From Glaciecola sp. HTCC2999 (GTDB lineage: Bacteria; Pseudomonadota; Gammaproteobacteria; Enterobacterales; Alteromonadaceae), in NCBI RefSeq assembly GCF_000155775.1, contig NZ_DS989811.1:316914-380913 (forward strand): 64,000 nucleotides of DNA, given 5' to 3'. Both the position numbers and the translations under genes were made by a program. How positions within the stretch are numbered: the first letter of the stretch is position 1; each line of letters begins with the position of its first letter. Shown here one piece after another: positions 1 through 64,000 of the stretch. Below the pieces are notes generated by a model. The model ran no database searches. It worked only from the letters and a program-made list of their open reading frames with translations, and had not been told where the DNA came from.

Positions 1-116
1 TCAACTTACGCATGCAATATTCTACTGGACAGCTTGAAAAAACTGACCAACTAAGAAAAGTGCGTCGTAGCATCGCGCGTGTTAAAACCATTTTGACCCA
101 AAAGGCTGGTGAATAA
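1..116 (+). CDS. rpmC: 50S ribosomal protein L29, C-terminal part
   Basis: The frame that starts at base 3 reads [19 protein letters not shown] and continues through [18 protein letters not shown] to a TAA stop. This is the conserved C-terminal half of L29, a small protein of the large ribosomal subunit near the peptide exit tunnel. The N-terminal part lies outside the window. The stop shares its last base with the ATG of rpsQ (TAATG), so the two are translationally coupled, as expected inside the S10 operon. Confidence 0.95.
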
Positions 117-367
117 TGACTGAACAAACTATTCGTACAGTACAAGGTCGTGTGGTCAGCAACAAGATGGATAAAACCATTACTGTTGCAGTTGAGCGTA
201 AAGTGAAGCACCCTATCTATGGGAAATTCATTAAACGTACAACTAAACTACACGCACATGACGAAGCTAACGTGTGTAATGAAGGCGATTTCGTGTCAAT
301 CACAGAATGTCGTCCTCTTTCTAAGTCCAAAAACTGGATGTTAGTTGACGTAATTACTAAAGCGTAA
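116..367 (+). CDS. rpsQ: 30S ribosomal protein S17
   Basis: An 83-residue protein of full family length, with the conserved stretches [17 protein letters not shown] and [20 protein letters not shown]17 is a primary 16S rRNA-binding protein of the small subunit with an OB fold. The start overlaps the rpmC stop by one base. It is the last gene of the S10 operon: a strong intrinsic terminator follows and the next gene is unrelated and on the other strand. rplN, the first gene of the spc operon, does not follow here, so S10 and spc are not contiguous in this genome. Confidence 0.98.
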
Positions 368-394
368 TCTACGCCTTAGACATTGCAAATGAAT

Positions 395-427
395 AAAAGC
401 CGTTGTGCCTAGCACAACGGCTTTTTT
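395..427 (+). terminator. Intrinsic terminator of the S10 operon
   Basis: A 10-bp perfect stem, GCCGTTGTGC/GCACAACGGC, with a 3-base loop, flanked by A and T runs and followed by TTTTTT. It lies 28 bases after the rpsQ stop. Confidence 0.92.
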
Positions 428-458
428 GTATGGCTAGATTTAATGTTTATTTAAGATA

Positions 459-485
459 AAAAAAACTCAGCTTATGAGCTGAGTT
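459..485 (-). terminator. Intrinsic terminator of the malate-synthase-like gene
   Basis: Stem AACTCAGCT/AGCTGAGTT with a 4-base loop. Read on the minus strand it is followed by a run of eight T residues, so it terminates transcription from the gene at 534-995. Confidence 0.85.
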
Positions 486-533
486 CTAACACTTATGCAT
501 GTAGGGTACACAAGTTTATGTCATTGATTCTTT

Positions 534-995
534 TTAAATCATGTAACTAGAACCATCAGGGGCAGTAAATTCTCGCTGTGTTGCAAGTTCTACTTGTATA
601 TCTTGAATACCAGCACAATGAGTTTGGCCACGAGTACCATTTCGATTAAATTGTATTTCAACATGTAAATCGTTCTCTTTTAATATAATTGATTCTGGTG
701 TTTCTTTATGACCAGATAGGGCAACAAATTGCTTTGGATGTTTAAAACCACAATGTGACCCATCTTTAAAAAACGCCATAACATGACGGAAATAAACTAT
801 ATATTGTTTAACATCTGCATGAGAACCGTTATCTAATGGGAAGCGTTCATCCAGCATTTGTGTGACCAACTGTGGGTTTACCATTAATTGGTAAGCACTT
901 TGCCAGCGTATATTTCCAATAGTTGTAAAATGACCAATATTAGCAATTTGTGCAGGTGTTTGAGTTTGTTGTAAGTTGAATGCTGGCATGTTCAT
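534..995 (-). CDS. Stand-alone malate synthase G-like domain protein
   Basis: A 153-residue protein. Residues about 25-140 align by eye with the region of malate synthase G (E. coli GlcB about 120-245) that precedes the main catalytic barrel residues. Shared features are RWxSxY near the start, then DERFPLDNGSHADV (GlcB DESLPLENGSYQDV), a PKQFV segment, ILKENDLHVEIQFNRNGTRG (GlcB [21 protein letters not shown]) and GIQDIQVELA. The active-site half of the barrel and the C-terminal plug are absent, so it should not make malate from glyoxylate and acetyl-CoA. A regulatory or binding role is possible; a degenerate paralogue is the alternative. It has its own terminator and is divergent from a DUF3612 regulator of the kind linked to short-chain fatty acid and glyoxylate metabolism, which is the likely controller. 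Confidence 0.7.
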   Translation of the reverse strand: MNMPAFNLQQTQTPAQIANIGHFTTIGNIRWQSAYQLMVNPQLVTQMLDERFPLDNGSHADVKQYIVYFRHVMAFFKDGSHCGFKHPKQFVALSGHKETPESIILKENDLHVEIQFNRNGTRGQTHCAGIQDIQVELATQREFTAPDGSSYMI

Positions 996-1133
996 AGTGT
1001 TTCTCCTGATGAAATATCATCATTGTGTAAAATAAGTGTTTAAATTCGGTGCACGATGTGACTAGTTAAAAAGTCATTGTCGCCGCTTGATTTAAATAAT
1101 AGAATAAAAATTCAGATAATTTCACAATAAAAA

Positions 1134-1146
1134 TTACACAGTGTAA
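1134..1146. promoter_or_regulatory. Palindromic operator candidate in the divergent promoter region
   Basis: TTACAC-A-GTGTAA is a perfect 6+6 inverted repeat around one base, in the 200-bp region between the malate-synthase-like gene and the XRE/DUF3612 regulator. A related half-site, TGTGTAAAATAA, occurs near 1023-1034. The position suggests binding by the adjacent regulator; this is inferred. Confidence 0.4.
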
Positions 1147-1195
1147 ATTTTACAAAAACAACGAATGTCGAAAAATATTTCAAAAGGTATGCAAT

Positions 1196-2761
1196 ATGAA
1201 ATCTGTGCTTGGAAACAACAGTGGTAGCCTAGGACGTAAAACACATTTGTTGGGTACTAAAGTGCGTAATTTACGAAAGCGAAATAACCTGACTCTAGAT
1301 GATTTATCATCCCGTTGTATCCGCTTCGATGCAAATAATGCGCCCTCTGTGTCATATCTGTCCATGATTGAACGAGGTAAGCGTGTACCTAGTTGGGATA
1401 TGTTAGATGTGATTGCCCAGGTGTTTCAAAAAGAGCCAAGTTGGTTTTTAGATGACGAACCTGAGCAAGATGATATTATTATTGATAAAGGTTCTCATGG
1501 CGGGATTTCAGGTATGCCATTGGAACCAAGCTTTTTATTTACAAACGATATTTTACAAATTGCTATCCCTGAAATGCTCTCGCAAACAGGGATCAGCGGA
1601 CGTCAGTTTGCCCATTTGCTCATCCGAGCTCACCAAGAACATCATCAAAACCATTTTCCTGATCTAGAAAAAGCTGCCGAAGAAGTTGGAATGAAGCGTA
1701 TGCCATTATCCTCTCAGGAATTAATGATTTTAGCACAACAACAAGGTCTCACGATTAAATGGTTTTCACGCTTGCCCAAAAGCTTTGCTATGGAGTACGG
1801 AGTCCAAAACACTTCTGTAGTGACTTCCTATTTGGGCCCCAATAATACAGTGTACTTAAATAAACTGCTGGAAAAATATGAGCGGCGTTTAAAATATGAT
1901 ATTGCTGTGCATATTGGACATAGCGTATTACATAATAATGATGGATTAAAGAGTGTGTTAGTTACCGGCCTTAACCAATACTCTGTTATGCAAGGTGGCA
2001 ATAACCAGCAACTCCAATCTTCCCAGATCAATACTCGGGATATTCTACAAGCATGGCGTGATTTTGAAGCCAGTTTCTTTGCCGGTGCTCTTTTATGTCC
2101 TAAAGTGCCATTTAGGCAACTACTCGATCGAAATGGCTATGAAATAGCGACTCACACACAAGTGGGGGTATCAGCTTCTGTCGCAATGCGAAGAATGACG
2201 GCTGTTTCACCGTATAAGCACTGGCATTATTTTGATGCCTATGCGCCAGGTAAGCTAAAAGCGGTTTATAGAGGAAATGGTATTCCTTTACCTTGGGGGA
2301 ACATGCGAGAAGTTGCTGATCCATGTCAACATTGGGCTGTGTTTAGAATGATTAATACGCCGGTAAAAGGGACTTCTGCTCAGTTGTCTATTTTAAATGT
2401 GGGGAATGAGCCTAGGATTTATTGTTGTGAATCAACAAATGTCACTGATATGGCCAAAAACCAACATGTCTTATGTTCAGGTATTGATTTGAATCCGGCG
2501 ATCAATGCTCAAGGTGTTGATGCACAGGAAATAGCCCACGATATTAAACAATTATGTGTACAAGGAGGTGGTTCAGCACAACTACCTGCATCATTAAAAA
2601 AGAAATTACAAAGTGTTGCACGGATCTTGAATATTCATTGGGTGGAACGAGGCGTACTAACGGACCCTCGTTTGATTTGTTCTAGAGGCGCTGAATGCCC
2701 GCGTGAACCAAGTTGTTACGCAGGAGATGATAATGTGATTGCCACTAGTTTTATCGCCTAG
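1196..2761 (+). CDS. XRE-family regulator with DUF3612-type C-terminal region
   Basis: A 521-residue cytoplasmic regulator. Residues about 17-80 form a Cro/CI-type helix-turn-helix (LGTKVRNLRKRNNLTLDDLSS, then SVSYLSMIERGKRVPSW). The long C-terminal part resembles the short-chain fatty acid regulator group (DUF3612/ScfR-like), often found beside glyoxylate-shunt or propionate genes. The C-terminus has a cysteine cluster, CSRGAECPREPSCYAG, which could bind a metal or respond to redox. It is divergent from the malate-synthase-like gene with an inverted repeat between them, so autoregulation and control of that gene are likely. The ATG at 1196 gives a good N-terminus before the helix-turn-helix. 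Family assignment is from memory of the domain, and the effector is unknown. Confidence 0.8.
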   Translation: MKSVLGNNSGSLGRKTHLLGTKVRNLRKRNNLTLDDLSSRCIRFDANNAPSVSYLSMIERGKRVPSWDMLDVIAQVFQKEPSWFLDDEPEQDDIIIDKGSHGGISGMPLEPSFLFTNDILQIAIPEMLSQTGISGRQFAHLLIRAHQEHHQNHFPDLEKAAEEVGMKRMPLSSQELMILAQQQGLTIKWFSRLPKSFAMEYGVQNTSVVTSYLGPNNTVYLNKLLEKYERRLKYDIAVHIGHSVLHNNDGLKSVLVTGLNQYSVMQGGNNQQLQSSQINTRDILQAWRDFEASFFAGALLCPKVPFRQLLDRNGYEIATHTQVGVSASVAMRRMTAVSPYKHWHYFDAYAPGKLKAVYRGNGIPLPWGNMREVADPCQHWAVFRMINTPVKGTSAQLSILNVGNEPRIYCCESTNVTDMAKNQHVLCSGIDLNPAINAQGVDAQEIAHDIKQLCVQGGGSAQLPASLKKKLQSVARILNIHWVERGVLTDPRLICSRGAECPREPSCYAGDDNVIATSFIA

Positions 2762-2788
2762 GTGGTTTTACATTGCATGAGTGACAAA

Positions 2789-3436
2789 CTAGGCAGAATT
2801 GACTAGTCCTTGTTCAATAGCATAACGCACTAGTTCAGCTAAATTATCAATGTTGAGTTTGGACTTGATGTTTCGACGATGAGCTTCTACGGTACGAACA
2901 CTGATATCGAGGGTATGGGCGATGGCTTTGCTTGATTGCCCAGTAGCAATATGTGACAAAATCATCTGCTCACGAGCCGTCAGTCGTTCGTTTGAAGGAT
3001 TCGTCGGACTCGCCAGAAGCATTTGTGCGATGTTACTACCAAAGTAAGACTTACCTTGAGCGACTGTTTTAATCGCTTGATAGACCTCTTCAGAATCCGT
3101 ATCTTTTAAGATATAACCGGATGCGCCAGCTTGCACGGCATTTTTCACAAATTCGCTACTTTCATGCATACTAAAAATCAAAATTTTTGTATCAGGAAAT
3201 GTTTCTTTAATGATTTCAGTCGCTTCAAGTCCGTTTTGATTCGGCATGCTGATATCCATTAAAATCACGTCAGGTAAACATTGTTTAGCTGTCTGGAGCA
3301 CTTCAGTACCGTCATTGCATGCCCCGACGATAGCGATATCATCATAGAATGATAAACAAGCACTCAGTCCATCACGCACCATAGGATGGTCATCAACGAG
3401 CATGATTTTTATAGGGGAGGGTGAGAGTGTATTCAT
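2789..3436 (-). CDS. NarL/LuxR-family response regulator
   Basis: A 215-residue protein. The receiver domain spans residues 9-125, with acidic pair D15-D16, phosphoacceptor D61 (ILMDISMP) and K109 region (GYILKD). A LuxR-type helix-turn-helix follows at about 150-212 (LTAREQMILSHIATGQSSKAIA, TVEAHRRNIKSKL). Its start overlaps the stop of the upstream histidine kinase by four bases (ATGA), so the two form a cognate pair. The TRAP transporter operon transcribed divergently beyond the kinase is the likely target. Confidence 0.93.
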   Translation of the reverse strand: MNTLSPSPIKIMLVDDHPMVRDGLSACLSFYDDIAIVGACNDGTEVLQTAKQCLPDVILMDISMPNQNGLEATEIIKETFPDTKILIFSMHESSEFVKNAVQAGASGYILKDTDSEEVYQAIKTVAQGKSYFGSNIAQMLLASPTNPSNERLTAREQMILSHIATGQSSKAIAHTLDISVRTVEAHRRNIKSKLNIDNLAELVRYAIEQGLVNSA

Positions 3437-4854
3437 ATTGACTCCGCCAAAATAGGTTCTTGTTTTTGTGTGTAATGATGTGCAAAAGCGGAGCGAGGGA
3501 TTTTCGCGACGACAGTTGTGCCTTTTCTGCTAGAGGAGAGTTTAAATTGACCTCGATGATATTTGACCCGTTCAGCTAAATTGCGAGTGCCAATCCCACT
3601 ATGTAAAGATGGCTCATTCTCATTCATCTCGTACATTCCGATACCGTTATCTCGAATGGTCAATGTCAGCCAATTGTCCATAATCGCTAAATCTATACTC
3701 GTTTTAGTTGCTTGTGCATGCTTTTCAATGTTCATCAATGATTCTTGGACCACTCGATATAACGTGATATTGATATGATCAGGCAATAACTTACTGAGTG
3801 CCGGTTTAGTAATTGTGACTGCAATATTCGTTCGCTCTGAAAATTCTTTGCCTAATGCTTCCATTGCATCTGATAATCCTAGTTCATCTAATATGCGAGG
3901 ATGCAGATGATGAGAAATACGGCGAATATCAGTAATTGCATTGCTTAAATTGGTTTGAGCTTGGATTAGCGGAACCGGTTTTTCTACGTTTTGATGAGCC
4001 AAGAATTTGCCAGTAGCTTCTAAAGAGTATTTAATTGAGACTAATATTTGCACAATACCATCGTGGAGTTCACGGGAGATATGACGCTGTTCGTCTTCTT
4101 GCAGTGTAATGATTTTTTGGCCCAATTGGTCGATTTGTTTATCGCTTTCTTTTTTCTGAGTGAAATGTAATATCGTGCCTATAGTGAAAATCACAAAAAT
4201 GGACGACATGGCCACAAATAAAATAATAAAACGAGTGTTATCAGTATGCTCGTCAATAGCGGTTTGAACAGAAATCAGTTGCTGTTGTACGTTATCTAAA
4301 TAAACACCTGTTCCCATCATCCAGCCCCATTTAGGCAAAAAGTCAGAATAACTTAATTTCTCTGTGATAGTTTCGGTAGACGGTTGATTCCAAGGATAGC
4401 GATAAAAGTCACCACCATTTTTCGCATTTTCGATCAGTATCTGAATAGTGGGCTCGCCTTTGTCATTGAGTAAATCCCAATAATTTTGGCCCACTCGATA
4501 AGGCTCTGTAGGCAGAACAATGTTTGTTCCATATTCATCATAAACAAAGAAATAACCATCATGACCATCATAAATTAGCGTCGAAAGAATATTAGCGACA
4601 AGTTCTTGAGCAACGGGGTCATCTTTGGCTGCTCCTGCATAAATATGTTGAATTGAAGCTTTAGCGATCTCTGTATAATTCTTTAGTTCTTGTTGTTTTT
4701 GTTCGATTAAAAACGCTTCAAGCGTAGCGACATTTTGCTCAGATAAATCACGATATTCATTCGTTACGAAAATGTAAGTAAACAAAGCGGTGAGGATAAC
4801 TTGGATAACCGCAAATAATTGGATCCGAAATGAAAAAGGCATAGGTAAGACCAA
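3433..4854 (-). CDS. Cache-domain sensor histidine kinase (HisKA_3 type)
   Basis: A 473-residue inner-membrane kinase. A membrane helix at about 10-30 and another at about 208-231 bracket a periplasmic single Cache-like domain (DGYFFVYDEYGTNIV, and KWGWMMGTGVY near its end). The dimerisation domain has the H-box ELHDGIVQ with phosphoacceptor H264. The ATPase domain has an N-box near 371-380 (ESLMNIEKHA) and G-box RDNGIGM at 401-407. This layout is typical of kinases paired with NarL-type regulators, such as the one at 2789-3436, and Cache domains often sense small carboxylates. Divergent location from a TRAP transporter suggests that it senses the transported acid; this is inference. Confidence 0.92.
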   Translation of the reverse strand: MVLPMPFSFRIQLFAVIQVILTALFTYIFVTNEYRDLSEQNVATLEAFLIEQKQQELKNYTEIAKASIQHIYAGAAKDDPVAQELVANILSTLIYDGHDGYFFVYDEYGTNIVLPTEPYRVGQNYWDLLNDKGEPTIQILIENAKNGGDFYRYPWNQPSTETITEKLSYSDFLPKWGWMMGTGVYLDNVQQQLISVQTAIDEHTDNTRFIILFVAMSSIFVIFTIGTILHFTQKKESDKQIDQLGQKIITLQEDEQRHISRELHDGIVQILVSIKYSLEATGKFLAHQNVEKPVPLIQAQTNLSNAITDIRRISHHLHPRILDELGLSDAMEALGKEFSERTNIAVTITKPALSKLLPDHINITLYRVVQESLMNIEKHAQATKTSIDLAIMDNWLTLTIRDNGIGMYEMNENEPSLHSGIGTRNLAERVKYHRGQFKLSSSRKGTTVVAKIPRSAFAHHYTQKQEPILAESI

Positions 4855-4953
4855 AGGTGTATGTTAAATCACTGTTAATGTTCTCAGGTTTTTAAATGTA
4901 AATCTATCCTCAAGGTCAATAAAAACAAGGTGTTAGACTATCGTCGTAGGTGT

Positions 4954-4986
4954 TTATACGTATTCCTGCTTAGTAGTTATACGAAT
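4954..4986. promoter_or_regulatory. Direct repeats upstream of the TRAP operon, regulator site candidate
   Basis: TTATACGTAT at 4954-4963 and TTATACGAAT at 4977-4986 are near-identical direct repeats 23 bp apart, about two helical turns. They lie about 105-140 bp upstream of the transporter start in the kinase/transporter divergent region. The spacing fits a dimeric response regulator; the assignment is inferred. Confidence 0.35.
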
Positions 4987-5091
4987 GGTGCTTTAGCTTT
5001 AATTCATTTACATTCTGTAAACAATTTGAAACAGTGCAATTAAGTCTGTCTTAGTTGTTATTATCTACAATAAAGTGATCAAGGAAAACTT

Positions 5092-6204
5092 ATGAAAATT
5101 AAAGCGCTTATTTCAGCCTTAGCGGCAGCCGTTGTGATTGGCTCGCTATCGGGTTGCAATGATAAAGCCGCAACTGATACTTCAGCTGCAGCAGCACCTC
5201 AAGAAGTTCAAACAGTCAATTGGCGTCTCGCTGAAACGTGGGGACCTAACTTCCCTGTATTTGGTGATGCGACTAAGAATATGGCTCGTATGGTTGATGA
5301 AATGTCGGGAGGTCGCTTTAAGATCCGTATCGATTCTTCAAACAAGCATAAATCTGCACTAGGTATCTTCGATTTCGTTAGAACTGGGCAATACCAAATG
5401 GGTCACTCTGCGTCTTATTACTGGAAAGGTAAAGACATTGAGACATTATTCTTCACCACATTACCTTTCGGTATGACCACAGCTGAGCAATATGCATGGT
5501 TCTACCATGGTGGTGGTATGGAATTAATGAAAGAGACTTATGACAAGTATGGCATTATGTCTTTCCCTGGTGGTAACACAGGTAACCAAATGGGTGGTTG
5601 GTTCCGTAAAGAAATCAATTCTCTATCTGACCTGGAAGGTCTGAAAATGCGTATCCCTGGTTTTGCGGGTGAAGTATTAGCAAAATTAGGTGCTAAGCCA
5701 ACTAATATCCCTTCTGCAGAGCTATACACAGCATTAGAACGTAACACTATTGATGCATTAGAGTGGGTAGGTCCTTCACTTGATTTACGTATGGGCTTCC
5801 ACAAAATTGCACCTTATTACTACACTGGCTGGCATGAGCCTGCAACTGAACTACAGTTCATGGTTAATCAAGCGGCATTTGATGAACTACCTGCTGATTT
5901 ACAACAAATCTTAGTGGTAGCAATGAAAACTGCTGCATATGACATGTACACTCAGTCAACTCACGAAAGTGCGGTTAATTTAGCGACACTTCAACAAGAT
6001 TTCCCTAATGTGAAAATCCGTTCTTTCTCACCTGAGATCATGAATGCGATTAAAGCAGAAAATGATAAGTTATTAGTTGAGTTTGCAAATGCCGATCCAC
6101 AGTCTAAGAAAATCTTAGATTCAATCGAAAGTTACAAAGCTAAAGCTCGTCAGTGGACTAATTTCTCTGACCGTGCTTACTTAGATAACTTTGATTCAAA
6201 GTAA
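5092..6204 (+). CDS. TRAP transporter solute-binding protein, TakP-like (DctP family)
   Basis: A 370-residue periplasmic binding protein. The N-terminus is a lipoprotein signal (hydrophobic 5-19, lipobox LSGC with C22), followed by a short Ala-rich linker. Family hallmarks are GLKMRIPGFAGEVLAKLGA with the carboxylate-binding Arg, then PSAELYTALERNTIDALEWVG, and YYTGWHEPATEL. The last two resemble TakP-type proteins that bind 2-oxo acids such as pyruvate with sodium; the exact ligand is a guess. AAGGA lies 9 bases before the ATG. It is the first gene of a TRAP operon, but a terminator-like hairpin follows it, which would make the binding protein more abundant than the permeases. Confidence 0.93.
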   Translation: MKIKALISALAAAVVIGSLSGCNDKAATDTSAAAAPQEVQTVNWRLAETWGPNFPVFGDATKNMARMVDEMSGGRFKIRIDSSNKHKSALGIFDFVRTGQYQMGHSASYYWKGKDIETLFFTTLPFGMTTAEQYAWFYHGGGMELMKETYDKYGIMSFPGGNTGNQMGGWFRKEINSLSDLEGLKMRIPGFAGEVLAKLGAKPTNIPSAELYTALERNTIDALEWVGPSLDLRMGFHKIAPYYYTGWHEPATELQFMVNQAAFDELPADLQQILVVAMKTAAYDMYTQSTHESAVNLATLQQDFPNVKIRSFSPEIMNAIKAENDKLLVEFANADPQSKKILDSIESYKAKARQWTNFSDRAYLDNFDSK

Positions 6205-6224
6205 TATTATTGGTTAAGTAATAT

Positions 6225-6257
6225 GAGGCACCTGTCGTTTATGATAGGTGCCTTTTT
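6225..6257 (+). terminator. Terminator or attenuator after the TRAP binding protein
   Basis: AGGCACCTGTC/GATAGGTGCCT forms a stable stem with a short loop, followed by TTTTT. It sits between the binding protein and the small permease of the same system, so partial read-through is expected. Confidence 0.85.
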
Positions 6258-6334
6258 ATCGTATTTAGCGATAGTTTGACCCACAGTGATTCGAACGCTC
6301 ACTGGTTTTATACTTATAAAAATAGCAGGATTTC

Positions 6335-6868
6335 ATGAATTTTTTACACAATGCATTACGTAAGTTAATAGATGCAATGGGCCAGTTATGCGTCGTGTTG
6401 ATGCTATTAATGGTTGCCAACGTTTTCTATGACGTTTTGATGCGATATTTTTTCAACGACGTCAGTATTGGCATGCAAGAGCTAGAATGGCACTTATTTG
6501 CAGCGATGTTCATGTTTGGTATCGGATACACTCTTAAAGAAGATGCTCACGTACGCGTAGATATCTTTTATGAAAAATTACTCCCTCATACCCAAGCGTA
6601 CATTGATATTTTTGCAGCGCTGGTATTTGCATTACCGATTACGCTAATCATCATGTATTACGGCTATGGTTATGCGATAGATGCTTATCAAATGAATGAA
6701 GGCAGCCCTGATCCTGGCGGTTTACCGCATCGTTGGATTATCCGGTCTGTAATCCCGATTTCTAATGTATTTTTACTCTTATGTATTTTCTATACCATTT
6801 TGGAGAACGTGCTTAAGTTACAAGGTCCGAATGAACATGAAGACCACATCCATAACGAGGGCGTGTAA
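6335..6868 (+). CDS. TRAP transporter small permease, DctQ family
   Basis: A 177-residue membrane protein with four hydrophobic segments (about 15-35, 50-70, 90-112 and 130-155). It contains the DctQ-type segment MQELEWHLFAAMFMFGIGYTLKEDAHVRVDIFYE. It couples with the large permease to form the sodium-driven transporter that takes solute from the binding protein at 5092-6204. A two-base gap separates it from the DctM gene, indicating translational coupling. The C-terminus is acidic and histidine-rich (EHEDHIHNEG). Confidence 0.93.
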   Translation: MNFLHNALRKLIDAMGQLCVVLMLLMVANVFYDVLMRYFFNDVSIGMQELEWHLFAAMFMFGIGYTLKEDAHVRVDIFYEKLLPHTQAYIDIFAALVFALPITLIIMYYGYGYAIDAYQMNEGSPDPGGLPHRWIIRSVIPISNVFLLLCIFYTILENVLKLQGPNEHEDHIHNEGV

Positions 6869-6870
6869 GC

Positions 6871-8151
6871 ATGGAAGGTATATTATTATTTTTTGTTGCC
6901 CTAATATTCCTATTTTTAGGTTATTACGTGGCATTCACCTTTGCGGGTGTATCAGTCTTGGTCGGTGTTTTTTTCCTCGGCGCTGAGTTATTTGAGTTCA
7001 TGCCATACCGGATCATGAGCATCATGGAAAATACGACGTTAATGTCGATTCCGATGTTCATTTTTATGGGGATAGTGTTACAAAAAACAGGTCTAGCGGA
7101 GCGCCTATTAGAGTCTTCAGCCAAACTGTTTGGCGGTATGTCTGGTGGTGTGGCCATTTCTACGATCATTGTCGGGGCATTATTAGCTGCCTCTACAGGT
7201 GTGGTCGGTGCATCCGTAGTGGCGATGGGGGTGATTTCATTGCCAGTGATGCTTAAAAATAACTACCATCAGCCAACGGCTGCTGGGGTGATTTGTGCAT
7301 CAGGTACTTTAGGACAAATCATTCCTCCGTCGATTATCTTGATTATCCTTGGAGATGTGATGGGACTAGCTGTTGGTGATTTATTCAAAGCCGCGGTTAT
7401 TCCTGGGATGATGCTCATCGGGGCGTACGTGTTGTATATTTTGGCTTTGAGTTATGTGAAGCCGGATTATTGTCCACCCATTCCAGTACATGAAGATAAA
7501 GCAACCATCCTAAAACAAGCTGCTCGTGATATTGTACCGCCACTATTATTAATCGTGGCAGTATTAGGCTCTATCTTTTCTGGTATCGCAACGCCAACGG
7601 AATCATCTGCTATTGGTGCTGTTGGAGCATTAGTTCTGGCACAGTTTTATGGCGGAGTATCGATTAAAACGATTTTCCAAGTGTCTAAAGAGTCGGTTAA
7701 GGTCTCGTCTATGATCTTTGCTGTACTTATAGGTGCAACAGCGTTTTCAATGGTCTTTAGCTACTCTGGTGGTGAGCACTTAGTCGAAGAGTTCTTCTTA
7801 GACTTACCTGGCGAGAAATGGACGTTCATTATCTTAGTGATGATTGCTATCTTGATCTTAGGGTTCTTTATCGACTTTATTGAGATTGCATTTTTGGTTG
7901 TGCCGATTATTACACCTGTGGCGATGGCATTGGATATTGATTTGATTTGGTTTGCGATTTTGATTTCAATGAACCTGCAGACCTCCTTCCTCTCGCCGCC
8001 ATTTGGATTTAGTCTATTCTATCTCAAAGGGGTGGCACCGAAGTCGATGAAAACTACCACTATATACAAAGGAGCGGTCCCGTTTATTATCCTCCAAGTA
8101 TTTGTGTTAGGGTTAATCGTGGCCTTCCCTGAAACATTTATTATGTTCTAG
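6871..8151 (+). CDS. TRAP transporter large permease, DctM family
   Basis: A 426-residue protein, standard length for DctM, hydrophobic throughout with about twelve membrane segments. Typical elements include SIPMFIFMGIVLQKTGLAERLL, GASVVAMGVISLPVMLKN, the GTLGQIIPPSIILIILGD motif and ATPTESSAIGAVGAL. It forms the transport channel with DctQ and uses a sodium gradient for high-affinity uptake, probably of a carboxylate. It is the last gene of the operon and a strong terminator follows. Confidence 0.95.
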   Translation: MEGILLFFVALIFLFLGYYVAFTFAGVSVLVGVFFLGAELFEFMPYRIMSIMENTTLMSIPMFIFMGIVLQKTGLAERLLESSAKLFGGMSGGVAISTIIVGALLAASTGVVGASVVAMGVISLPVMLKNNYHQPTAAGVICASGTLGQIIPPSIILIILGDVMGLAVGDLFKAAVIPGMMLIGAYVLYILALSYVKPDYCPPIPVHEDKATILKQAARDIVPPLLLIVAVLGSIFSGIATPTESSAIGAVGALVLAQFYGGVSIKTIFQVSKESVKVSSMIFAVLIGATAFSMVFSYSGGEHLVEEFFLDLPGEKWTFIILVMIAILILGFFIDFIEIAFLVVPIITPVAMALDIDLIWFAILISMNLQTSFLSPPFGFSLFYLKGVAPKSMKTTTIYKGAVPFIILQVFVLGLIVAFPETFIMF

Positions 8152-8191
8152 GTACTCGGTTAATGACAAAGATCATTGACAGATAAAATAC

Positions 8192-8225
8192 AAACGCCTA
8201 ATAAGTAATTATTAGGCGTTTTTTA
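8192..8225 (+). terminator. Terminator of the TRAP operon
   Basis: AACGCCTAATA/TATTAGGCGTT, an 11-bp stem with a 6-base loop, followed by TTTTTT. It is 41 bases after the DctM stop and faces the convergent LysE-type gene. Confidence 0.92.
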
Positions 8226-8291
8226 TGGTGAGTATTATTTTGTATATTGAATATTCATTGCGTGTAATGCACACCGCTCGATTGTAGGCTA

Positions 8292-8912
8292 TTAAGAGAA
8301 CGCTAACCAAACACCCACGGCAATCAGTAAAGTGCCACCGACTCGATTAATATAATGCACTTTATCATTTTTATTTAACCAATGACTCAATCCTTTACCG
8401 CCAGTGGCATACATAGACATACTGATAAATTCGCTGATTAAGATGATCGAAATAAATACACTGAGTTGTAGGGTGAGTGACTTATTCGGTTCAAACAATG
8501 GCGGTAGTAACGACACCATAAATGCCCATCCTTTGGGGTTTAATATTGCAGTCATAAAGCCATTATTGAACAGCGCTAGAGGAGTGATGGTCTTAATCTG
8601 TTTTAAATCATATTGAGCTAGCTGTACAGGCGTTTTCATGGTGCAAACGCCAACATATACGATGTACAGTCCGCCCACTATTTTGGCGTAAAAAAACACA
8701 TCTGGATAGGCAAGGATGAATTGAGCTACACCGATGACAGATAAAATCCCTACCACAGCGACACCAATTAATTCACCGAGCATCATCCATAGGGTCTTTT
8801 TATATCCAACTGTCATTCCTAATGTCATCGCTAGACTCATACATAGGCCAGGGGATATCGACACTAGCAACCACGTTGGAATAAAAATAAGTAATAAAGA
8901 TAATTCAGGCAT
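8292..8912 (-). CDS. LysE/RhtB-family exporter
   Basis: A 206-residue membrane protein of standard family length with about six hydrophobic segments. It has the family N-terminal signature (PTWLLVSISPGLCMSLAMTLG) and a central NPKGWAFMVSLLPP segment. Members export amino acids or related metabolites. Its substrate cannot be read from sequence. It sits next to a FadR-type regulator and a kynurenine-pathway gene pair, so export of an aromatic amino acid derivative is possible. It is transcribed in the same direction as the regulator gene, 43 bases after it. Confidence 0.88.
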   Translation of the reverse strand: MPELSLLLIFIPTWLLVSISPGLCMSLAMTLGMTVGYKKTLWMMLGELIGVAVVGILSVIGVAQFILAYPDVFFYAKIVGGLYIVYVGVCTMKTPVQLAQYDLKQIKTITPLALFNNGFMTAILNPKGWAFMVSLLPPLFEPNKSLTLQLSVFISIILISEFISMSMYATGGKGLSHWLNKNDKVHYINRVGGTLLIAVGVWLAFS

Positions 8913-8955
8913 GTCAGTATTAATCTATGTTGGATATATGATTGTTGTAAGATGG

Positions 8956-9648
8956 TTAAATATTGGCTTCGATGATCCGTAAATCATCTAATAAAATCTC
9001 TTCAACTAATTGATACGCCAGTACATCTTCACCTTGAGCAATGGCACTATATAATTTGGTATGAAATGAGATATCATTGTAATTGACGCCCTTTACTTGA
9101 TTAGTATATCGAATACTGACTTTCAATGCTGCTTTGACAAATTGGGTCAACTGAATAAAAAAGCGATTGCCACTGGCCAGTAATATCGTATTTAGAAAAT
9201 CAATATGAGCTTCTAATACATCATCTAAGCCATGATGGGCATCCGCAATGCGTTGTAAATTGTCATTAAGGATACTGAGCTGGTCACTGGTGACGTGTCG
9301 TGCAGCTAATTGAGCTGCGACTGGTTCAATGGCATAACGTACTTGTGTGAACTCTTTGAGCAAACTAAGAGAAGGTTTACTTTGTAAAATCCAGCTGAGC
9401 ACATCGGTATCAAACAAATTCCATTGCGATTCAGGAAGGACGGTGATCCCTTGTTTGGGACGAGAAGAAATTAAACCTTTTGCTGCCAGCATCTTTACCG
9501 CTTCACGTGTTGCACTGCGACTGACACTGAACTGTTCGCACAATACTGCTTCTGAAGGCATGCGTTGATTGACAGGGTATTCGCCTTTAATGATCATGAC
9601 ACCTAGCTTATGCGTCATATCTTGGGTTAAATTGCGAGTGAAGTTCAT
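8956..9648 (-). CDS. FadR-subfamily GntR transcriptional regulator
   Basis: A 230-residue regulator. A winged helix-turn-helix lies at about 10-75 (MPSEAVLCEQFSVSRSATRE, then LAAKGLISSRPKQGITVLP), with an all-helical FCD effector domain at about 90-220 (HIDFLNTILLASGNRFF and SFHTKLYSAIAQGE contain likely metal-binding His). FCD regulators sense small organic acids and usually repress. It is divergent from the hydrolase-kynureninase pair, with a dyad in between, so it probably controls that pair and the LysE-type exporter downstream of itself. Confidence 0.9.
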   Translation of the reverse strand: MNFTRNLTQDMTHKLGVMIIKGEYPVNQRMPSEAVLCEQFSVSRSATREAVKMLAAKGLISSRPKQGITVLPESQWNLFDTDVLSWILQSKPSLSLLKEFTQVRYAIEPVAAQLAARHVTSDQLSILNDNLQRIADAHHGLDDVLEAHIDFLNTILLASGNRFFIQLTQFVKAALKVSIRYTNQVKGVNYNDISFHTKLYSAIAQGEDVLAYQLVEEILLDDLRIIEANI

Positions 9649-9704
9649 TACATGCCTATGTGCTTGTTGTGACTAATTTTTTGTATCGAAGAAGGTATCT
9701 GTGT

Positions 9705-9727
9705 AATCATACGATAAAGTATGTATC
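9705..9727. promoter_or_regulatory. Operator candidate for the GntR regulator
   Basis: CATAC-N6-GTATG (9708-9723), with extra flanking symmetry, lies 40-55 bp before the start of the kynB-like gene and about 60 bp before the divergent regulator gene. The size and location are right for a GntR-type operator. No experimental basis is visible. Confidence 0.4.
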
Positions 9728-9762
9728 ACGCAACCTAAAACTGCCGAAAAGGAACAATCTCT

Positions 9763-10647
9763 GTGATAGCCAATCGACCTTCTGTATTTGTTATACCACT
9801 TTTATATAGCTTATTGTCTATCATCTGTGTGGTATTCTCGAGTGTCACATTCGCTAATCCCAAGCACCAGCACCTTGAAAATATACCGTATATGAAAATC
9901 TCCGAGCTACCTACTACTAGCCCTACTCAGACCTATACCTATGGTCAAAATGAACATCAATATATTGCATTTTGGGCTGGCAAAGGGAGTACTAAAAAAG
10001 CACCTATTATTATGATCCATGGCGGTTGTTGGCTCAGTGTATTTGATATGCAACACAGCATTGCTCAAGCCAATGGACTGGCTGCGGAGGGGCATGATGT
10101 GTATTCGCTGGAGTATCGTCGTACTGGTAAAAGCGGAGGGGGGTGGCCTGCTACCTTTGAGGATGTACAAATGGGGATCCTGCATGTGATAAACATGCTA
10201 GATAAAGATGTGATGATGTTAAACCTGATTGGGCATTCTGCCGGTGGGCACTTAGCGTTATTAGCGGCAAGTGATATACAACGTCATTTAGCGTCAGCCG
10301 AACGAGATGATATTCGACTCAATGTGGTTGGGTTGGCTGCGATTACTGATATTGCCCAATACGCTCGCGGTGATAATAGCTGTCAAAAAGTGACCAAAGA
10401 CTTTATGCAAGGTATGCCTGAACAAGTACCGGCAAGTTATTTTATGGCAAACCCGATACATATACCGTTAACAGATTCAGCCATTAGTAACGTCATCTTA
10501 TTACAAGGTGATGCTGATACGATTGTGCCAGTGAGGCAGGCTCGACATCCTCATGGGCAAACTGTGATAGTACCTAATGCTGGACACTTTGATTGGCTTC
10601 ATCCACAGTCAGTGGCCTTTGGACAATTACTCGAGGTGTTACGCTAA
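9763..10647 (+). CDS. Alpha/beta hydrolase, kynurenine formamidase-like, with signal peptide
   Basis: A 294-residue alpha/beta hydrolase. It shows the arylformamidase-type oxyanion motif IMIHGGCW, the nucleophile elbow GHSAGGH, an acidic residue in GDADTIVP and a late His in AGHFDWLHP. This chemistry and the overlap with kynureninase suggest hydrolysis of N-formylkynurenine to kynurenine. The GTG start is supported by AAGGAA eight bases upstream, and it gives a hydrophobic N-terminus (about 9-30) ending VTFA-N, which looks like an export signal. Export would be odd for an enzyme feeding a cytoplasmic kynureninase, so another ester or amide substrate is possible. Its stop overlaps the next start (TAATG). 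Confidence 0.75.
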   Translation: MIANRPSVFVIPLLYSLLSIICVVFSSVTFANPKHQHLENIPYMKISELPTTSPTQTYTYGQNEHQYIAFWAGKGSTKKAPIIMIHGGCWLSVFDMQHSIAQANGLAAEGHDVYSLEYRRTGKSGGGWPATFEDVQMGILHVINMLDKDVMMLNLIGHSAGGHLALLAASDIQRHLASAERDDIRLNVVGLAAITDIAQYARGDNSCQKVTKDFMQGMPEQVPASYFMANPIHIPLTDSAISNVILLQGDADTIVPVRQARHPHGQTVIVPNAGHFDWLHPQSVAFGQLLEVLR

Positions 10648-11912
10648 TGCAACCCACTCTATTTGATTCACTCTACACCCAAGCACAGCAACTTGATAAG
10701 CATGATCGTTTAGCCGCTACTCGGGAATTATTTGCCTTACCTAAAGATATGATCTACTTAGATGGAAATTCATTAGGGCCTGTCACGTATATTGCAAAAC
10801 AGCGTGCTGTAGAAGTCGTGGAAAAGCAATGGCAACCCGATTTAATTAAAAGTTGGAATCAACATCAGTGGATTGATTTACCTCGGCTCGTAGGTGCTAA
10901 AATTGCACCATTAATTGGTGCAGATCCTTCTGAGGTGATTGCGTGTGATTCGATTTCAGTGAACTTGTATAAGCTGCTGCATGTTGCATTATCTATTCAA
11001 CATGAATCATCACCTTCTAGGTACAAAATTATCACTCAAATCGGTAATTTTCCTACCGATGGTTATATCGCCCAAGGTGTTGTAGCCCATCACAACCAAG
11101 CCCTAGAATTAGTGTATGCCGAAGAGACAGATATCATTGCAGCGCTTGATGAAGATGTAGCGGTATTAATGCTCACGCACGTTAATTATAAAACAGGCTT
11201 AATGTTAGATATGGCTGAAATCACAGCTAAAGCGCATGCGGTTGGGGTGATAGTGATTTGGGACCTGGCGCATACGACGGGTGTGATACCGATTGATTGT
11301 CAGGCATGGGATGTGGATTTCGCTGTAGGATGTGGATATAAGTATCTTAATGGCGGCCCTGGTGCTCCTGCTTTTGTGTATGCAGCTCGACGATATCATA
11401 CGCAGCTCTTTCAACCCTTAACAGGGTGGATGGGACATGCTAATCCATTTGCTTTTGATCAAGACTACCAAGCAGGAGAGGGGATGCAATCCTTTCTTTG
11501 CGGTACGCCTTCGGTGATCTCAATGTCGGTATTAGACGCGTCGCTTGATGTGTTTGAGCCGATTGACATGCAAGATGTACGATATAAATCTGTGCAGTTA
11601 ACTCAATTTTGTTTGCTGTGTATGGAAGCGTCCGATTTATTAGTCGAGTTACCTTGTATATCACCAAGTGATGGTCAGATTAGAGGAAGTCAGTTGGCGT
11701 TTACTCACTCTCAAGCTTATGCAATATGCCAAGCACTTATCGCTAAAGGCATTGTCGCTGATTTCAGAGCGCCGAATGTGTTGCGTTTAGGATTTGCCCC
11801 ATTATATGTGAGTTATCAAGATATTGTGACGAGTGTACGTACGTTGAGTGCGATTATGAGTGAAAAAATTTACCTAGACGATGACTATCAAGTACGTCAT
11901 GCGGTTACCTGA
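10647..11912 (+). CDS. kynU: Kynureninase
   Basis: A 421-residue cytoplasmic PLP enzyme of typical length. It cleaves kynurenine to anthranilate and alanine in tryptophan breakdown. Visible signatures are DGNSLGP near the N-terminus, TQIGNFPTDGYIAQG, WDLAHTTGVIPID with the PLP-contacting Asp, and GCGYKYLNGGPGAPAF with the Schiff-base Lys. The ATG at 10647 shares one base with the upstream stop, so this start is preferred over in-frame upstream codons. No tryptophan dioxygenase is in the window, so the first step must be encoded elsewhere or kynurenine is imported. Confidence 0.95.
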   Translation: MQPTLFDSLYTQAQQLDKHDRLAATRELFALPKDMIYLDGNSLGPVTYIAKQRAVEVVEKQWQPDLIKSWNQHQWIDLPRLVGAKIAPLIGADPSEVIACDSISVNLYKLLHVALSIQHESSPSRYKIITQIGNFPTDGYIAQGVVAHHNQALELVYAEETDIIAALDEDVAVLMLTHVNYKTGLMLDMAEITAKAHAVGVIVIWDLAHTTGVIPIDCQAWDVDFAVGCGYKYLNGGPGAPAFVYAARRYHTQLFQPLTGWMGHANPFAFDQDYQAGEGMQSFLCGTPSVISMSVLDASLDVFEPIDMQDVRYKSVQLTQFCLLCMEASDLLVELPCISPSDGQIRGSQLAFTHSQAYAICQALIAKGIVADFRAPNVLRLGFAPLYVSYQDIVTSVRTLSAIMSEKIYLDDDYQVRHAVT

Positions 11913-12001
11913 TATTAATTTTTGTTATTACTAGGGATGTTGCATGCCCGCAGGTTACGGTATGATAAAACACCTTCTAAATGATTATATGATATCAAAT
12001 T

Positions 12002-13339
12002 GTGACGGATAACTATTCACATCATAGTGCCACAGTCAGTGTTATTTCTGTCATCAAGACAGAATTTGCACGTTTTACTTATACCGCATTAGTAACAATA
12101 GTGTGGCTGTTTGCTATGTTGCGTTGGTGCATATTAGGACTGATACGCAGTAAAAAATTCGAGAATCGACGCCTGGAACGTTATGGTCAATTAGGTGAGC
12201 TCGTAGCTGAAACAAAAGGCGGTGCATGGTTTCATTGCGTATCGGTAGGCGAAGTGGTTGCTGCTTCTTGTGTCATTAAAGCTTTATTAGCAAAAACTCC
12301 GGAACATCCCATTATCATTACCACGACGACTAGTACTGGCGCGCAGCGGGTAGTGGAGATATTTGGTAATGCAAGTCATGTTGCACATCATTATCTGCCT
12401 TACGATTTACCTTGGTTAATGCAACGTTTTATTCGCCATATCCAGCCAACTCAAATCATGATCACTGAAGTTGAGTTATGGCCAAATTTGATTCACTATG
12501 CGGCTAAACTTAATATTCCAGTCACCATGATCAATGCGCGCATGACCGATAAGTCAGCGCGGCAATATGCTAAAATTAGTTGGTTATTTATGCCAATGCT
12601 AACCCATCTTGATCACGTGTGTGCACAAGGTCAACGAGACTATGATGCTTATCTGCGTTTAGGTGTAGTGCCTGAAAAGTTGACGCTCACGCAAAATGTG
12701 AAGTTTGATCAAGTCACTGATAATCGCATTCCTGAGGATATCAAAGTATTTGGTGATGCCATCATAGCCCAAGGTCGCAAGGTACTGATAGCCGGTTCAA
12801 CCCATGCTGATGAAGAAATATTTTGGTTGAATGTATATCAGTATTTATCTCAAGAATGCCCCGAGTTATTACTGGTGCTAGTCCCTCGTCACCCACAACG
12901 CTTTGATGAAGTACAAAGGCTCATAGAAATACAGCAATTGTCATTGCAGCGTTGGGAACAGCGAATGGAGATTAATCCTCAGACGCAAGTACTATTAGTT
13001 GATGCTATGGGGGTGCTAACGCCTTTATATCATTGTGCAGATATTGCTTTTGTCGGCGGGAGTATCGCTGATCGCGGTGGACATAATGCATTGGAGCCAG
13101 CCAGTATGGGGGTTCCGGTGTTAATGGGGGCGTATATTTATAACAATCCGGTGATTTGTGAAACATTAATTCAAGCCCGGTGGATTATATATTATCAAGA
13201 ACGAAACAGATGCCATTGAGCATGTCAAAGATGGCTTAAGCAACCTCAAATAGCCCATCAAGCGGGTCAAAAAGGATTGAATGTTATTGAGCAGAATCAA
13301 GGTGCACTGGGTAAGACGATAGATGTAATTATCAAATAA
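12002..13339 (+). pseudogene. waaA: Kdo transferase (3-deoxy-D-manno-octulosonate transferase), two compensating frameshifts
   Basis: This gene adds Kdo residues to lipid A on the cytoplasmic face of the inner membrane. An N-terminal membrane anchor (about 15-45) precedes RRLERYGQL, then FHCVSVGEVVAA, TTSTGAQ, LMITEVELWPN-type and GGHNALEPASMGVPVLMG segments, all WaaA hallmarks. The first frame stops at 13219 after WIIYYQERNRCH. Family sequence continues in another frame (GGLYIIKNETDAIEHVKDGL) until 13253, and then returns to the original frame (IAHQAGQKGLNVIEQNQGAL) to a stop at 13339. One extra C near 13178 (CCC) and one missing A near 13250 (AAA) would explain both. WaaA is normally essential, so sequencing errors in homopolymers are likelier than true decay. 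Start is GTG. Confidence 0.88.
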
Positions 13340-13379
13340 AGTTTGCGCATCGCGATACACTCATTTTGGAGAACTGGAT

Positions 13380-14180
13380 ATGAAACAAGTGATACTTATT
13401 ACCGGTGGTCTCAGTGGTATTGGTTTAGGGCTAGTAAAGCATTATTTGCGGCGAGATGCGCATATCGCTATTTTTGATGTGCTGGCACCTAATGAGTTAG
13501 AAGAACATCTCGATAAAGCGACATATCATGTTGTCACTGGCTTAAACGTAAGCTACTTCCAAGTGAATATCGCTAATAACAAACAAGTTCAACAAGGCGT
13601 GAAACAGGTTAGCGTTCAGTTAGGCGTACCGAACTTAGTCGTTAATTGCGCTGGTATATTAAGAGCCGGTCCTTTTGAAACCTTAACTGCGGATGACTTT
13701 AGTGCTTCTTATCAAGTGAATGTATTAGGCTCTCGCCATTTGGCTGCTGCATGTTTACCATTGATGGCCAGTGGCGATCAATTTGCGTTTATTGCTTCTA
13801 TGGCAGGTACAGTAGGGATCTACGGATATTCTGCATACGGAAGTTCTAAATTCGCGGTGCTTGGTATGGCACAATGCATTCGAGCAGAATACGCCCCCAA
13901 GGGCATTACTGTTAGTGTAATTTGTCCGCCTGAAATTGATACGCCTATGGTCACTCAAGAGCTTAAAACAATGCACCCGGCCACTCGTATCTTGAAAGAT
14001 TTCGCAGGACGGCTCACCTTATCTGAAGCACTTACGCAGATCATTAACGGACTAGATAAGAAACGCTTCATCATCATTCCTGGATTTAAAGCTAAATGCA
14101 CATTTTGGATGAACCGTCTAACCCCCATTTGGTTGCAAAATAAAGTGATAGATGTGATTGTGAAACTCAAACTTGAATAA
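13380..14180 (+). CDS. Short-chain dehydrogenase/reductase
   Basis: A 266-residue classical SDR. It has the nucleotide-binding motif TGGLSGIGLG at about 8-17, NCAG in strand beta-4, catalytic Ser in FIASMAGTVG and YxxxK in YSAYGSSKFA. The C-terminus (FKAKCTFWMNRLTPIWLQNKV) is basic and hydrophobic, as in SDRs acting on membrane lipids such as 3-ketosphinganine reductase relatives. The substrate is not known. GGAGA lies 9 bases before the ATG. It follows waaA at 40 bases and may be cotranscribed. Confidence 0.88.
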   Translation: MKQVILITGGLSGIGLGLVKHYLRRDAHIAIFDVLAPNELEEHLDKATYHVVTGLNVSYFQVNIANNKQVQQGVKQVSVQLGVPNLVVNCAGILRAGPFETLTADDFSASYQVNVLGSRHLAAACLPLMASGDQFAFIASMAGTVGIYGYSAYGSSKFAVLGMAQCIRAEYAPKGITVSVICPPEIDTPMVTQELKTMHPATRILKDFAGRLTLSEALTQIINGLDKKRFIIIPGFKAKCTFWMNRLTPIWLQNKVIDVIVKLKLE

Positions 14181-14325
14181 CCGCTACTATTACATCTCAA
14201 TGATAAATCATAAGTAACACTTTACTGTTTTTATCAATTATTTACGGTCATTAATTGCGTTTTCGCAAACGTCTACTAGGGTTAATTATATACATCAATA
14301 TAATTAATAATAGGATGCATGGAAC

Positions 14326-16596
14326 ATGAACTGTGAATCGCAAACTCGCTTACTCAACGATACTTACTCCCTCTTAAAAAAGAGCGTTTACACAACCATG
14401 TTGACTGCAATGTTCTGTTCAAATTATGTTAATGCTGGCACTGCCATTGTATTGCCAGGTTTGCATGAAGATGGATATGATTTACAGAATAATACCATTA
14501 GTAGTGCAGATGTTATCGATTGGGAAATTACTAATGCGGATATTGTGTTTGGCGCCTATGAAAATGTCGCTTACAATTCGCGCGTGCGTACATTGGGCTA
14601 CATGAATAATCAAATTTTAGACTTCAATCCACAGTGGAGAGAAGACGCCATTCGCAACACCGCTGAATTAAATGGTGTTGATTACGAGGATTTTTTCTTA
14701 CATTTTTCTGAAGATACCGTTCTCGCTGAAGTCGATTCTTATTATGGTGAAGATTCAATATTAAATAGAAAGCCGCTTATAGTTGGCTATACAGCCAGTG
14801 CTGACCACTCCGGTTTTTGGCTATATCAAGATCCTAATTGGGATGCCGATGTGTTCAAAGATGCGCTAAACGGCGGTGCACTGTATATCTATCATTCAGA
14901 ACAATTCGACCGGCTTAGATTTGATTTTAGCCAATTTGCGGGGGCTGGACATTTCACGATTGAGTATCCATCACAGATTAATAGTTTTGGACAAGTCACC
15001 CAATGGCAGTCGTTTGACATCAACAAAGATAACACACGGAGTTTTACACGTAACCAAAATGTGATTTGGGAGATGCCTGAAGATTGGATAAGAGCTACCA
15101 CGAGCGATGGTAGCGGGCTGACCTATGGCGGCGGGCAATTCTTTGCCAACCAATTTATTCGTGACGGTGGGCGCTTGTATGTTGTCCGTGTAAAGTGGCA
15201 TAGCGATAATATAGCGACTAGACCACGCTTGAATAATATTAGACTCGAAGATAGTTTTAAAATCGTTCAACCTGCAGGCGCGCCCGATACCGACTATGAA
15301 GGTCAAAGTATTACTCAATGGCGTCTAATTAAAGGGTTTGATATCAGTGCTGATACCAATAATGATAATTATTTATCTCACAAAGAATTCAGAAAACGTA
15401 AAAATAAAAATGCAACGGCACGCTTTCGTTGGGAATCGCGCGTCATCCCTTTTGGTAAGATGTGGAGTCAGAAATCTTCTTGGGCTCTCACTAACGTCAA
15501 TCACCCTGATTTTGCCAATGCCATCTATAGTCATTATGCCGTGCAATGGGCTGAAAAAGGCTTAAACGGCGCGTATAACGACGATACTAATAAGCTAATT
15601 GGAAAGAATCAATTCACCGTTTTCTCTGGTGGTAGGGTAGAAGAGCTTGGTTTGGAAGCCGGCAGTGATGAGGCTGAAATGTTATATTCAGATCAATTCT
15701 CCTCATTATTGAGTCGGTTTACAGATGAAATCCCTGATGCGTTAATTGGTTTAAATGTGGGTACCGCTAACCTCTTTGGCCGTAACGGTCAGAATGAGTT
15801 AACTGACGCTGGTAGTGTGTATTTGAGAGAGCATTATTTATTCCCATCTACCGGCTTTAGTGGTTATGCCGGGCTGTCGAAATATTGGGATAATTCGGTC
15901 ATTGCCGCTGATGGCAGAAACGTCATATTCCAAGGGACAACTCGCTATGGGAGGGTGCAATATTTTGGTAATACTGAGGAAAATTGGAAAAAAGACCAAT
16001 ATTCGAACTTGGCGCAGTTTTACTTAAATAATCATGAACAATTGAGTTATTTCCATCAATGGAATAATGGATATATTTATGGAAGTGACAACACGACAGA
16101 AGATAATTTTTGGAAGGCAGATATTGCGAAAAATATTGCGTATCAGCCCACACAATTACTCGCCGTTGAGCTAGGAAATCCTGCTAATAGCGCGCCAGAT
16201 AATGCCGATTTGATGCCGCTTATGCTATCAACAAGTACACCTGAGCCGAGTGATTATACAATTGTGGGTAATTCTGCATCGGAACAAGCGATTCATCCTG
16301 ACCTACCTGGCTCAGCTGTGTATGTTAAGCCGACCTACACTTATTTTGCCTATCGCTCTGCTAATAATGTGATCCCTGGTGCGCCGGTGGAGATGGTATT
16401 GGCACGCGAGTTTGAAAATGGACGAGTGCTCTATCGCACTGATTTTGGCGGTAAGAATCCAGACTATTTTAACGCCCCGACGATCACTATCGATTTAGCG
16501 GTGCCGATGCGAACGGTTGATGCCAATGGTAATATTGGCGCGTATGTGTCTCAGATCGAAATAGGTGGCTACGAAGGATTGTTTTTACTTTATTGA
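14326..16596 (+). CDS. Large secreted protein of unknown function with EF-hand-like loop
   Basis: A 756-residue protein that I do not recognise. The N-terminus has a weak export signal (hydrophobic about 22-38, ending YVNAG). The mature part is rich in aromatic, Asp and Asn residues, as in secreted carbohydrate-active or surface proteins. Residues about 340-352 read DTNNDNYLSHKEF, which fits an EF-hand calcium loop (D1, N3, D5, Y7, S9, E12). The middle has segments that could be barrel strands (NAIYSHYAVQWAEKGLNGAYNDD, then VFSGGRVEELG). A glycoside-hydrolase-like fold is possible but unproven. It is monocistronic, facing a convergent nitroreductase gene one base away. Confidence 0.7.
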   Translation: MNCESQTRLLNDTYSLLKKSVYTTMLTAMFCSNYVNAGTAIVLPGLHEDGYDLQNNTISSADVIDWEITNADIVFGAYENVAYNSRVRTLGYMNNQILDFNPQWREDAIRNTAELNGVDYEDFFLHFSEDTVLAEVDSYYGEDSILNRKPLIVGYTASADHSGFWLYQDPNWDADVFKDALNGGALYIYHSEQFDRLRFDFSQFAGAGHFTIEYPSQINSFGQVTQWQSFDINKDNTRSFTRNQNVIWEMPEDWIRATTSDGSGLTYGGGQFFANQFIRDGGRLYVVRVKWHSDNIATRPRLNNIRLEDSFKIVQPAGAPDTDYEGQSITQWRLIKGFDISADTNNDNYLSHKEFRKRKNKNATARFRWESRVIPFGKMWSQKSSWALTNVNHPDFANAIYSHYAVQWAEKGLNGAYNDDTNKLIGKNQFTVFSGGRVEELGLEAGSDEAEMLYSDQFSSLLSRFTDEIPDALIGLNVGTANLFGRNGQNELTDAGSVYLREHYLFPSTGFSGYAGLSKYWDNSVIAADGRNVIFQGTTRYGRVQYFGNTEENWKKDQYSNLAQFYLNNHEQLSYFHQWNNGYIYGSDNTTEDNFWKADIAKNIAYQPTQLLAVELGNPANSAPDNADLMPLMLSTSTPEPSDYTIVGNSASEQAIHPDLPGSAVYVKPTYTYFAYRSANNVIPGAPVEMVLAREFENGRVLYRTDFGGKNPDYFNAPTITIDLAVPMRTVDANGNIGAYVSQIEIGGYEGLFLLY

Positions 16597-16597
16597 T

Positions 16598-17272
16598 TTA
16601 CAAAAACGTCGAAATATCATCTAAAGACTTTTTGTTTAATGCATGTTCTGGCACAGTAGCATGAACACTTGGGTAGCCAGCTATAATCAGCATATAGGGT
16701 CTCTCATCATCAGGCCGGTTACATATTTTGCTCAAAAATGTCATGGGTTTTGGCGTGTGTGTTAACGTTACTAACCCTGATTCATGTAGTGCAGTAATCA
16801 GCATACCTGTCGCAATACCAACGGACTCGTGGACATAATAATTAGTGTGCTTTTCACCGACATTCACGCCGCCTTTCTTTTGACTAAATATCGCAATCAG
16901 CCATGGGGCATGCTCTAAATACGGTTTTTGAGCGTCAGTCCCGAGTGGCTTTAACGCATCTAACCATTCATCTCCGGCTCGTCCGTCATAAAAGCGTTGC
17001 TCATGGGCTTCCGCAGCTTCGCGCACTTCACGTTTTATCTTGGGAGAGTGTATGGCGACAAAGTGCCATGGTTGATGATTGGCCCCGCTAGGGGCTGTTC
17101 CGGCTGCTTTAATACAGTTTTCGATCACCGTTTTAGGCACATCACGATCACTGAATTGCCGAATGCTGTGACGCCGTTTTAAACTGGTATAAACAGCAGC
17201 GGATCGAGTTATCATTTCTTCGATAGAAAACTCAATATAATCGCTAAGAGGTTGGTTAGTATGAGGCTTCAT
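16598..17272 (-). CDS. Nitroreductase-family FMN protein
   Basis: A 224-residue protein with the nitroreductase fold. It shows RRHSIRQFSDRDVP with FMN-binding Arg and Ser, AAGTAPSGANHQPWHFVAI (the family signature), and a C-terminal MLIIAGYPS segment. These FMN enzymes reduce nitroaromatics, quinones or related electrophiles with NAD(P)H in the cytoplasm. The substrate is unknown. It is convergent with the secreted protein at 14326-16596, with one base between the two stops. Confidence 0.9.
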   Translation of the reverse strand: MKPHTNQPLSDYIEFSIEEMITRSAAVYTSLKRRHSIRQFSDRDVPKTVIENCIKAAGTAPSGANHQPWHFVAIHSPKIKREVREAAEAHEQRFYDGRAGDEWLDALKPLGTDAQKPYLEHAPWLIAIFSQKKGGVNVGEKHTNYYVHESVGIATGMLITALHESGLVTLTHTPKPMTFLSKICNRPDDERPYMLIIAGYPSVHATVPEHALNKKSLDDISTFL

Positions 17273-17289
17273 ATGGTTTAATCAGTATT

Positions 17290-17314
17290 CAGAGTTGCCA
17301 TTTCGGCAACTCTG
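17290..17314 (-). terminator. Hairpin after the M3 peptidase gene
   Basis: CAGAGTTGCC/GGCAACTCTG is a 10-bp stem with a 5-base loop, 10 bases after the stop of the minus-strand M3 peptidase. It has no T tract, so it may act as a weak or factor-assisted terminator, or protect the mRNA 3' end. Confidence 0.5.
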
Positions 17315-17323
17315 CTACATCGA

Positions 17324-19522
17324 TTACTCTTCTTCTGCTTTGGGTACGGGGAAACCACGATCACGCATCAGCGCTTCTACGTTGGCATCACGTCCACGGA
17401 AAGCACGATATGCATCAGCTGGATCCATTGCATTTCGTACGGCGAACAAATACTTCACTAAGCGATCCGCAACTTCTTCATCGTAGAAACCACCAGGTGC
17501 TTCAGCGAATGCTTCGGCCGCATCTGAGGTCAGTACTTCTGCCCACATATAACCATAATAAGCAGCAGCATATCCTTCACCAGAGAAGATATGTCCAAAA
17601 TGAGTGGTTCTGTGACGCATCACGATTTCTTCTGGCATACCCAGTTTCGCTAGTTCTTCACGCTCAAATGCATCAGGTTCAATCGTACTTGGATCAGTTG
17701 TATGATACTTCAAATCCATGATGGCTGAGGCCATGTATTCAGTGGTTTTGAATCCTTCATTAAATGTCGATGCATTTTTGATTTTTGCAACAAGATCTTT
17801 GGGAATTGGCTCGCCGGTTTCATAATGCACTAGGTAATTATCAATCACTTCATCTGTTAATATCCAACGTTCTAATAACTGTGATTGGAACTCAGTGTAA
17901 TCACGCACACCACTGTGTGATGAAGGATACGCAACATCAGACGCTAAGAAATGCAGAGCATGACCAAATTCATGGAAATAGGTTTCTGCATCATCCCAAG
18001 AAATCAATGATGGCTCACCCTCAGCACCTTTCACAAAGTTGGAATTATTCGATGAAAGTACATTGGTTTCACCATCAAACGTCGTGTAAGAACGATAATA
18101 AGTTGCCCATGCGCCAGAGCGTTTACCTTGACGTGCAAATGGGTCTAAATACCACAGACCAATATTATCGCCGCTTGTTTTATCATTCACTTCCCATACT
18201 TTCACATCAGGATGCCAAACCGGGACACTGCCTTCTGGAACAGGCGTAAATGAGAAATTAAATAAACGACCGGCCACATAAAACATCGCTTCGCGTAATT
18301 TATCTAGCTGTAAGTAAGCTTTTACTTCGTCTGAATCAAGATCATAAGTCGCCTTACGTACTTTCTCTGCGTAGTAACGATAATCCCATGGTGCGATTGT
18401 AATATCCGCACCCTCTGCATCAGCAATGGCTTGCATATCTGCCACTTCTTCTTCAACTCTTGCGATTGCCGCGGGCCAGACTTTATCCATCAACGCCATC
18501 GCATTTTCTGGGTTTTTAGCCATACGATCTTGTAAGCGCCATTGGGCATAATTATCAAATCCAAGCAACTGCACTCGTTCATGACGAAGAGTTAATATTT
18601 GTTTAATGATCTCATTATTATCAAATTCGTCACCATTATCCCCGCGTGAATAATAGGTATTCCATACTTTTTCACGAAGTTCTCGATTATCTGAATACGT
18701 TAAGAAAGGGTCCATGGATGAGCGAGTATTGGTAATCGCGTATTTACCTGCTTGTCCACGTTGCTCTGCTGCCGCTGCGGATGCTTTGACAAATGAATCG
18801 GGTAAGCCAGAAAGCTGATCTTTTGTGATATAAGTGACATAGCTTTCTTCGTCGTTCAAGACATTATTAGCAAACTGAGTATGTAATTTGGCTAGTTCTT
18901 TATTTATCTCAGCTGTACGCTTTTGACCTGCTTCATCAAGTAAAATTCCACTTCTCACAAAGCCTTCATAAGATGATTTCACGATGCGTTGTTGTTCTAA
19001 TGTCATCGTTTTATATTCGTCACTTTCGTAAACCGCTTTAACTCTTTCAAAGAGTGCTTTGTTCTGAGAAATTTTTGAACTAAATTCTGATAATTTAGGA
19101 CTTAATTCACGTTGAATCGCTCTAAATTCTGGACTAGACATGTTGGATGCCCAGATACCCCAGTAAGTAAATACGTTATCTAATGCTTTACCTGCGCGTT
19201 CCATTGCAGCAAAAGTATTTTCAAAATTTGGTGCGGCAGGATCATTTGCAATAGCATCAATCTCAGCTAATTGTAATTCCATACCGGCGGTCACCGCTGG
19301 AATAAGTAAGTCTAAATTCATTTTATCAAAAGCTGGAACACCTTCATAAGGACCAGTAAAGGGTTGCATGAGGATATTCGTGGCGGCGACTGATTCTGCC
19401 GTTGATGCTACTACTTGATTCGCTGCTGTGGCATCAGCTACTGTTATATTCGGTTTCTCTGAGCAGCCAGCAAGGCTAATAACGACTGCTGCTGCAATCG
19501 CTGAGATAATAGGTTTTTTCAT
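17324..19522 (-). CDS. M3-family zinc metallopeptidase lipoprotein (Dcp-like)
   Basis: A 732-residue peptidase. The N-terminus is a lipoprotein signal (ISAIAAAVVISLAGC, lipid-modified C20), which suggests anchoring on the periplasmic side. The thimet-oligopeptidase zinc site is clear: ETYFHEFGHALHFL gives HExGH, with a downstream Glu in DYTEFQSQLLERW. Length and domain layout match peptidyl-dipeptidase Dcp, which removes dipeptides from C-termini of oligopeptides. E. coli Dcp has no lipobox; lipoprotein forms are common in marine gammaproteobacteria. It stands alone, with a hairpin after its stop. Confidence 0.93.
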   Translation of the reverse strand: MKKPIISAIAAAVVISLAGCSEKPNITVADATAANQVVASTAESVAATNILMQPFTGPYEGVPAFDKMNLDLLIPAVTAGMELQLAEIDAIANDPAAPNFENTFAAMERAGKALDNVFTYWGIWASNMSSPEFRAIQRELSPKLSEFSSKISQNKALFERVKAVYESDEYKTMTLEQQRIVKSSYEGFVRSGILLDEAGQKRTAEINKELAKLHTQFANNVLNDEESYVTYITKDQLSGLPDSFVKASAAAAEQRGQAGKYAITNTRSSMDPFLTYSDNRELREKVWNTYYSRGDNGDEFDNNEIIKQILTLRHERVQLLGFDNYAQWRLQDRMAKNPENAMALMDKVWPAAIARVEEEVADMQAIADAEGADITIAPWDYRYYAEKVRKATYDLDSDEVKAYLQLDKLREAMFYVAGRLFNFSFTPVPEGSVPVWHPDVKVWEVNDKTSGDNIGLWYLDPFARQGKRSGAWATYYRSYTTFDGETNVLSSNNSNFVKGAEGEPSLISWDDAETYFHEFGHALHFLASDVAYPSSHSGVRDYTEFQSQLLERWILTDEVIDNYLVHYETGEPIPKDLVAKIKNASTFNEGFKTTEYMASAIMDLKYHTTDPSTIEPDAFEREELAKLGMPEEIVMRHRTTHFGHIFSGEGYAAAYYGYMWAEVLTSDAAEAFAEAPGGFYDEEVADRLVKYLFAVRNAMDPADAYRAFRGRDANVEALMRDRGFPVPKAEEE

Positions 19523-19584
19523 AAATGGTATCCATCGTTAATATTGTTTTTATTCCGAAGCATACCTTATGAAAAATGAGGGTA

Positions 19585-20439
19585 TTATGCAAACACTATG
19601 GTTTTATTCTTGTCGATCATCACACGATCTTCTATGTGATAACGTAACCCGTTAGCGAGTGCCGTTTTTTCACAATCGCGCCCTTTACGAACCATATCAG
19701 CAGCTGCGTCACTGTGTGAGATACGCATGACTTGTTGTTCAATGATAGGACCTTCATCTAGATCAGAAGTCACATAATGACAGGTTGCACCGATCAGTTT
19801 CACTCCACGGTCGTATGCTTGTTGATAGGGTTTAGCTCCTGCAAAAGAAGGTAAGAAACTATGATGAATATTAATCGCATGACCATGCCATTTAGTACAC
19901 ATCGCTTCTGGGAGAATCTGCATAAATCGAGCGAGTACAACGGTATCAATGTCATATTTCTCAAGTGTATCTTCAATTTGAGCAAATGCGTTGGCTTTGT
20001 CTTGGCCTTTAAAATCAACAAAATAAAACGGTACTTTGTACCAAGCGGCAATATCGGCGATTTTCTCGTGATTTGCAATAATACAAGGGATATCACAATT
20101 CAGCTCACCGGTATGCCAGCGATGTAAAATATCGGCCAAACAATGCGTTTCATGGCTTGCTAATAGCGCGACTTTCGGTAAACGTGCAGGATCTGAAATA
20201 GTCCAATCCATATTGAATTTATTCGCGATTGGAGTAAAGGCTGCTTCAAATGTCGCCATATCTAAATCGACTGAATCGGCTTGAATTTCGTGACGCATAA
20301 AAAAGCGTTTTGTGGATAAATCAGTATGGTGATTAGCTTCTAAAATAGTGGCGCCATATTGTGCCAAAAATTGAGATACTTGAGCGACAAGACCGACCTG
20401 GTCCGGACACTGAATGCTCAGGCGAAATGAATGTTGCAT
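19585..20439 (-). CDS. purU: Formyltetrahydrofolate deformylase
   Basis: A 284-residue enzyme that hydrolyses 10-formyl-tetrahydrofolate to formate and tetrahydrofolate, balancing one-carbon pools. An N-terminal ACT domain (LSIQCPDQVGLVAQVSQFLA, about 5-85) precedes a formyltransferase-fold domain (VALLASHETHCLADILHR, and the catalytic INIHHSFLPSFAGAKPYQQA with Asn and His, then Asp in DLDEGPI). The start at 20439 is chosen because TTTGGAAAC lies just upstream and the family begins at this point; a further upstream in-frame ATG at 20481 has no ribosome binding site. Confidence 0.95.
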   Translation of the reverse strand: MQHSFRLSIQCPDQVGLVAQVSQFLAQYGATILEANHHTDLSTKRFFMRHEIQADSVDLDMATFEAAFTPIANKFNMDWTISDPARLPKVALLASHETHCLADILHRWHTGELNCDIPCIIANHEKIADIAAWYKVPFYFVDFKGQDKANAFAQIEDTLEKYDIDTVVLARFMQILPEAMCTKWHGHAINIHHSFLPSFAGAKPYQQAYDRGVKLIGATCHYVTSDLDEGPIIEQQVMRISHSDAAADMVRKGRDCEKTALANGLRYHIEDRVMIDKNKTIVFA

Positions 20440-20765
20440 GTAAAAGTTTCCAAAATAAACGTATGAAATGAGTTTACTCATTATCGAATTGAGAAGCTAT
20501 ATTTTAGTGCATAAGAATCAACACCTTTAAGTACCTAAAGAAAGTGTGACGTTGTTCTTCAATTAATCCTATCTAAAACGTATTACCCTACTATCCCTTT
20601 ATATTTATAAGTATAAAACTCAATATTTATAAAAACCCACTAAAGTAGTATAAAAAATATACACAATGTTAGCTTACAATAGGGATATACGTTATCCAGA
20701 TTACACATTTTGCAATGATGTACTGAACCATAGTTATCATTATAATTAATTCAAGGAGAGTTAAA
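20440..20765. other. Intergenic promoter region between purU and phaB
   Basis: This 326-bp A+T-rich region separates divergent purU and phaB and should hold both promoters. CAAGGAGAG at 20753-20761 is the phaB ribosome binding site. No convincing dyad or PhaR-type TTGC/GCAA repeat was seen. Confidence 0.5.
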
Positions 20766-21488
20766 ATGGCACGAGTTGCTCTAGTTACAGGTGGTACTCG
20801 CGGGATAGGTGAAGCGATTTGCCTTAAGTTAAAAGAAATAGGTTACAACGTTATTGCTAATTATGGTGGTAATGATACCGCAGCTGCTGAATTTACGAAG
20901 CGCACAGGTATCCCCGCGGTGAAATTTGATGTATCAGATTTTGATGCGACAAACACAGCGATCCAACAAATAGAAAATGATATTGGACCGGTTGATGTGT
21001 TAGTTAATAATGCAGGTATTACACGTGATGGTACTATGCATCGCATGTCTTTTGAGCAGTGGGATGCGGTTATCCAAACTAATTTAGCATCATGCTTTAA
21101 TACATGTCGTGCAGTAATTGAAGGTATGCGTGAGCGTAGTTTTGGTCGTATTGTGAACGTTGGTTCGGTTAATGGTCAAGCTGGCCAGTACGGGCAAGTA
21201 AATTATGCTGCTGCAAAGTCAGGAATTCATGGATTTACCAAAGCGTTAGCTCAGGAAGGCGCAGCAAAAGGGATTACGGTTAATGCGATTGCCCCAGGCT
21301 ATGTAGATACTGATATGGTACGTGCGGTACCTGAAGATGTGCTAGCGAAAATCATTCGCACTATCCCTGTAGGACGTTTAGGACGCCCAGAAGACATTGC
21401 TAACTCAGTAGCATTCCTAGTTAGTGATGAATCTGGTTTCATCACCGGTTCTACATTGTCAATCAATGGCGGCCAACACATGTACTAA
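20766..21488 (+). CDS. phaB: NADPH-dependent acetoacetyl-CoA reductase
   Basis: A 240-residue SDR of PhaB/PhbB type. It reduces acetoacetyl-CoA to (R)-3-hydroxybutyryl-CoA, the PHB precursor. Motifs are TGGTRGIGEAI at 8-18, NNAGITRDGTMHRM, NVGSVNGQAGQYGQVNYAAAKSG with catalytic Ser, Tyr and Lys, and VNAIAPGYVDTDM. The absence of an acidic residue after the second strand (ANYGGND) agrees with NADPH preference. FabG is the main alternative, but the GQAGQ segment and the nearby phaZ, phasins, phaR and phaC favour PhaB. Strong ribosome binding site; terminator follows. No phaA thiolase is present in the window. Confidence 0.9.
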   Translation: MARVALVTGGTRGIGEAICLKLKEIGYNVIANYGGNDTAAAEFTKRTGIPAVKFDVSDFDATNTAIQQIENDIGPVDVLVNNAGITRDGTMHRMSFEQWDAVIQTNLASCFNTCRAVIEGMRERSFGRIVNVGSVNGQAGQYGQVNYAAAKSGIHGFTKALAQEGAAKGITVNAIAPGYVDTDMVRAVPEDVLAKIIRTIPVGRLGRPEDIANSVAFLVSDESGFITGSTLSINGGQHMY

Positions 21489-21523
21489 GTCTTTGGCCTA
21501 GTATTTTGTGAGAGCAATTAAGG

Positions 21524-21554
21524 AAAACACCTACATATAATGTAGGTGTTTTTG
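21524..21554. terminator. Bidirectional terminator between phaB and the transglycosylase
   Basis: ACACCTACAT/ATGTAGGTGT with a 3-base loop, preceded by AAAA and followed by TTTTTG. It serves phaB on the plus strand and could serve the minus-strand gene whose stop is at 21556. Confidence 0.88.
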
Positions 21555-21555
21555 T

Positions 21556-22752
21556 TTATGAGGTGGCTAATTGGGCGGCTTTTTCAAATACTTCAGGATG
21601 CGCAAACCCATCTGCAATCATGCCATTATCTAGCTGAAAAGCGCGAATTGCAGCACGTGTACCTGAGCCAATCACTCCATCTATACCATTGACATCATAA
21701 CCAAGCGCTTGCAAATGACGCTGTAAAGCTTTGGCTTCATCGCGCAATATTGGTTGTGTATTGGGGAATGATGCTACTAAGCCTGGGGCATTATTGATTT
21801 GTTCGGCTAATTTTCCCACTGCAATAGCATAAGATTGTGATGCATTCCAACGCATAATAATGTGAAAGTTTTTATAGGCTAAAAAAATTGGGCCATTATA
21901 GCCTGATGGTACGATGACCGACGCTGGATAATCAATATCCGATAGGGCATGTCCATAAACCGTTTTTACGCCTTGTTCACGCCAAAAAGAAAGTGGCTTT
22001 TTAATTTTTCTGTCTGCGAGTGAGTAGTCAAAATCTCGTGGCAAGGTGACTTCTCGGCCCCAGCGATACCCAGGCTCCCAGCCAAGTTTGTGAAGAAAGT
22101 TTGCAGCAGATGCCAGCGCATCACGCTCAGAATTAAATAAATCAATATTCCCGTCACCATCGCCGTCAATAGCATATTGTGCATAAGTCGTGGGCATAAA
22201 CTGAGTATGACCCATCGCCCCAGCCCAAGACCCTTTCATCGTATCCACATCTAAAGATTGATTTTGTACAATATCCAACATGGTCATTAGCTCATTCGTG
22301 AAGAAGGTTTTGCGGCGAGGTTCACATGCCAGAGTTGCTAATGCATCAATCGTTGGGATCTTACCTTTGTACCCACCATAGTTTGTCTCTAAGCCCCAAA
22401 ATGACATAAGATATTGACCTGGGATACCGTATTGGTCCGTAAGTGCTTGTAAGAACTCTCGATGTTCATTGAATTTTTCACGACCTTTGTTGATACGCCA
22501 GTCATTGACCCGTTTTGAATAATAGTCTGCAAATGTTGCTAGGAATTCAGGTTGGTTACGATCGAGCTTCACAACTTGTTCACGTTGTTTGGCCTTTTTA
22601 AGGGTTTTGTCTATCGTCACTTGGCTTATGCCGTTAGATTTAGCTTGAGTTGTTAATGCACTGATGCACTCGGAGAAATTTATTTGTGCATAGCTAGGTA
22701 AAGTCATCCCAAAACTTGCTGAGATGATAAATAAAGAGGGTAAAAGCTTCAT
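21556..22752 (-). CDS. Lytic murein transglycosylase, MltB type, with peptidoglycan-binding domain
   Basis: A 398-residue periplasmic enzyme. A Sec signal peptide (about 1-22, ending PSYA) is followed by an MltB-type catalytic domain (about 25-320) with the catalytic Glu in SFWGLETNYGGYKG, and GAMGHTQFMPTTYAQYAIDGDGD. A C-terminal PG_binding_1 domain (about 335-395) has LQALGYDVNGIDGVIGSGTRAAI. It cleaves the glycan strand to 1,6-anhydro products during wall remodelling. The start at 22752 is chosen because it places the signal peptide at the N-terminus; the longer in-frame extension would precede it. Confidence 0.92.
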   Translation of the reverse strand: MKLLPSLFIISASFGMTLPSYAQINFSECISALTTQAKSNGISQVTIDKTLKKAKQREQVVKLDRNQPEFLATFADYYSKRVNDWRINKGREKFNEHREFLQALTDQYGIPGQYLMSFWGLETNYGGYKGKIPTIDALATLACEPRRKTFFTNELMTMLDIVQNQSLDVDTMKGSWAGAMGHTQFMPTTYAQYAIDGDGDGNIDLFNSERDALASAANFLHKLGWEPGYRWGREVTLPRDFDYSLADRKIKKPLSFWREQGVKTVYGHALSDIDYPASVIVPSGYNGPIFLAYKNFHIIMRWNASQSYAIAVGKLAEQINNAPGLVASFPNTQPILRDEAKALQRHLQALGYDVNGIDGVIGSGTRAAIRAFQLDNGMIADGFAHPEVFEKAAQLATS

Positions 22753-22816
22753 GCGTGATCTCATTCTAATTATGAAATTGAATAGTACGAGATTTTGCAT
22801 GAAGTTTCACATAGAT

Positions 22817-24043
22817 TTAGCGTTTATCGTATTTATGGATAAATTCAGAGATTAATGGACGAATATATTGGCGGAATTTTGAACCACTAAAAATCCCATA
22901 ATGTCCTGCACCTTGTTGAACATGGTGTTTACGCATGCCATTAGGTACTTGTGTACAAATATCTTGAGCCGCTTCGGTTTGCTTCAATCCGCAAATATCA
23001 TCATCCGCACCTTCAACGGTTAATAATGCCGTATTGTTAATAGCGTCGAAATTTACAGGCTTATTATTATAGGTGATTTTACCTTGTGCAAGTTCATTGT
23101 TTTTAAAGATGCGTTCAATGGTTTCTAAGTAAAATTCAGCTGGAATGTCTAATACTGCCATATATTCATCATAAAATGCGCGAAAACGATCTGCATCTTC
23201 AGTGTCACCGACCAACAAATTTTGGAAAAAATTTATGTATTTCTTATTATGCGTTTCTTGGTTCATCGAGATAAAACCACCCAACTGCATAAAACCAGGG
23301 TATACATTTCGCCCTTCACCAGGATATCCATAAGGCACTTGCATGATAGCTATATTTTTAAACCAGCTCATAGGACGTGTTTGCGCAAATTCATTCACAC
23401 GGGTTGGATTTTGAGTAGGGTCAATTGGGCCAGCCATTAAAGTCAATGATACCGGTGTCGCTTTGTCTTTATTTTCTGCTAATACTGCTGTCGCAATCAA
23501 TGCTTGAACGGTTGGCTGGCAAATTGCGATTAGATGAGTGTCTTCACCTAAAAACTGCATAAATTCGATAAGATAGGATACATAACAATCAAAGCTGAAA
23601 GGCCCCTCTGATAGCGGGACTTCTCGCGCATCAGCCCAATCGGTGATATATACTTCGTGGCTTGGCAGTAACTCTTCTACAGTGCCTTTTAACAGTGTCG
23701 CAAAATGCCCTGATAAGGGGGCGACTAATAACACTTTATGGTTGTCCGTTTTACCCATACGTTTGAAGTGGATTAGATCACAAAATGGTTTGGCAAAAGC
23801 AACTTCTTCTTTAACTAAGTAAGTGTTGTCATCAATAGTTACTTCATCAATGTTAAAGCCAATTTTTTCATACCGACGAGTTAAGCGCATGGCGGTTTCA
23901 AGAGATGCTTTGGTGACTTTGCCAGGCCAAGTGTAAGAAAAAGGATTCGCTGGGTGGCTACTAAAGTCATTTAGGATACTTAATCCTTCATGCATGACTT
24001 GCGCGCTACGGGCCATATAGTCATAAGCTTGGTAATTGTTCAT
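22817..24043 (-). CDS. phaZ: Intracellular polyhydroxyalkanoate depolymerase
   Basis: A 408-residue protein of the intracellular PHB depolymerase family. It begins with the characteristic YQAYDYMARSAQVMHEGL segment and has the C-terminal PHB_depo_C region (AAQDICTQVPNGMRKHHVQ, then AGHYGIFSG with a likely catalytic His). The nucleophile is probably Cys in AICQPTVQA, as in Ralstonia PhaZa1-type enzymes where Cys replaces Ser. It mobilises stored polymer from granules in the cytoplasm. It lies upstream of phasin and phaR genes on the same strand, in a storage-polymer cluster. Confidence 0.92.
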   Translation of the reverse strand: MNNYQAYDYMARSAQVMHEGLSILNDFSSHPANPFSYTWPGKVTKASLETAMRLTRRYEKIGFNIDEVTIDDNTYLVKEEVAFAKPFCDLIHFKRMGKTDNHKVLLVAPLSGHFATLLKGTVEELLPSHEVYITDWADAREVPLSEGPFSFDCYVSYLIEFMQFLGEDTHLIAICQPTVQALIATAVLAENKDKATPVSLTLMAGPIDPTQNPTRVNEFAQTRPMSWFKNIAIMQVPYGYPGEGRNVYPGFMQLGGFISMNQETHNKKYINFFQNLLVGDTEDADRFRAFYDEYMAVLDIPAEFYLETIERIFKNNELAQGKITYNNKPVNFDAINNTALLTVEGADDDICGLKQTEAAQDICTQVPNGMRKHHVQQGAGHYGIFSGSKFRQYIRPLISEFIHKYDKR

Positions 24044-24101
24044 GCGGTGTCCTTAGCTTGTTACTTGAAGCATAGAAAAGAATTTATGCCGTATATATAA
24101 A

Positions 24102-24144
24102 TAACACTTCGTAGCATCACTATTGCGGCACTAACGAAGTGTTA
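24102..24144 (-). other. Long-stem hairpin between phasin and phaZ
   Basis: TAACACTTCGT (24102-24112) pairs perfectly with ACGAAGTGTTA (24134-24144) across a 21-base loop, in the gap between the phasin and the downstream phaZ. There is no T tract. It could attenuate read-through from the abundant phasin mRNA or stabilise it. Confidence 0.45.
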
Positions 24145-24171
24145 TGTCATATTGCTTAAAGAACTGACTAA

Positions 24172-24519
24172 TTACTTAGCAGCTGCCGTTGCAAATTTAG
24201 TACCCATTTCTTCAGAAGCTTCTTTTACAAGCTCAGTTGCTTTCTTTTGAGCAGAAGTTATGACTTCATAAGATTCTTTAGCTGCTTCGGTCACAGTTTC
24301 CTGCAAACCTTCGATGTAGGCTTTTTGTGTTTCAGCAAGAGACATAACATCTTTTTGCTTGCTTGCCGTTTCAACGAAAGACATGCCGTCGCTTAATAAG
24401 CTAGAGAATAATGCGTTTTGTTTTTCAGCGATGTCTTGTAATGTAGACATGTTTAATGTTGCTAGTTCAGTTACTGGTTTCATTGACTCTTTAAGTTGGT
24501 CATTTAGTTGTTCAAACAT
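24172..24519 (-). CDS. phaP: Phasin family protein, short
   Basis: A 115-residue helical protein that fits the phasin_2 family (MFEQLNDQLKESMKPVTELATLNMSTLQDIAEKQ). Phasins coat PHA granules and control their size and number. The sequence is amphipathic, rich in Ala, Glu, Lys and Thr, without a membrane segment. It is the downstream partner of a longer phasin with a basic tail. High-copy expression is expected; a hairpin follows the stop. Confidence 0.88.
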   Translation of the reverse strand: MFEQLNDQLKESMKPVTELATLNMSTLQDIAEKQNALFSSLLSDGMSFVETASKQKDVMSLAETQKAYIEGLQETVTEAAKESYEVITSAQKKATELVKEASEEMGTKFATAAAK

Positions 24520-24555
24520 GATGTTACTCCGTTTAGTTTAATATAAAAATTGGTA

Positions 24556-25200
24556 TTACGCTTTTGTCGCTGCAGCAGTTGCTGGAGTCGCAGTGTTTTG
24601 CTTTGTAGTAGGCTTTGCAACCGGTCTAGCTTCTGCTTTCACTACTGGTTTTGCTACTGGCTTTGTAACAGGTTTATTTTGTGCTTCTTTTGCAGATTTT
24701 GCTGTCGCCGGCTTGCTTGCTGTTTTTACTGCAGGTTTCGCTTTAGCCGCTGGCTTTGATGCCGGTTTAGCAACTGCTTTTTTAGCAGGAGCTTTAGAAG
24801 CTGCTGGTTTTGCAGAGGCTGCTGGCTTAGATGGTGCTGCCGTAGCTACAGTCGGCGCTTGAAAAGCGGCTGGAACTTCTGCAGATGCATCATTTAAACT
24901 GGTTTTTAATAAATCCGTATACTCTTCGCGGATGTCATTAATTGCACCATAAGTATGTTTAGAAGCGTTAGCGATGCGCTCTTTAACCGCTTCTGCATAA
25001 GATGTTTGCGCGGCAATGACACCCTTGACTTCAGTTTGTATGGTAATTGCCTCAACGTATTTAACGCTATCAGCCATGAAGCCTGTGAAAAATTCTGTTT
25101 GCATTTGCGATAATTCTTCCAATTTTTTCGCGTTTAATGCAACAAGTGAGTTGACCGGTTTTGTCGATTTTTTAACTTGCTCTGAAAATTTACCAAACAT
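24556..25200 (-). CDS. Phasin with histone H1-like Lys/Ala/Pro tail (PhaF-like)
   Basis: A 214-residue protein. Residues 1-110 form a phasin domain (MFGKFSEQVKKSTKPVNSLV) similar in its first half to the short phasin downstream. Residues about 120-214 are a low-complexity tail of repeated AKPA, PAAKA and KPVAKP units, strongly basic. The same architecture occurs in Pseudomonas PhaF, whose tail binds DNA and helps distribute granules at division; the analogy is inference. The ATG at 25200 is chosen for its AGGAC ribosome binding site. Three PhaR-type sites lie immediately upstream. Confidence 0.88.
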   Translation of the reverse strand: MFGKFSEQVKKSTKPVNSLVALNAKKLEELSQMQTEFFTGFMADSVKYVEAITIQTEVKGVIAAQTSYAEAVKERIANASKHTYGAINDIREEYTDLLKTSLNDASAEVPAAFQAPTVATAAPSKPAASAKPAASKAPAKKAVAKPASKPAAKAKPAVKTASKPATAKSAKEAQNKPVTKPVAKPVVKAEARPVAKPTTKQNTATPATAAATKA

Positions 25201-25228
25201 GATTCTGTCCTCAATCACTTAATTAAAT

Positions 25229-25372
25229 GCTGCGCTGCAACATTGACTTGATTTAATAATAGTAACTGTACAAAAAAAGGTCAAGTAAAAATTGTTGCGG
25301 TGCAACATAAATTTTCAGATTTATTTTTAAAAGTTTTTTATATCAATATCTTGAGGGGTGTTGCGGTGCGAA
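25229..25372. promoter_or_regulatory. Three phased TTGC-N3-GCAA operators upstream of the phasins
   Basis: GTTGCGGTGCAAC at 25294-25306 is a perfect dyad (GTTGC-N3-GCAAC). Near copies with 11 of 13 matches lie at 25229-25241 (GCTGCGCTGCAAC) and 25360-25372 (GTTGCGGTGCGAA). Spacing is 65 and 66 bp. PhaR repressors are known to bind TGC-rich dyads before phasin genes, so these are the likely PhaR operators. Confidence 0.6.
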
Positions 25373-25425
25373 AAAATATAGTCGTAATACGATGGTGGTA
25401 GTGAGTTGAATTGTGCTGGTTGAGG

Positions 25426-25848
25426 TTATTTTTTATCTTTGCTTGCGTTCCATGCTTGCAAATTCGTTTCCATCATTTTACCAAAAATCCCAATTGGAGA
25501 TGTATCGACCATATTTTTAACCACGGATTGCACTTTATCTTGTTGTTCCATGAATTGGACCAGAGACTGCTCGAGGTATTGCCTCACAAAAGGCTGCATA
25601 TCTGAACCATAAAAACGAATCAATTGTTGCAGTAGCTTATCAGTTAACAATGATTGAGATTGGTTGGTTTCGGATTCGCTAATGATCTGTAATAAAATAG
25701 ACTTAGTAATCACATCCGCTGTTTTCGAATCGACAATTTCAAACTCGATACGCTCGTTGATTAAGGTTTTGATGTGCTCAAGGTTAATGTATTTGCTCTG
25801 TGATGTATCGTATAAACGACGATTAGGGTATTTTTTGATAGTAATCAC
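25426..25848 (-). CDS. phaR: Polyhydroxyalkanoate synthesis repressor
   Basis: A 140-residue protein. The N-terminal PHB/PHA accumulation regulator DNA-binding domain is unmistakable (IKKYPNRRLYDTSQSKYINLE, about 3-60), followed by the PHB_acc repeat region (LLQIISESETNQ and IRFYGSDMQPFVRQYLEQSL). PhaR represses phasin genes and is released by binding to nascent polymer. TTGC/GCAA dyads lie between this gene and the phasin it should control. Confidence 0.95.
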   Translation of the reverse strand: MITIKKYPNRRLYDTSQSKYINLEHIKTLINERIEFEIVDSKTADVITKSILLQIISESETNQSQSLLTDKLLQQLIRFYGSDMQPFVRQYLEQSLVQFMEQQDKVQSVVKNMVDTSPIGIFGKMMETNLQAWNASKDKK

Positions 25849-25903
25849 AGAGGAGATTTCCTTGGAGGCAGGATTATGAACAATACAGTTAAAACAATAC
25901 TGT

Positions 25904-25939
25904 ATAGCAGTTTCCCCATACTCGCAAGGAAACTGCTAT
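25904..25939. other. Hairpin between phaR and pntB
   Basis: ATAGCAGTTTCC (25904-25915) and GGAAACTGCTAT (25928-25939) form a 12-bp perfect stem with a 12-base loop. TTTTATC follows on the plus strand only. It lies after the minus-strand pntB stop and before phaR, so it probably separates the two transcription units, although it lacks a T run in that direction. Confidence 0.5.
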
Positions 25940-25978
25940 TTTATCTCTTCATTAGGATGGTAAAGAGAGGCATATTAA

Positions 25979-27343
25979 TTAATCGTTAAATTGACGTACG
26001 ATGTTGTTGATAACCTCTTTTGCATCACCAAAAATCATTCGTGTATTATCTTTGAAGAACAAGGGGTTATCTACACCAGCAAAGCCTGAAGACATACTAC
26101 GTTTGATAACAAACACGTTTTTAGCTAAATCTGCATTAATGACAGGCATACCATAAATTGGGCTACCTTCCAGTTCACGTGCTGCCGGATTAACGACATC
26201 ATTAGCACCAATGACAATCGCAATATCAAAGTTTTCCATCCGAGGATTCACTTCATCCATTTCTAATAATAAATCATATGAAACATCTGCTTCTGCTAAT
26301 AATACATTCATGTGGCCTGGCATACGCCCCGCAACAGGGTGAATACCATAGACTACCTCGGCATCATTTTTTTCTAACAGTTCTTGTAATTCTTTCATTG
26401 CATGTTGTGCTTGAGCAACTGCCATTCCATAACCAGGGATAACTAAAATAGACTGCGCCGCCTCAAAAACATAAAATGCATCTTCGGCACTGATCGGTTT
26501 AATTTCACCTTCGACCACAATTTCGTTGGTTACTACTTCTTGGAAACCACTCGTGAGCACGTTGATTAATGAGCGATTCATCGCCTTACACATAATATTC
26601 GTAAGAATAATACCGCTGGCTCCTACCAGAGCTCCTGCGACAATTAAAAGGTTATTTTCAAGGGCGAAACCAGCTGCACAGGCGGCTAAGCCCGAATAAC
26701 TATTTAATAAAGAAATGACTACGGGCATATCTGCACCACCAATGGGTAATACCACCATCACCCCGATGGCTAGTGCCAATACAATTACCACAACAATAAA
26801 GAATAGCGAAGAGGGATTTAGCACATACAAGCTACTGAATAGTATTGTTGCTGCAATCAATCCATAATTAGCGATAGCTTGTTGATTAAAAACGATAGGT
26901 TTACCGGAAACTCGCTCGGATAATTTGCCCCATGCGACTAATGATCCTGAAAATGTGACTGAACCTATGATTAAGGCAATGACACTTATGCTTGCAATCC
27001 CACTAGATAGCTCTGAGGCGACCATCGCAGCTATCGCTACTGCAGCACTGGCTAAACCACCCACACCGTTAAAGAGTGACACTAACTCTGGCATGCCTGT
27101 CATTTCAACTTTTTTGGAGACATAGACCCCGACGGCTGAACCCGCAAGAATGCTGACCATGATCCATCCATATGACACGATATTTTGGTCCATTAAGGTC
27201 ACAATAATGGCAACTAGCATCGCGAGCCCTGAAAGCATATTGCCTTTTCGGGCTGTCGCAGGGTTGCCTAATAGTTTGAGACCAAAAATAAATAAAGCTG
27301 CGGCAATGACATACACAATATTGATTAATATTAAATTATCCAT
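25979..27343 (-). CDS. pntB: Proton-translocating NAD(P) transhydrogenase subunit beta
   Basis: A 454-residue inner-membrane protein of full length. About nine hydrophobic segments fill residues 1-270. The NADP(H)-binding domain III follows (VIPGYGMAVAQAQHAMKELQ, GIHPVAGRMPGHMNVLLAEA, VIGANDVVNPAARE, and the C-terminal KRSMSSGFAGVDNPLF). With the alpha subunits it uses the proton gradient to drive NADPH formation from NADH. It is third in the pntAA-pntAB-pntB operon. Position inside the PHA cluster suggests NADPH supply for PhaB. Confidence 0.97.
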   Translation of the reverse strand: MDNLILINIVYVIAAALFIFGLKLLGNPATARKGNMLSGLAMLVAIIVTLMDQNIVSYGWIMVSILAGSAVGVYVSKKVEMTGMPELVSLFNGVGGLASAAVAIAAMVASELSSGIASISVIALIIGSVTFSGSLVAWGKLSERVSGKPIVFNQQAIANYGLIAATILFSSLYVLNPSSLFFIVVVIVLALAIGVMVVLPIGGADMPVVISLLNSYSGLAACAAGFALENNLLIVAGALVGASGIILTNIMCKAMNRSLINVLTSGFQEVVTNEIVVEGEIKPISAEDAFYVFEAAQSILVIPGYGMAVAQAQHAMKELQELLEKNDAEVVYGIHPVAGRMPGHMNVLLAEADVSYDLLLEMDEVNPRMENFDIAIVIGANDVVNPAARELEGSPIYGMPVINADLAKNVFVIKRSMSSGFAGVDNPLFFKDNTRMIFGDAKEVINNIVRQFND

Positions 27344-27355
27344 AAATTTGTCTCC

Positions 27356-27631
27356 TTACTTCTTTTTGAACATGGCAAGCATGCGGTCAGTCACTAAGTA
27401 TCCACCTACCACATTGACTGTCGCACAAAACACAGCAATGACACCTAGCACGGTGGCAGCAGTACCAGAATCATTTCCAGCCAGAACAATAGCCGCTAAA
27501 ATAGTAATGCCTGAGATAGCATTGGCACCTGACATTAATGGCGTGTGCAAAGTTGCAGGGACTTTTTGAATCAATTCAAAACCTAAGAAAATGGCTAACA
27601 TGAGAATGAATAGTAAATAAATAGCGATCAT
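27356..27631 (-). CDS. pntAB: NAD(P) transhydrogenase subunit alpha part 2 (membrane part)
   Basis: A 91-residue protein with three hydrophobic segments, matching the separate membrane part of the alpha subunit in three-subunit transhydrogenases (FELIQKVPATLHTPLMSGAN is the family signature). In E. coli this part is fused to the NAD-binding domain. Its start overlaps the stop of the upstream alpha part 1 gene by four bases. Twelve bases separate it from pntB. Confidence 0.95.
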   Translation of the reverse strand: MIAIYLLFILMLAIFLGFELIQKVPATLHTPLMSGANAISGITILAAIVLAGNDSGTAATVLGVIAVFCATVNVVGGYLVTDRMLAMFKKK

Positions 27632-28782
27632 ACAGTTTTCTCCAAATCAATATTGTGGTGTTTACGGATCACTGGATTGACAATATTGCCAGCATGGGTG
27701 ATGACACAGCTTTGTAAAATGTCATCAGTTAAATCTAAGTTCACCGTGTTCGTTTCTTTGTCAGCAAATTCACTGATCAAATTAAGCATATTGTTGGCAT
27801 ACATTTGACTGGCATCTTTAGCAACCATGCAGGGCCAGTTGCCATTACCTACTAAGTAAACGTTTTGTTTTAATACCGTCTTGCCTGCGACCGTTCCTTC
27901 TACATTTCCACCATTTTCAGCAGCCATATCAACAATCACACTGCCAGGTTTCATTTTACCAACAGTCTCTTTACTAATTAATTTCGGTGGTTTACGACCA
28001 AATAATTGTGCTGTAGTGATCACGATATCTGAATCTGCAATACAAGCTTCTTGCGCAGCTTGCTGCTTAGCCATTTGTTCGGGGGTCAGTTCGGTGGCGT
28101 AACCTTGTTCAGTTTGGGCCGTTTGTCCCAAATCAATCTCTAGAAACTTACCACCGAGTGATTTAACTTGTTCGGCAACCACTTCACGGGTATCAAACGC
28201 AGTCACGGTTGCGCCCAAGCGCTTAGCTGTAGCGATGGCTTGTAGACCTGCAACACCAGCTCCAATCACGAATACTTTCGCCGATTTAATGGTGCCTGAT
28301 GGGGTCATCATCATGGGTAATATAGTATTTAATTGTTGCATGCCGATGCTTACCATCGAATAACCGGCGAGACTTGCTTGGGAGCTCAACGCATCCATTT
28401 TTTGGCAACGACTTGAACGGGGGATCATTTCCACACTAATACTCGTTTGCCCTGAGTCGGATAGAGCGGTGAGATAATCTAATTCATTAAAGGGATCTAG
28501 GAAACTAATCAAACATGCTTGGGATTTGCATAGTTTAACGTCTGCTAAAGGGAGTTTATTGACGGTAATCACAAAATCGCCAGCAGCGAGAATGCTCTCA
28601 CGCGAGGTGACTATCGCACCTGCGGCTTCATAAGCATCATCGGAAATGAAGATATGATCTCCTAGTCCACTTTCTACAACGATATCAAGACCTAATAATG
28701 TATAAGCTTTGATATTACTAGGCATTAACGCACAGCGTTTTTCATCCTGTTTGATCTCTTTTGGAAATGCAATGGTTGTCAT
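27628..28782 (-). CDS. pntAA: NAD(P) transhydrogenase subunit alpha part 1 (NAD-binding)
   Basis: A 384-residue soluble domain I protein with alanine-dehydrogenase/PNT folds. It begins FPKEIKQDEKRCALMPSN, carries the central nucleotide-binding motif VIGAGVAGLQAIATAKRLGA, and has a RxQxD-loop-region segment (SAKVFVIGAG context after STIKSAK-type residues). It binds NAD(H) on the cytoplasmic side and docks on the membrane subunits encoded by the next two genes. The split arrangement is the Rhodospirillum type. It starts the operon; AGGAGG-like sequence lies before the ATG. Confidence 0.96.
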   Translation of the reverse strand: MTTIAFPKEIKQDEKRCALMPSNIKAYTLLGLDIVVESGLGDHIFISDDAYEAAGAIVTSRESILAAGDFVITVNKLPLADVKLCKSQACLISFLDPFNELDYLTALSDSGQTSISVEMIPRSSRCQKMDALSSQASLAGYSMVSIGMQQLNTILPMMMTPSGTIKSAKVFVIGAGVAGLQAIATAKRLGATVTAFDTREVVAEQVKSLGGKFLEIDLGQTAQTEQGYATELTPEQMAKQQAAQEACIADSDIVITTAQLFGRKPPKLISKETVGKMKPGSVIVDMAAENGGNVEGTVAGKTVLKQNVYLVGNGNWPCMVAKDASQMYANNMLNLISEFADKETNTVNLDLTDDILQSCVITHAGNIVNPVIRKHHNIDLEKTV

Positions 28783-28922
28783 CTATACCTCCTTTTCTAA
28801 TTTAAATTCGAGCGCAAGCAAACCTAGTTATCTTTTACAACAACTAAAAGTAAAGTGGTGTCACCATAAGGACTCACTTAAATCGCATCTTATCGATATT
28901 GACGCGTTTGCTTTTTATATGT

Positions 28923-30704
28923 TTACAAGCGTTTTAACACATATTTCCCCGGCGCTGGGTAAAGCGTGGGATAGTCTTTGTGTGAACCAGGCTTAAGTGC
29001 CTTGGTGTGTTTGCTTGATTTTTGGTCTAGCCATGTATGCCAATCGTTCCACCAGGAACCGGCATGCTCAGTTGCACCGCTAAACCATTCTTCTGCGTCG
29101 TTAGGGAGGTTATTATTTAGCCAATGTGGGTACTTGCCCCCATTGATTGGGTTGATGACGCCTGCTAGGTGGCCTGAACCAGCTAATACAAAGCGTTTAT
29201 CTCCAGATACATATTGTAATCCTTGGTAAGCTGACTTCCATAACACGATATGATCAGCCATCGTTGCGAGGAAATACACTGGGACGTCAATGTTTGACAA
29301 ATCAATGCCTACACCGTCAATGACCCAGGCATTCGGATCTTTCAACTTATTTTCCCAATAGGTGTTACGCAAGTATTGCTTGTAACACGCTGCAGGAATG
29401 TTGGTTGAATCAGAATTCCAATATAAAATATCAAATGGAGCAGGATCTTTGCCCTGTAAATAATTTTTGATAAAGAATGACCAAAATAGACTGTTTTCTC
29501 TGAGTAAACTAAATGAAAGACCGAGGATCCGACCATCAAAGATCCCTTTGATATCAGCATTATTCTCGATCATCGGTAACATTTCTTCAGATAAATAATT
29601 TCCAATTTCACCCGGTTCAGAAAAGTCTAACAAGGTCGTGAGTAGAGTTAACGAAGCAATGCGATTATCACCTTTGCTGCGTAGGTAAGCCGTTGTCACT
29701 GAGCTGAGTGTGCCACCGACACAAAAACCCGTTAAGTTGACTTGTTTTGCTTTAGCTATAGCACACACCGCATCGAGTGCCGCTATGGGGCCTTTTTTCA
29801 TATAATCAGTAAAATCTGTGTCAGCAAGTTCAGCATCAGGGTTTACCCAAGAGATCATGAATACATCATTACCTGCGTCAAGTAGCGCTTTGACCGCTGA
29901 TTTTTGTTCGTCTAAATCGAGCACGTAATATTTATTAATAAACGGGGGTACAAATAAAAACGGTAATTCGTTGGTGTGTTCTACTGTTGGATGATAATGA
30001 ATCAATTCAATTAATTCATTTTTATATATGACCTCACCGGGAGTGGTTGCGAGATTTTCACCTACTGTGAAAGCGTCGGGATCGGTTTGAGTAATTTTAA
30101 ATGCTTCTAAGGGGGACTTTTCCAAGTCTTCCATAAAGTTTTGCATGCCCTTGAGGATGCTTTCACCATTCGACTTTAAAATATCTTCACACACTTCTGG
30201 ATTAGTCAGGACGTAGTTAGTCGGGGAAACAGAGTTGATATATTGGCGAGTGTAAAACTTGATTTGATCCGCTGTTTTTACATCTTTGAAATCCATCGCA
30301 TCAACAATATTTTCGATCATTTGTGAATTTAATAAATATGCTTGCTTGAGATAGTTAAATACGGGGTTTTCTTGCCACTCATCATGGCCAAAGCGGCGAT
30401 CAGAACGCGGCTCAGTAATGACTGGCTGGGCAGCTTCACCCATCATCGCCATGCTAGCTTGTTGCCATAATGCAGATTGTTTTTCCATGAATGAGATTTG
30501 CGATTGGAGTAATTTCGCAGAATCAATCTCCACTTTATCTGACATTAGCGAGATAAGTTTGTTAGGATCAAAGATCGAAGCAACGTTGGAGATTTTGGCA
30601 TCGTCAGTGGCTTGTTTAGATAAAATATCTTGTACCATCGCATTAAATACTTGGCTGTATTTGTTAATGCTTTGAAGTATTTCCTCGTGCTCACTTTGTC
30701 CCAT
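28923..30704 (-). CDS. phaC: Class I poly(3-hydroxyalkanoate) synthase
   Basis: A 593-residue polymerase. The N-terminal PhaC_N region (about 70-240) is followed by an alpha/beta hydrolase core with the lipase-like box GFCVGGTL holding the catalytic Cys, the Asp in ATMADHIVLWKSAYQG and the His in GSGHLAGVINP. It links (R)-3-hydroxyacyl-CoA units into storage polymer at the granule surface. Class I is indicated by length and absence of a phaE partner. The ATG at 30704 is preferred over an upstream TTG because AGGCAAGA precedes it. It is separate from phaR by the transhydrogenase operon, all on the same strand. Confidence 0.96.
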   Translation of the reverse strand: MGQSEHEEILQSINKYSQVFNAMVQDILSKQATDDAKISNVASIFDPNKLISLMSDKVEIDSAKLLQSQISFMEKQSALWQQASMAMMGEAAQPVITEPRSDRRFGHDEWQENPVFNYLKQAYLLNSQMIENIVDAMDFKDVKTADQIKFYTRQYINSVSPTNYVLTNPEVCEDILKSNGESILKGMQNFMEDLEKSPLEAFKITQTDPDAFTVGENLATTPGEVIYKNELIELIHYHPTVEHTNELPFLFVPPFINKYYVLDLDEQKSAVKALLDAGNDVFMISWVNPDAELADTDFTDYMKKGPIAALDAVCAIAKAKQVNLTGFCVGGTLSSVTTAYLRSKGDNRIASLTLLTTLLDFSEPGEIGNYLSEEMLPMIENNADIKGIFDGRILGLSFSLLRENSLFWSFFIKNYLQGKDPAPFDILYWNSDSTNIPAACYKQYLRNTYWENKLKDPNAWVIDGVGIDLSNIDVPVYFLATMADHIVLWKSAYQGLQYVSGDKRFVLAGSGHLAGVINPINGGKYPHWLNNNLPNDAEEWFSGATEHAGSWWNDWHTWLDQKSSKHTKALKPGSHKDYPTLYPAPGKYVLKRL

Positions 30705-30940
30705 GGTCTTTTCTTGCCTATGCAGTAAGATGGTCAATATGTAACCATACTAGAAATTACTGTATAGCTTGTCTATAACATTACGACTAGAGTGTTACAA
30801 CGATACTGTTACTATTAAGTTAATAGATAATTAATGTACTGTGTGTTGGTATTTTTAATTTAAAATAGTCTTATGTTTATCAATAATTTAGTCGCTTTTG
30901 TTAATATGCGAAATGTAAATATTAGAATGAGAAAAAAATC

Positions 30941-33247
30941 TTGCTAAAAAGTATATCCGGCTGGTTTAAAGCGCATTTCTGGCCCTTGACTATTGTGATG
31001 TTCACATTAATAGCTGCGTATTTGTTGTATTTAGATGCGTTGATTAAGCCCCATTTTTCTGGCAATAAATGGCAAGTACCTGCTCAAATTTATGCCCGTC
31101 CTTTGACATTTAGCATCAAAGAAGAAATTACTCAAAAAGAAATTATTGATGAGCTCAAACTACTCGGATATCGGCGTCAATCGACCGTCACGAATGTTGG
31201 TGAATATGCCGTTGGGCGGAACTCATTAGTGGTTTATCGGCGGGCATTTGATTTTGCCGATGGATACGCGGCACAACGACATGTTCGAATTCAATGGCAA
31301 GAAGGGCGTATCAGCGCTATTAATGATTTAGATACAAATCATTCCTTACCTCAATTGCGCTTTGAGCCTTGGTTGGTTACTAGACTCGTGCCGGGCAGTC
31401 GAGAGGACAGGATGTTGGTTACGCTAGATGAAGTGCCAGTGATCCTGACCGAAGCCTTGATCATGGTAGAAGATCGCAGTTTTTATTCTCATTGGGGAGT
31501 GAACCCCATCGGCATTGCCCGTGCTTTGATGGCCAATATCAGTGCCGGTCGAAAGGTTCAAGGGGGGTCAACCCTCACTCAACAACTCGTTAAAAACTTA
31601 TATTTAACTCGCGAACAATCTTATACCCGTAAAATTAAAGAAGCGTTAATGGCACTGGTGATTGACGCGCGTTATAGTAAAGAAGCGATTTTACAAGCGT
31701 ATTTGAATGAAGTATTTATAGGACAAAATGGGGGAAAAGCAGTACATGGTTTTGGACTGGCGTCACATTTCTATTTTGACCGTCCGATAAATGAGCTTAA
31801 CCTTCCTGAGATTGCAACTTTGGTAGGCATGCTTAAAGGTCCCTCTTATTATAATCCAAGACGATCGCCAGAACGTGCTCAAATAAGACGTGATTTAGTG
31901 CTTAAAATTCTATTTGATGCAAATAAAATTGGGAAAGAAGCCTATTTAAATGCGGTCAATTCGCCATTAAAAGTTGCCAGTGGAACGAGTTTAGCTAGCG
32001 GAAAACATCCTGCGTTTATGGATCAAGTTTCACGAGAACTGAGTACTATATTAGCTGATCCCAATATTCGCCAATCAGGTTTGAAAGTTTTCACAACGTT
32101 AGATATTAATGCCCAACGCCGCGCTGAGAGAGCCTTATCAACTCGAGTGGCAGCGATAGCGAGTAAGAGAAATATAGGTGCTTTACAGGGGGCGATGGTG
32201 ATCAGCGATATTCGCAGTGGTGGTATTCGTTCCATGATTGGTGATGCCGTTGTGGATACGAAAGGCTTTAATCGTGCGTTGGATGCACGCCGCTCAATTG
32301 GCTCTTTAGTCAAGCCTGCAATTTATTATAATGCTCTACGCGAGCCGACAGTGTATCAACTTGCCAGCATGTTGCCTGATCAAGCGATAGTGATGGAAGA
32401 TCCACAAGGAAAGCGCTGGGCGCCACAAAATGCAGATAAGAAATTTTTAGGTGAAGTACGCTTATTAGATGCGTTGATCAATTCACGTAATTTGCCTGCT
32501 GTACAAGTCGCGTTAGATACTGGTATTGAAAATGTAGTAGATACCCTAGCGGCATTAGGCATCGATGAACCTGTACCCGCGTTACCGGCTATTTCATTAG
32601 GGGCAGTCAATTTATCGGCATTACAAGTCAATCAAATGTATCAAACGCTCGCTAATGATGGCTTATATAGACCCTTACATGCGGTGAGCGCGGTGTTATC
32701 ACCTGACAATGTGTTGTTATGGATGCACAGTGATTACAGTGAGCAGCGCATTGATGAGCGCGTGGCGTATTTATTAAATTATGCATTGCATAAAGTCACC
32801 AAAGAAGGCACAGCAAAACAACTAGGCGCACGTTTTGGTGGGATTAATTTAGCGGGTAAAACCGGTACGACAAATGATTATCGTGATAGTTGGTTTGTAG
32901 GGTTTGACCGGAATTTACTCGCGAGTATTTGGGTAGGGGATGATAATAATGCTAAAACCGGTCTTAGTGGCAGTAGCGGTGCGATGCAAGTCTATATGGA
33001 TTTCCAGGCTCAAATGGAACCAAAGTCATTATCTCGACGTTTCCCTTCAGGTTTAGAAATCGCTCATTTTAATGCTAAGACGGGGGCGCAAATGTTAGCT
33101 GGTTGCCCTGGGAGTATATCATTACCGGCTATTTCATCAGGTTTGAATGAAAAAGTAATGAGTTGTAATGGGGCAGTGGTGCAAAAGCCTAAGCCCGTCA
33201 AACCGAAGAAAAGATCGTGGTGGGAGCGACTCTTAGGGAACCTTTGA
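30941..33247 (+). CDS. mrcB: Bifunctional penicillin-binding protein 1B
   Basis: A 768-residue inner-membrane protein. One membrane helix (about 14-32) is followed by a UB2H-like region, the GT51 glycosyltransferase (EDRSFYSHWGVNPIGIARAL, KVQGGSTLTQQLVKNLYL) and the transpeptidase (RSIGSLVKP with SxxK Ser, SRN, KTGTTNDYRDSWFVG). It polymerises and crosslinks peptidoglycan. It is shorter than E. coli PBP1B (844) because the cytoplasmic N-terminus is short. The C-terminus is a Lys/Pro-rich tail ending KRSWWERLLGNL. Start is TTG; a weak GAGAA lies upstream. Confidence 0.96.
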   Translation: MLKSISGWFKAHFWPLTIVMFTLIAAYLLYLDALIKPHFSGNKWQVPAQIYARPLTFSIKEEITQKEIIDELKLLGYRRQSTVTNVGEYAVGRNSLVVYRRAFDFADGYAAQRHVRIQWQEGRISAINDLDTNHSLPQLRFEPWLVTRLVPGSREDRMLVTLDEVPVILTEALIMVEDRSFYSHWGVNPIGIARALMANISAGRKVQGGSTLTQQLVKNLYLTREQSYTRKIKEALMALVIDARYSKEAILQAYLNEVFIGQNGGKAVHGFGLASHFYFDRPINELNLPEIATLVGMLKGPSYYNPRRSPERAQIRRDLVLKILFDANKIGKEAYLNAVNSPLKVASGTSLASGKHPAFMDQVSRELSTILADPNIRQSGLKVFTTLDINAQRRAERALSTRVAAIASKRNIGALQGAMVISDIRSGGIRSMIGDAVVDTKGFNRALDARRSIGSLVKPAIYYNALREPTVYQLASMLPDQAIVMEDPQGKRWAPQNADKKFLGEVRLLDALINSRNLPAVQVALDTGIENVVDTLAALGIDEPVPALPAISLGAVNLSALQVNQMYQTLANDGLYRPLHAVSAVLSPDNVLLWMHSDYSEQRIDERVAYLLNYALHKVTKEGTAKQLGARFGGINLAGKTGTTNDYRDSWFVGFDRNLLASIWVGDDNNAKTGLSGSSGAMQVYMDFQAQMEPKSLSRRFPSGLEIAHFNAKTGAQMLAGCPGSISLPAISSGLNEKVMSCNGAVVQKPKPVKPKKRSWWERLLGNL

Positions 33248-33284
33248 TAAATTGGTTTTTTTTGTGTTTATTACTGGGTCATGT

Positions 33285-34106
33285 TTATGGTTTGGGTTCG
33301 CGTCGTTTAGGTGTGAGCAGCTCACCTGAACGTTCTCGAGGACTTAGCTTTTGCAAGCGTTTTTGAATAAACGGATCAATATCCCCTTTCTGCTGACACA
33401 CTACAGCTTGTAACGTAAATGCACTGATAGTGGCTAATACTTGGTTGATCCCCTTAGCACAATCCACATCAATCTTAGCATCATGTATTAATTTAGTATC
33501 CTGCATCTGCGCACTTAATGGCACCGTGCCTTTAAATAACCGAGGACTTATTTGTTCTTTGGCATAGGCATTGGCTTGTTCTTGCCTTAGCGCATCGAGT
33601 TCTATCCCTGATCGTTGATTAAAATATTGAGTTATCGCTTGTCTTTGATCACGCTGAAACGCTATTTTAGCCTGCGCTTTTATCATGTCTGTTTGTGCAG
33701 ACTCATCTTTCATCAAAGCGACCTCGGGCTTATCTATGGGGGGTAGCACGTCTACAACTGAGTCCTCTCCAGCGACATTTGATTTTGATGTGTCATTTTT
33801 GATTGTCTCTGGTAACAGCTTAGAAGATTCAATTTTCAATGGTTCATTTAATACCTCTCGAGGAGGTTCAGGTGAAGGGCTCGGCTTTGGCGCTAGAGGT
33901 ATAATGAGCCTGGCATTGAGTATCGGTGGTGCGGTGAGTCGAGGGGTGTCTGGCGGATTTGAAAATGTACTCAGGACTATCAATAGCCCACTATGCAGCA
34001 AGATAGAAAGGATGAACCACGCCCACATATTCGTGCGGCGAACCATAGTGCTTGACCGTTTATGTGCATCAGGTATTGATATGTCATGGTGAATTATCAT
34101 CGTCAT
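33285..34106 (-). CDS. Single-pass membrane protein with TonB/TolA-like proline-rich layout, unknown
   Basis: About 273 residues from the preferred ATG at 34106; the start is uncertain, as no good ribosome binding site is visible. A membrane helix (WAWFILSILLHSGLLIVL) is followed by a proline-rich periplasmic stretch (LAPKPSPSPEPPREVL), a charged region and a C-terminal part with two Cys (DVDCAKG and AVVCQQKGD). The layout resembles TonB or TolA-type spanning proteins, but no TonB C-terminal motif was seen. It is convergent with mrcB, so a cell-envelope role is a reasonable guess only. Confidence 0.6.
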   Translation of the reverse strand: MTMIIHHDISIPDAHKRSSTMVRRTNMWAWFILSILLHSGLLIVLSTFSNPPDTPRLTAPPILNARLIIPLAPKPSPSPEPPREVLNEPLKIESSKLLPETIKNDTSKSNVAGEDSVVDVLPPIDKPEVALMKDESAQTDMIKAQAKIAFQRDQRQAITQYFNQRSGIELDALRQEQANAYAKEQISPRLFKGTVPLSAQMQDTKLIHDAKIDVDCAKGINQVLATISAFTLQAVVCQQKGDIDPFIQKRLQKLSPRERSGELLTPKRREPKP

Positions 34107-34179
34107 GAGGAGTAAGAGAGTGCGTTTATCAATTAGTTCATATTCGGTTGGATCATAGCAAATAAATGCACTTTTTAGA

Positions 34180-34196
34180 TGCACTTATTAAGTGCA
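34180..34196. promoter_or_regulatory. NtrC-type enhancer site upstream of glnK
   Basis: TGCACTTATTAAGTGCA is a perfect 17-bp palindrome with the TGCAC-N7-GTGCA core of NtrC sites. It is about 110 bp upstream of the sigma-54 promoter at 34292. Additional TGCAC half-sites lie nearby at 34168 and 34223. Confidence 0.75.
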
Positions 34197-34291
34197 TTTT
34201 GAACTATTTTGAGAGATATGAGTGCATTAAGAATGTGGAAACCAAACGCCAGTTTAATTTAAATCATTGTTTTTATTGATAAAAATAATTT

Positions 34292-34307
34292 TGGCATAAT
34301 GTTTGTA
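34292..34307 (+). promoter_or_regulatory. Sigma-54 promoter of glnK-amtB
   Basis: TGGCAT-N5-TTGTA matches the -24/-12 consensus TGGCAC-N5-TTGCA at all but two positions, including GG at -24. It lies 43 bases before the glnK start and downstream of an NtrC-type palindrome, giving nitrogen-limitation control. Confidence 0.8.
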
Positions 34308-34340
34308 ATAGGATGTATGAATAATAATTTTTACATTTAG

Positions 34341-34688
<348 letters not shown>

Positions 34689-34699
34689 GGAGAACTAAC

Positions 34700-35938
34700 A
34701 TGGAAACAACATTTGAATTAAGTTACGCACTCGATACATTTTATTTCTTAATCTGCGGTGCATTTGTAATGTGGATGGCAGCTGGTTTTGCTATGTTAGA
34801 AGCCGGACTCGTCCGTTCTAAAAACACGACTGAAATCTTAACTAAAAATATCGCGCTTTATGCGATAGCTTCAATTATGTATATGATTTGTGGTTACTAC
34901 ATCATGTATGGCGGAGCAGGTATCTTCTTAGACGGTATTATGGGTGACGGCGCAACCGGTGTGGCCGAAGATGCAGCGACTTATGCACCATCAGCTGATT
35001 TCTTCTTCCAAGTGGTTTTCGTAGCAACAGCGATGTCAATCGTATCTGGTGCGGTTGCTGAGCGTATGAAGTTATGGGCTTTCTTAGCTTTTACTGTTGT
35101 GATGACAGGCTTCATCTACCCAATGGAAGGTTCTTGGACTTGGAACGGCGCGTCTGTATTTGGCATGTATACGTTAGGTGATTTAGGTTTCTCTGATTTC
35201 GCAGGTTCAGGTATCGTTCACATGGCTGGTGCGTCAGCTGCATTAGCAGGTGTATTAGTACTAGGCGCACGTAAAGGTAAATACACTAAGGACGGTAAAA
35301 TCAATGCAATCCCAGGTTGTAACTTACCATTAGCGACATTAGGTACATTTATTTTATGGATGGGTTGGTTTGGATTCAATGGTGGTTCAGTATTAGCTAC
35401 TGCGACAGTTGAGAGTGCAAATGCAGTAGCCGTTGTCTTTATGAATACTAATATGGCAGCAGCCGGTGGTGGTGTAGCAGCATTGTTACTAGCACGTGTT
35501 CTCTTTGGTAAAGCTGACTTAACTATGGCATTAAACGGTGCATTAGCGGGGCTAGTTGCAATCACTGCTGAACCGTCAACGCCGACACCATTACAAGCGA
35601 CTATCTTCGGTGCTATAGGTGGTGTGTTAGTGGTATTCAGTATCTTATCACTTGATAAGATGAAAATTGATGATCCAGTTGGTGCTATCTCTGTTCACGG
35701 TGTCGTGGGTCTATTAGGTCTATTATTAGTACCAATCACTAATGACGGTTCTTCTTTCTCTGGTCAAATCATCGGTGCATTAACTATCTTTGTATGGGTA
35801 TTTGCAACGAGCATGGTGGTATGGTTAGCGTTAAAAGCAACTATGGGTATCCGAGTTAGTGAACAAGAAGAATATGAAGGTGTGGATGTAAGTGAGTGTG
35901 GCTTAGAAGCTTACCCTGACTTTACTACGTCAAAATAA
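34700..35938 (+). CDS. amtB: Ammonium transporter
   Basis: A 412-residue membrane protein with eleven predicted helices. The Amt signature regions are clear: AMLEAGLVRSKNT, SGIVHMAGASAALAGVLVLG with the pore His, and HGVVGLLGLLLVP with the second pore His. It conducts ammonium into the cytoplasm and is gated by GlnK. It lacks a cleaved signal peptide by appearance, beginning METTFELSYALDTFYFLI. Cotranscribed with glnK; a terminator follows. Confidence 0.97.
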   Translation: METTFELSYALDTFYFLICGAFVMWMAAGFAMLEAGLVRSKNTTEILTKNIALYAIASIMYMICGYYIMYGGAGIFLDGIMGDGATGVAEDAATYAPSADFFFQVVFVATAMSIVSGAVAERMKLWAFLAFTVVMTGFIYPMEGSWTWNGASVFGMYTLGDLGFSDFAGSGIVHMAGASAALAGVLVLGARKGKYTKDGKINAIPGCNLPLATLGTFILWMGWFGFNGGSVLATATVESANAVAVVFMNTNMAAAGGGVAALLLARVLFGKADLTMALNGALAGLVAITAEPSTPTPLQATIFGAIGGVLVVFSILSLDKMKIDDPVGAISVHGVVGLLGLLLVPITNDGSSFSGQIIGALTIFVWVFATSMVVWLALKATMGIRVSEQEEYEGVDVSECGLEAYPDFTTSK

Positions 35939-35976
35939 GTATTCAAATATTATAATAAGAACTATCTAATGTGTGT

Positions 35977-36004
35977 AAAAGCCCTTCTTCGGAAGGGCTT
36001 TTTT
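35977..36004. terminator. Terminator after amtB
   Basis: AAGCCCTT/AAGGGCTT around a CTTCGG loop, preceded by AA and followed by TTTTT, 40 bases after the amtB stop. It may also serve the convergent DUF3422 gene. Confidence 0.92.
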
Positions 36005-36012
36005 ATTGTATG

Positions 36013-37338
36013 TTATAGATTACGGGTATGTGCTAACGTTCTGATTTTTTTATGCACTCGTTTGGTCATAAACCAAACACTCCCAATTATCACTGGGACA
36101 GTAATACCCATGATCATCGGTTTATTAATCGCAAAACCAGCATTGTATATCGCATCCGTTAAATATTTAATGAGCCCAACAGTATAATAACTAATAGCAG
36201 CAACGGATAAACCTTCTACCGTATGTTGTAAGGCCAGTTGTAAACGTGAACGACGCTCAAGAGAACTGAGTAGTTGCTGATTTTGACTTTGAATACTCAG
36301 TTCCACCCGGGTTCTAAGCATATCTGAGGCGCGATTAACTCTTTTAGATAGGTTTTCAAGTCGATCTTGCGCATTGCTACAAGAATTAACTGCCGGCGTT
36401 AGCCTACGTGTTAAAAACTCTTTGATAGTTAAGTGTCCACAGACTTCATCTTCTTTCAATTCATTGATTCTAGCTATCATGACACCATGATAGGCAAGTG
36501 ATGCATTAAACCTAAAAGTTGTTTTGGCTCTGATAGCCTCAATAGTGGCCGCTAAATCCGTAAGTGCTTTAAGTAAATCGTCATCATGTGACGCTGAGCC
36601 ATTTGCTAACTGGTCAGTAATGTCGGCTAATGCGTGATCCATTGAGGCAAGCTCAGGCGTTAAGGCGCGAGCTTCCATAAACCCTAACATGGCCATTAGC
36701 CGATATGTTTCAATCTCTATAATACGTTGGACCATTCTACCCATTTGACCTTTCGACATATGGTGATTAAAAATTAAAAATCGTCCAAAGTTATCATCAT
36801 GAGTATGAAAACTTGTCCATACTTGTGCTGCGCCATGCTGGGGTAAACTGCCAACCATTAATTTATGGTCAAAGACAGGCTTGAGCTTCTGGGGTTTAGG
36901 GAATGAGGTCACTTTGTTAAAGTTAACCTGCATGTGAAATGCTGCAATAGTTTTGCCAGGAAAATCAGCAAACCAACGTTGGGGTAATCGGTGTAAAGCG
37001 GTCTTGGCGAAAGGTTCAGATGCTGAGGTATTAATGGCTGTATCAGTAATCGTGAGCGTCGAAAACTCTAAATGGTTTTCATATCGAATAATAAAATCTT
37101 TACCTTGATAAACTTGACAAGAGCCTTCGATTCTTTCTACATCGATATCTAGCTGTTTAAGTAAGGATAATAAATGTTGTCGTTGTTGTTTTTTTTCTTT
37201 TTCATTAGTTAATAATGCCACATGCGATATATGGGCATCTGAAGAGATTATTTTAAAGGGTCTGGAGTGTAATTCGGCATAAATATTATGCCGATGTTCA
37301 TGCCATTCAAAACCGTATTCAATGTGAGTCAAAGACAT
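36013..37338 (-). CDS. DUF3422 family membrane protein
   Basis: A 441-residue protein recognised as DUF3422 from its start (YGFEWHEHRHNIYAELHSRPF) and from WTSFHTHDDNFGRFLIFNHHMS. The bulk is soluble with coiled-coil-prone stretches (about 230-370). Two membrane helices are at the C-terminus (about 380-400 and 410-430), followed by a basic tail. The family is widespread in proteobacteria without a proven function. Monocistronic, convergent to amtB. Confidence 0.85.
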   Translation of the reverse strand: MSLTHIEYGFEWHEHRHNIYAELHSRPFKIISSDAHISHVALLTNEKEKKQQRQHLLSLLKQLDIDVERIEGSCQVYQGKDFIIRYENHLEFSTLTITDTAINTSASEPFAKTALHRLPQRWFADFPGKTIAAFHMQVNFNKVTSFPKPQKLKPVFDHKLMVGSLPQHGAAQVWTSFHTHDDNFGRFLIFNHHMSKGQMGRMVQRIIEIETYRLMAMLGFMEARALTPELASMDHALADITDQLANGSASHDDDLLKALTDLAATIEAIRAKTTFRFNASLAYHGVMIARINELKEDEVCGHLTIKEFLTRRLTPAVNSCSNAQDRLENLSKRVNRASDMLRTRVELSIQSQNQQLLSSLERRSRLQLALQHTVEGLSVAAISYYTVGLIKYLTDAIYNAGFAINKPMIMGITVPVIIGSVWFMTKRVHKKIRTLAHTRNL

Positions 37339-37482
37339 AATTATTTTTTACTAATAGCCAAAAATTCAGTCTAAACATAACTCAATTAATGATACATCAT
37401 GCTTTGGTAGGGAATATTTCTATACTTAATGACGGGATGATTAATGACACCTAATGCCAGTAAATGTATCGATATTAATTTA

Positions 37483-37608
37483 CTAAGCAATTATAGATAA
37501 TGAGTCTGTTAAATTGCTAAAATTGACTTCTGGTAAACATTCAAATCCAGGCTTATTAAATAGAAAGCCTTGCATTAATTCAATGCCAGCATCCTGCAAC
37601 CAAAGTCG
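37483..37608 (-). pseudogene. C-terminal remnant of an EAL-domain c-di-GMP phosphodiesterase
   Basis: On the minus strand an open stretch of 41 codons encodes LWLQDAGIELMQGFLFNKPGF followed by ECLPEV, then a short tail to a TAG stop at 37483. This is the final helix-strand of EAL domains (typically a GxxLMQGYLFAKP motif). A TGA lies directly upstream at 37609, and there is no further EAL sequence before the acetyltransferase stop at 37630. It is a leftover of a deleted gene, perhaps removed when the acetyltransferase gene was inserted. Confidence 0.7.
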
Positions 37609-37629
37609 TCAAATGCCGTTAAAAAGCCT

Positions 37630-38187
37630 CTATGATTGTAAGATACGTGCAGGATTGCCTGCAATCACTACATTACTATGGAAACTCTTAGTCACAACGC
37701 TCCCAGCACCGACAACAACGTTATCACCTAATGTTACGCCTGGGTTGATCACTGCATTACCGCCTATCCAACAGTTATGACCTATACTAATAGGCTTAGC
37801 AAGTTCAATGCCTTTTTTTCGAGCTACCGGGTCTAGAGGGTGTGTAGCTGTATAAATTTGCACATTAGGTGCGAGCATACAATCATCACCTATCGTTACG
37901 GCTGCACAGTCCAAAATAACACATCCAAAATTAGCATAAAAATTTTCGCCTACATGAATGTTATAGCCATAATCACATTTAAATGTAGATTCGATATAAA
38001 GACGCTTTCCTGTTTGTCCAAAGAGGTCTTTTAATACATTCGCACGCTGTTTGACTTGGTCTTGTGGCATGGCATTGAGGATATCGAGTATTTTTCTGGC
38101 TGCAAACCGTTCCTTAACTAGTGTTTTATCACTCGCAAAATACTCAAGGCCTTGGATCATTTTTTGTTTTTCGGTTAATGTACTCAT
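37630..38187 (-). CDS. Sugar O-acetyltransferase (maltose/galactoside acetyltransferase family)
   Basis: A 185-residue left-handed beta-helix acetyltransferase. An N-terminal Mac domain (MIQGLEYFASDKTLVKERFAAR) precedes hexapeptide repeats (about 75-180), the catalytic His in YTATHPLDP, and the GHNCWIGGNAVINPG block. It transfers acetyl from acetyl-CoA to sugars such as maltose or glucose. The gene sits directly beside an EAL gene remnant and may be a later arrival. Confidence 0.92.
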   Translation of the reverse strand: MSTLTEKQKMIQGLEYFASDKTLVKERFAARKILDILNAMPQDQVKQRANVLKDLFGQTGKRLYIESTFKCDYGYNIHVGENFYANFGCVILDCAAVTIGDDCMLAPNVQIYTATHPLDPVARKKGIELAKPISIGHNCWIGGNAVINPGVTLGDNVVVGAGSVVTKSFHSNVVIAGNPARILQS

Positions 38188-38224
38188 AAATGCCTTATTA
38201 ATTGTTGTTCATAAGAGAAGATAG

Positions 38225-38458
38225 ATGTCAGATAACCCGATAGCACCGATGACTCAAAAAAATAATCCATTGCATGGATTGACGTTGCAGACGATTTTGA
38301 CCAAGTTAGTGGAGCATTACGGTTGGTCTGATTTAGCGCTAATGATTAATATTAATTGCTTCAAAAACGATCCATCGATTAAATCGTCTTTGAAGTTTTT
38401 GCGTAAAACCGAATGGGCACGAACTAAGGTTGAAGCACTTTATCTTGATACGTTTTAA
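38225..38458 (+). CDS. VF530 family (DUF2132) small protein
   Basis: A 77-residue protein with the conserved pattern [20 protein letters not shown], then [23 protein letters not shown] and KVEALYL at the end. The family was defined from Vibrio fischeri VF530 and has been suggested to bind DNA; its role is not established. Transcribed divergently from the acetyltransferase. Confidence 0.88.
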
Positions 38459-38537
38459 AACGTATCTGTAAGTACTCCTTCTCTTAAATATAACCTAATT
38501 CAAGGTATATTATATCAATACTTTAAAGGGAACTGTC

Positions 38538-40294
38538 ATGTTGGTACAAACAATAATAAAAATAAAGTCAAACATATCAATAATCGACATTAGTGCAAAA
38601 CTGAAATGTACTTTGGGATCATTGCTACTAATCTCTTTAACATTGGTCACGCCTTTAGCCAGTGCTTATGATCGTGTAACAGGTAAAGCGTTTGCGAGTC
38701 GCTCAGAAGTCATTGCTCAGCATGGTATGGCGGCCACAAGTCAACCTTTAGCCACCCAAGTCGCTTTAGATATTCTTAAAAATGGTGGCAACGCAGTAGA
38801 TGCGGCCATTGCCGCCAATGCGATGCTGGGGCTCGTTGAGCCAACTGGCTGTGGTATTGGAGGGGATATTTATGCCATCATTTGGGACGCCGAAACCAAA
38901 ACACTCCATGGCCTAAATGGGTCTGGTCGCTCTCCGCAAAGCCTGACGTTAGATTATTTTAAACAGCAAGGGATCACTGAAATCCCTAAGTTTGGTGCAT
39001 TGCCTGTCTCTGTTCCAGGGACAGTAGATGGTTGGTTTGAGATGCATGAAAAATTCGGTTCCACACCAATGACTGACATTTTAGCCCCTGCCATCCAATA
39101 TGCTCGCGAGGGATTTCCTGTTTCTGAACTGATTAGTTATTATTTACATCGCTCAGTGGCACGTATTGGTCAATATGAAGGTTTTAAAGAGACGTATATG
39201 CCGGATGGTGAGATGCCTGATACGGGAGATATTTTTAAAAATCCTGCACTTGCTGCAACTTATGAAAAAATTGCCAAAGGTGGACGTGATGCGTTTTATA
39301 AAGGTGATATTGCGCGTACGATTGACGCTTACATAAAAGCTCAGGGTGGATTCTTATCTTATGCTGATTTAGCCAGTCACACTTCGACATGGGTGAAGCC
39401 TGTCTCTACTAATTACCGAGGTTATGACGTTTGGGAACTTCCCCCTAATGGGCAAGGTATTGCTGCACTTCAAATCCTCAACATTATGGAGCATTATGAT
39501 GTTGAAAGTATGGGGTTTGGTTCGCCAGAATATGTGCATACATTTGTTGAGGCGAAAAATTAGCCTTTGCAGACCGTGCAAAATTTTATTCTGATATGGA
39601 TTTTAACGATATACCAGTTGAGCGATTGATTTCAAAACAATATGCAGCAGAACGTCAACGCACTATTAACCCTAATCGAGCGGCTAAGCGTGTGGATGCA
39701 GGAATCAATGAAGGCGATACTATTTACCTGACAGTCGCAGACAAGAATGGCAATATGGTATCGCTTATTCAAAGTAATTTCCGTGGCATGGGTTCGGGAA
39801 TGACGCCGACTGGATTGGGCTTTGTGCTACAAAATCGTGGTGAGTTATTTGCCTTAGATCCTGAGCATTTTAATGTTTATGCGCCGAATAAACGCCCGTT
39901 CCAGACCATTATTCCGGCCTTTGTGACCAAAAATAATGTGCCATATTTAAGCTTTGGAGTCATGGGCGGTGGTGCTCAACCGCAAATGCATGCTCAAGTG
40001 ATTATGAACATGATTGATTTTGGTATGAACACCCAAGAAGCCGGTGATGCGCCGCGTATACTTCATAGTGGCTCATCTCAGCCAACGGGGTCTGAAATGA
40101 CCGATGGCGGTTATGTTTCACTTGAGTCGGGCTTTGCGGTAGAAACTCGAAGAGCGTTATTAAAAAAAGGTCATGTTTTGCGCGATGTATCTGGTGCATT
40201 TGGCGGATATCAAGCGATACGCTATGATGCCAATAATAAAGTGTATTTTGGCGCGTCAGAAAGCCGAAAAGACGGCCACGCCGCAGGATATTAG
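38538..40294 (+). pseudogene. ggt: Gamma-glutamyltransferase, one frameshift
   Basis: The gene encodes a periplasmic N-terminal-nucleophile hydrolase that cleaves glutathione and other gamma-glutamyl compounds. The signal peptide (about 25-50, ending ASAYD) is followed by SQPLATQVALDILKNGGNAVDAA and GIGGDIYAIIWD. The first frame stops at 39563 (VEAKN). In the next frame, LAFADRAKFYSDMDFNDI continues the family sequence without overlap loss, then NEGDTIYLTVADKNGNM with the autocatalytic Thr and SFGVMGGGAQPQMH. One missing A in the AAAAA run at 39556-39560 explains the break. It may be a sequencing error; taken literally the enzyme is truncated before its catalytic Thr. Confidence 0.88.
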
Positions 40295-40321
40295 TCGCTA
40301 ACTAGTTGAGTTGATAATAGT

Positions 40322-41245
40322 ATGAGCCAACCACAAAAGGGGATCTGTGCAGAGCCAAATTTGCATGCACAGTTTTTACAATACAACATTATCGATGAAG
40401 ATGAACAAGCGGTCCGAGCAAAATTAGCTCGGGTACTGGATATCTTTGATAATTTTGATAATGAGCACTATGAGGCGATGGTTTCTGGTGTTGTTTGTAT
40501 TGGCAGTGATTATTTTTCCGAACTTTATCCTGGGTTGCGTCCGTTGGAATTAAGCCCATTTCCTGATATGCAGTGTGATGATCGTGTTGCACCTTCAAAC
40601 ACTTCCGATTTATTAATTCAAATCCGCGCCGATAGATTAGACATTGTGCATGCCATTAGTATGCAAGTACATGATTTATTACGTTTGCATGTAGAGTTAG
40701 TTGAAGATATAAAATGCTTTAGATATCTTGATGGGCGTGACCTGACTGGCTTTATTGATGCTGATGATAATCCCCGTGGTGTAGATAAAAAGTCAATTGC
40801 ATTAATTGGTGATGAAGATCCAGATTTTATTGGTGGCTCTTATGTACATACGCAAAGATATTTACATGATATGCAGCGCTGGCAGTTATTGTCGGAACGT
40901 CATCAAGAGAAAATTATGGGTCGCACTCGTGAGCACCATTTGGTGAGCGAGGAGGCGAACGCTAATTCTCATTATATCCGCTCCCGAGTCACAGATTTAT
41001 CCGATATTAACGGTAAACAATGTCTACTTCGACAGTCAATGCCATATGCGAATATGCGCGAACAAGGACTATTTTTTGTCAGTCATTGCCATTCTTCTCA
41101 GCCATTTAAAACGATGCTTCATAGTATGATTTTTGGGACACAAGCAGATGAATATGATGCTTTTTTGGATTACACCAACGCGCTAACTGGCGGGGCATAT
41201 TTTGCCCCTTCGCTTGATTTCATCAAATTAAGAGGGCAGTCTTGA
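40322..41245 (+). CDS. DyP-type haem peroxidase (YfeX-like)
   Basis: A 307-residue peroxidase. The distal motif region reads DLTGFIDADDNPRG, where the family GxxDG becomes GxxDA while the catalytic Asp is kept. The following GGSYVHTQRYLHDMQRWQLL and EKIMGRTREHHLV match the E. coli YfeX group, and a haem-ligand His should lie in SHYIRSRVTD or EHHLV. A late segment (FFVSHCHSSQPFKTML) also fits. The enzyme uses hydrogen peroxide to oxidise haem precursors or dyes and is cytoplasmic, with no signal peptide. Convergent with hemL. Confidence 0.88.
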   Translation: MSQPQKGICAEPNLHAQFLQYNIIDEDEQAVRAKLARVLDIFDNFDNEHYEAMVSGVVCIGSDYFSELYPGLRPLELSPFPDMQCDDRVAPSNTSDLLIQIRADRLDIVHAISMQVHDLLRLHVELVEDIKCFRYLDGRDLTGFIDADDNPRGVDKKSIALIGDEDPDFIGGSYVHTQRYLHDMQRWQLLSERHQEKIMGRTREHHLVSEEANANSHYIRSRVTDLSDINGKQCLLRQSMPYANMREQGLFFVSHCHSSQPFKTMLHSMIFGTQADEYDAFLDYTNALTGGAYFAPSLDFIKLRGQS

Positions 41246-41266
41246 GCGCCTAATAATAAGGCGCTC
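41244..41266. terminator. Hairpin between DyP and hemL
   Basis: GAGCGCCT/AGGCGCTC is an 8-bp G+C-rich stem with a 7-base loop between two convergent genes. It lacks a T tract, so it would be a weak bidirectional terminator. Confidence 0.5.
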
Positions 41267-41283
41267 GTTACTCTAAAGTCGTT

Positions 41284-42576
41284 TTACGAAAGATGTGCCA
41301 CTTGTGCAAATACTTTATCGGCAGCGGCGAGAGTCGCTTCAATAATTTCCATCGTGTGTGCTTTTGATACAAATCCTGCTTCATAAGATGCGGGGGCCAA
41401 ATAAACGCCTTCAGCTAACATGCCATGATAAAAGGCGTTAAACTGTTCCGTATTACAATTAATGGCTTGTTGGTAGTTAGTGACTTTCTCCACATCAGTA
41501 AAGAATATGCCAAACATGCTCCCAGCGACGTTATAGGTCATAGGAATGCCATGTTTGTGTGCCAAGGCAGTCATCCCTTCAGCAAGTGCTTGGGTATTTT
41601 CAAATATACTCGTATATAAATCAGGTGCTTCAAGTTGTTCCATTGCGGCTAAGCCTGCGGCCATTGCAATAGGATTACCAGAAAGTGTACCCGCCTGATA
41701 AATAGGCCCTGTTGGTGCGATATGGGTAATAATTTTTTTACTACCACCGAAACAACCAACAGGCATACCGCCACCAATGACTTTACCTAAACAGGTAAGA
41801 TCGGGTTTAACACCGTAGCGCTCTTGAGCCCCGCCACGGGATACACGGAAACCGGTCATCACTTCATCAAAAATCAATACAGCCCCAAATTCATCACAAA
41901 CCGCACGTAAGCCTTCAAGGAAACCGGCTACGGGTGGAATACAATTCATGTTACCCGCAACAGGCTCTACGATAATGCAGGCAATTTGGTCAGGGTGTTC
42001 ATTAAAGGCGGCTCTAACACTGTCTAAATTATTATATTCAACTGTAATAGTGTGTTTGGCAAAACTTTCAGGGACACCCGGTGAAGAAGGCACACCCATA
42101 GTAAGTGCGCCAGAACCCGCTTTAACGAGTAATGCATCGGCATGGCCATGATAGCACCCTTCGAATTTAAGGATTTTATCTCGTGCTGTATAACCACGTG
42201 CTAAACGAATCGCAGACATGGTCGCTTCTGTACCTGAATTGACCATTCGGACCATTTCCATGGACGGTACCATAGAGCTGACTTTTTCAGCCATATGTAT
42301 TTCAGCTTCAGTTGGTGCGCCAAAGCTTAACCCATTGACACTTGCTGCAATGACCGCTTCGCGAATTTTGTCATTATTATGTCCAAGTACCATCGGACCC
42401 CATGACTGTATGTAATCGATATAGCGATTGCCATCGGCATCCCACATATAAGGGCCATCGGTTTTAGTGATAAAACGCGGTGTGCCACCTACTGCTTTAA
42501 ACGCGCGAACAGGGGAATTCACGCCACCAGGAATGGTCAGTTGAGCGCGGGCAAATAATTCTTCAGATTTTGTCAT
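41284..42576 (-). CDS. hemL: Glutamate-1-semialdehyde 2,1-aminomutase
   Basis: A 430-residue PLP enzyme that makes 5-aminolevulinate for haem synthesis. Family motifs are [65 protein letters not shown], and [19 protein letters not shown] with the PLP Lys. The ATG at 42576 overlaps the pyrB stop by four bases (ATGA) and matches the family start; the in-frame codon eight residues upstream is not needed. Coupling to pyrB is an unusual pair. Confidence 0.97.
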
Positions 42577-43601
42577 AAGGTACTCTTTGGCGTATGCCAT
42601 AAAACAGGTTTTTCATGTTGTTGAAGTAGGTTCTCAACGCCTAATGATAAGGCAAATAAGGCCATTCGTACCAACACTCCATTATCCGTTTGGCGGAAAA
42701 TAGCTAAATTAGGGTGTTGATTTAAATCATTATCTAGTTCGTTCGCCTCGGCACGCGAATCACGTGGCAGCGGGTGCATAATGACGGTTTTTGATTGAAA
42801 ATGTTTGGTGTAAATTTGTTGATCAAGACGGAATTTACCGCGGAATTTATCCGCTTCACTTTGAGAGGTAAAGCGCTCTTCTTGAATACGAGTTTGATAA
42901 CAAATATCAGCATCAAGGCTTCCGGATAATTGGTCTGTGACAGTGAGTTGATGACCACCATTAGTGATGGCCGTCAAGATACTTTCCGGCATTGCTAATT
43001 CTGTAGGGGATATTAAAGTAAAGTGAACATTTTTATATAAACTCAACAATTTACATAGTGAATGAACGGTACGTCCATATTTTAAATCACCGATCATCGC
43101 AATGTTTAGACCATCAATAGAAGAGCCATGTGCATGACACTCTTTTTCAATGGTATATAAATCAAGTAATGCTTGGGTTGGATGCTCATTGGCACCATCG
43201 CCGCCATTTAATACTGGTACGCGTGATCCTGCAGCAAATTCGGCAACTGAACCTGCCTGGGGATGGCGCATTGCAATAATATCTGAATAACCGCTCAGGA
43301 CTCGAGCAGTATCATATAAGGATTCGCCTTTCGCCAATGCTGAATTACTCATACCAACGGTCTCGCGTACTTCACCACCGAGCAAATTAAATGCGGTACC
43401 AAAACTTACTCGTGTTCGTGTTGAAGGCTCAAAGAATAAATTCCCTAAAATTGCCCCACGTAGCACTTCAGTGCGCTTTTGGCGCTGCGCATAGGGTTGC
43501 ATTTGATTAGCAATATGGAAAATATATTCAATCGCATCACGGTTAAATTGATTGACCGACAAAATATGATTACCAGCGAACTTGGAGGTAGATGCAGACA
43601 T
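42573..43601 (-). CDS. pyrB: Aspartate carbamoyltransferase catalytic subunit
   Basis: A 342-residue enzyme that condenses carbamoyl phosphate and aspartate in pyrimidine synthesis. Active-site motifs are [28 protein letters not shown] and MHPLPRDSR. It is about 30 residues longer than E. coli PyrB (311) because of a C-terminal extension ([19 protein letters not shown]). No pyrI regulatory gene follows. The first codon could be GTG at 43607 or ATG at 43601; neither has a strong ribosome binding site, and the ATG was chosen. It is translationally coupled to hemL. Confidence 0.95.
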
Positions 43602-43656
43602 AAGCACTTGATTAAGTTTAATTTAGAAGATTATAGCAAAAAGCCCGACCGAGTGC

Positions 43657-44298
43657 CTAGACTCTAGCAGGGAGTATTTTTAAAAACTTTTGGCAACGTT
43701 GCTTTGCAAAGATGACTTGATCACTGTCTGACATTGGCTCGTATAATCCCATGATACTTTTCATGTGATACTCACCTTTTAATAAATTAAAAAAGTCAGT
43801 TGCATAATCAAATGCATCTCGCTCTGCCATGCTTGGGAACATGCCCATAATAAATTGTTGAACTTGTATCAAGGTGCGCAGCGGGCCTGTTTGATAAAAT
43901 ATTTGAGCAACATGGGGCTGTGTCTTGGATTCACTGATGAGTGCTTGATACATAGAGCAAACGATAGGGTCGTGCATTAATGCCACAAACTGAACTGCTA
44001 ATCGTTGTAATGCTTCCTCAAACTCTGGAACACTCAGTGCTTGGGTGTGGCTATGTGCTAAATCGTCAAGTCGATACTCATGACATTTATCGATAATCAC
44101 TGCAGTAAAGAGGTCATCTTTATTAGCAAAGTGAGAATAAACGGTTTGTTTCGATACCCCAGAATGCTTAGCAACGTTATCCATACTGGTGTTAACAAAT
44201 CCATTGTGAAGAAATAATTGTGATGCGCTGGTAAGAATTTTTGTACGTTTTTCAAGGCTTTTTGGGCGACCTTTAGCTGTGTTTGGGGAATTTAGCAT
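43657..44298 (-). CDS. TetR-family repressor of an RND efflux pump
   Basis: A 213-residue regulator. The TetR_N helix-turn-helix (RTKILTSASQLFLHNGFVNTS, then VAKHSGVSKQTVYSHFANKDDL, about 16-65) is followed by an AefR-like ligand domain. The ATG at 44298 has AAGAGAG upstream and is preferred over an in-frame ATG seven codons earlier. It is divergent from the efflux genes at 44399-48712 with a perfect palindrome between, so it should repress both. The inducer is unknown. Confidence 0.92.
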   Translation of the reverse strand: MLNSPNTAKGRPKSLEKRTKILTSASQLFLHNGFVNTSMDNVAKHSGVSKQTVYSHFANKDDLFTAVIIDKCHEYRLDDLAHSHTQALSVPEFEEALQRLAVQFVALMHDPIVCSMYQALISESKTQPHVAQIFYQTGPLRTLIQVQQFIMGMFPSMAERDAFDYATDFFNLLKGEYHMKSIMGLYEPMSDSDQVIFAKQRCQKFLKILPARV

Positions 44299-44326
44299 CA
44301 AAAACTCTCTTTTAATCATTAATCAC

Positions 44327-44341
44327 ACTAGACGGTCTAGT
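44327..44341. promoter_or_regulatory. TetR operator
   Basis: ACTAGAC-G-GTCTAGT is a perfect 15-bp inverted repeat around one base, 29 bp from the TetR start and 58 bp from the efflux operon start. Its position and symmetry make it the operator of the divergent TetR-type gene. Confidence 0.75.
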
Positions 44342-44398
44342 ATTTATAGATTAGCATTAGGTTAATAGGATTACACTCACTTTTTTCCAAGGACATGT

Positions 44399-45541
44399 AT
44401 GACTCAGACAAAAACACAAAACAGTAATCAATCTTTATTATTTATATTGGTTGGGGTTAGTGTCATTTTATTAATGAGCCTTATGATGTTCTCAGGTTTT
44501 GGCAATGCTCAACATCGCTCTCCAGAGGTGGTTGAACAAATCGTGGATGTGATACCGGTTAAATATCAAGATACGTTTGCGAAAGATTATCGTGCAATGG
44601 GGCGCATCGAGTCTACCTCGCAAGCGCAGATAGGATTTGAACGTGCCGGGCGCATTGCACAGGTATTGGTTGAAGATGGGCAGCGCGTCGAACGTGGTCA
44701 AACAATGGCTATACTTGATACAAAACGTATAGATGCTCAATTACTGGAGCTGCATTCAGCATTAAATGTCGCTAAAGCAGAAGCTAATCTGACAAATATC
44801 TCGGTGTCACGTATTACTGAACTAGTGAATGCAAAACTAGAATCCCCGCAGCGTTTAGATGATGCACAAGCAGCAGATAATATTGCCAAAGCACGCTTGA
44901 CTCAAATAGAGGCTCAATTGGAAAGCTTGGCGCTGGAATTAGAAAAATCTACCATTAAAGCACCTTACACTGCCGATATAATTGCCCGATTGGTTGATGA
45001 AGGGGCGGTCGTTAATGTCGGGCAACCGATATTTGAAATTGCTAATAATAGAACGTTAAGTGCACGTATCGCCATTCCACCAGAAGTTGCTAGTACGTTA
45101 AATATTGGGAATATTTATCCGCTTAAAGTCGATGATTTGATAGTAGATGGCGAACTGCTGACTATTAGTTCTCAGCGTAGTTTGCGTACACGCACGGTAG
45201 AAACGGTCTTTTCTGTGCCTAATGCTGATAATGCGTTAGTCGGTGATTTAATCGCTGTGGATTTATCTATCACTCTGGATCAAACGGGTGTTTGGGTGCC
45301 GATATCAGCACTCGCTAATGGTGTGCGAGGTATGTGGAACGTCTTTGTCGTGGCAAAAGAAGGTGCGACTAATATTGAAAATCGTGCTGTTGAAATTATT
45401 TATTCTGATGGACAGCGAGCGTTCATTCGCGGCGCAATCGATGATGGAGAGTTATTGGTGTTGGCTGGCACACACCGATTCGTCTCTCGTCAAAATGTCA
45501 CTGCACGAGTGAGTGATATTGCTACGACAGTTGCTCAATAA
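44399..45541 (+). CDS. RND efflux periplasmic adaptor (membrane fusion protein)
   Basis: A 380-residue adaptor. The N-terminal hydrophobic segment (about 14-33) anchors or exports it. The lipoyl half-motif (GRIAQVLVEDGQRVERGQTMA), a helical hairpin (about 105-175) and the second lipoyl half (STIKAPYTADIIARLVDEGAVV) follow in order, then the beta-barrel and membrane-proximal domains. It connects the inner-membrane pump to an outer-membrane channel, which is not encoded here. Twelve bases separate it from the pump gene. Confidence 0.92.
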   Translation: MTQTKTQNSNQSLLFILVGVSVILLMSLMMFSGFGNAQHRSPEVVEQIVDVIPVKYQDTFAKDYRAMGRIESTSQAQIGFERAGRIAQVLVEDGQRVERGQTMAILDTKRIDAQLLELHSALNVAKAEANLTNISVSRITELVNAKLESPQRLDDAQAADNIAKARLTQIEAQLESLALELEKSTIKAPYTADIIARLVDEGAVVNVGQPIFEIANNRTLSARIAIPPEVASTLNIGNIYPLKVDDLIVDGELLTISSQRSLRTRTVETVFSVPNADNALVGDLIAVDLSITLDQTGVWVPISALANGVRGMWNVFVVAKEGATNIENRAVEIIYSDGQRAFIRGAIDDGELLVLAGTHRFVSRQNVTARVSDIATTVAQ

Positions 45542-45553
45542 GGATACTGATAG

Positions 45554-48500
45554 ATGGCAAATAATACATCAGATTACCCATGGTACAGTATGTTTATACG
45601 AAGTGGGCACTTACTTGCTTTAGCTATCATTATTGTTATGGTGGCAGGACTTTCTGCTATTCATACGTTACCCCGTTTGGAAGATCCGCGAATCGATTTA
45701 CGTAATGCATTAATTTTAACCCCTTATCCTGGCGCCTCAGCTGAACGTGTAGAAGCGCTGGTAACGGATGTGTTAGAAGACGAATTGCGTGAGCTGTATG
45801 AGATAAAGTGGATTGAATCGACTTCAAAAGCCGGTTTCTCATCCTTAATCATCGAATTACAAGATTGGGTAGATAACTCAAATAATCAACAAATATTCTC
45901 TAAAATACGGGATAGTATGAATGATGCTGCAGCCCGTTTCCCTGCTGGAGCTGGGGTACCTATTTTAGAAGATAAAAGAGGGGCTACTGCGTTTACAGCA
46001 TTATTTTCTGTAAAATCAAAATACCCCGATACTCTATCTTTGGCGATGGTGGGACGTTTTGCTAGTGAACTGTCAGATCAGTTTCGTAATATCAGCGGTA
46101 CTGAGATTGTCAATATCTTCGGACAACCGTCCGAGCAGATCACTGTAAGTATAGATCCAGATAAATTAGCAAGCATTGGGATAACTGCCCAAGATGTGTC
46201 GAATGCTATCCGTAACGCTGATCCGAAATTGCCTGCGGGTGTGGTATTTACTGAGCAAGCTAATCTCCGTATTCAAGTAGCCCAAGAGTTAGCCAGTTTA
46301 GATGTCATCAATAATATTCCCGTGTTTTCGGAAAACGGAAATTACTTACGTGTCAGTGATGTTGCTCGCGTATCTAGGGATTGGCAAATGCCGATGGCAA
46401 ATAAAGCATTATTAAATGGCGAGGAGGTTATTTTTGTTGCCACTCGGATGCAAACGAATGTGAGGGTTGATCAATGGACGGAGCAGGTTAAAAACAAAGC
46501 AGCTGAATTTACAGCTGCTTATGGCGACTCAGTGGATGTTCAGCTGATTTTTGAACAAAATAGCTATACCGAAGATCGGTTAACAGAGCTGACTGGAAAT
46601 CTCGTGTTAGGTTCAGCCGTAGTCATGCTCGTGATCCTATTTTTTATGGGCATTAAGTCTTCATGGATAGTGGGCTTATCCTTGCCCATGAGTGCATTTT
46701 TTGCCGTCTTTACACTGGCTTTTTTTGATGAACAAATTCATCAAATGTCGATATTTGGGATCATTATAGCGATAGGTCTACTAATTGATAATGCCATTGT
46801 GATGACGGATGAAATTAGACAAAACTTATTAAAACCTAATGCGACTCGAGTGGGAGCATTTGTCGAAAGTATTCAGCACTTATTCGCCCCTTTGTTTGCA
46901 TCAACATTGACTACGATATTAGGCTTTATGCCGATATTTCTACTCAATGGCAATATTGGTGATTTTATCGGTTCTATCGCGATATCTGTCGTTATGGCGT
47001 TAATCGGCTCGTTTTGGATTTCTATCACGATAATTGCGGCTCTAGCTGCACGTTTTTTACCAAAGTCACATGCCCATGATACCCCTTGGTACTTACAAGG
47101 GTTTCAATTGCCGCAGGTGTCCAATGCCTTTCAAGATTTCTTACGTAAAGCACTGCATAAGCCACTTATCGTCCTAACCGCATGTGTTGTTATTTGTTTA
47201 ACCGGTTTTGGTTTAGCTACCACACTCGCAAATGTATTCTTTCCATCTGCTGACCGTGATCAATTTGTAATTGAGGTGTTTTTACCTCGTGGGACTGCGC
47301 TTGAGGCGACCTATGATTTGGCATTGCAGATAGATGAGATCGTCAATGATTGTGATGGCATAGAACAAGTGACATGGTTGGTCGGTAATTCTACGCCGAT
47401 GGTTTACTACAACCAAGTCATGAACAAAGATAATTCACCTGAATATGCCAATGCAGTGCTTAACGTAGATAGCCCGCAACGAGCTGAAAGTTTAATTGAT
47501 CGTATGCAATTAGATCTGCAATCCTCATTCCCACAGGCTAAAATCATCGTTAAACCCTTCGGTCAAGGTCCTCCAATCCCTGCACCTGTTGAAGTTGATG
47601 TATATGGTCCTGATCTAGCTATTTTAGAAAAAATTGGCAAAGATATTCGTATAATCATGTCTGAAACGCCGGGTATTTCACAGTCTATAGCCTCTATTAA
47701 TATTTCTGAGCCTGAGCTCATTATTGATACAACACGAGAGCTAGCGAGTAATTCAGGTCTGAATTTAAGTGAATTATCAGGGCAATTACAGCTTGCACTG
47801 AAAGGACAAAATGGAGGGTCCATTGTCGAACAAACTGAAGAAATTCCGATTCAAGTGCGATTAGGTAATGAGCAGCGTCGTGATTTAATTAATTTAGCAG
47901 CATTACCATTGGCGGCTACTGGATATGATCCGGCTAATGCATGGTTACCGCTGTCGAGTATAGGGGAGTTCACACTTAAACCTGCTATCGCAGGCATCAC
48001 ACGCAAAGATAGTGAGCGAGTTAATCGTGTACAAGCTTGGTTGTTACAAGGAGTACCTCCGGTAGATGTCTCGAATCAAATTCGTTTAGCGTTAGCGGAT
48101 TATCCTTTACCGGCTGGATACCGAGTTAAAATGGCCGGTGATGCAGATAAGCAACAAGAAGCGATTGGGCAATTAGCCACATATGCGCCTGTTTTAGTAG
48201 TGATGATCATCACCACGTTGATTTTAACATTTAAAAGTGTGCGGTTTGCCGCAGTGATAGGATCAGTGATGATACTATCAATAGGTTTGGGAATGTTGAG
48301 TCTGTGGCTATCAGGTTATGCGATTGGATTTAATCCTATTTTAGGATGTGCCGGCTTGGTAGGTGTGGCGATTAATGGTTCTATTGTCGTCATAGCAGCG
48401 ATTAACGGCAATGCAAAAGCGCTATCTGGTGATACTGAAGAAATTATTAAAGAAACTATGAGTTGTAGTCGCCATATACTATCGACAACGTTTACGACTG

Positions 48501-48712
48501 TCGGTGGTTTAATTCCGTTATTGCTATTTACTTCAGGTTCATTTTGGCCACCTTTAGCGGTAGTCTTAGCCGGTGGTGTTGGATTTTCAATTTTATTATC
48601 CTTGGTATATACCCCAGTTATCATCGCAACATTATGCCGGATAAGAGCACGTAAGCAGGCAAAAATAGATGCACAACATCAAGCTAAGTTAATCAATCAG
48701 GCACAACACTAA
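45554..48712 (+). CDS. RND-family efflux pump, inner-membrane subunit
   Basis: A 1052-residue protein of standard RND length with two large periplasmic loops and twelve membrane helices. Helix 4 carries the proton-relay Asp in GLLIDNAIVMTDEI, and the TTILGFMPIFLLNG and second-half GCAGLVGVAINGSIVVIAA segments are typical. It belongs to the less studied AcrB-like group found with one adaptor. Substrates could be drugs, bile salts or fatty compounds; none can be read from sequence. Expression should be under the TetR-type gene upstream. Confidence 0.94.
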   Translation: MANNTSDYPWYSMFIRSGHLLALAIIIVMVAGLSAIHTLPRLEDPRIDLRNALILTPYPGASAERVEALVTDVLEDELRELYEIKWIESTSKAGFSSLIIELQDWVDNSNNQQIFSKIRDSMNDAAARFPAGAGVPILEDKRGATAFTALFSVKSKYPDTLSLAMVGRFASELSDQFRNISGTEIVNIFGQPSEQITVSIDPDKLASIGITAQDVSNAIRNADPKLPAGVVFTEQANLRIQVAQELASLDVINNIPVFSENGNYLRVSDVARVSRDWQMPMANKALLNGEEVIFVATRMQTNVRVDQWTEQVKNKAAEFTAAYGDSVDVQLIFEQNSYTEDRLTELTGNLVLGSAVVMLVILFFMGIKSSWIVGLSLPMSAFFAVFTLAFFDEQIHQMSIFGIIIAIGLLIDNAIVMTDEIRQNLLKPNATRVGAFVESIQHLFAPLFASTLTTILGFMPIFLLNGNIGDFIGSIAISVVMALIGSFWISITIIAALAARFLPKSHAHDTPWYLQGFQLPQVSNAFQDFLRKALHKPLIVLTACVVICLTGFGLATTLANVFFPSADRDQFVIEVFLPRGTALEATYDLALQIDEIVNDCDGIEQVTWLVGNSTPMVYYNQVMNKDNSPEYANAVLNVDSPQRAESLIDRMQLDLQSSFPQAKIIVKPFGQGPPIPAPVEVDVYGPDLAILEKIGKDIRIIMSETPGISQSIASINISEPELIIDTTRELASNSGLNLSELSGQLQLALKGQNGGSIVEQTEEIPIQVRLGNEQRRDLINLAALPLAATGYDPANAWLPLSSIGEFTLKPAIAGITRKDSERVNRVQAWLLQGVPPVDVSNQIRLALADYPLPAGYRVKMAGDADKQQEAIGQLATYAPVLVVMIITTLILTFKSVRFAAVIGSVMILSIGLGMLSLWLSGYAIGFNPILGCAGLVGVAINGSIVVIAAINGNAKALSGDTEEIIKETMSCSRHILSTTFTTVGGLIPLLLFTSGSFWPPLAVVLAGGVGFSILLSLVYTPVIIATLCRIRARKQAKIDAQHQAKLINQAQH

Positions 48713-48836
48713 AAATGTAGAACTGAGGATTGTGCTAAATTAATATGTGATGAGTATATAATTAGATAAAGAAGATAAACATAACATCAGATTGTTAGGT
48801 GTTGGCATCAATCTGCGTTTATATATAGAGGCTTAT

Positions 48837-49535
48837 ATGACTCAACCTATTCAGGTTTCGGATAAAATTATTCGTATTAAAGCGGCATCAAAAGGTAACG
48901 GGCTCACTACTTTATTATTGGGTATTGTCGCATTATTTATCGGTTTTTCTTTATTAGGGGTTGTGCCCCAACAATTCATACTCGTTGCTATTGGCTTTAT
49001 CGCTTTAGGGATTATCGCAGGGGTGATTGGTTTTTTTAAAATCAAAGAACCAGACTATTCTGTTATTTTCACTGAAGACGGTATTCACTATCAGCATCGT
49101 CACGGTAACTGGGTCATTGCTTGGAATAACCTCCAGCGAGTAGACGCACCGAGAGTGACTCGAGGGGTTGAGCAAGTTGATTTAAGTATGGTGGGATTTA
49201 AAATCAAAGACTATGCCCCTTTCTTAGCGCACATTTCACAGCGATTAATGACCAATACGTTAATGGAGCAACGTCCCTTATTGATGCAAAATATGGAAGC
49301 TAACTGTAATACTGGTCAGTGTGCAGGGTCCGATCTTATTGAAGACCAAAAATTTAAACTACCCGATGGGAAACTATTAACAGGTGTACAAGGAATGTTT
49401 GCCAATCGTATGAACAAACTCAGAGACCGTTTAGGGTATGATGTTTATATCAATGAAGCTGAATTAGATAGAACCGCGGGTGAGTTTGTAGCACTCGTGA
49501 AAGCACTTCAAGAAGATGTTAATTTACCTACTTAA
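48837..49535 (+). CDS. DUF2982 family membrane protein
   Basis: A 232-residue protein with two adjacent membrane helices (about 22-42 and 46-66) and a cytoplasmic domain (EPDYSVIFTEDGIHYQHRHG, WNNLQRVDAPR). I recognise it as DUF2982, found in Shewanella-type bacteria, function unknown. The ATG at 48837 is chosen because GAGG lies 8 bases upstream. Before insertion of the adjacent element, its stop overlapped the stop of the convergent REC-HPt gene. Confidence 0.82.
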   Translation: MTQPIQVSDKIIRIKAASKGNGLTTLLLGIVALFIGFSLLGVVPQQFILVAIGFIALGIIAGVIGFFKIKEPDYSVIFTEDGIHYQHRHGNWVIAWNNLQRVDAPRVTRGVEQVDLSMVGFKIKDYAPFLAHISQRLMTNTLMEQRPLLMQNMEANCNTGQCAGSDLIEDQKFKLPDGKLLTGVQGMFANRMNKLRDRLGYDVYINEAELDRTAGEFVALVKALQEDVNLPT

Positions 49536-49603
49536 CGACTTTTTAATTTAGCTAACAATGCTTGCCCATGTTCGATAAGGCTAATTGATTCTTTCATTAG
49601 GCG
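49532..49603 (-). pseudogene. Displaced original 3' end of the REC-HPt gene
   Basis: On the minus strand, CGCCTAATG leads into codons for KESISLIEHGQALLAKL and KSR, then a TAA stop at 49532-49534. If this end is joined to the REC-HPt gene at the shared TAATGAA, the frame runs without a break (ERLM-KESIS). The piece was cut off from its gene by the 7.8-kb element. It has no start and should not be translated here. Confidence 0.88.
49593..49603. other. attL core
   Basis: TTCATTAGGCG at the left host junction. The 7-bp overlap TTCATTA (49593-49599) matches attR in the same orientation and the internal attP core in inverse orientation. Confidence 0.8.
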
Positions 49604-49657
49604 TTAAATAGACCTAAACAGAATCTATACAGCCCTTGTCTAGTCTGCATTCCTTAT
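49593..49657. repeat. 65-bp inverted repeat, left copy (attP P arm)
   Basis: A perfect inverted copy of 50816-50880. It contains TAAACAG at 49615-49621 and ends 21 bases before the integrase start. AGCCCTT at 49631-49637 can pair with AAGGGCT at 49665-49671, which covers the integrase ribosome binding site. The integrase promoter must lie in or near this arm, so integrase binding could repress its own gene. Confidence 0.92.
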
Positions 49658-49678
49658 GACTTAGAAGGGCTTAATTTT

Positions 49679-50833
49679 ATGACTGTGGAAGGCTATGTAG
49701 AAGCTAAATACGTTTATCGTCGAAACAACATCTATTATTATTGTCGTTGGATTCCAGCTGACATCAAACCTTATTATTCCAAGCAGAAGATTGTTCATAC
49801 GCTAAAAACCAAGTCTCATAAAAGAGCCTTAGTAATGGCTAAGTCTATAAATGCTAAAATTGAGGATTACTGGCTTGGAATACGACTCAAAAACTACGAT
49901 ATTGAGACATCCATCTCTATCGATTATTCTGAAAAGCACGATACGCCTACTTTGTTAGAATGTCTTGAGCATTACTTGAAGATTAAAGGCAAAAATAAGC
50001 CTAAATCATTTGAAAATACACCTAAACGCGTAGTTAGGTATTTTATAGATAACGCAAAAAACCGCCCTATCAGTTCCTACACCTCAAAAGACGCAATTAA
50101 CTTTCGAGACATGCTTGTATCTAGAGACTTAAGCCATGCAAGTGTTAAAAGATTACTTGCAACTTTAAAAGCTATCGTTAATTTCTCAATTAAAGAACTT
50201 AGTTTAGATATAAAGAATCACTTTTCAGGTATATATTTATCTAAAGATTCTAAGGTATCGAAGAGACCAAGCATTGCGAATGAGCTAATAAACAAAATAC
50301 AACTTGAATGTAAGGCTATTGATGACGATATTAGCTGGATGCTAGGTTTAATTTCAGATTCAGGAATGCGACTTGCTGAAGCAGCAGGTCTCAAATTAAG
50401 CGACATCAACTTAGATGACGAAATACCTCATATAAAGCTAATACCTCACAAGCATAGAACATTAAAAACCTTATCTAGCCAAAGGTTGATACCACTGGTT
50501 GGAACTTCGCTTTGGGCAGCTAAACAAGCAGTAAAGAATTCAACAACAGAATTCCTATTTCCACGATATACCGATAGTAATAGTTGCCGTAGCAGCAGCG
50601 CTAGTGCTTCAGCTAACAAACTATTAAAAGCTATCATTGGTGATGAGTATGTTATTCATTGCTTCCGCCACAGCTTAAGAGACAGGCTAAGAAACAACAA
50701 TACGCCAACTGAAATGATTGACCAAATTGGTGGGTGGAGTATGCAAACTGTTGGGCAGACTTACGGTGAAGGATTTAACTTAGAGAACTTACATAAGCAG
50801 ATGAAGCTTATAGAAATAAGGAATGCAGACTAG
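49679..50833 (+). CDS. int: Tyrosine recombinase / integrase
   Basis: A 384-residue integrase. An N-terminal DUF6538-like region with YVYRRNNIYYYCRWIPADIK is followed by a SAM-like core-binding domain (about 85-185) and the catalytic domain. Visible catalytic residues are R231 (DSGMRLAEAAGL), H327 and R330 (HCFRHSLRDRL), W353 (GGWS) and Y362 (TYGEGF), so it should be active. The last six codons and stop lie inside the right 65-bp arm. It would recombine attP with the 3' end of the REC-HPt gene and excise by attL and attR. No excisionase gene was recognised. Confidence 0.93.
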   Translation: MTVEGYVEAKYVYRRNNIYYYCRWIPADIKPYYSKQKIVHTLKTKSHKRALVMAKSINAKIEDYWLGIRLKNYDIETSISIDYSEKHDTPTLLECLEHYLKIKGKNKPKSFENTPKRVVRYFIDNAKNRPISSYTSKDAINFRDMLVSRDLSHASVKRLLATLKAIVNFSIKELSLDIKNHFSGIYLSKDSKVSKRPSIANELINKIQLECKAIDDDISWMLGLISDSGMRLAEAAGLKLSDINLDDEIPHIKLIPHKHRTLKTLSSQRLIPLVGTSLWAAKQAVKNSTTEFLFPRYTDSNSCRSSSASASANKLLKAIIGDEYVIHCFRHSLRDRLRNNNTPTEMIDQIGGWSMQTVGQTYGEGFNLENLHKQMKLIEIRNAD

Positions 50834-50880
50834 ACAAGGGCTGTATAGATTCTGTTTAGGTCTATTTAACGCCTAATGAA
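50816..50880. repeat. 65-bp inverted repeat, right copy
   Basis: A perfect reverse complement of 49593-49657. It covers the end of int (stop at 50831-50833) and runs into the TAATGAA overlap at 50874-50880, where the 384-bp repeat begins. Confidence 0.92.
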
Positions 50881-51257
50881 TACTTATACAGCACCGTTTA
50901 GGCGTCTTGCTCAGCCTGCAGCTGCGTAAACATAAGGTTATCATGCGAATAACTCATTCTCAACATGCGCATTTTCTTCCTCAGTTTCTTCCACACTTAC
51001 TAAACAGCCTAATCACCCACTAAACAGTCTGCTAACCCTTGTCTAAACAGGCTAATCAGCACTGCAGCCTATTCAGCTCAACACCACTTCAAGCATGCTT
51101 ATGTGCATAGGGCTAAACAGCCCTGTATCGCACTGTACAGGGCTTTATGGCTAGCTTTTTAGCTATCTGTAAAGTTTGTATAGGGGGCGGGAGGGGGGCT
51201 GTGTAGGGCTTTGTAGTTGGTGTAGGTTGATAGACTTGCTAGAGGCGGTATAGGAAA
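50874..51257. repeat. 384-bp inverted repeat, left copy (attP P' arm)
   Basis: A perfect inverted copy of 57019-57402. It starts with the TAATGAA overlap and includes a duplicate of the last codons of the REC-HPt gene as it now stands. It is full of short dyads (AGCCCTGT/ACAGGGCT near 51118-51144) and G-rich sequence (GGGGGCGGGAGGGGGG at 51183-51198). It holds no credible gene. The 160 bases after it (51258-51417) are A+T-rich leader DNA for the first cargo gene. Confidence 0.93.
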
Positions 51258-51417
51258 TAGTCTTATTGAAGAGTGCTTAGATGTATGACAGGATGGGATG
51301 TATTAATTAAATATAAGATTAATAGAAATATGAAAAGAGCTATTAGTAGTAGTAAATGTCATTTAAGTGTTAAAGAAGAAACCAGCCTATTACTGTGCAA
51401 TCATTAGGAATTAGTTT

Positions 51418-52392
51418 ATGAAATATGTAATAAGCGTATTTATTGGTATGGTTATAGGGTATTTTTTTAATGATCTTGAGTTCTCTAAATGGATATTCCA
51501 AAAAGATGGCGCTAAGTCACTACAAACACAAAAATCTAGTATCAATGAAAAGAAAGTTACGCCTTCAGAAGTGCAAAAAATTAGAATCATTGAAAATATA
51601 AACTTATGCTTGGACTCAGCGAACCCTGAGCTAGAAAATCTTATAAATACTAAACTGAACAGTTTGGAAAAAATGGAAATAAAGCTAAAAAAACTCAAAG
51701 CTGAAATATTCTCGTACAGTTCATTGCTGAGCAGAGAGGAAAAAGTTACAAAAGAGTGGAATATTGTAAATGACAGTAGTTATGCCAATGACTTAATTAC
51801 TCTAAGTTTCAATCTTAATGACACTAAGTTCTTATGTGAATATGATAATGAATCTCAATCACCTAATCTTATAAGAGTAAGCAGAAACAATCAGATAGTA
51901 TTTGATGCCAGAGAAGTAGAAAAGTTAAAAGAAATAGCTGATGAAATTAAAGAAAAAAAAATAATCGAACAAAAAGAATATATTGATCTGAAGAAAAAAT
52001 TGGATGACGAAGCCAACTCTTATAGGAAAGCATTGTGGAGAGTGCAAAAATATTCAAATGTTGAATATAAATCTTATCTTAAACATCATGAAAAAACTGA
52101 ATTCAAATCTCAGAGTCCATCTCTTAAAGTAACATGTATGCCCTCAGGACCTAGTATTTATTTTGAAAATTCAAGTATTTATAATCAAAATGCTTACCCT
52201 ATTTATTTTATGAAGAAAGGCGTTTCCTCTAAATATCATTTTAATATCAGTGGGTTTGAAAGTGAAGTTGGTGGTTACGCCAGTCCTAAAGAGCTTTCCA
52301 AGTTTATATCTTTAATGAAAGACGCTGAAACGATTACTTTTAATAACTCTACTTTTAAAATTGAAAATTTGGGACAAGTTCCTTGCTTATAA
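51418..52392 (+). CDS. Membrane-anchored coiled-coil protein of unknown function (element cargo)
   Basis: A 324-residue protein that I do not recognise. One N-terminal membrane helix (KYVISVFIGMVIGYFF) precedes a Lys/Glu-rich, mostly helical body with coiled-coil stretches (about 75-105 and 165-215). The C-terminal part has KVTCMPSGPSIYFENS and ends in IENLGQVPC. The start ATG follows a TTAGGAATTAG sequence. It lies directly upstream of the SNIPE-like nuclease and also has a membrane anchor plus coiled coil, so a joint role at the membrane is possible but unproven. Confidence 0.65.
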   Translation: MKYVISVFIGMVIGYFFNDLEFSKWIFQKDGAKSLQTQKSSINEKKVTPSEVQKIRIIENINLCLDSANPELENLINTKLNSLEKMEIKLKKLKAEIFSYSSLLSREEKVTKEWNIVNDSSYANDLITLSFNLNDTKFLCEYDNESQSPNLIRVSRNNQIVFDAREVEKLKEIADEIKEKKIIEQKEYIDLKKKLDDEANSYRKALWRVQKYSNVEYKSYLKHHEKTEFKSQSPSLKVTCMPSGPSIYFENSSIYNQNAYPIYFMKKGVSSKYHFNISGFESEVGGYASPKELSKFISLMKDAETITFNNSTFKIENLGQVPCL

Positions 52393-52509
52393 AGGATGTA
52401 GTTTTAATTTTTAAAGCATGGTTTGACAAAAGCCAATGAGTTTTTTTGGACTATATTATAAAACTTACAACAGCGATTAACCTAATTAATTTAAATGAAG
52501 GAAGTAGTA

Positions 52510-54234
52510 ATGGAGTTAGTTACCCCCTACAGCATAAACCTAGAGCTCATTATGCTAGGAGTGCTTATCGTTTTACTGTTCTCTGTATGGGCATTACGTC
52601 GAAAGCTAAAAAAAACACAGATAGATCTTCGTGATAATGACGCAAAGTTAAAAATTGCAGAGCTAACTCTCGATGAGAGCAATAAAAAATTAAACGCTGC
52701 ACAAAAAGAGCTAAATAATAGTAAAGCTAAATCTAATGATTTTGAAAAACAAGTAAAACAGCTAAATGAAAAGTATACACCCATAATTGATATGGAATCA
52801 TATATCAAAAATTTACTTGAAGATGCAACACAAAGAGCTCAATTAAATATTTCAGAGTCAAAAACTATTTTGGATAAGGCAAAGATAAGAGCTGAAAAGA
52901 ATTTGAGCTCAAGTCGTTTAGCCGCTGAGTCACTTCTTGCTGAGGCTGCTGCAGAGTCAGTGAGTATTACCGCTGAATCAAAAGAATTAAACATTAAAGC
53001 TAACAAAAAATTAAGTGAAGCTAAAGAAAATGCGGTGAATTTAACAAAGGAAGCCTACCATGAGGCAGACCGAATCATAGAACTAGCCAAAGCAGAGGCA
53101 AAAGAGGTTGCTGGTGATGCATATGAAGCCAAATTGAAAGCAGATTCATATGAATATGCAATTAAAGCAATGAAAAACACAATCGAAGGCTACAAAGATG
53201 ATTACATCATTCCTAACCATTCAGTATTGGATGATTTAGCTGACGAATTTAGCTTTAAAGAATCAGGTATTAATCTAAAAAATGCTAGAAAACGTGTAAA
53301 AGAAATGGTTAAACATGGGCACGCAGGTGATTGTAATTATGTTGAACCTTATAGAAAAACCTATGCGATTCATTTTGCTGTTGATGCGTTTAATGGGAAA
53401 GTCGACTCTGCATTAGCGAAGGTTAAGCATGATAATTTTGGCAAGATCAAACAGGAAATAATTGATGCTTTTGCTTTAGTTAATCACAACGGAGCTCCAT
53501 TCAGAGATGCTAGAATCAATCAGGCATACTTGGACGCTCGTCTTGAAGAGCTAAAGTGGGCAGTGGCGACCCACGAGCTACGACAAATCGAATTGGCTGA
53601 ACAACGCGAAATAAAACAACGAATAAGAGAAGAAGAAAGAGCTAGAAGAGAAATAGAAAAAGCTATTAAAGAAGCAGAAAAGGAAGAGCGTCTAATTCAA
53701 AAAGCCTTAGAAAAAGCTAGGACAGAGTTGGAAAATGCTAATGAAGAGCAAAAGAAAGAATTCGCTTTAAAGTTAGCTGACCTAGAAAGTAAGCTAGAAG
53801 ATGCTGAATTAAAAGGGCAAAGAGCCCTTTCCATGGCTCAGCAAACAAGGCGTGGGCACGTATATGTAATAAGCAACATTGGTAGCTTTGGTGAAAATGT
53901 TTTTAAAATTGGGATGACTCGACGCCTAGAGCCATTAGATAGAGTGAAAGAGCTTGGTGACGCATCTGTGCCATTTTCTTTTGATATTCACGCCATGCTT
54001 TACAGTGAGGACGCACCTACTTTAGAAAAGGAGCTACACCGCCGTTTCAATCGTGAATCTGTTAACAAAGTAAACCCTAGAAAAGAATTTTTTAGAACAT
54101 CATTAGCTGAAATAAAACAGATGGTAGACAAACAAGGCATTACTGATGTTCACTGGACAATGAAGGCAGAAGCTTCCGAGTATAAAGAGTCACTGGCTAT
54201 AGCTGCAGCTCAACAAGAGGGTAATGTAGCTTAA
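52510..54234 (+). CDS. SNIPE-type membrane nuclease, DUF4041 plus GIY-YIG (T5orf172) domain
   Basis: A 574-residue protein. A membrane helix at about 11-30 (LELIMLGVLIVLLFSVWAL) is followed by a long coiled coil (about 31-210), a DUF4041 region (about 210-360; IIPNHSVLDDLADEFSFKES, VKHDNFGKIKQEIIDAF), a second charged coil, and a T5orf172-type GIY-YIG domain (about 448-545). The nuclease motifs are HVYVISN, VFKIGMTRR, PTLEKELHRRF and KEFFRT. This architecture is that of SNIPE, a phage-defence protein that sits in the membrane and cuts phage DNA during injection. AAGGAAGT lies before the ATG at 52510, which is preferred over an in-frame upstream ATG. Confidence 0.88.
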   Translation: MELVTPYSINLELIMLGVLIVLLFSVWALRRKLKKTQIDLRDNDAKLKIAELTLDESNKKLNAAQKELNNSKAKSNDFEKQVKQLNEKYTPIIDMESYIKNLLEDATQRAQLNISESKTILDKAKIRAEKNLSSSRLAAESLLAEAAAESVSITAESKELNIKANKKLSEAKENAVNLTKEAYHEADRIIELAKAEAKEVAGDAYEAKLKADSYEYAIKAMKNTIEGYKDDYIIPNHSVLDDLADEFSFKESGINLKNARKRVKEMVKHGHAGDCNYVEPYRKTYAIHFAVDAFNGKVDSALAKVKHDNFGKIKQEIIDAFALVNHNGAPFRDARINQAYLDARLEELKWAVATHELRQIELAEQREIKQRIREEERARREIEKAIKEAEKEERLIQKALEKARTELENANEEQKKEFALKLADLESKLEDAELKGQRALSMAQQTRRGHVYVISNIGSFGENVFKIGMTRRLEPLDRVKELGDASVPFSFDIHAMLYSEDAPTLEKELHRRFNRESVNKVNPRKEFFRTSLAEIKQMVDKQGITDVHWTMKAEASEYKESLAIAAAQQEGNVA

Positions 54235-54613
54235 GCTTAAATATCTATTAAGACTGTTTTTACAGATAAAAAGACATTACAGTTTACATTTATAAAGAGA
54301 GTTAAGATCGATCCCAAATGAACTGCACATAATAATTAAAAGTGAAAGGCTCGCAAGGTGCTTATTTAACTGCAATTAACAGAACTTAATATTCTGCAGG
54401 GCTTATTTAAACCGTTGATTCAAGACAACATAAGAATACTATTACTATTGGCTTTACAGCCTTTTTAAGCCCTATTAATTAACAGTCGGTAACAGTAAAT
54501 GACTGAACATAACTGCTGCTTTAAAGCTATAAAACTCTGTATAGAAGGTAATATATGAATACTTATTACTACCTATATAACCTTAATAACTATATATAGA
54601 CTCCCAAGTACTT
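54235..54613. other. Gap between the nuclease and polymerase-like genes
   Basis: A 379-bp A+T-rich gap. GGCTTTACAGCC followed by TTTTT (54450-54466) is a weak terminator for the upstream unit. Tandem TA-rich sequence (ATATATAG near 54592) lies before the next gene. It could contain that gene's promoter or a replication origin; no iteron array was seen. Confidence 0.4.
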
Positions 54614-55879
54614 ATGCATAACACATCTATTAATAAACAAGCAGTCTACAAAGGTGGAAAAGAGTTACTTGAAGAGATTGAAAGCTCTCATACACGATAT
54701 GAAAACCAAAAGGATGAAAGTGATTACAACTTCTTCTTTTCTGCCCACTTAAAGCCAAATATCTACTCAGAATCCAATGCATTAAACGTTATGGTTAAGA
54801 ATGTTCTGGATGACTCTGATTACCAGCCCAAGCAGGAGAAGTATCTCAAGGAGTATATAAAGCATATAGAGCTTATACTATTGAACCTGTGTAAATGCGT
54901 CATGGAAAGAAGCTGGTGTAAGATACCAATGGATGCAGGGGCGTTTGGGGCTGACAATGACTATCCAAGCCTGAGCTTCAGGCACTTCACAAGGGTGATT
55001 AAGACTCTTGAGGGAATGGGCTTTATACAGCTCATTAAAGGCGCTAAATACAGCGAGGGCGGTCAAAGAAGTGCAATACAACCCATAAGTGTGTTGTCAG
55101 GAAGAGCTGTTTACATCTATCTTGAGAGCGCTGATATTGCAAAGCCGCCATTCGCTAAAGTTACTAAAAAACCTGGTATTGACTCTGAGCTTACCGAATC
55201 CGATGAGATTCAACTGAAGCAGGATATGGAAGACTTAGCTAGACTGAACGAATTCCTACTACCTCACTCTTGGGCTGCCAAGTCATCTATGACACGTATC
55301 TATTCTGGTAAGGTTGGGCGTGCTGGGCGTATCTACTGCTCTTTTCAGCGCCTACCACAAAGACGCATTCCAGTGAGAAGTAACTGCCTAATCAATGGCG
55401 AGCCAATAGTAGAGGTTGATATTAAGTCATCGCATCCTCGCCTTGCTGTGGCTCTTTTCTATAATAAGAAGCTGTCCAGAACGTTCTATAAAGATATAGA
55501 GTTAAATACTGGAGTCTTTCAGGGGAAGGTTAAAGCCTTTTTCCAGTATGCTTTTAGCTGTGATTCTAGAGATAAAGCATTGAACGCTTTTAGGCGTTGT
55601 GAGCCTTATGGTGATGAACCTGATTTTAATGCTGTCGAAAAGTATGTATTTAGCATTTACCCCGAACTACCTTATTACCAAGGCTGGGCAATCATAGCTA
55701 TGAACTATGAAGGCGAGATAATAAAGCGGGTTATGCTAGAGGGTATGGAAAGCAACATAGTTGTACTACCTATTCATGACGCTGTAGCTGTTCAGGAAAA
55801 GCATAAGGCTTGGGCTGAGGAAGTCATGGTAAGAGTGTGGAATGACGTAGTGGGTGTTGAGGCTTGTGAGGTTGGTTGA
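54614..55879 (+). CDS. Putative replication protein with family A polymerase-like motifs
   Basis: A 421-residue protein. The N-terminal part (about 60-200) has a possible winged-helix segment (YPSLSFRHFTRVIKTLEGMGF). The C-terminal part resembles the palm of family A polymerases: GRIYCSFQRLPQ, then VEVDIKSSHPRLAVALF with D269 (motif A-like), a long linker, YEGEIIKRVMLEGMES, and LPIHDAVAVQEKH with H388-D389 (motif C-like HD). The pattern of INGE, VDI, SSH and IHD is seen in proteins of mobile elements. It may copy element DNA, but the fingers Lys/Arg helix is not clear, so activity is not assured. Confidence 0.6.
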   Translation: MHNTSINKQAVYKGGKELLEEIESSHTRYENQKDESDYNFFFSAHLKPNIYSESNALNVMVKNVLDDSDYQPKQEKYLKEYIKHIELILLNLCKCVMERSWCKIPMDAGAFGADNDYPSLSFRHFTRVIKTLEGMGFIQLIKGAKYSEGGQRSAIQPISVLSGRAVYIYLESADIAKPPFAKVTKKPGIDSELTESDEIQLKQDMEDLARLNEFLLPHSWAAKSSMTRIYSGKVGRAGRIYCSFQRLPQRRIPVRSNCLINGEPIVEVDIKSSHPRLAVALFYNKKLSRTFYKDIELNTGVFQGKVKAFFQYAFSCDSRDKALNAFRRCEPYGDEPDFNAVEKYVFSIYPELPYYQGWAIIAMNYEGEIIKRVMLEGMESNIVVLPIHDAVAVQEKHKAWAEEVMVRVWNDVVGVEACEVG

Positions 55880-55897
55880 TTTAGAAGGAGTGTTTGA

Positions 55898-56563
55898 ATG
55901 AAAATATTAAAGATATTATTTCTGCTTATTATTGTATCTTTATTACCAGGTTGCTCTGGGGGAAACTGTGATTACCCCGATGATAGGGCTAAAGATGGAA
56001 GTAGATGCGGAGCTAGGGCTGCATCTTTAAAGCCTGGCGGCAGGAATCCTGATACTGATTGGGTCAAATATTTACTACTAGGAGTTGGAGCTGTATGGTT
56101 GACATCATCTTTATTTTCAAGCTCCAACTCTAAAAAAGGAAGCCGAAGTTATAAAAAAGAAGAGCCAAAAAAAACACTTAAGCCCCTTAAGACTAAGACT
56201 CCGATAATCAATAAGAAAACTCATAAGCAAAATCCACAAAATACCATTTCGACTGATGAGGTGAAAAATAATTTGTTTGTATATTTTGACCTAATTATTG
56301 AGCCAGAATTTGAATCTATATTTCAAGCAATCGTAAATCAAGTTGTTAGTAAAAATGGAAATAATTATGATGCCAGCTCGAGATATGTGTTTGCGTACAT
56401 TGGAAGTTTTGATGGAATTCCAGGGCAAAAGATAGATAAACGTGTTGATCAATTAACTCGATCGCTCATAAAAAATCAAAGTAAAGCAATATTGTATGAA
56501 TCCGATATAACTGATATTGTTAATATAATTCGTGAAACAAGAGGCCTGCAAGAGGTAAATTAG
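55898..56563 (+). CDS. Lipoprotein with CxxPxDRAxDGSRCGxRA motif (element cargo)
   Basis: A 221-residue protein. The signal peptide ends in lipobox LPGC (C19). The mature start reads CDYPDDRAKDGSRCGARAAS, a motif I have seen in small lipoproteins of mobile elements, of unknown role. A second hydrophobic helix (about 65-80) is followed by a Ser/Lys-rich linker and a C-terminal domain (about 125-221) with no match I recognise. It begins 19 bases after the polymerase-like gene and ends three bases before the next, so the three form one unit. Confidence 0.7.
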   Translation: MKILKILFLLIIVSLLPGCSGGNCDYPDDRAKDGSRCGARAASLKPGGRNPDTDWVKYLLLGVGAVWLTSSLFSSSNSKKGSRSYKKEEPKKTLKPLKTKTPIINKKTHKQNPQNTISTDEVKNNLFVYFDLIIEPEFESIFQAIVNQVVSKNGNNYDASSRYVFAYIGSFDGIPGQKIDKRVDQLTRSLIKNQSKAILYESDITDIVNIIRETRGLQEVN

Positions 56564-56565
56564 AT

Positions 56566-56922
56566 ATGTTTAGTATTTTCAAAAAATCCAATCCTCAAGA
56601 TGTTCAGATGACAAAAGATGCTATCTTAGAGCTTGCGGATAAGTGGTGGGATAAAGGTTACCAAAAGTTTTATTTTGAGTTGAGACGTTATCATCATAAT
56701 CAAGGGAATACTACGCAACATCAAGCTACAGATGAGAAGATTAAATTTATAGACACCCTACTAGAATCATCATTAAAAGCTATTTCTGAAGGATATGGGT
56801 TAAATAATAAAAAAATGCAGGAAATGGTCTATGTTAGGGCTAGTACAGCATTGAAAAACTTAGAGGATGCAAAGAAATTAGCTAAAGAACTAAACTTACC
56901 AATATTGAGTCATCTTGAGTGA
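56566..56922 (+). CDS. Small cytoplasmic protein of unknown function (element cargo)
   Basis: A 118-residue, mostly helical soluble protein, rich in Lys, Glu and Gln (LADKWWDKGYQKFYFELRRY; ASTALKNLEDAKKLAKEL). No family recognised. It follows the lipoprotein by two bases and is the last cargo gene before the right inverted repeat. Confidence 0.55.
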   Translation: MFSIFKKSNPQDVQMTKDAILELADKWWDKGYQKFYFELRRYHHNQGNTTQHQATDEKIKFIDTLLESSLKAISEGYGLNNKKMQEMVYVRASTALKNLEDAKKLAKELNLPILSHLE

Positions 56923-57018
56923 TATTGTTAAAAAAGCATTCCAAGTTAAACAATATAAAGCTGCCAAAGGAATAAATCATAATACCCTCTCATGTCTTTT
57001 GGGTTTGTCAATACTCCT

Positions 57019-57402
57019 TTTCCTATACCGCCTCTAGCAAGTCTATCAACCTACACCAACTACAAAGCCCTACACAGCCCCCCTCCCGCCCCCTATACAA
57101 ACTTTACAGATAGCTAAAAAGCTAGCCATAAAGCCCTGTACAGTGCGATACAGGGCTGTTTAGCCCTATGCACATAAGCATGCTTGAAGTGGTGTTGAGC
57201 TGAATAGGCTGCAGTGCTGATTAGCCTGTTTAGACAAGGGTTAGCAGACTGTTTAGTGGGTGATTAGGCTGTTTAGTAAGTGTGGAAGAAACTGAGGAAG
57301 AAAATGCGCATGTTGAGAATGAGTTATTCGCATGATAACCTTATGTTTACGCAGCTGCAGGCTGAGCAAGACGCCTAAACGGTGCTGTATAAGTATTCAT
57401 TA
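57019..57402. repeat. 384-bp inverted repeat, right copy
   Basis: A perfect reverse complement of 50874-51257. Its outer end supplies the last sixteen codons and stop (57347) of the REC-HPt gene. It ends at the TTCATTA overlap. Confidence 0.93.
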
Positions 57403-58168
57403 AGCGCTCTAGTTGGCTGTCTAAATTGTGAAGTTGCTGTACCTTAAATCCGGACTCAATCTCAAAACATAAATGCTGTAATTTAGGCACGCCTGTATAA
57501 CAACAAGCTCCGTGTAGTTTATGAATATTGTCCTGAATAGCTTTTATATTCCCTTCTTTATTATCGTTGCGAATTTCTTGAATGATGTCTGGTAACATGA
57601 CCATGAATTTAGATAATAAATCTTGAGCTGCTACGTCGTTAAAATTCGCGCGTGTTAAAGCAAGCTCCCAATCAACTATACTGGTATGTTCACTCTCAAG
57701 TGGGATGGTTTTATCTGGGGAAACTTCAATTTCACTCGGTTTTGCACACCATGTGAGGATTAAATCAAGGAGGTTTTCAAGCAAGATAGGTTTTGCTAAG
57801 AAATCGTCAAAGCCTGAATTAAGGAAACGGTGTTTATCTGCATCAAATGCATGGGCGGTGACGGCAACGATAGGTGTGCCCATGTTTTTTTCAATTTTAC
57901 GAATGTGCTTAGTCGTCTCTACACCATCCATGATGGGCATTTGAATATCCATAAGGATCAAATCATATTCGTGTTCGTGACAATATTCTAAGGCTACTTT
58001 TCCACTATTAGAGGTTGTTAACTTAACGTTGGAATCTTTTAGAAAGGTAGACAATAATACTAAATTTATTGCCACATCATCTACTGCAAGTATCGATAAA
58101 TAAGGTAGTGCTTTAAGTTTGTGTTGAATCGGACTGACTCGTTTAGCTGTGCTTTGATTTTTGTTCAT
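57347..58168 (-). CDS. Response regulator receiver with C-terminal HPt domain, C-terminus replaced by the element
   Basis: A 273-residue phosphorelay protein. A REC domain (about 24-140; ILAVDDVAINLVL, phosphoacceptor Asp in LILMDIQMPIMDG, Lys in FLAKPI) is followed by an HPt domain (about 165-255) with phosphoacceptor His in NIHKLHGACCYTG. Both resemble the C-terminal part of BarA, but there is no kinase domain upstream. After ERLM the present C-terminus NTYTAPFRRLAQPAAA comes from the 384-bp repeat; the original one lies at 49532-49603. The HPt core is intact, so the protein should still work. The gene was the integration target. Confidence 0.9.
   Translation of the reverse strand: MNKNQSTAKRVSPIQHKLKALPYLSILAVDDVAINLVLLSTFLKDSNVKLTTSNSGKVALEYCHEHEYDLILMDIQMPIMDGVETTKHIRKIEKNMGTPIVAVTAHAFDADKHRFLNSGFDDFLAKPILLENLLDLILTWCAKPSEIEVSPDKTIPLESEHTSIVDWELALTRANFNDVAAQDLLSKFMVMLPDIIQEIRNDNKEGNIKAIQDNIHKLHGACCYTGVPKLQHLCFEIESGFKVQQLHNLDSQLERLMNTYTAPFRRLAQPAAA
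57396..57406. other. attR core
   Basis: TTCATTAAGCG at the right host junction, direct repeat of attL with one mismatch outside the 7-bp overlap TTCATTA (57396-57402). Host sequence resumes at 57403. Confidence 0.8.
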
Positions 58169-58500
58169 GACAAATGGTGTGCCTATTTTAATTCTGAAAC
58201 TACGTTAAACAAACCATTCGTAATCTTTGAAGTTTGATGATTATTTGCAAAATGTTAGGGGGAGCAAATATAAGCTAATGTTTATTCGTATTAATGAATC
58301 TACTCGATGACGATACTATGGTCAATGTTGAGCGCTATTTCAACTAATATCTTTTGTCTTCAATTACTGACAATGCATAATGATTGATGTTTATGCTACA
58401 TCATATTTTTTTGTCGGATTAGTGGTCTATAGCATATCACTCAGAATCATAATGTATTATGATTTGAATAAGACCAATAACAAGAATCCTATGGATCGCT
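58169..58500. other. Intergenic region before parC
   Basis: A 332-bp A+T-rich region between the divergent REC-HPt and parC genes, which must hold both promoters. No gene, strong hairpin or clear operator was seen. There is no trace of kinase-domain coding sequence upstream of the REC-HPt start. Confidence 0.5.
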
Positions 58501-60867
58501 ATGAGTAACGAAGTCACAATTAATCAAGACGGAGTTGAACAGCTCCCTATAAGACGCTTTACTGAAGATGCTTATCTTAATTATTCCATGTATGTCATCA
58601 TGGATCGGGCATTACCGCATATCGGGGATGGCCTTAAGCCAGTGCAACGTCGTATTATTTATGCGATGTCAGATTTAGGACTAAGTGCAAATGCTAAGTA
58701 TAAAAAATCAGCTCGTACCGTGGGTGATGTACTTGGTAAATTTCATCCTCATGGTGATTCAGCATGTTATGAAGCAATGGTACTCATGGCTCAGCCATTT
58801 ACGTATCGTTATCCACTTGTGGATGGTCAAGGAAACTGGGGAGCGCCAGATGATCCTAAATCATTTGCTGCTATGCGTTATACCGAGGCAAGGTTATCGC
58901 GTTTTTCCGAAGTCTTATTAGCCGAATTAGGTCAAGGTACTGCAGATTGGTCACCTAACTTTGATGGTACCCTCAAAGAGCCCAAAGTATTACCGGCACG
59001 ATTACCACATATTTTACTCAACGGTGTGACCGGAATTGCAGTAGGGATGGCAACGGATATTCCACCGCATAACGTCCGTGAACTAGCGAACGCTTGCTCG
59101 TTACTCTTAGATAACTCGCGGACAGAACTTGGTCAATTACTTGAGCATGTTCAAGGCCCAGACTATCCCACTGATGCAGAAATTATTACACCCAAAGCGG
59201 ATATTCAAAAGATTTATGAAACGGGGCGTGGCTCAATTAAAATGCGTGCCGTATACACTGAAGAAAATGGCGAAGTGATCATTACTGCATTACCCCATCA
59301 AGCATCAGGCGGGAAAATTCTCGAACAAATCGCCGGGCAAATGCAGACTAAAAAACTTCCTATGGTCAGTGACTTACGTGATGAGTCTGATCATGAAAAT
59401 CCAACGCGTTTGGTGGTTACCCCTCGCTCTAACCGAGTTGATATCGAACAGCTCATGGCACATTTATTTGCGACTACGGACTTAGAAAAAAACTATCGTG
59501 TAAATATTAACATGATTGGGCTAGATGGTCGTCCGCAAGTCAAGGATCTCAAATCTATATTGAGTGAATGGTTAGTATTCCGTCGAGATACCGTCACTCG
59601 TCGACTACAATACCGTTTGGATAAGGTGCTTGCTCGCCTGCATATTCTAGAAGGCCTGATGATTGCGTTTTTGAATATCGATGAAGTCATTGAAATCATT
59701 CGCCACCATGATGAACCTAAACAAGAATTAATGGCGCGTTTTGGACTATCTGATACTCAAGCTGAAGCCATTTTAGAGTTAAAGTTACGCCACCTGGCTA
59801 AATTAGAAGAAATGAAGATCAAAGGTGAACAAGACGAGCTGAGTAAAGAGCGCGATGCATTGCAGTTAACGCTGGGTTCTGATCGTCGTATGAAGACGTT
59901 GATTAAAAAAGAGCTCATGGCTGATGCTGAAAAGTATGGCGATGACCGACGCTCACCTATTGTGCAACGCGGTGAGTCAAAAGCACTTAGTGAAAAAGAA
60001 CTGGTGCCCTCAGAACCCGTTACTGTCGTGATATCAGCTAAAGGCTGGGCGCGCTGTGCCAAAGGACATGATGTTGACGCGCCTAATTTAAGTTATAAAG
60101 GCGATGATAGCTATTTAGCTAGTGCTAAGGGGCGTAGCAATCAGCCTGCAGTATTCTTTGATTCATCGGGACGCACCTTTAGCTGTGATGCTCACACCCT
60201 TCCTTCTGCACGAAGTCAAGGAGAGCCTTTAACTGGGCGCTTTAACATGGTGTCGGGTGAACAGTTTGAACATGTGATCATGGCAAACGAATCTCAGAAA
60301 TTTCTCATGGCCAGTGATGCTGGTTATGGTTTTGTTGGTTCATTTGCAGATATGCTTAGTAAAAATAAGGCGGGTAAAGCTTACTTATCTTTACCATCAG
60401 CGGCTAAAGTATTAACGCCAGTATTAGTAAACGATATTGAAACAGATCGTTGTTTAGCTATATCAAATGAAGGCCGTATGTTGCTGTTTCCATTACGAGA
60501 TTTACCGAGTTTAGGTAAAGGTAAAGGTAACAAAATTATTAATATCCCTAGTGCTAAGGCTAAGACTCGCGAGGAGTTTATTGTTGCTTTGGCCATAGTG
60601 CCAAATGGATGTGATGTTAAAATACTAGCTGGTAAACGTGGTATGACCCTTAAAGCAAGTGATTTAGAGCATTACTATGGTGAACGTGGCCGCCGTGGGA
60701 ATAAATTACCCCGCGGGTTACAGCGTGTTGATGGTGTTGAAGTTATCGCACCAGATGGGAATCTTGTCGATAGTGAAGCGGCTGTAGATATCTCATCAGA
60801 CATTGATTTAACAGCGTCAAAAACTAGCGGTTCAGCAGCCAGTGATGACTTATTTAGCGATGACTAG
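58501..60867 (+). CDS. parC: DNA topoisomerase IV subunit A
   Basis: A 788-residue type IIA topoisomerase subunit. The breakage-reunion domain starts [35 protein letters not shown] and holds the catalytic Tyr in [13 protein letters not shown]. The quinolone-resistance region [20 protein letters not shown] has wild-type-like Ser and Glu positions. The C-terminal domain (about 500-745) is a broken beta-pinwheel, shorter than in GyrA and without a GyrA box, which indicates ParC. It works with ParE to decatenate chromosomes. Acidic tail at the end. No parE gene is in this part of the window. Confidence 0.97.
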
Positions 60868-60873
60868 TAAAGG

Positions 60874-60919
60874 TTCACCAAGTCGAAAGGAGTTGTAATA
60901 GTTTCCTTGACTTGGTGAA
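60874..60919. terminator. Hairpin between parC and the DUF1338 gene
   Basis: TTCACCAAGTC (60874-60884) and GACTTGGTGAA (60909-60919) form a perfect 11-bp stem with further internal pairing. It lies between convergent genes and probably terminates both, though no long T tract is present. Confidence 0.6.
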
Positions 60920-60927
60920 TATTCAGT

Positions 60928-61734
60928 CTAATTAACATTGGTGCTTTCAAAGATTTTATCTGCTGATGCAGCCACAAATCCCTGATATAGCTGACCGTTA
61001 GGTAATGGAAAACGCTGTGCAAACTCATAAAAGCAGCTGGGTAATGTCACAGTATTATCGCTAAATTGAACTGGCATCATATCAGCCATCGTTGAGGACT
61101 GTGCTAGACAAACCGATTCATTGCCTTTAATTTCGCCACCTGCAGTGTTTAAAGTAAACCCAGAGGATTTTAATAACGTATTCACGGCGGATAATTCAGT
61201 AAGTGAGTTTAAATGATTAACGCTTACTGTAAAATGATTAGCCCTAAAGCCCCATGCAGCCATCCAAGCTGCATATTCCGATTCGCATAACAATGTACGA
61301 TAATCGGCTTCGCTGACTTGCCAATGGGTACCTGAATATAAAAAACCAGCACTTTTTACAACATTGAAATCCATTGTGTCGACCATCGCATGAATAATTG
61401 CTTGAGAGGCTGTTGATAATTCATTGACTTTTAATTCACTGATAAACACTTTAGGCTGATTTGGATCCGGATGTTGGTAATGCCAAGCGTTGAGCTTTTT
61501 ACTAGAAAAGTCATACTCTCCACTTTGTACATACCCTAATACAGTGAAATGTTTGGCGATATCATTCACAGCGATACCTGGTATAGCAAACGTACGCAAT
61601 GCTATATGGTCATTTACTAGTTCCGCTTGCTGATTATGCGCTTTAAGTAACGAATGGATTTTATTGGCTGATGGAGTAATCGCCAAATAGTCCTGCCAAA
61701 GCCCTGTGAATAGATCATTAATATCTGTATGCAT
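60928..61734 (-). CDS. DUF1338 family protein, ast operon
   Basis: A 268-residue protein of DUF1338 (DLFTGLWQDYLAITPSANKIH; NDHIALRTFAIPG with a likely metal His; FISELKVNELS with a Glu). Characterised larger members are Fe(II)-dependent 2-oxoadipate hydroxylases/decarboxylases on vicinal-oxygen-chelate folds. This shorter form is often found next to the ast genes, and its reaction is not established. It lies 35 bases after astD on the same strand, at the operon end. Confidence 0.85.
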   Translation of the reverse strand: MHTDINDLFTGLWQDYLAITPSANKIHSLLKAHNQQAELVNDHIALRTFAIPGIAVNDIAKHFTVLGYVQSGEYDFSSKKLNAWHYQHPDPNQPKVFISELKVNELSTASQAIIHAMVDTMDFNVVKSAGFLYSGTHWQVSEADYRTLLCESEYAAWMAAWGFRANHFTVSVNHLNSLTELSAVNTLLKSSGFTLNTAGGEIKGNESVCLAQSSTMADMMPVQFSDNTVTLPSCFYEFAQRFPLPNGQLYQGFVAASADKIFESTNVN

Positions 61735-61769
61735 GAGTGTTATCCTAAAAGTGACAAATGTATGCTAAC

Positions 61770-63248
61770 TTAAAAATGTAAGCCTGGACTTAACTTTCCT
61801 GGTAATGTGGTTTGTTCTAGCTCTACTGATGCTACAGGGTAAGCACAATAATCAGCTGCATAAAAAGCACTTGCTCTATGATTACCACTTTCACCGACAC
61901 CACCAAAGGGAGCTGCTCCGCTAGCGCCTGTAATGGGTCGGTTCCAATTGACTATGCCAGCACGGATGTGTTGGAAAAAGACTTCATACATGGCTGCATC
62001 ATCGGCAATGAGACCGGCAGATAGACCGAATTTGGTATTATTGGCCTCAATAATTGCAGTATCAAAATCATCATAACGGATGACTTTCAACAATGGCCCA
62101 AAATGCTCTTCATCGGGTAACTCAGATAATATCGGAGTGACATCGATTATCCCTGGTGTGACTAAACCGGTGTCTTCATTAATATGTGTCAAAGGTAATA
62201 GCGCGTTTGCGCCTAAGTTTTCAAGCTCAGATTGAGCACTCACCATCATCTGTGCCGCTCGCGTTGAAATCATCGCTCCCATAAAAGGTTGCTCTACAGC
62301 ATCATAGACACCCACATCAATCGCTTTGGTTACTTCGATGAGCCTCGCTAAGATGACATCACCTTGTGCCGTGTTAGGGATGAATAACCGGCGTGCACAG
62401 GTACAACGTTGACCAGAAGTGATAAATGCAGACTGCACAATATCATGAACCGCAGCGTCCACGTCATTGACTGGACCGATAAGTAATGGATTATTTCCTC
62501 CCATTTCTAAGGCCAGAATTTTACCTGGGTGACCGGCGAACTGCTCATGTAGTAGCTTGCCTGTAGTCGATGATCCGGTGAAAAATAAACCATCGATTTG
62601 GTTATGCCCTGCTAACGCTTTGCCTGTAGTTACATCACCTTGAACAAGGTTAAGTACACCTTTTGGTAAACCTGCAGCTTCCCATAATTCCACCATTTTT
62701 TCTGCGACTAATGGGGTTAAATCTGATGGCTTAAATACCACAGTATTGCCAGCTATTAACGCCGGAACAATGTGCCCATTAGGGAGATGCCCAGGAAAAT
62801 TATAAGGACCAAATACAGCGACAACACCATGTGGTTTATGACGAATAAATGCTTTACCTTGTGGCATGGGATTTTCTGTTATACCGGTGCGAGTATGATA
62901 AGACTTTATGGATAAATTAATTTTACCTACCATCGCCGCTGCTTCTGTGGCGGTTTCCCATAATGGTTTACCGGTTTCTATTGCGATGGTATGTGCTAAC
63001 AAATCTTGATTCGCTTTGAGCTGCTCAGCGTAAGCTAAGACATGTTCAATTCGCGTATCCACATCTAGCGATCCCCACTGTGAAAAAGCACTGCGTGCGG
63101 CATGGATTGCGTGGTTGATTTGTGCGGGGCTAGCCGCTTTACCTGACCAAATTACGGTGTTTTTAGCGGGATCAATTGATTCAATTACAGCGCCTTCACC
63201 GGCTAACCATTTACCATTGATGTAATGCATATTCTGTTGTCCTGTCAT
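61770..63248 (-). CDS. astD: Succinylglutamate-semialdehyde dehydrogenase
   Basis: A 492-residue aldehyde dehydrogenase, fourth step of arginine succinylation. The catalytic Cys lies in [12 protein letters not shown], the catalytic Glu in [12 protein letters not shown], and the NAD-binding loop in [34 protein letters not shown] is typical of AstD. It oxidises N2-succinylglutamate semialdehyde to succinylglutamate in the cytoplasm. It is between astA and the DUF1338 gene, same strand. Confidence 0.95.
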
Positions 63249-63272
63249 ATATTTTGTTGCCAGTCAGCTGGC

Positions 63273-64000
63273 TTATTTTAAGGGGGCAATACGTATGTAT
63301 TCGCCATTATTGACTTTCAATGCAGCTGCAGTTTCTCGCGATATAAGGATGTGGTCATCGGTCACTTCAACGGGTTGCAATACTCCGCGAAAATCAGCCA
63401 CTTGGGTGTTAATGATGATATGTAAAGGCGCTTGTGGATTAATCGTTGCTACAAGTACTGGTTTCCTAATTGAGTCACGAACTGTTTTTAGTGAGTCTAC
63501 GTCGGCTTCAATTGTAGGACCCGCGTCAAAAATATCCACATACCCTCGACATTTAAAGCCTTCATTTTTAAGTAATGCTAATGCTGGTTTTGTTTTTTCA
63601 TGCACTTGACCAATTGCTGCCTGAGCTGCAGAAGATAAAAGATTGACATAAATTGGATATTTAGGCATTAATTCTGCGATAAAGACTTTATTACCAATTC
63701 CAGTAAGGTAATCAGCCGTAGGGAAGTCCATTGAGAAAAAATGAGTTTCCAGCCATTCCCAAAACGGTGAGCGTCCATTTTGATCACTCACACCGCGCAT
63801 CTCGGCAATGACTTGCTCGGTAAAACGGGTCTGATGTTCTGCCATAAACAAGAATCGGACTTTAGACAAAAACCGGCCCATATTAGGTAGTCGAGCTTGT
63901 TCACGTAAAAATAACGTGCATATTTCACTCACTCCCGAGTAGTCATTACAGACAGTGAGGATCTCAACCGTATTATGAATATTCAGCTCACGAGAAGCAT
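63273..64000 (-). CDS. astA: Arginine N-succinyltransferase, C-terminal part
   Basis: The reading frame is open to the window edge and gives 242 codons; about 100 N-terminal residues lie outside. Visible AstA sequence includes ASRELNIHNTVEIL, CNDYSGVSEICTLFLREQ, QVIAEMRGVSDQNGRSPFW, FFSMDFPTADYLTG, FIAELMPKYPIYVNLLS and YVDIFDAGPTIEADVD. It transfers succinyl from succinyl-CoA to arginine, first step of the AST pathway. astD follows 24 bases downstream. GTG codons inside this frame are not the start. Confidence 0.95.
   Translation of the reverse strand, partial: ASRELNIHNTVEILTVCNDYSGVSEICTLFLREQARLPNMGRFLSKVRFLFMAEHQTRFTEQVIAEMRGVSDQNGRSPFWEWLETHFFSMDFPTADYLTGIGNKVFIAELMPKYPIYVNLLSSAAQAAIGQVHEKTKPALALLKNEGFKCRGYVDIFDAGPTIEADVDSLKTVRDSIRKPVLVATINPQAPLHIIINTQVADFRGVLQPVEVTDDHILISRETAAALKVNNGEYIRIAPLK

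Follow-up and report, generated by a model that had tools for sequence, protein, structure and literature searches.

A recurrent layout with an intact and a split attP in inverted orientation in related putative integrative elements

The window, the 64,000-nucleotide stretch of DNA analysed here, contains a 7,810-bp element (49593-57402) inserted at the 3' terminus of a gene for a response-regulator/Hpt protein. With a probability of roughly 80%, we read this element as one of an unnamed clade of integrative elements that would form a ring of two compartments, one holding the integrase gene (int) and the other the cargo, with a complete attP at each boundary and the two sites inverted relative to each other. 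To our knowledge, integrative elements have been described with one attP, which is consumed on integration.

Inverted repeats of at least 20 nt were searched for between 47000 and 60000 and only two pairs were found. The first (49593-49657 and 50816-50880) is 65 nt long with 100% identity and brackets a tyrosine integrase; the second (50870-51257 and 57019-57406) is 388 nt long with 99.74% identity and brackets the cargo. By eye the second pair contains one mismatch, leaving 384 bp perfect, and the repeat search thus confirmed the sequence-only reading of this DNA, which had claimed perfect 65-bp and 384-bp inverted repeats overlapping by the 7 bp TAATGAA. This 7-bp core, TAATGAA on the plus strand at 50874-50880, is shared by both arm systems, so that one complete attP lies inside the element and a second is split across its two ends. 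The inner, spare attP (P-core-P', 442 bp, 50816-51257) and its core lie on the minus strand, inverted relative to the split site. The left junction reads host-TTCATTA-GGCGTTAAAT..., the middle junction in reverse complement reads ...GTATAAGTA-TTCATTA-GGCGTTAAAT... and the right junction reads ...GTATAAGTA-TTCATTA-host. At the left end (attL) the core TTCATTA, placed by junction comparison at 49593-49599 on the plus strand, opens the outer P' arm (65 bp with the core, 49593-49657, plus strand), a perfect inverted copy of 50816-50880. At the right end (attR) the P arm (57019-57402, plus strand) is a perfect inverted copy of 50874-51257 and closes with the core TTCATTA at 57396-57402. A target core repeated directly at either end is characteristic of an integrative element of a tyrosine integrase, and these junctions support the reading of an intact and a split attP that are inverted relative to each other. 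The motif TA[AT]ACAG, chosen post hoc, occurred at seven sites in the 442-bp attP as compared to 0.23 (maximum 3) in 1000 shuffles, and in an unbiased count the commonest 6-mer did not rise above shuffles in any of six attP (6 copies in the window, at most 6 in shuffles). An Rfam scan of 49000-58500 returned zero matches.

The displaced 3' tail of the target gene lies on the host side of attL (49532-49592, minus strand), and the gene body (57347-58168, minus strand; Pfam PF00072 and PF01627) now reads its C-terminus from the element. Joining the host flanks restored a 277-aa response-regulator/Hpt protein whose C-terminus aligned with uninterrupted relatives. The joined protein aligned 2 to 18 residues further than the interrupted one in 9/9 genus relatives, which points weakly yet consistently to correctly placed element ends. 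A tRNA was considered as the target of this element and none was found in the window, the target being the end of a protein gene; the targets in other clade elements are tRNA 3' ends.

The integrase (384 aa, 49679-50833, plus strand) carries DUF6538 and Phage_integrase domains (PF20172, 1.8e-15; PF00589, 8.4e-14). Residues R231, K263, H327, R330, W353 and Y362, which we take to be catalytic, were invariant in six aligned integrases (alignment A2). No recombination directionality factor was identified. The cargo consists of five plus-strand ORFs: a 324-aa ORF without a family match (51418-52392); a 579-aa PD-Lambda-1-like anti-phage protein (DUF4041/T5orf172; 52495-54234; PADLOC PDLC03976, 3.3e-116; Pfam PF10544 and PF13250); and three ORFs of unknown function of 421 aa (54614-55879, phrog_4756), 221 aa (55898-56563, with a lipoprotein-like signal at its start by eye) and 118 aa (56566-56922). 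For the 421-aa protein, Pfam and NCBIfam gave no match and the PDB none that was significant; its motifs DIKS.H.R and HD might suggest a polymerase-like protein. No relative of it was found in plasmids, and searches of viral contigs with this protein and with the integrase found no relative. The six proteins of the element matched no P4-like or PICI satellite core genes in Pfam and PHROGs; such core genes comprise packaging or capsid-modifying genes, AlpA and primase. A type I restriction system in the Ruegeria element described below is a second case of defence genes, suggesting that the family takes part in defence-gene traffic.

The layout is not confined to one element. Both arm systems were found in nine elements (window, L011, L028, L039, L075, L077, L080, L081 and L083, the outer end of L028 falling within a run of N), and the sequence-only claim of an inverted pair of attP, of which one is whole and the other split, holds for the window element and the eight others. 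Neither outcome that would have spoken against this claim was seen, as the layout is present in complete genomes and the relatives carry two attP. The genome of the window element carries a second, a third and a decayed fourth element, one single-contig genome carries four elements with both arm systems, and NC_008043.1, the complete megaplasmid of Ruegeria sp. TM1040, carries perfect 85-bp and 1148-bp arms at a tRNA-Phe target. This megaplasmid was the sole clade member in a plasmid search with three clade integrases, the other ten plasmid records reaching at most 28.3% identity; a phage search gave 4 partial matches at 25-27% identity.

Inverted arms flanked int in 24/28 clade loci (23/27 in the main arm test plus L154, which has 95-nt perfect arms) as compared to 0/20 other DUF6538 integrases taken as controls and 0/4 distant homologues; four of the 24 (L076, L079, L090 and L091) lacked a second cargo arm within the sequence retrieved. 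The loci failing the test were L088, L089 (a truncated int, with 119-nt arms of 98% around it), L092 (contig ending 121 bp past int) and L010 (contig starting within int). The integrase clade comprises 26 rows in the tree with support 94/99, and the layout spans integrases that share as little as about 34% identity with the window integrase, from the genus of the window element to an alphaproteobacterium. On these sequences, the two-compartment layout is shared by related elements whose bacterial hosts are only distantly related.

The two attP copies are alike in most elements. The core was identical in both copies and matched the element's own target in 17/21 loci. Sister elements at different tRNAs differed from each other in both attP copies, indicating that the two sites of an element are kept equal. 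Neither L077 nor L081 showed a within-element difference in P' (121 bp) or over the first 300 columns of the P arm, whereas they differed from each other at 8 and 21 positions respectively, core differences being counted in both. Past the first 300 columns the P arms differed within L077 (34 columns) and within L081 (13 columns), and the core sits at the centre of the perfect tract.

Orientation was assessed for each compartment. The cargo was flipped relative to int in L077 and L075 as compared to L081, about 90%-identical elements of one genome, and the 421-aa gene reads on the plus strand in the window element and on the minus strand in L011 of the same genome, with int on the plus strand in both. 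The inversion of int relative to cargo predicted by the sequence-only reading is therefore seen as opposite orientations between sister elements. Its suggestion of integration through either site was not supported: int read inward from the target-joined arm in 19/21 loci and outward in 0/21 (2/21 gave no clear orientation), which lends no support to the int compartment being inverted while integrated. Either a single attP of the pair is in use, or insertions of the opposite orientation fail to persist.

In the mechanism we propose, a ring predicted to carry two attP would be integrated by Int via the attP that int is directed away from (P-core-P'-int), splitting that site into attL and attR and leaving the other whole. 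Exchange between the copies, whether by Int acting on the two sites or, within the ring, by gene conversion or homologous recombination, would keep them alike around the core, write the core of a new target into the spare site and occasionally invert the cargo. As the sites face each other, exchange would only invert and never delete int or cargo. The inward orientation of int is probably retained owing to an int promoter within the P' arm/attL, a position found for many tRNA-borne integrases; a simple promoter scan of the int/attP region gave 4 promoter-like sites as compared to 6.1 in shuffles. Overlap of the int promoter with attL is reported as common at tRNA sites (PMC2951348). An intact inverted attP retained after integration may allow inversion without loss, equalisation of both sites to a new target, and re-integration or tandem insertion.

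It is quite possible, though we lean against it, that the second attP is a neutral duplication whose similarity is maintained by host homologous recombination and at which Int never acts, the element working like a single-attP island. Host recombination, for which the cargo arms are sufficiently long, could by itself explain arm identity and cargo inversion, and the arm polymorphisms of L077 and L081 include columns that contradict each other on Int-catalysed versus homologous inversion. The arms also seem to spread over cargo genes, as a 633-aa gene lies within both arms of L083 while a relative (39% identical) is present once in L039. Some copies have diverged (L040 82%, L079 77%, L051 90%, L090 91%), and the fixed int orientation resembles ordinary islands. 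However, a layout kept in most of the clade and absent from the controls speaks against neutrality, as do the short int-side arms, perfect in 14/23 loci (77-99% alike in the other nine, which include L040 and L079), and the core-centred tract of L077 and L081.

An unlikely alternative is that Int inverts the ring at its two attP during replication, as Flp does, producing multimers or copy amplification before spread. Two inverted sites and two unique segments are the layout of a 2-micron-type plasmid, and the isomers are suggested here by sister elements and not within one population. Flp belongs to a recombinase family distinct from the clade integrase, and the clade elements, unlike the plasmid, integrate site-specifically into the bacterial chromosome and have arms far longer than a minimal site. 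The cargo in both orientations fits such a cycle, and the geometry matches that described for the yeast 2-micron plasmid, in which a recombinase gene and two FRT sites in inverted repeats separate two compartments and the isomers differ by inversion (PMC3147054). In vitro, DNA flanked by inverted att sites is inverted by the pTN3 integrase of Thermococcus, likewise a tRNA-targeting tyrosine integrase; the inversions described are chromosomal, between tRNA genes, and the available text of that report does not mention double inverted att within an element (PMC5495485). Against this cycle, int was the only gene common to all nine elements (blastp, ORFs of at least 40 aa), with no shared replication gene and no recognised Rep, and the int orientation is fixed in integrated copies.

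We give still less credence to integration of a folded single strand, in which attP1 would pair with attP2 to form a full-length duplex attP and the element's own integrase would exchange one strand with attB, as in CTXphi or integrons. Folding would yield exactly the observed order, the two copies in the window are perfectly reverse-complementary from P' across the core to P, a single int orientation is expected of a strand-specific substrate, and both the core-centred identity and the rewriting of the spare core after retargeting would be accounted for. Phage-type integrases, however, normally act on double-stranded attP, the longest arms (3.2 kb) far exceed the need, and the copies are imperfect in some elements. 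Moreover, relaxase or conjugation families were found neither among the five cargo proteins of the window element, nor in the L039 annotation, nor among those cargo proteins of L011, L028, L075, L080 and L083 that were scanned; the scans covered a minor part of L080 and not every small ORF, with L077 and L081 represented by their relative L075. No Rep or filamentous-phage family was hit among the scanned cargo proteins, none of the six window-element proteins matched a filamentous-phage PHROG, and the element has its own integrase. CTXphi, by comparison, likewise has two attP copies able to pair within one strand, but these are separated by 90 nt, fold within the ssDNA of the phage and are used by host Xer recombinases (PMC5357621); in the window element the sites flank its own int at a distance of 1.2 kb, and there were no hits to phage structural genes. 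If true, folding would represent an independently arisen ssDNA integration with a self-encoded integrase. The clade also allows a direct test of whether a Flp-like inversion cycle, or the use of folded single strands, is within the capacity of phage-type integrases.

That the repeats arose in assembly, or by the chance combination of two insertions, might be suggested by the 11-contig, 82% complete window assembly and the known tendency of inverted repeats to cause misassembly. This reading is very improbable for the window element and is refuted for the family by the complete megaplasmid and by the single-contig genome with four copies, whose targets, cores and cargo differ. Contigs broke 0-790 bp beyond the middle arm in eleven drafts, as expected of real long repeats, and such breakage suggests why these elements go unnoticed.

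The reading as a two-attP clade was also compared to tRNA-targeting genomic islands and prophages, which have one attP that is wholly consumed upon integration; in the clade a second complete inverted attP stays between int and cargo. The two share int beside attL reading inward, a core at the tRNA 3' end (in the relatives) and, in the window and Ruegeria elements, defence-type cargo. KplE1, with its intS promoter in attL, likewise has a phage-type tyrosine integrase (PMC2951348). Within the open-access papers searched, largely at title and abstract level, no description of a two-inverted-attP layout was found, and the plan appears to be previously undescribed. Related reports concern an engineered inversion plasmid (PMC5025042) and a short inverted repeat inside a single attP (PMC13236599). 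The term inverted attP mostly denoted Drosophila cassette tools in the literature seen at that level.

The perfect inverted repeats put forward by the sequence-only reading were present as a 65-bp pair (49593-49657 and 50816-50880) and a 384-bp pair (50874-51257 and 57019-57402), and no other inverted repeat of at least 20 nt was detected in 47000-60000. The shorter pair flanks the gene for a tyrosine integrase of 384 aa (int; 49679-50833) with DUF6538 and Phage_integrase domains, the longer pair encloses 5.8 kb of cargo, and the two arm systems share TAATGAA at 50874-50880, the 7-bp overlap that had been claimed. The junctions read host-TTCATTA-P' at the left end, P-TTCATTA-P' on the minus strand in the middle and P-TTCATTA-host at the right end, so that int and cargo are separated by one complete attP, and another is split over the element ends, as had been proposed. 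The motif TA[AT]ACAG occurred at 7 sites in the 442-bp attP, whereas 1000 dinucleotide shuffles gave 0.23 on average and at most 3. These could be arm-type Int sites, a hint only as the motif was picked after the sequence had been inspected and the most frequent 6-mers in six attP showed no excess over shuffles.

No tRNA was found in the window. When the flanks outside the element were joined they encoded a 277-aa response-regulator/Hpt protein, which aligned 2 to 18 residues further than the interrupted 273-aa protein in 9/9 genus relatives and reached residue 275 in the furthest alignment (with L099). In the interrupted gene (57347-58168) the last 20 native residues are swapped for 16 element-coded ones.

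The best plasmid match was on the complete megaplasmid of Ruegeria sp. TM1040 (L039), where an element with an integrase 34% identical had the same plan, with perfect arms of 85 bp around int and of 1148 bp around the cargo, a 17-bp overlap and tRNA-Phe as target. The window integrase as sole query matched in 2/390 genomes of its family at 1e-40, both from its genus. A profile of six integrases (A2) matched at set thresholds in 5/398 genomes of the phylum, 3/394 of the order, 10/248 of the G526 family and 2/61 of the G652 family, counts that include the own or centre genome. In all, eight elements besides the window's had both arm systems: L011, L028, L039, L083 and four from one single-contig genome (L075, L077, L080 and L081). 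The contig ended 0-790 bp past the middle arm in eleven further loci (L040, L041, L051, L052, L053, L082, L084, L085, L086, L087 and L154), which is what long inverted repeats would cause in draft assemblies. L076, L079, L090 and L091 had the int-flanking arms, and the second cargo arm was not found in the stretch fetched.

Three further elements of the window's own genome were reached with the attP DNA and int queries. L011 had arms of 65 bp (98%) and 429 bp (99.8%) and targeted the 3' end of a tRNA-Arg, while L028 had perfect 365-bp cargo arms and 38-bp arms (97%) beside int, its outer end lying within an N run. The third, on contig C8 (L012:2887-8696), had no int and its ends bear the core CTCTCTCTCCGCCAAAT, which is that of a tRNA-Ser in L041; ARAGORN called no tRNA in L012. 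We took L012 for a decayed, int-less copy of the same kind of element. Two paired ORFs resembling a transposase (IS3-type by eye) were present in the cargo of all three (L011:8581-9746, L028:5963-7128, L012:4687-5852), not in the window's own; the proteins of L011 and L028 were identical, and those of L012 looked the same as these. At 180452-180924 of contig C7, two adjoining matches to fragments of a related integrase, with 31% and 45% identity, are apparently another decayed copy.

Int-flanking inverted arms were detected in 23/27 clade loci (24/28 counting L154), perfect in 14 of the 23 and 77-99% alike in nine. Among the four without them, the contig started within int in L010 or ended 121 bp past it in L092, int had an in-frame stop in L088, and L089, negative by the test, had a truncated int and 119-nt arms (98%) seen separately. 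No such arms were found in four distant homologues (L054, L055, L056 and L093) or in 20 other DUF6538 ORFs hand-chosen as controls from a longer list favouring long contigs, two of which (L135 and L136) lay on contigs ending 206 and 97 bp past the ORF where a full 3' arm could not appear. The clade members of sufficient length all fell into one group of 26 rows in a 48-row tree, with support of 94/99, slightly below the program's mark of 95, so that the two-attP plan probably had a single origin. We regard these integrative elements as a clade in which a double inverted attP is conserved.

The outer and middle att copies shared the first 15-17 core bases in 17/21 loci, a comparison that in the window covers the 7-bp core and then the P' arm and that left out L028 (N run), L091 and L154. 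L011 and L052 had one mismatch each, and L040 and L079 larger differences. Sister elements with closely similar arms occupied different tRNA genes (L077/L081, tRNA-Ser; L084/L085, tRNA-Thr), and in all four both att copies bear the core of the present target. L077 and L081 differed from each other at 8 positions in the 121-bp P' and at 21 over the initial 300 columns of the P arm, both figures including the core, whereas neither region showed any difference within each element; farther out the P arms differed internally at 34 columns in L077 and 13 in L081. Exchange between the att copies was therefore recent and centred on the core. In L012 the P arms were only 94% alike, in this one case as if equalising ended upon loss of int. 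In the locus L040:357-1659 (also L009) the outer P' arm was identical (65/65) to that of L011, which occupies the same tRNA-Arg in a different genome. The middle arms of L040 and L011 matched at 83% and the two arms within L040 at 82%, and L040 looks like a hybrid from two successive elements at one site.

Inversion of int relative to the cargo, as predicted, was evident from relatives. L077 and L081 share about 90% identity, with int compartments that align directly and cargo that aligns inverted, and the cargo orientation of L075 agrees with L077. Similarly, a 421-aa gene is on the plus strand in the window and the minus strand in L011 with int on the plus strand in both. Integration through one attP rather than the other would reorient int and cargo as a unit; the changed relative orientation therefore needs a true inversion, for which either Int or host recombination may be the agent. 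In L075:3894-6077 and L076:10041-12974 the inverted arms extend into int, duplicating its first codons in opposite directions, and extra DNA lies inside the int compartment, with a hemerythrin-like gene in L075; inversion there would keep int intact in either orientation.

Integration through either site was not supported, at least as a lasting outcome: int pointed inward from the target-joined arm in 19/21 loci (17 with an upstream same-strand tRNA by ARAGORN, plus the window's element and L083, both with cargo arms) and outward in none, with L079 and L086 assigned to neither class. Possible reasons are that int must be read from attL, that the downstream attP is blocked when int transcription runs into it, or that the substrate is strand-specific. 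One survey puts overlap of the int promoter with attL at 61.5% of tRNA-associated integrases (PMC2951348), which makes inward int a common state.

The element ends would work like those of a tRNA-type integrative island. The geometry resembles the 2-micron plasmid (PMC3147054), and two attP able to pair within one strand are a feature shared with CTXphi (PMC5357621). We count the element as a member of neither: it has its own integrase, it matched no filamentous-phage genes, and its autonomous replication would be hypothetical. No description of the two-attP inverted plan was found in the open-access literature searched. The sequences themselves show the anatomy, the family, the concerted change of the att copies and the inversion of cargo. 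Most likely, Int integrates a ring with two attP, using the one that int points away from, the other attP is retained whole as a potentially useful spare, and exchange between the copies equalises them and occasionally causes inversion.

The sole gene found in all nine elements with both arm systems was int. The window cargo comprises a PD-Lambda-1-like anti-phage protein, three ORFs without an assigned family and the 421-aa protein (54614-55879), homologues of which occurred in 8 further genomes of its family (9/395 with its own), seven of them 21-23% identical to it in full-length alignment. It matched nothing in Pfam or NCBIfam and nothing significantly in PDB and is possibly polymerase-like, bearing conserved DIKS.H.R-like and HD motifs. 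The Ruegeria cargo has type I restriction-modification and BRO, and L075, L077 and L081 encode a protein of 1,074-1,091 aa together with a TPR protein, which in L075, the only one of the three scanned, includes a sulfotransferase domain. In L083 two divergent RTX-repeat protein genes run at their 3' ends into arms of 3,183 bp (L083:4453-7635 and 12765-15947; 100% identical), each with a 633-aa gene. In L039 a 39%-identical relative of this gene occurs just once, next to the right arm, and element arms may be able to grow.
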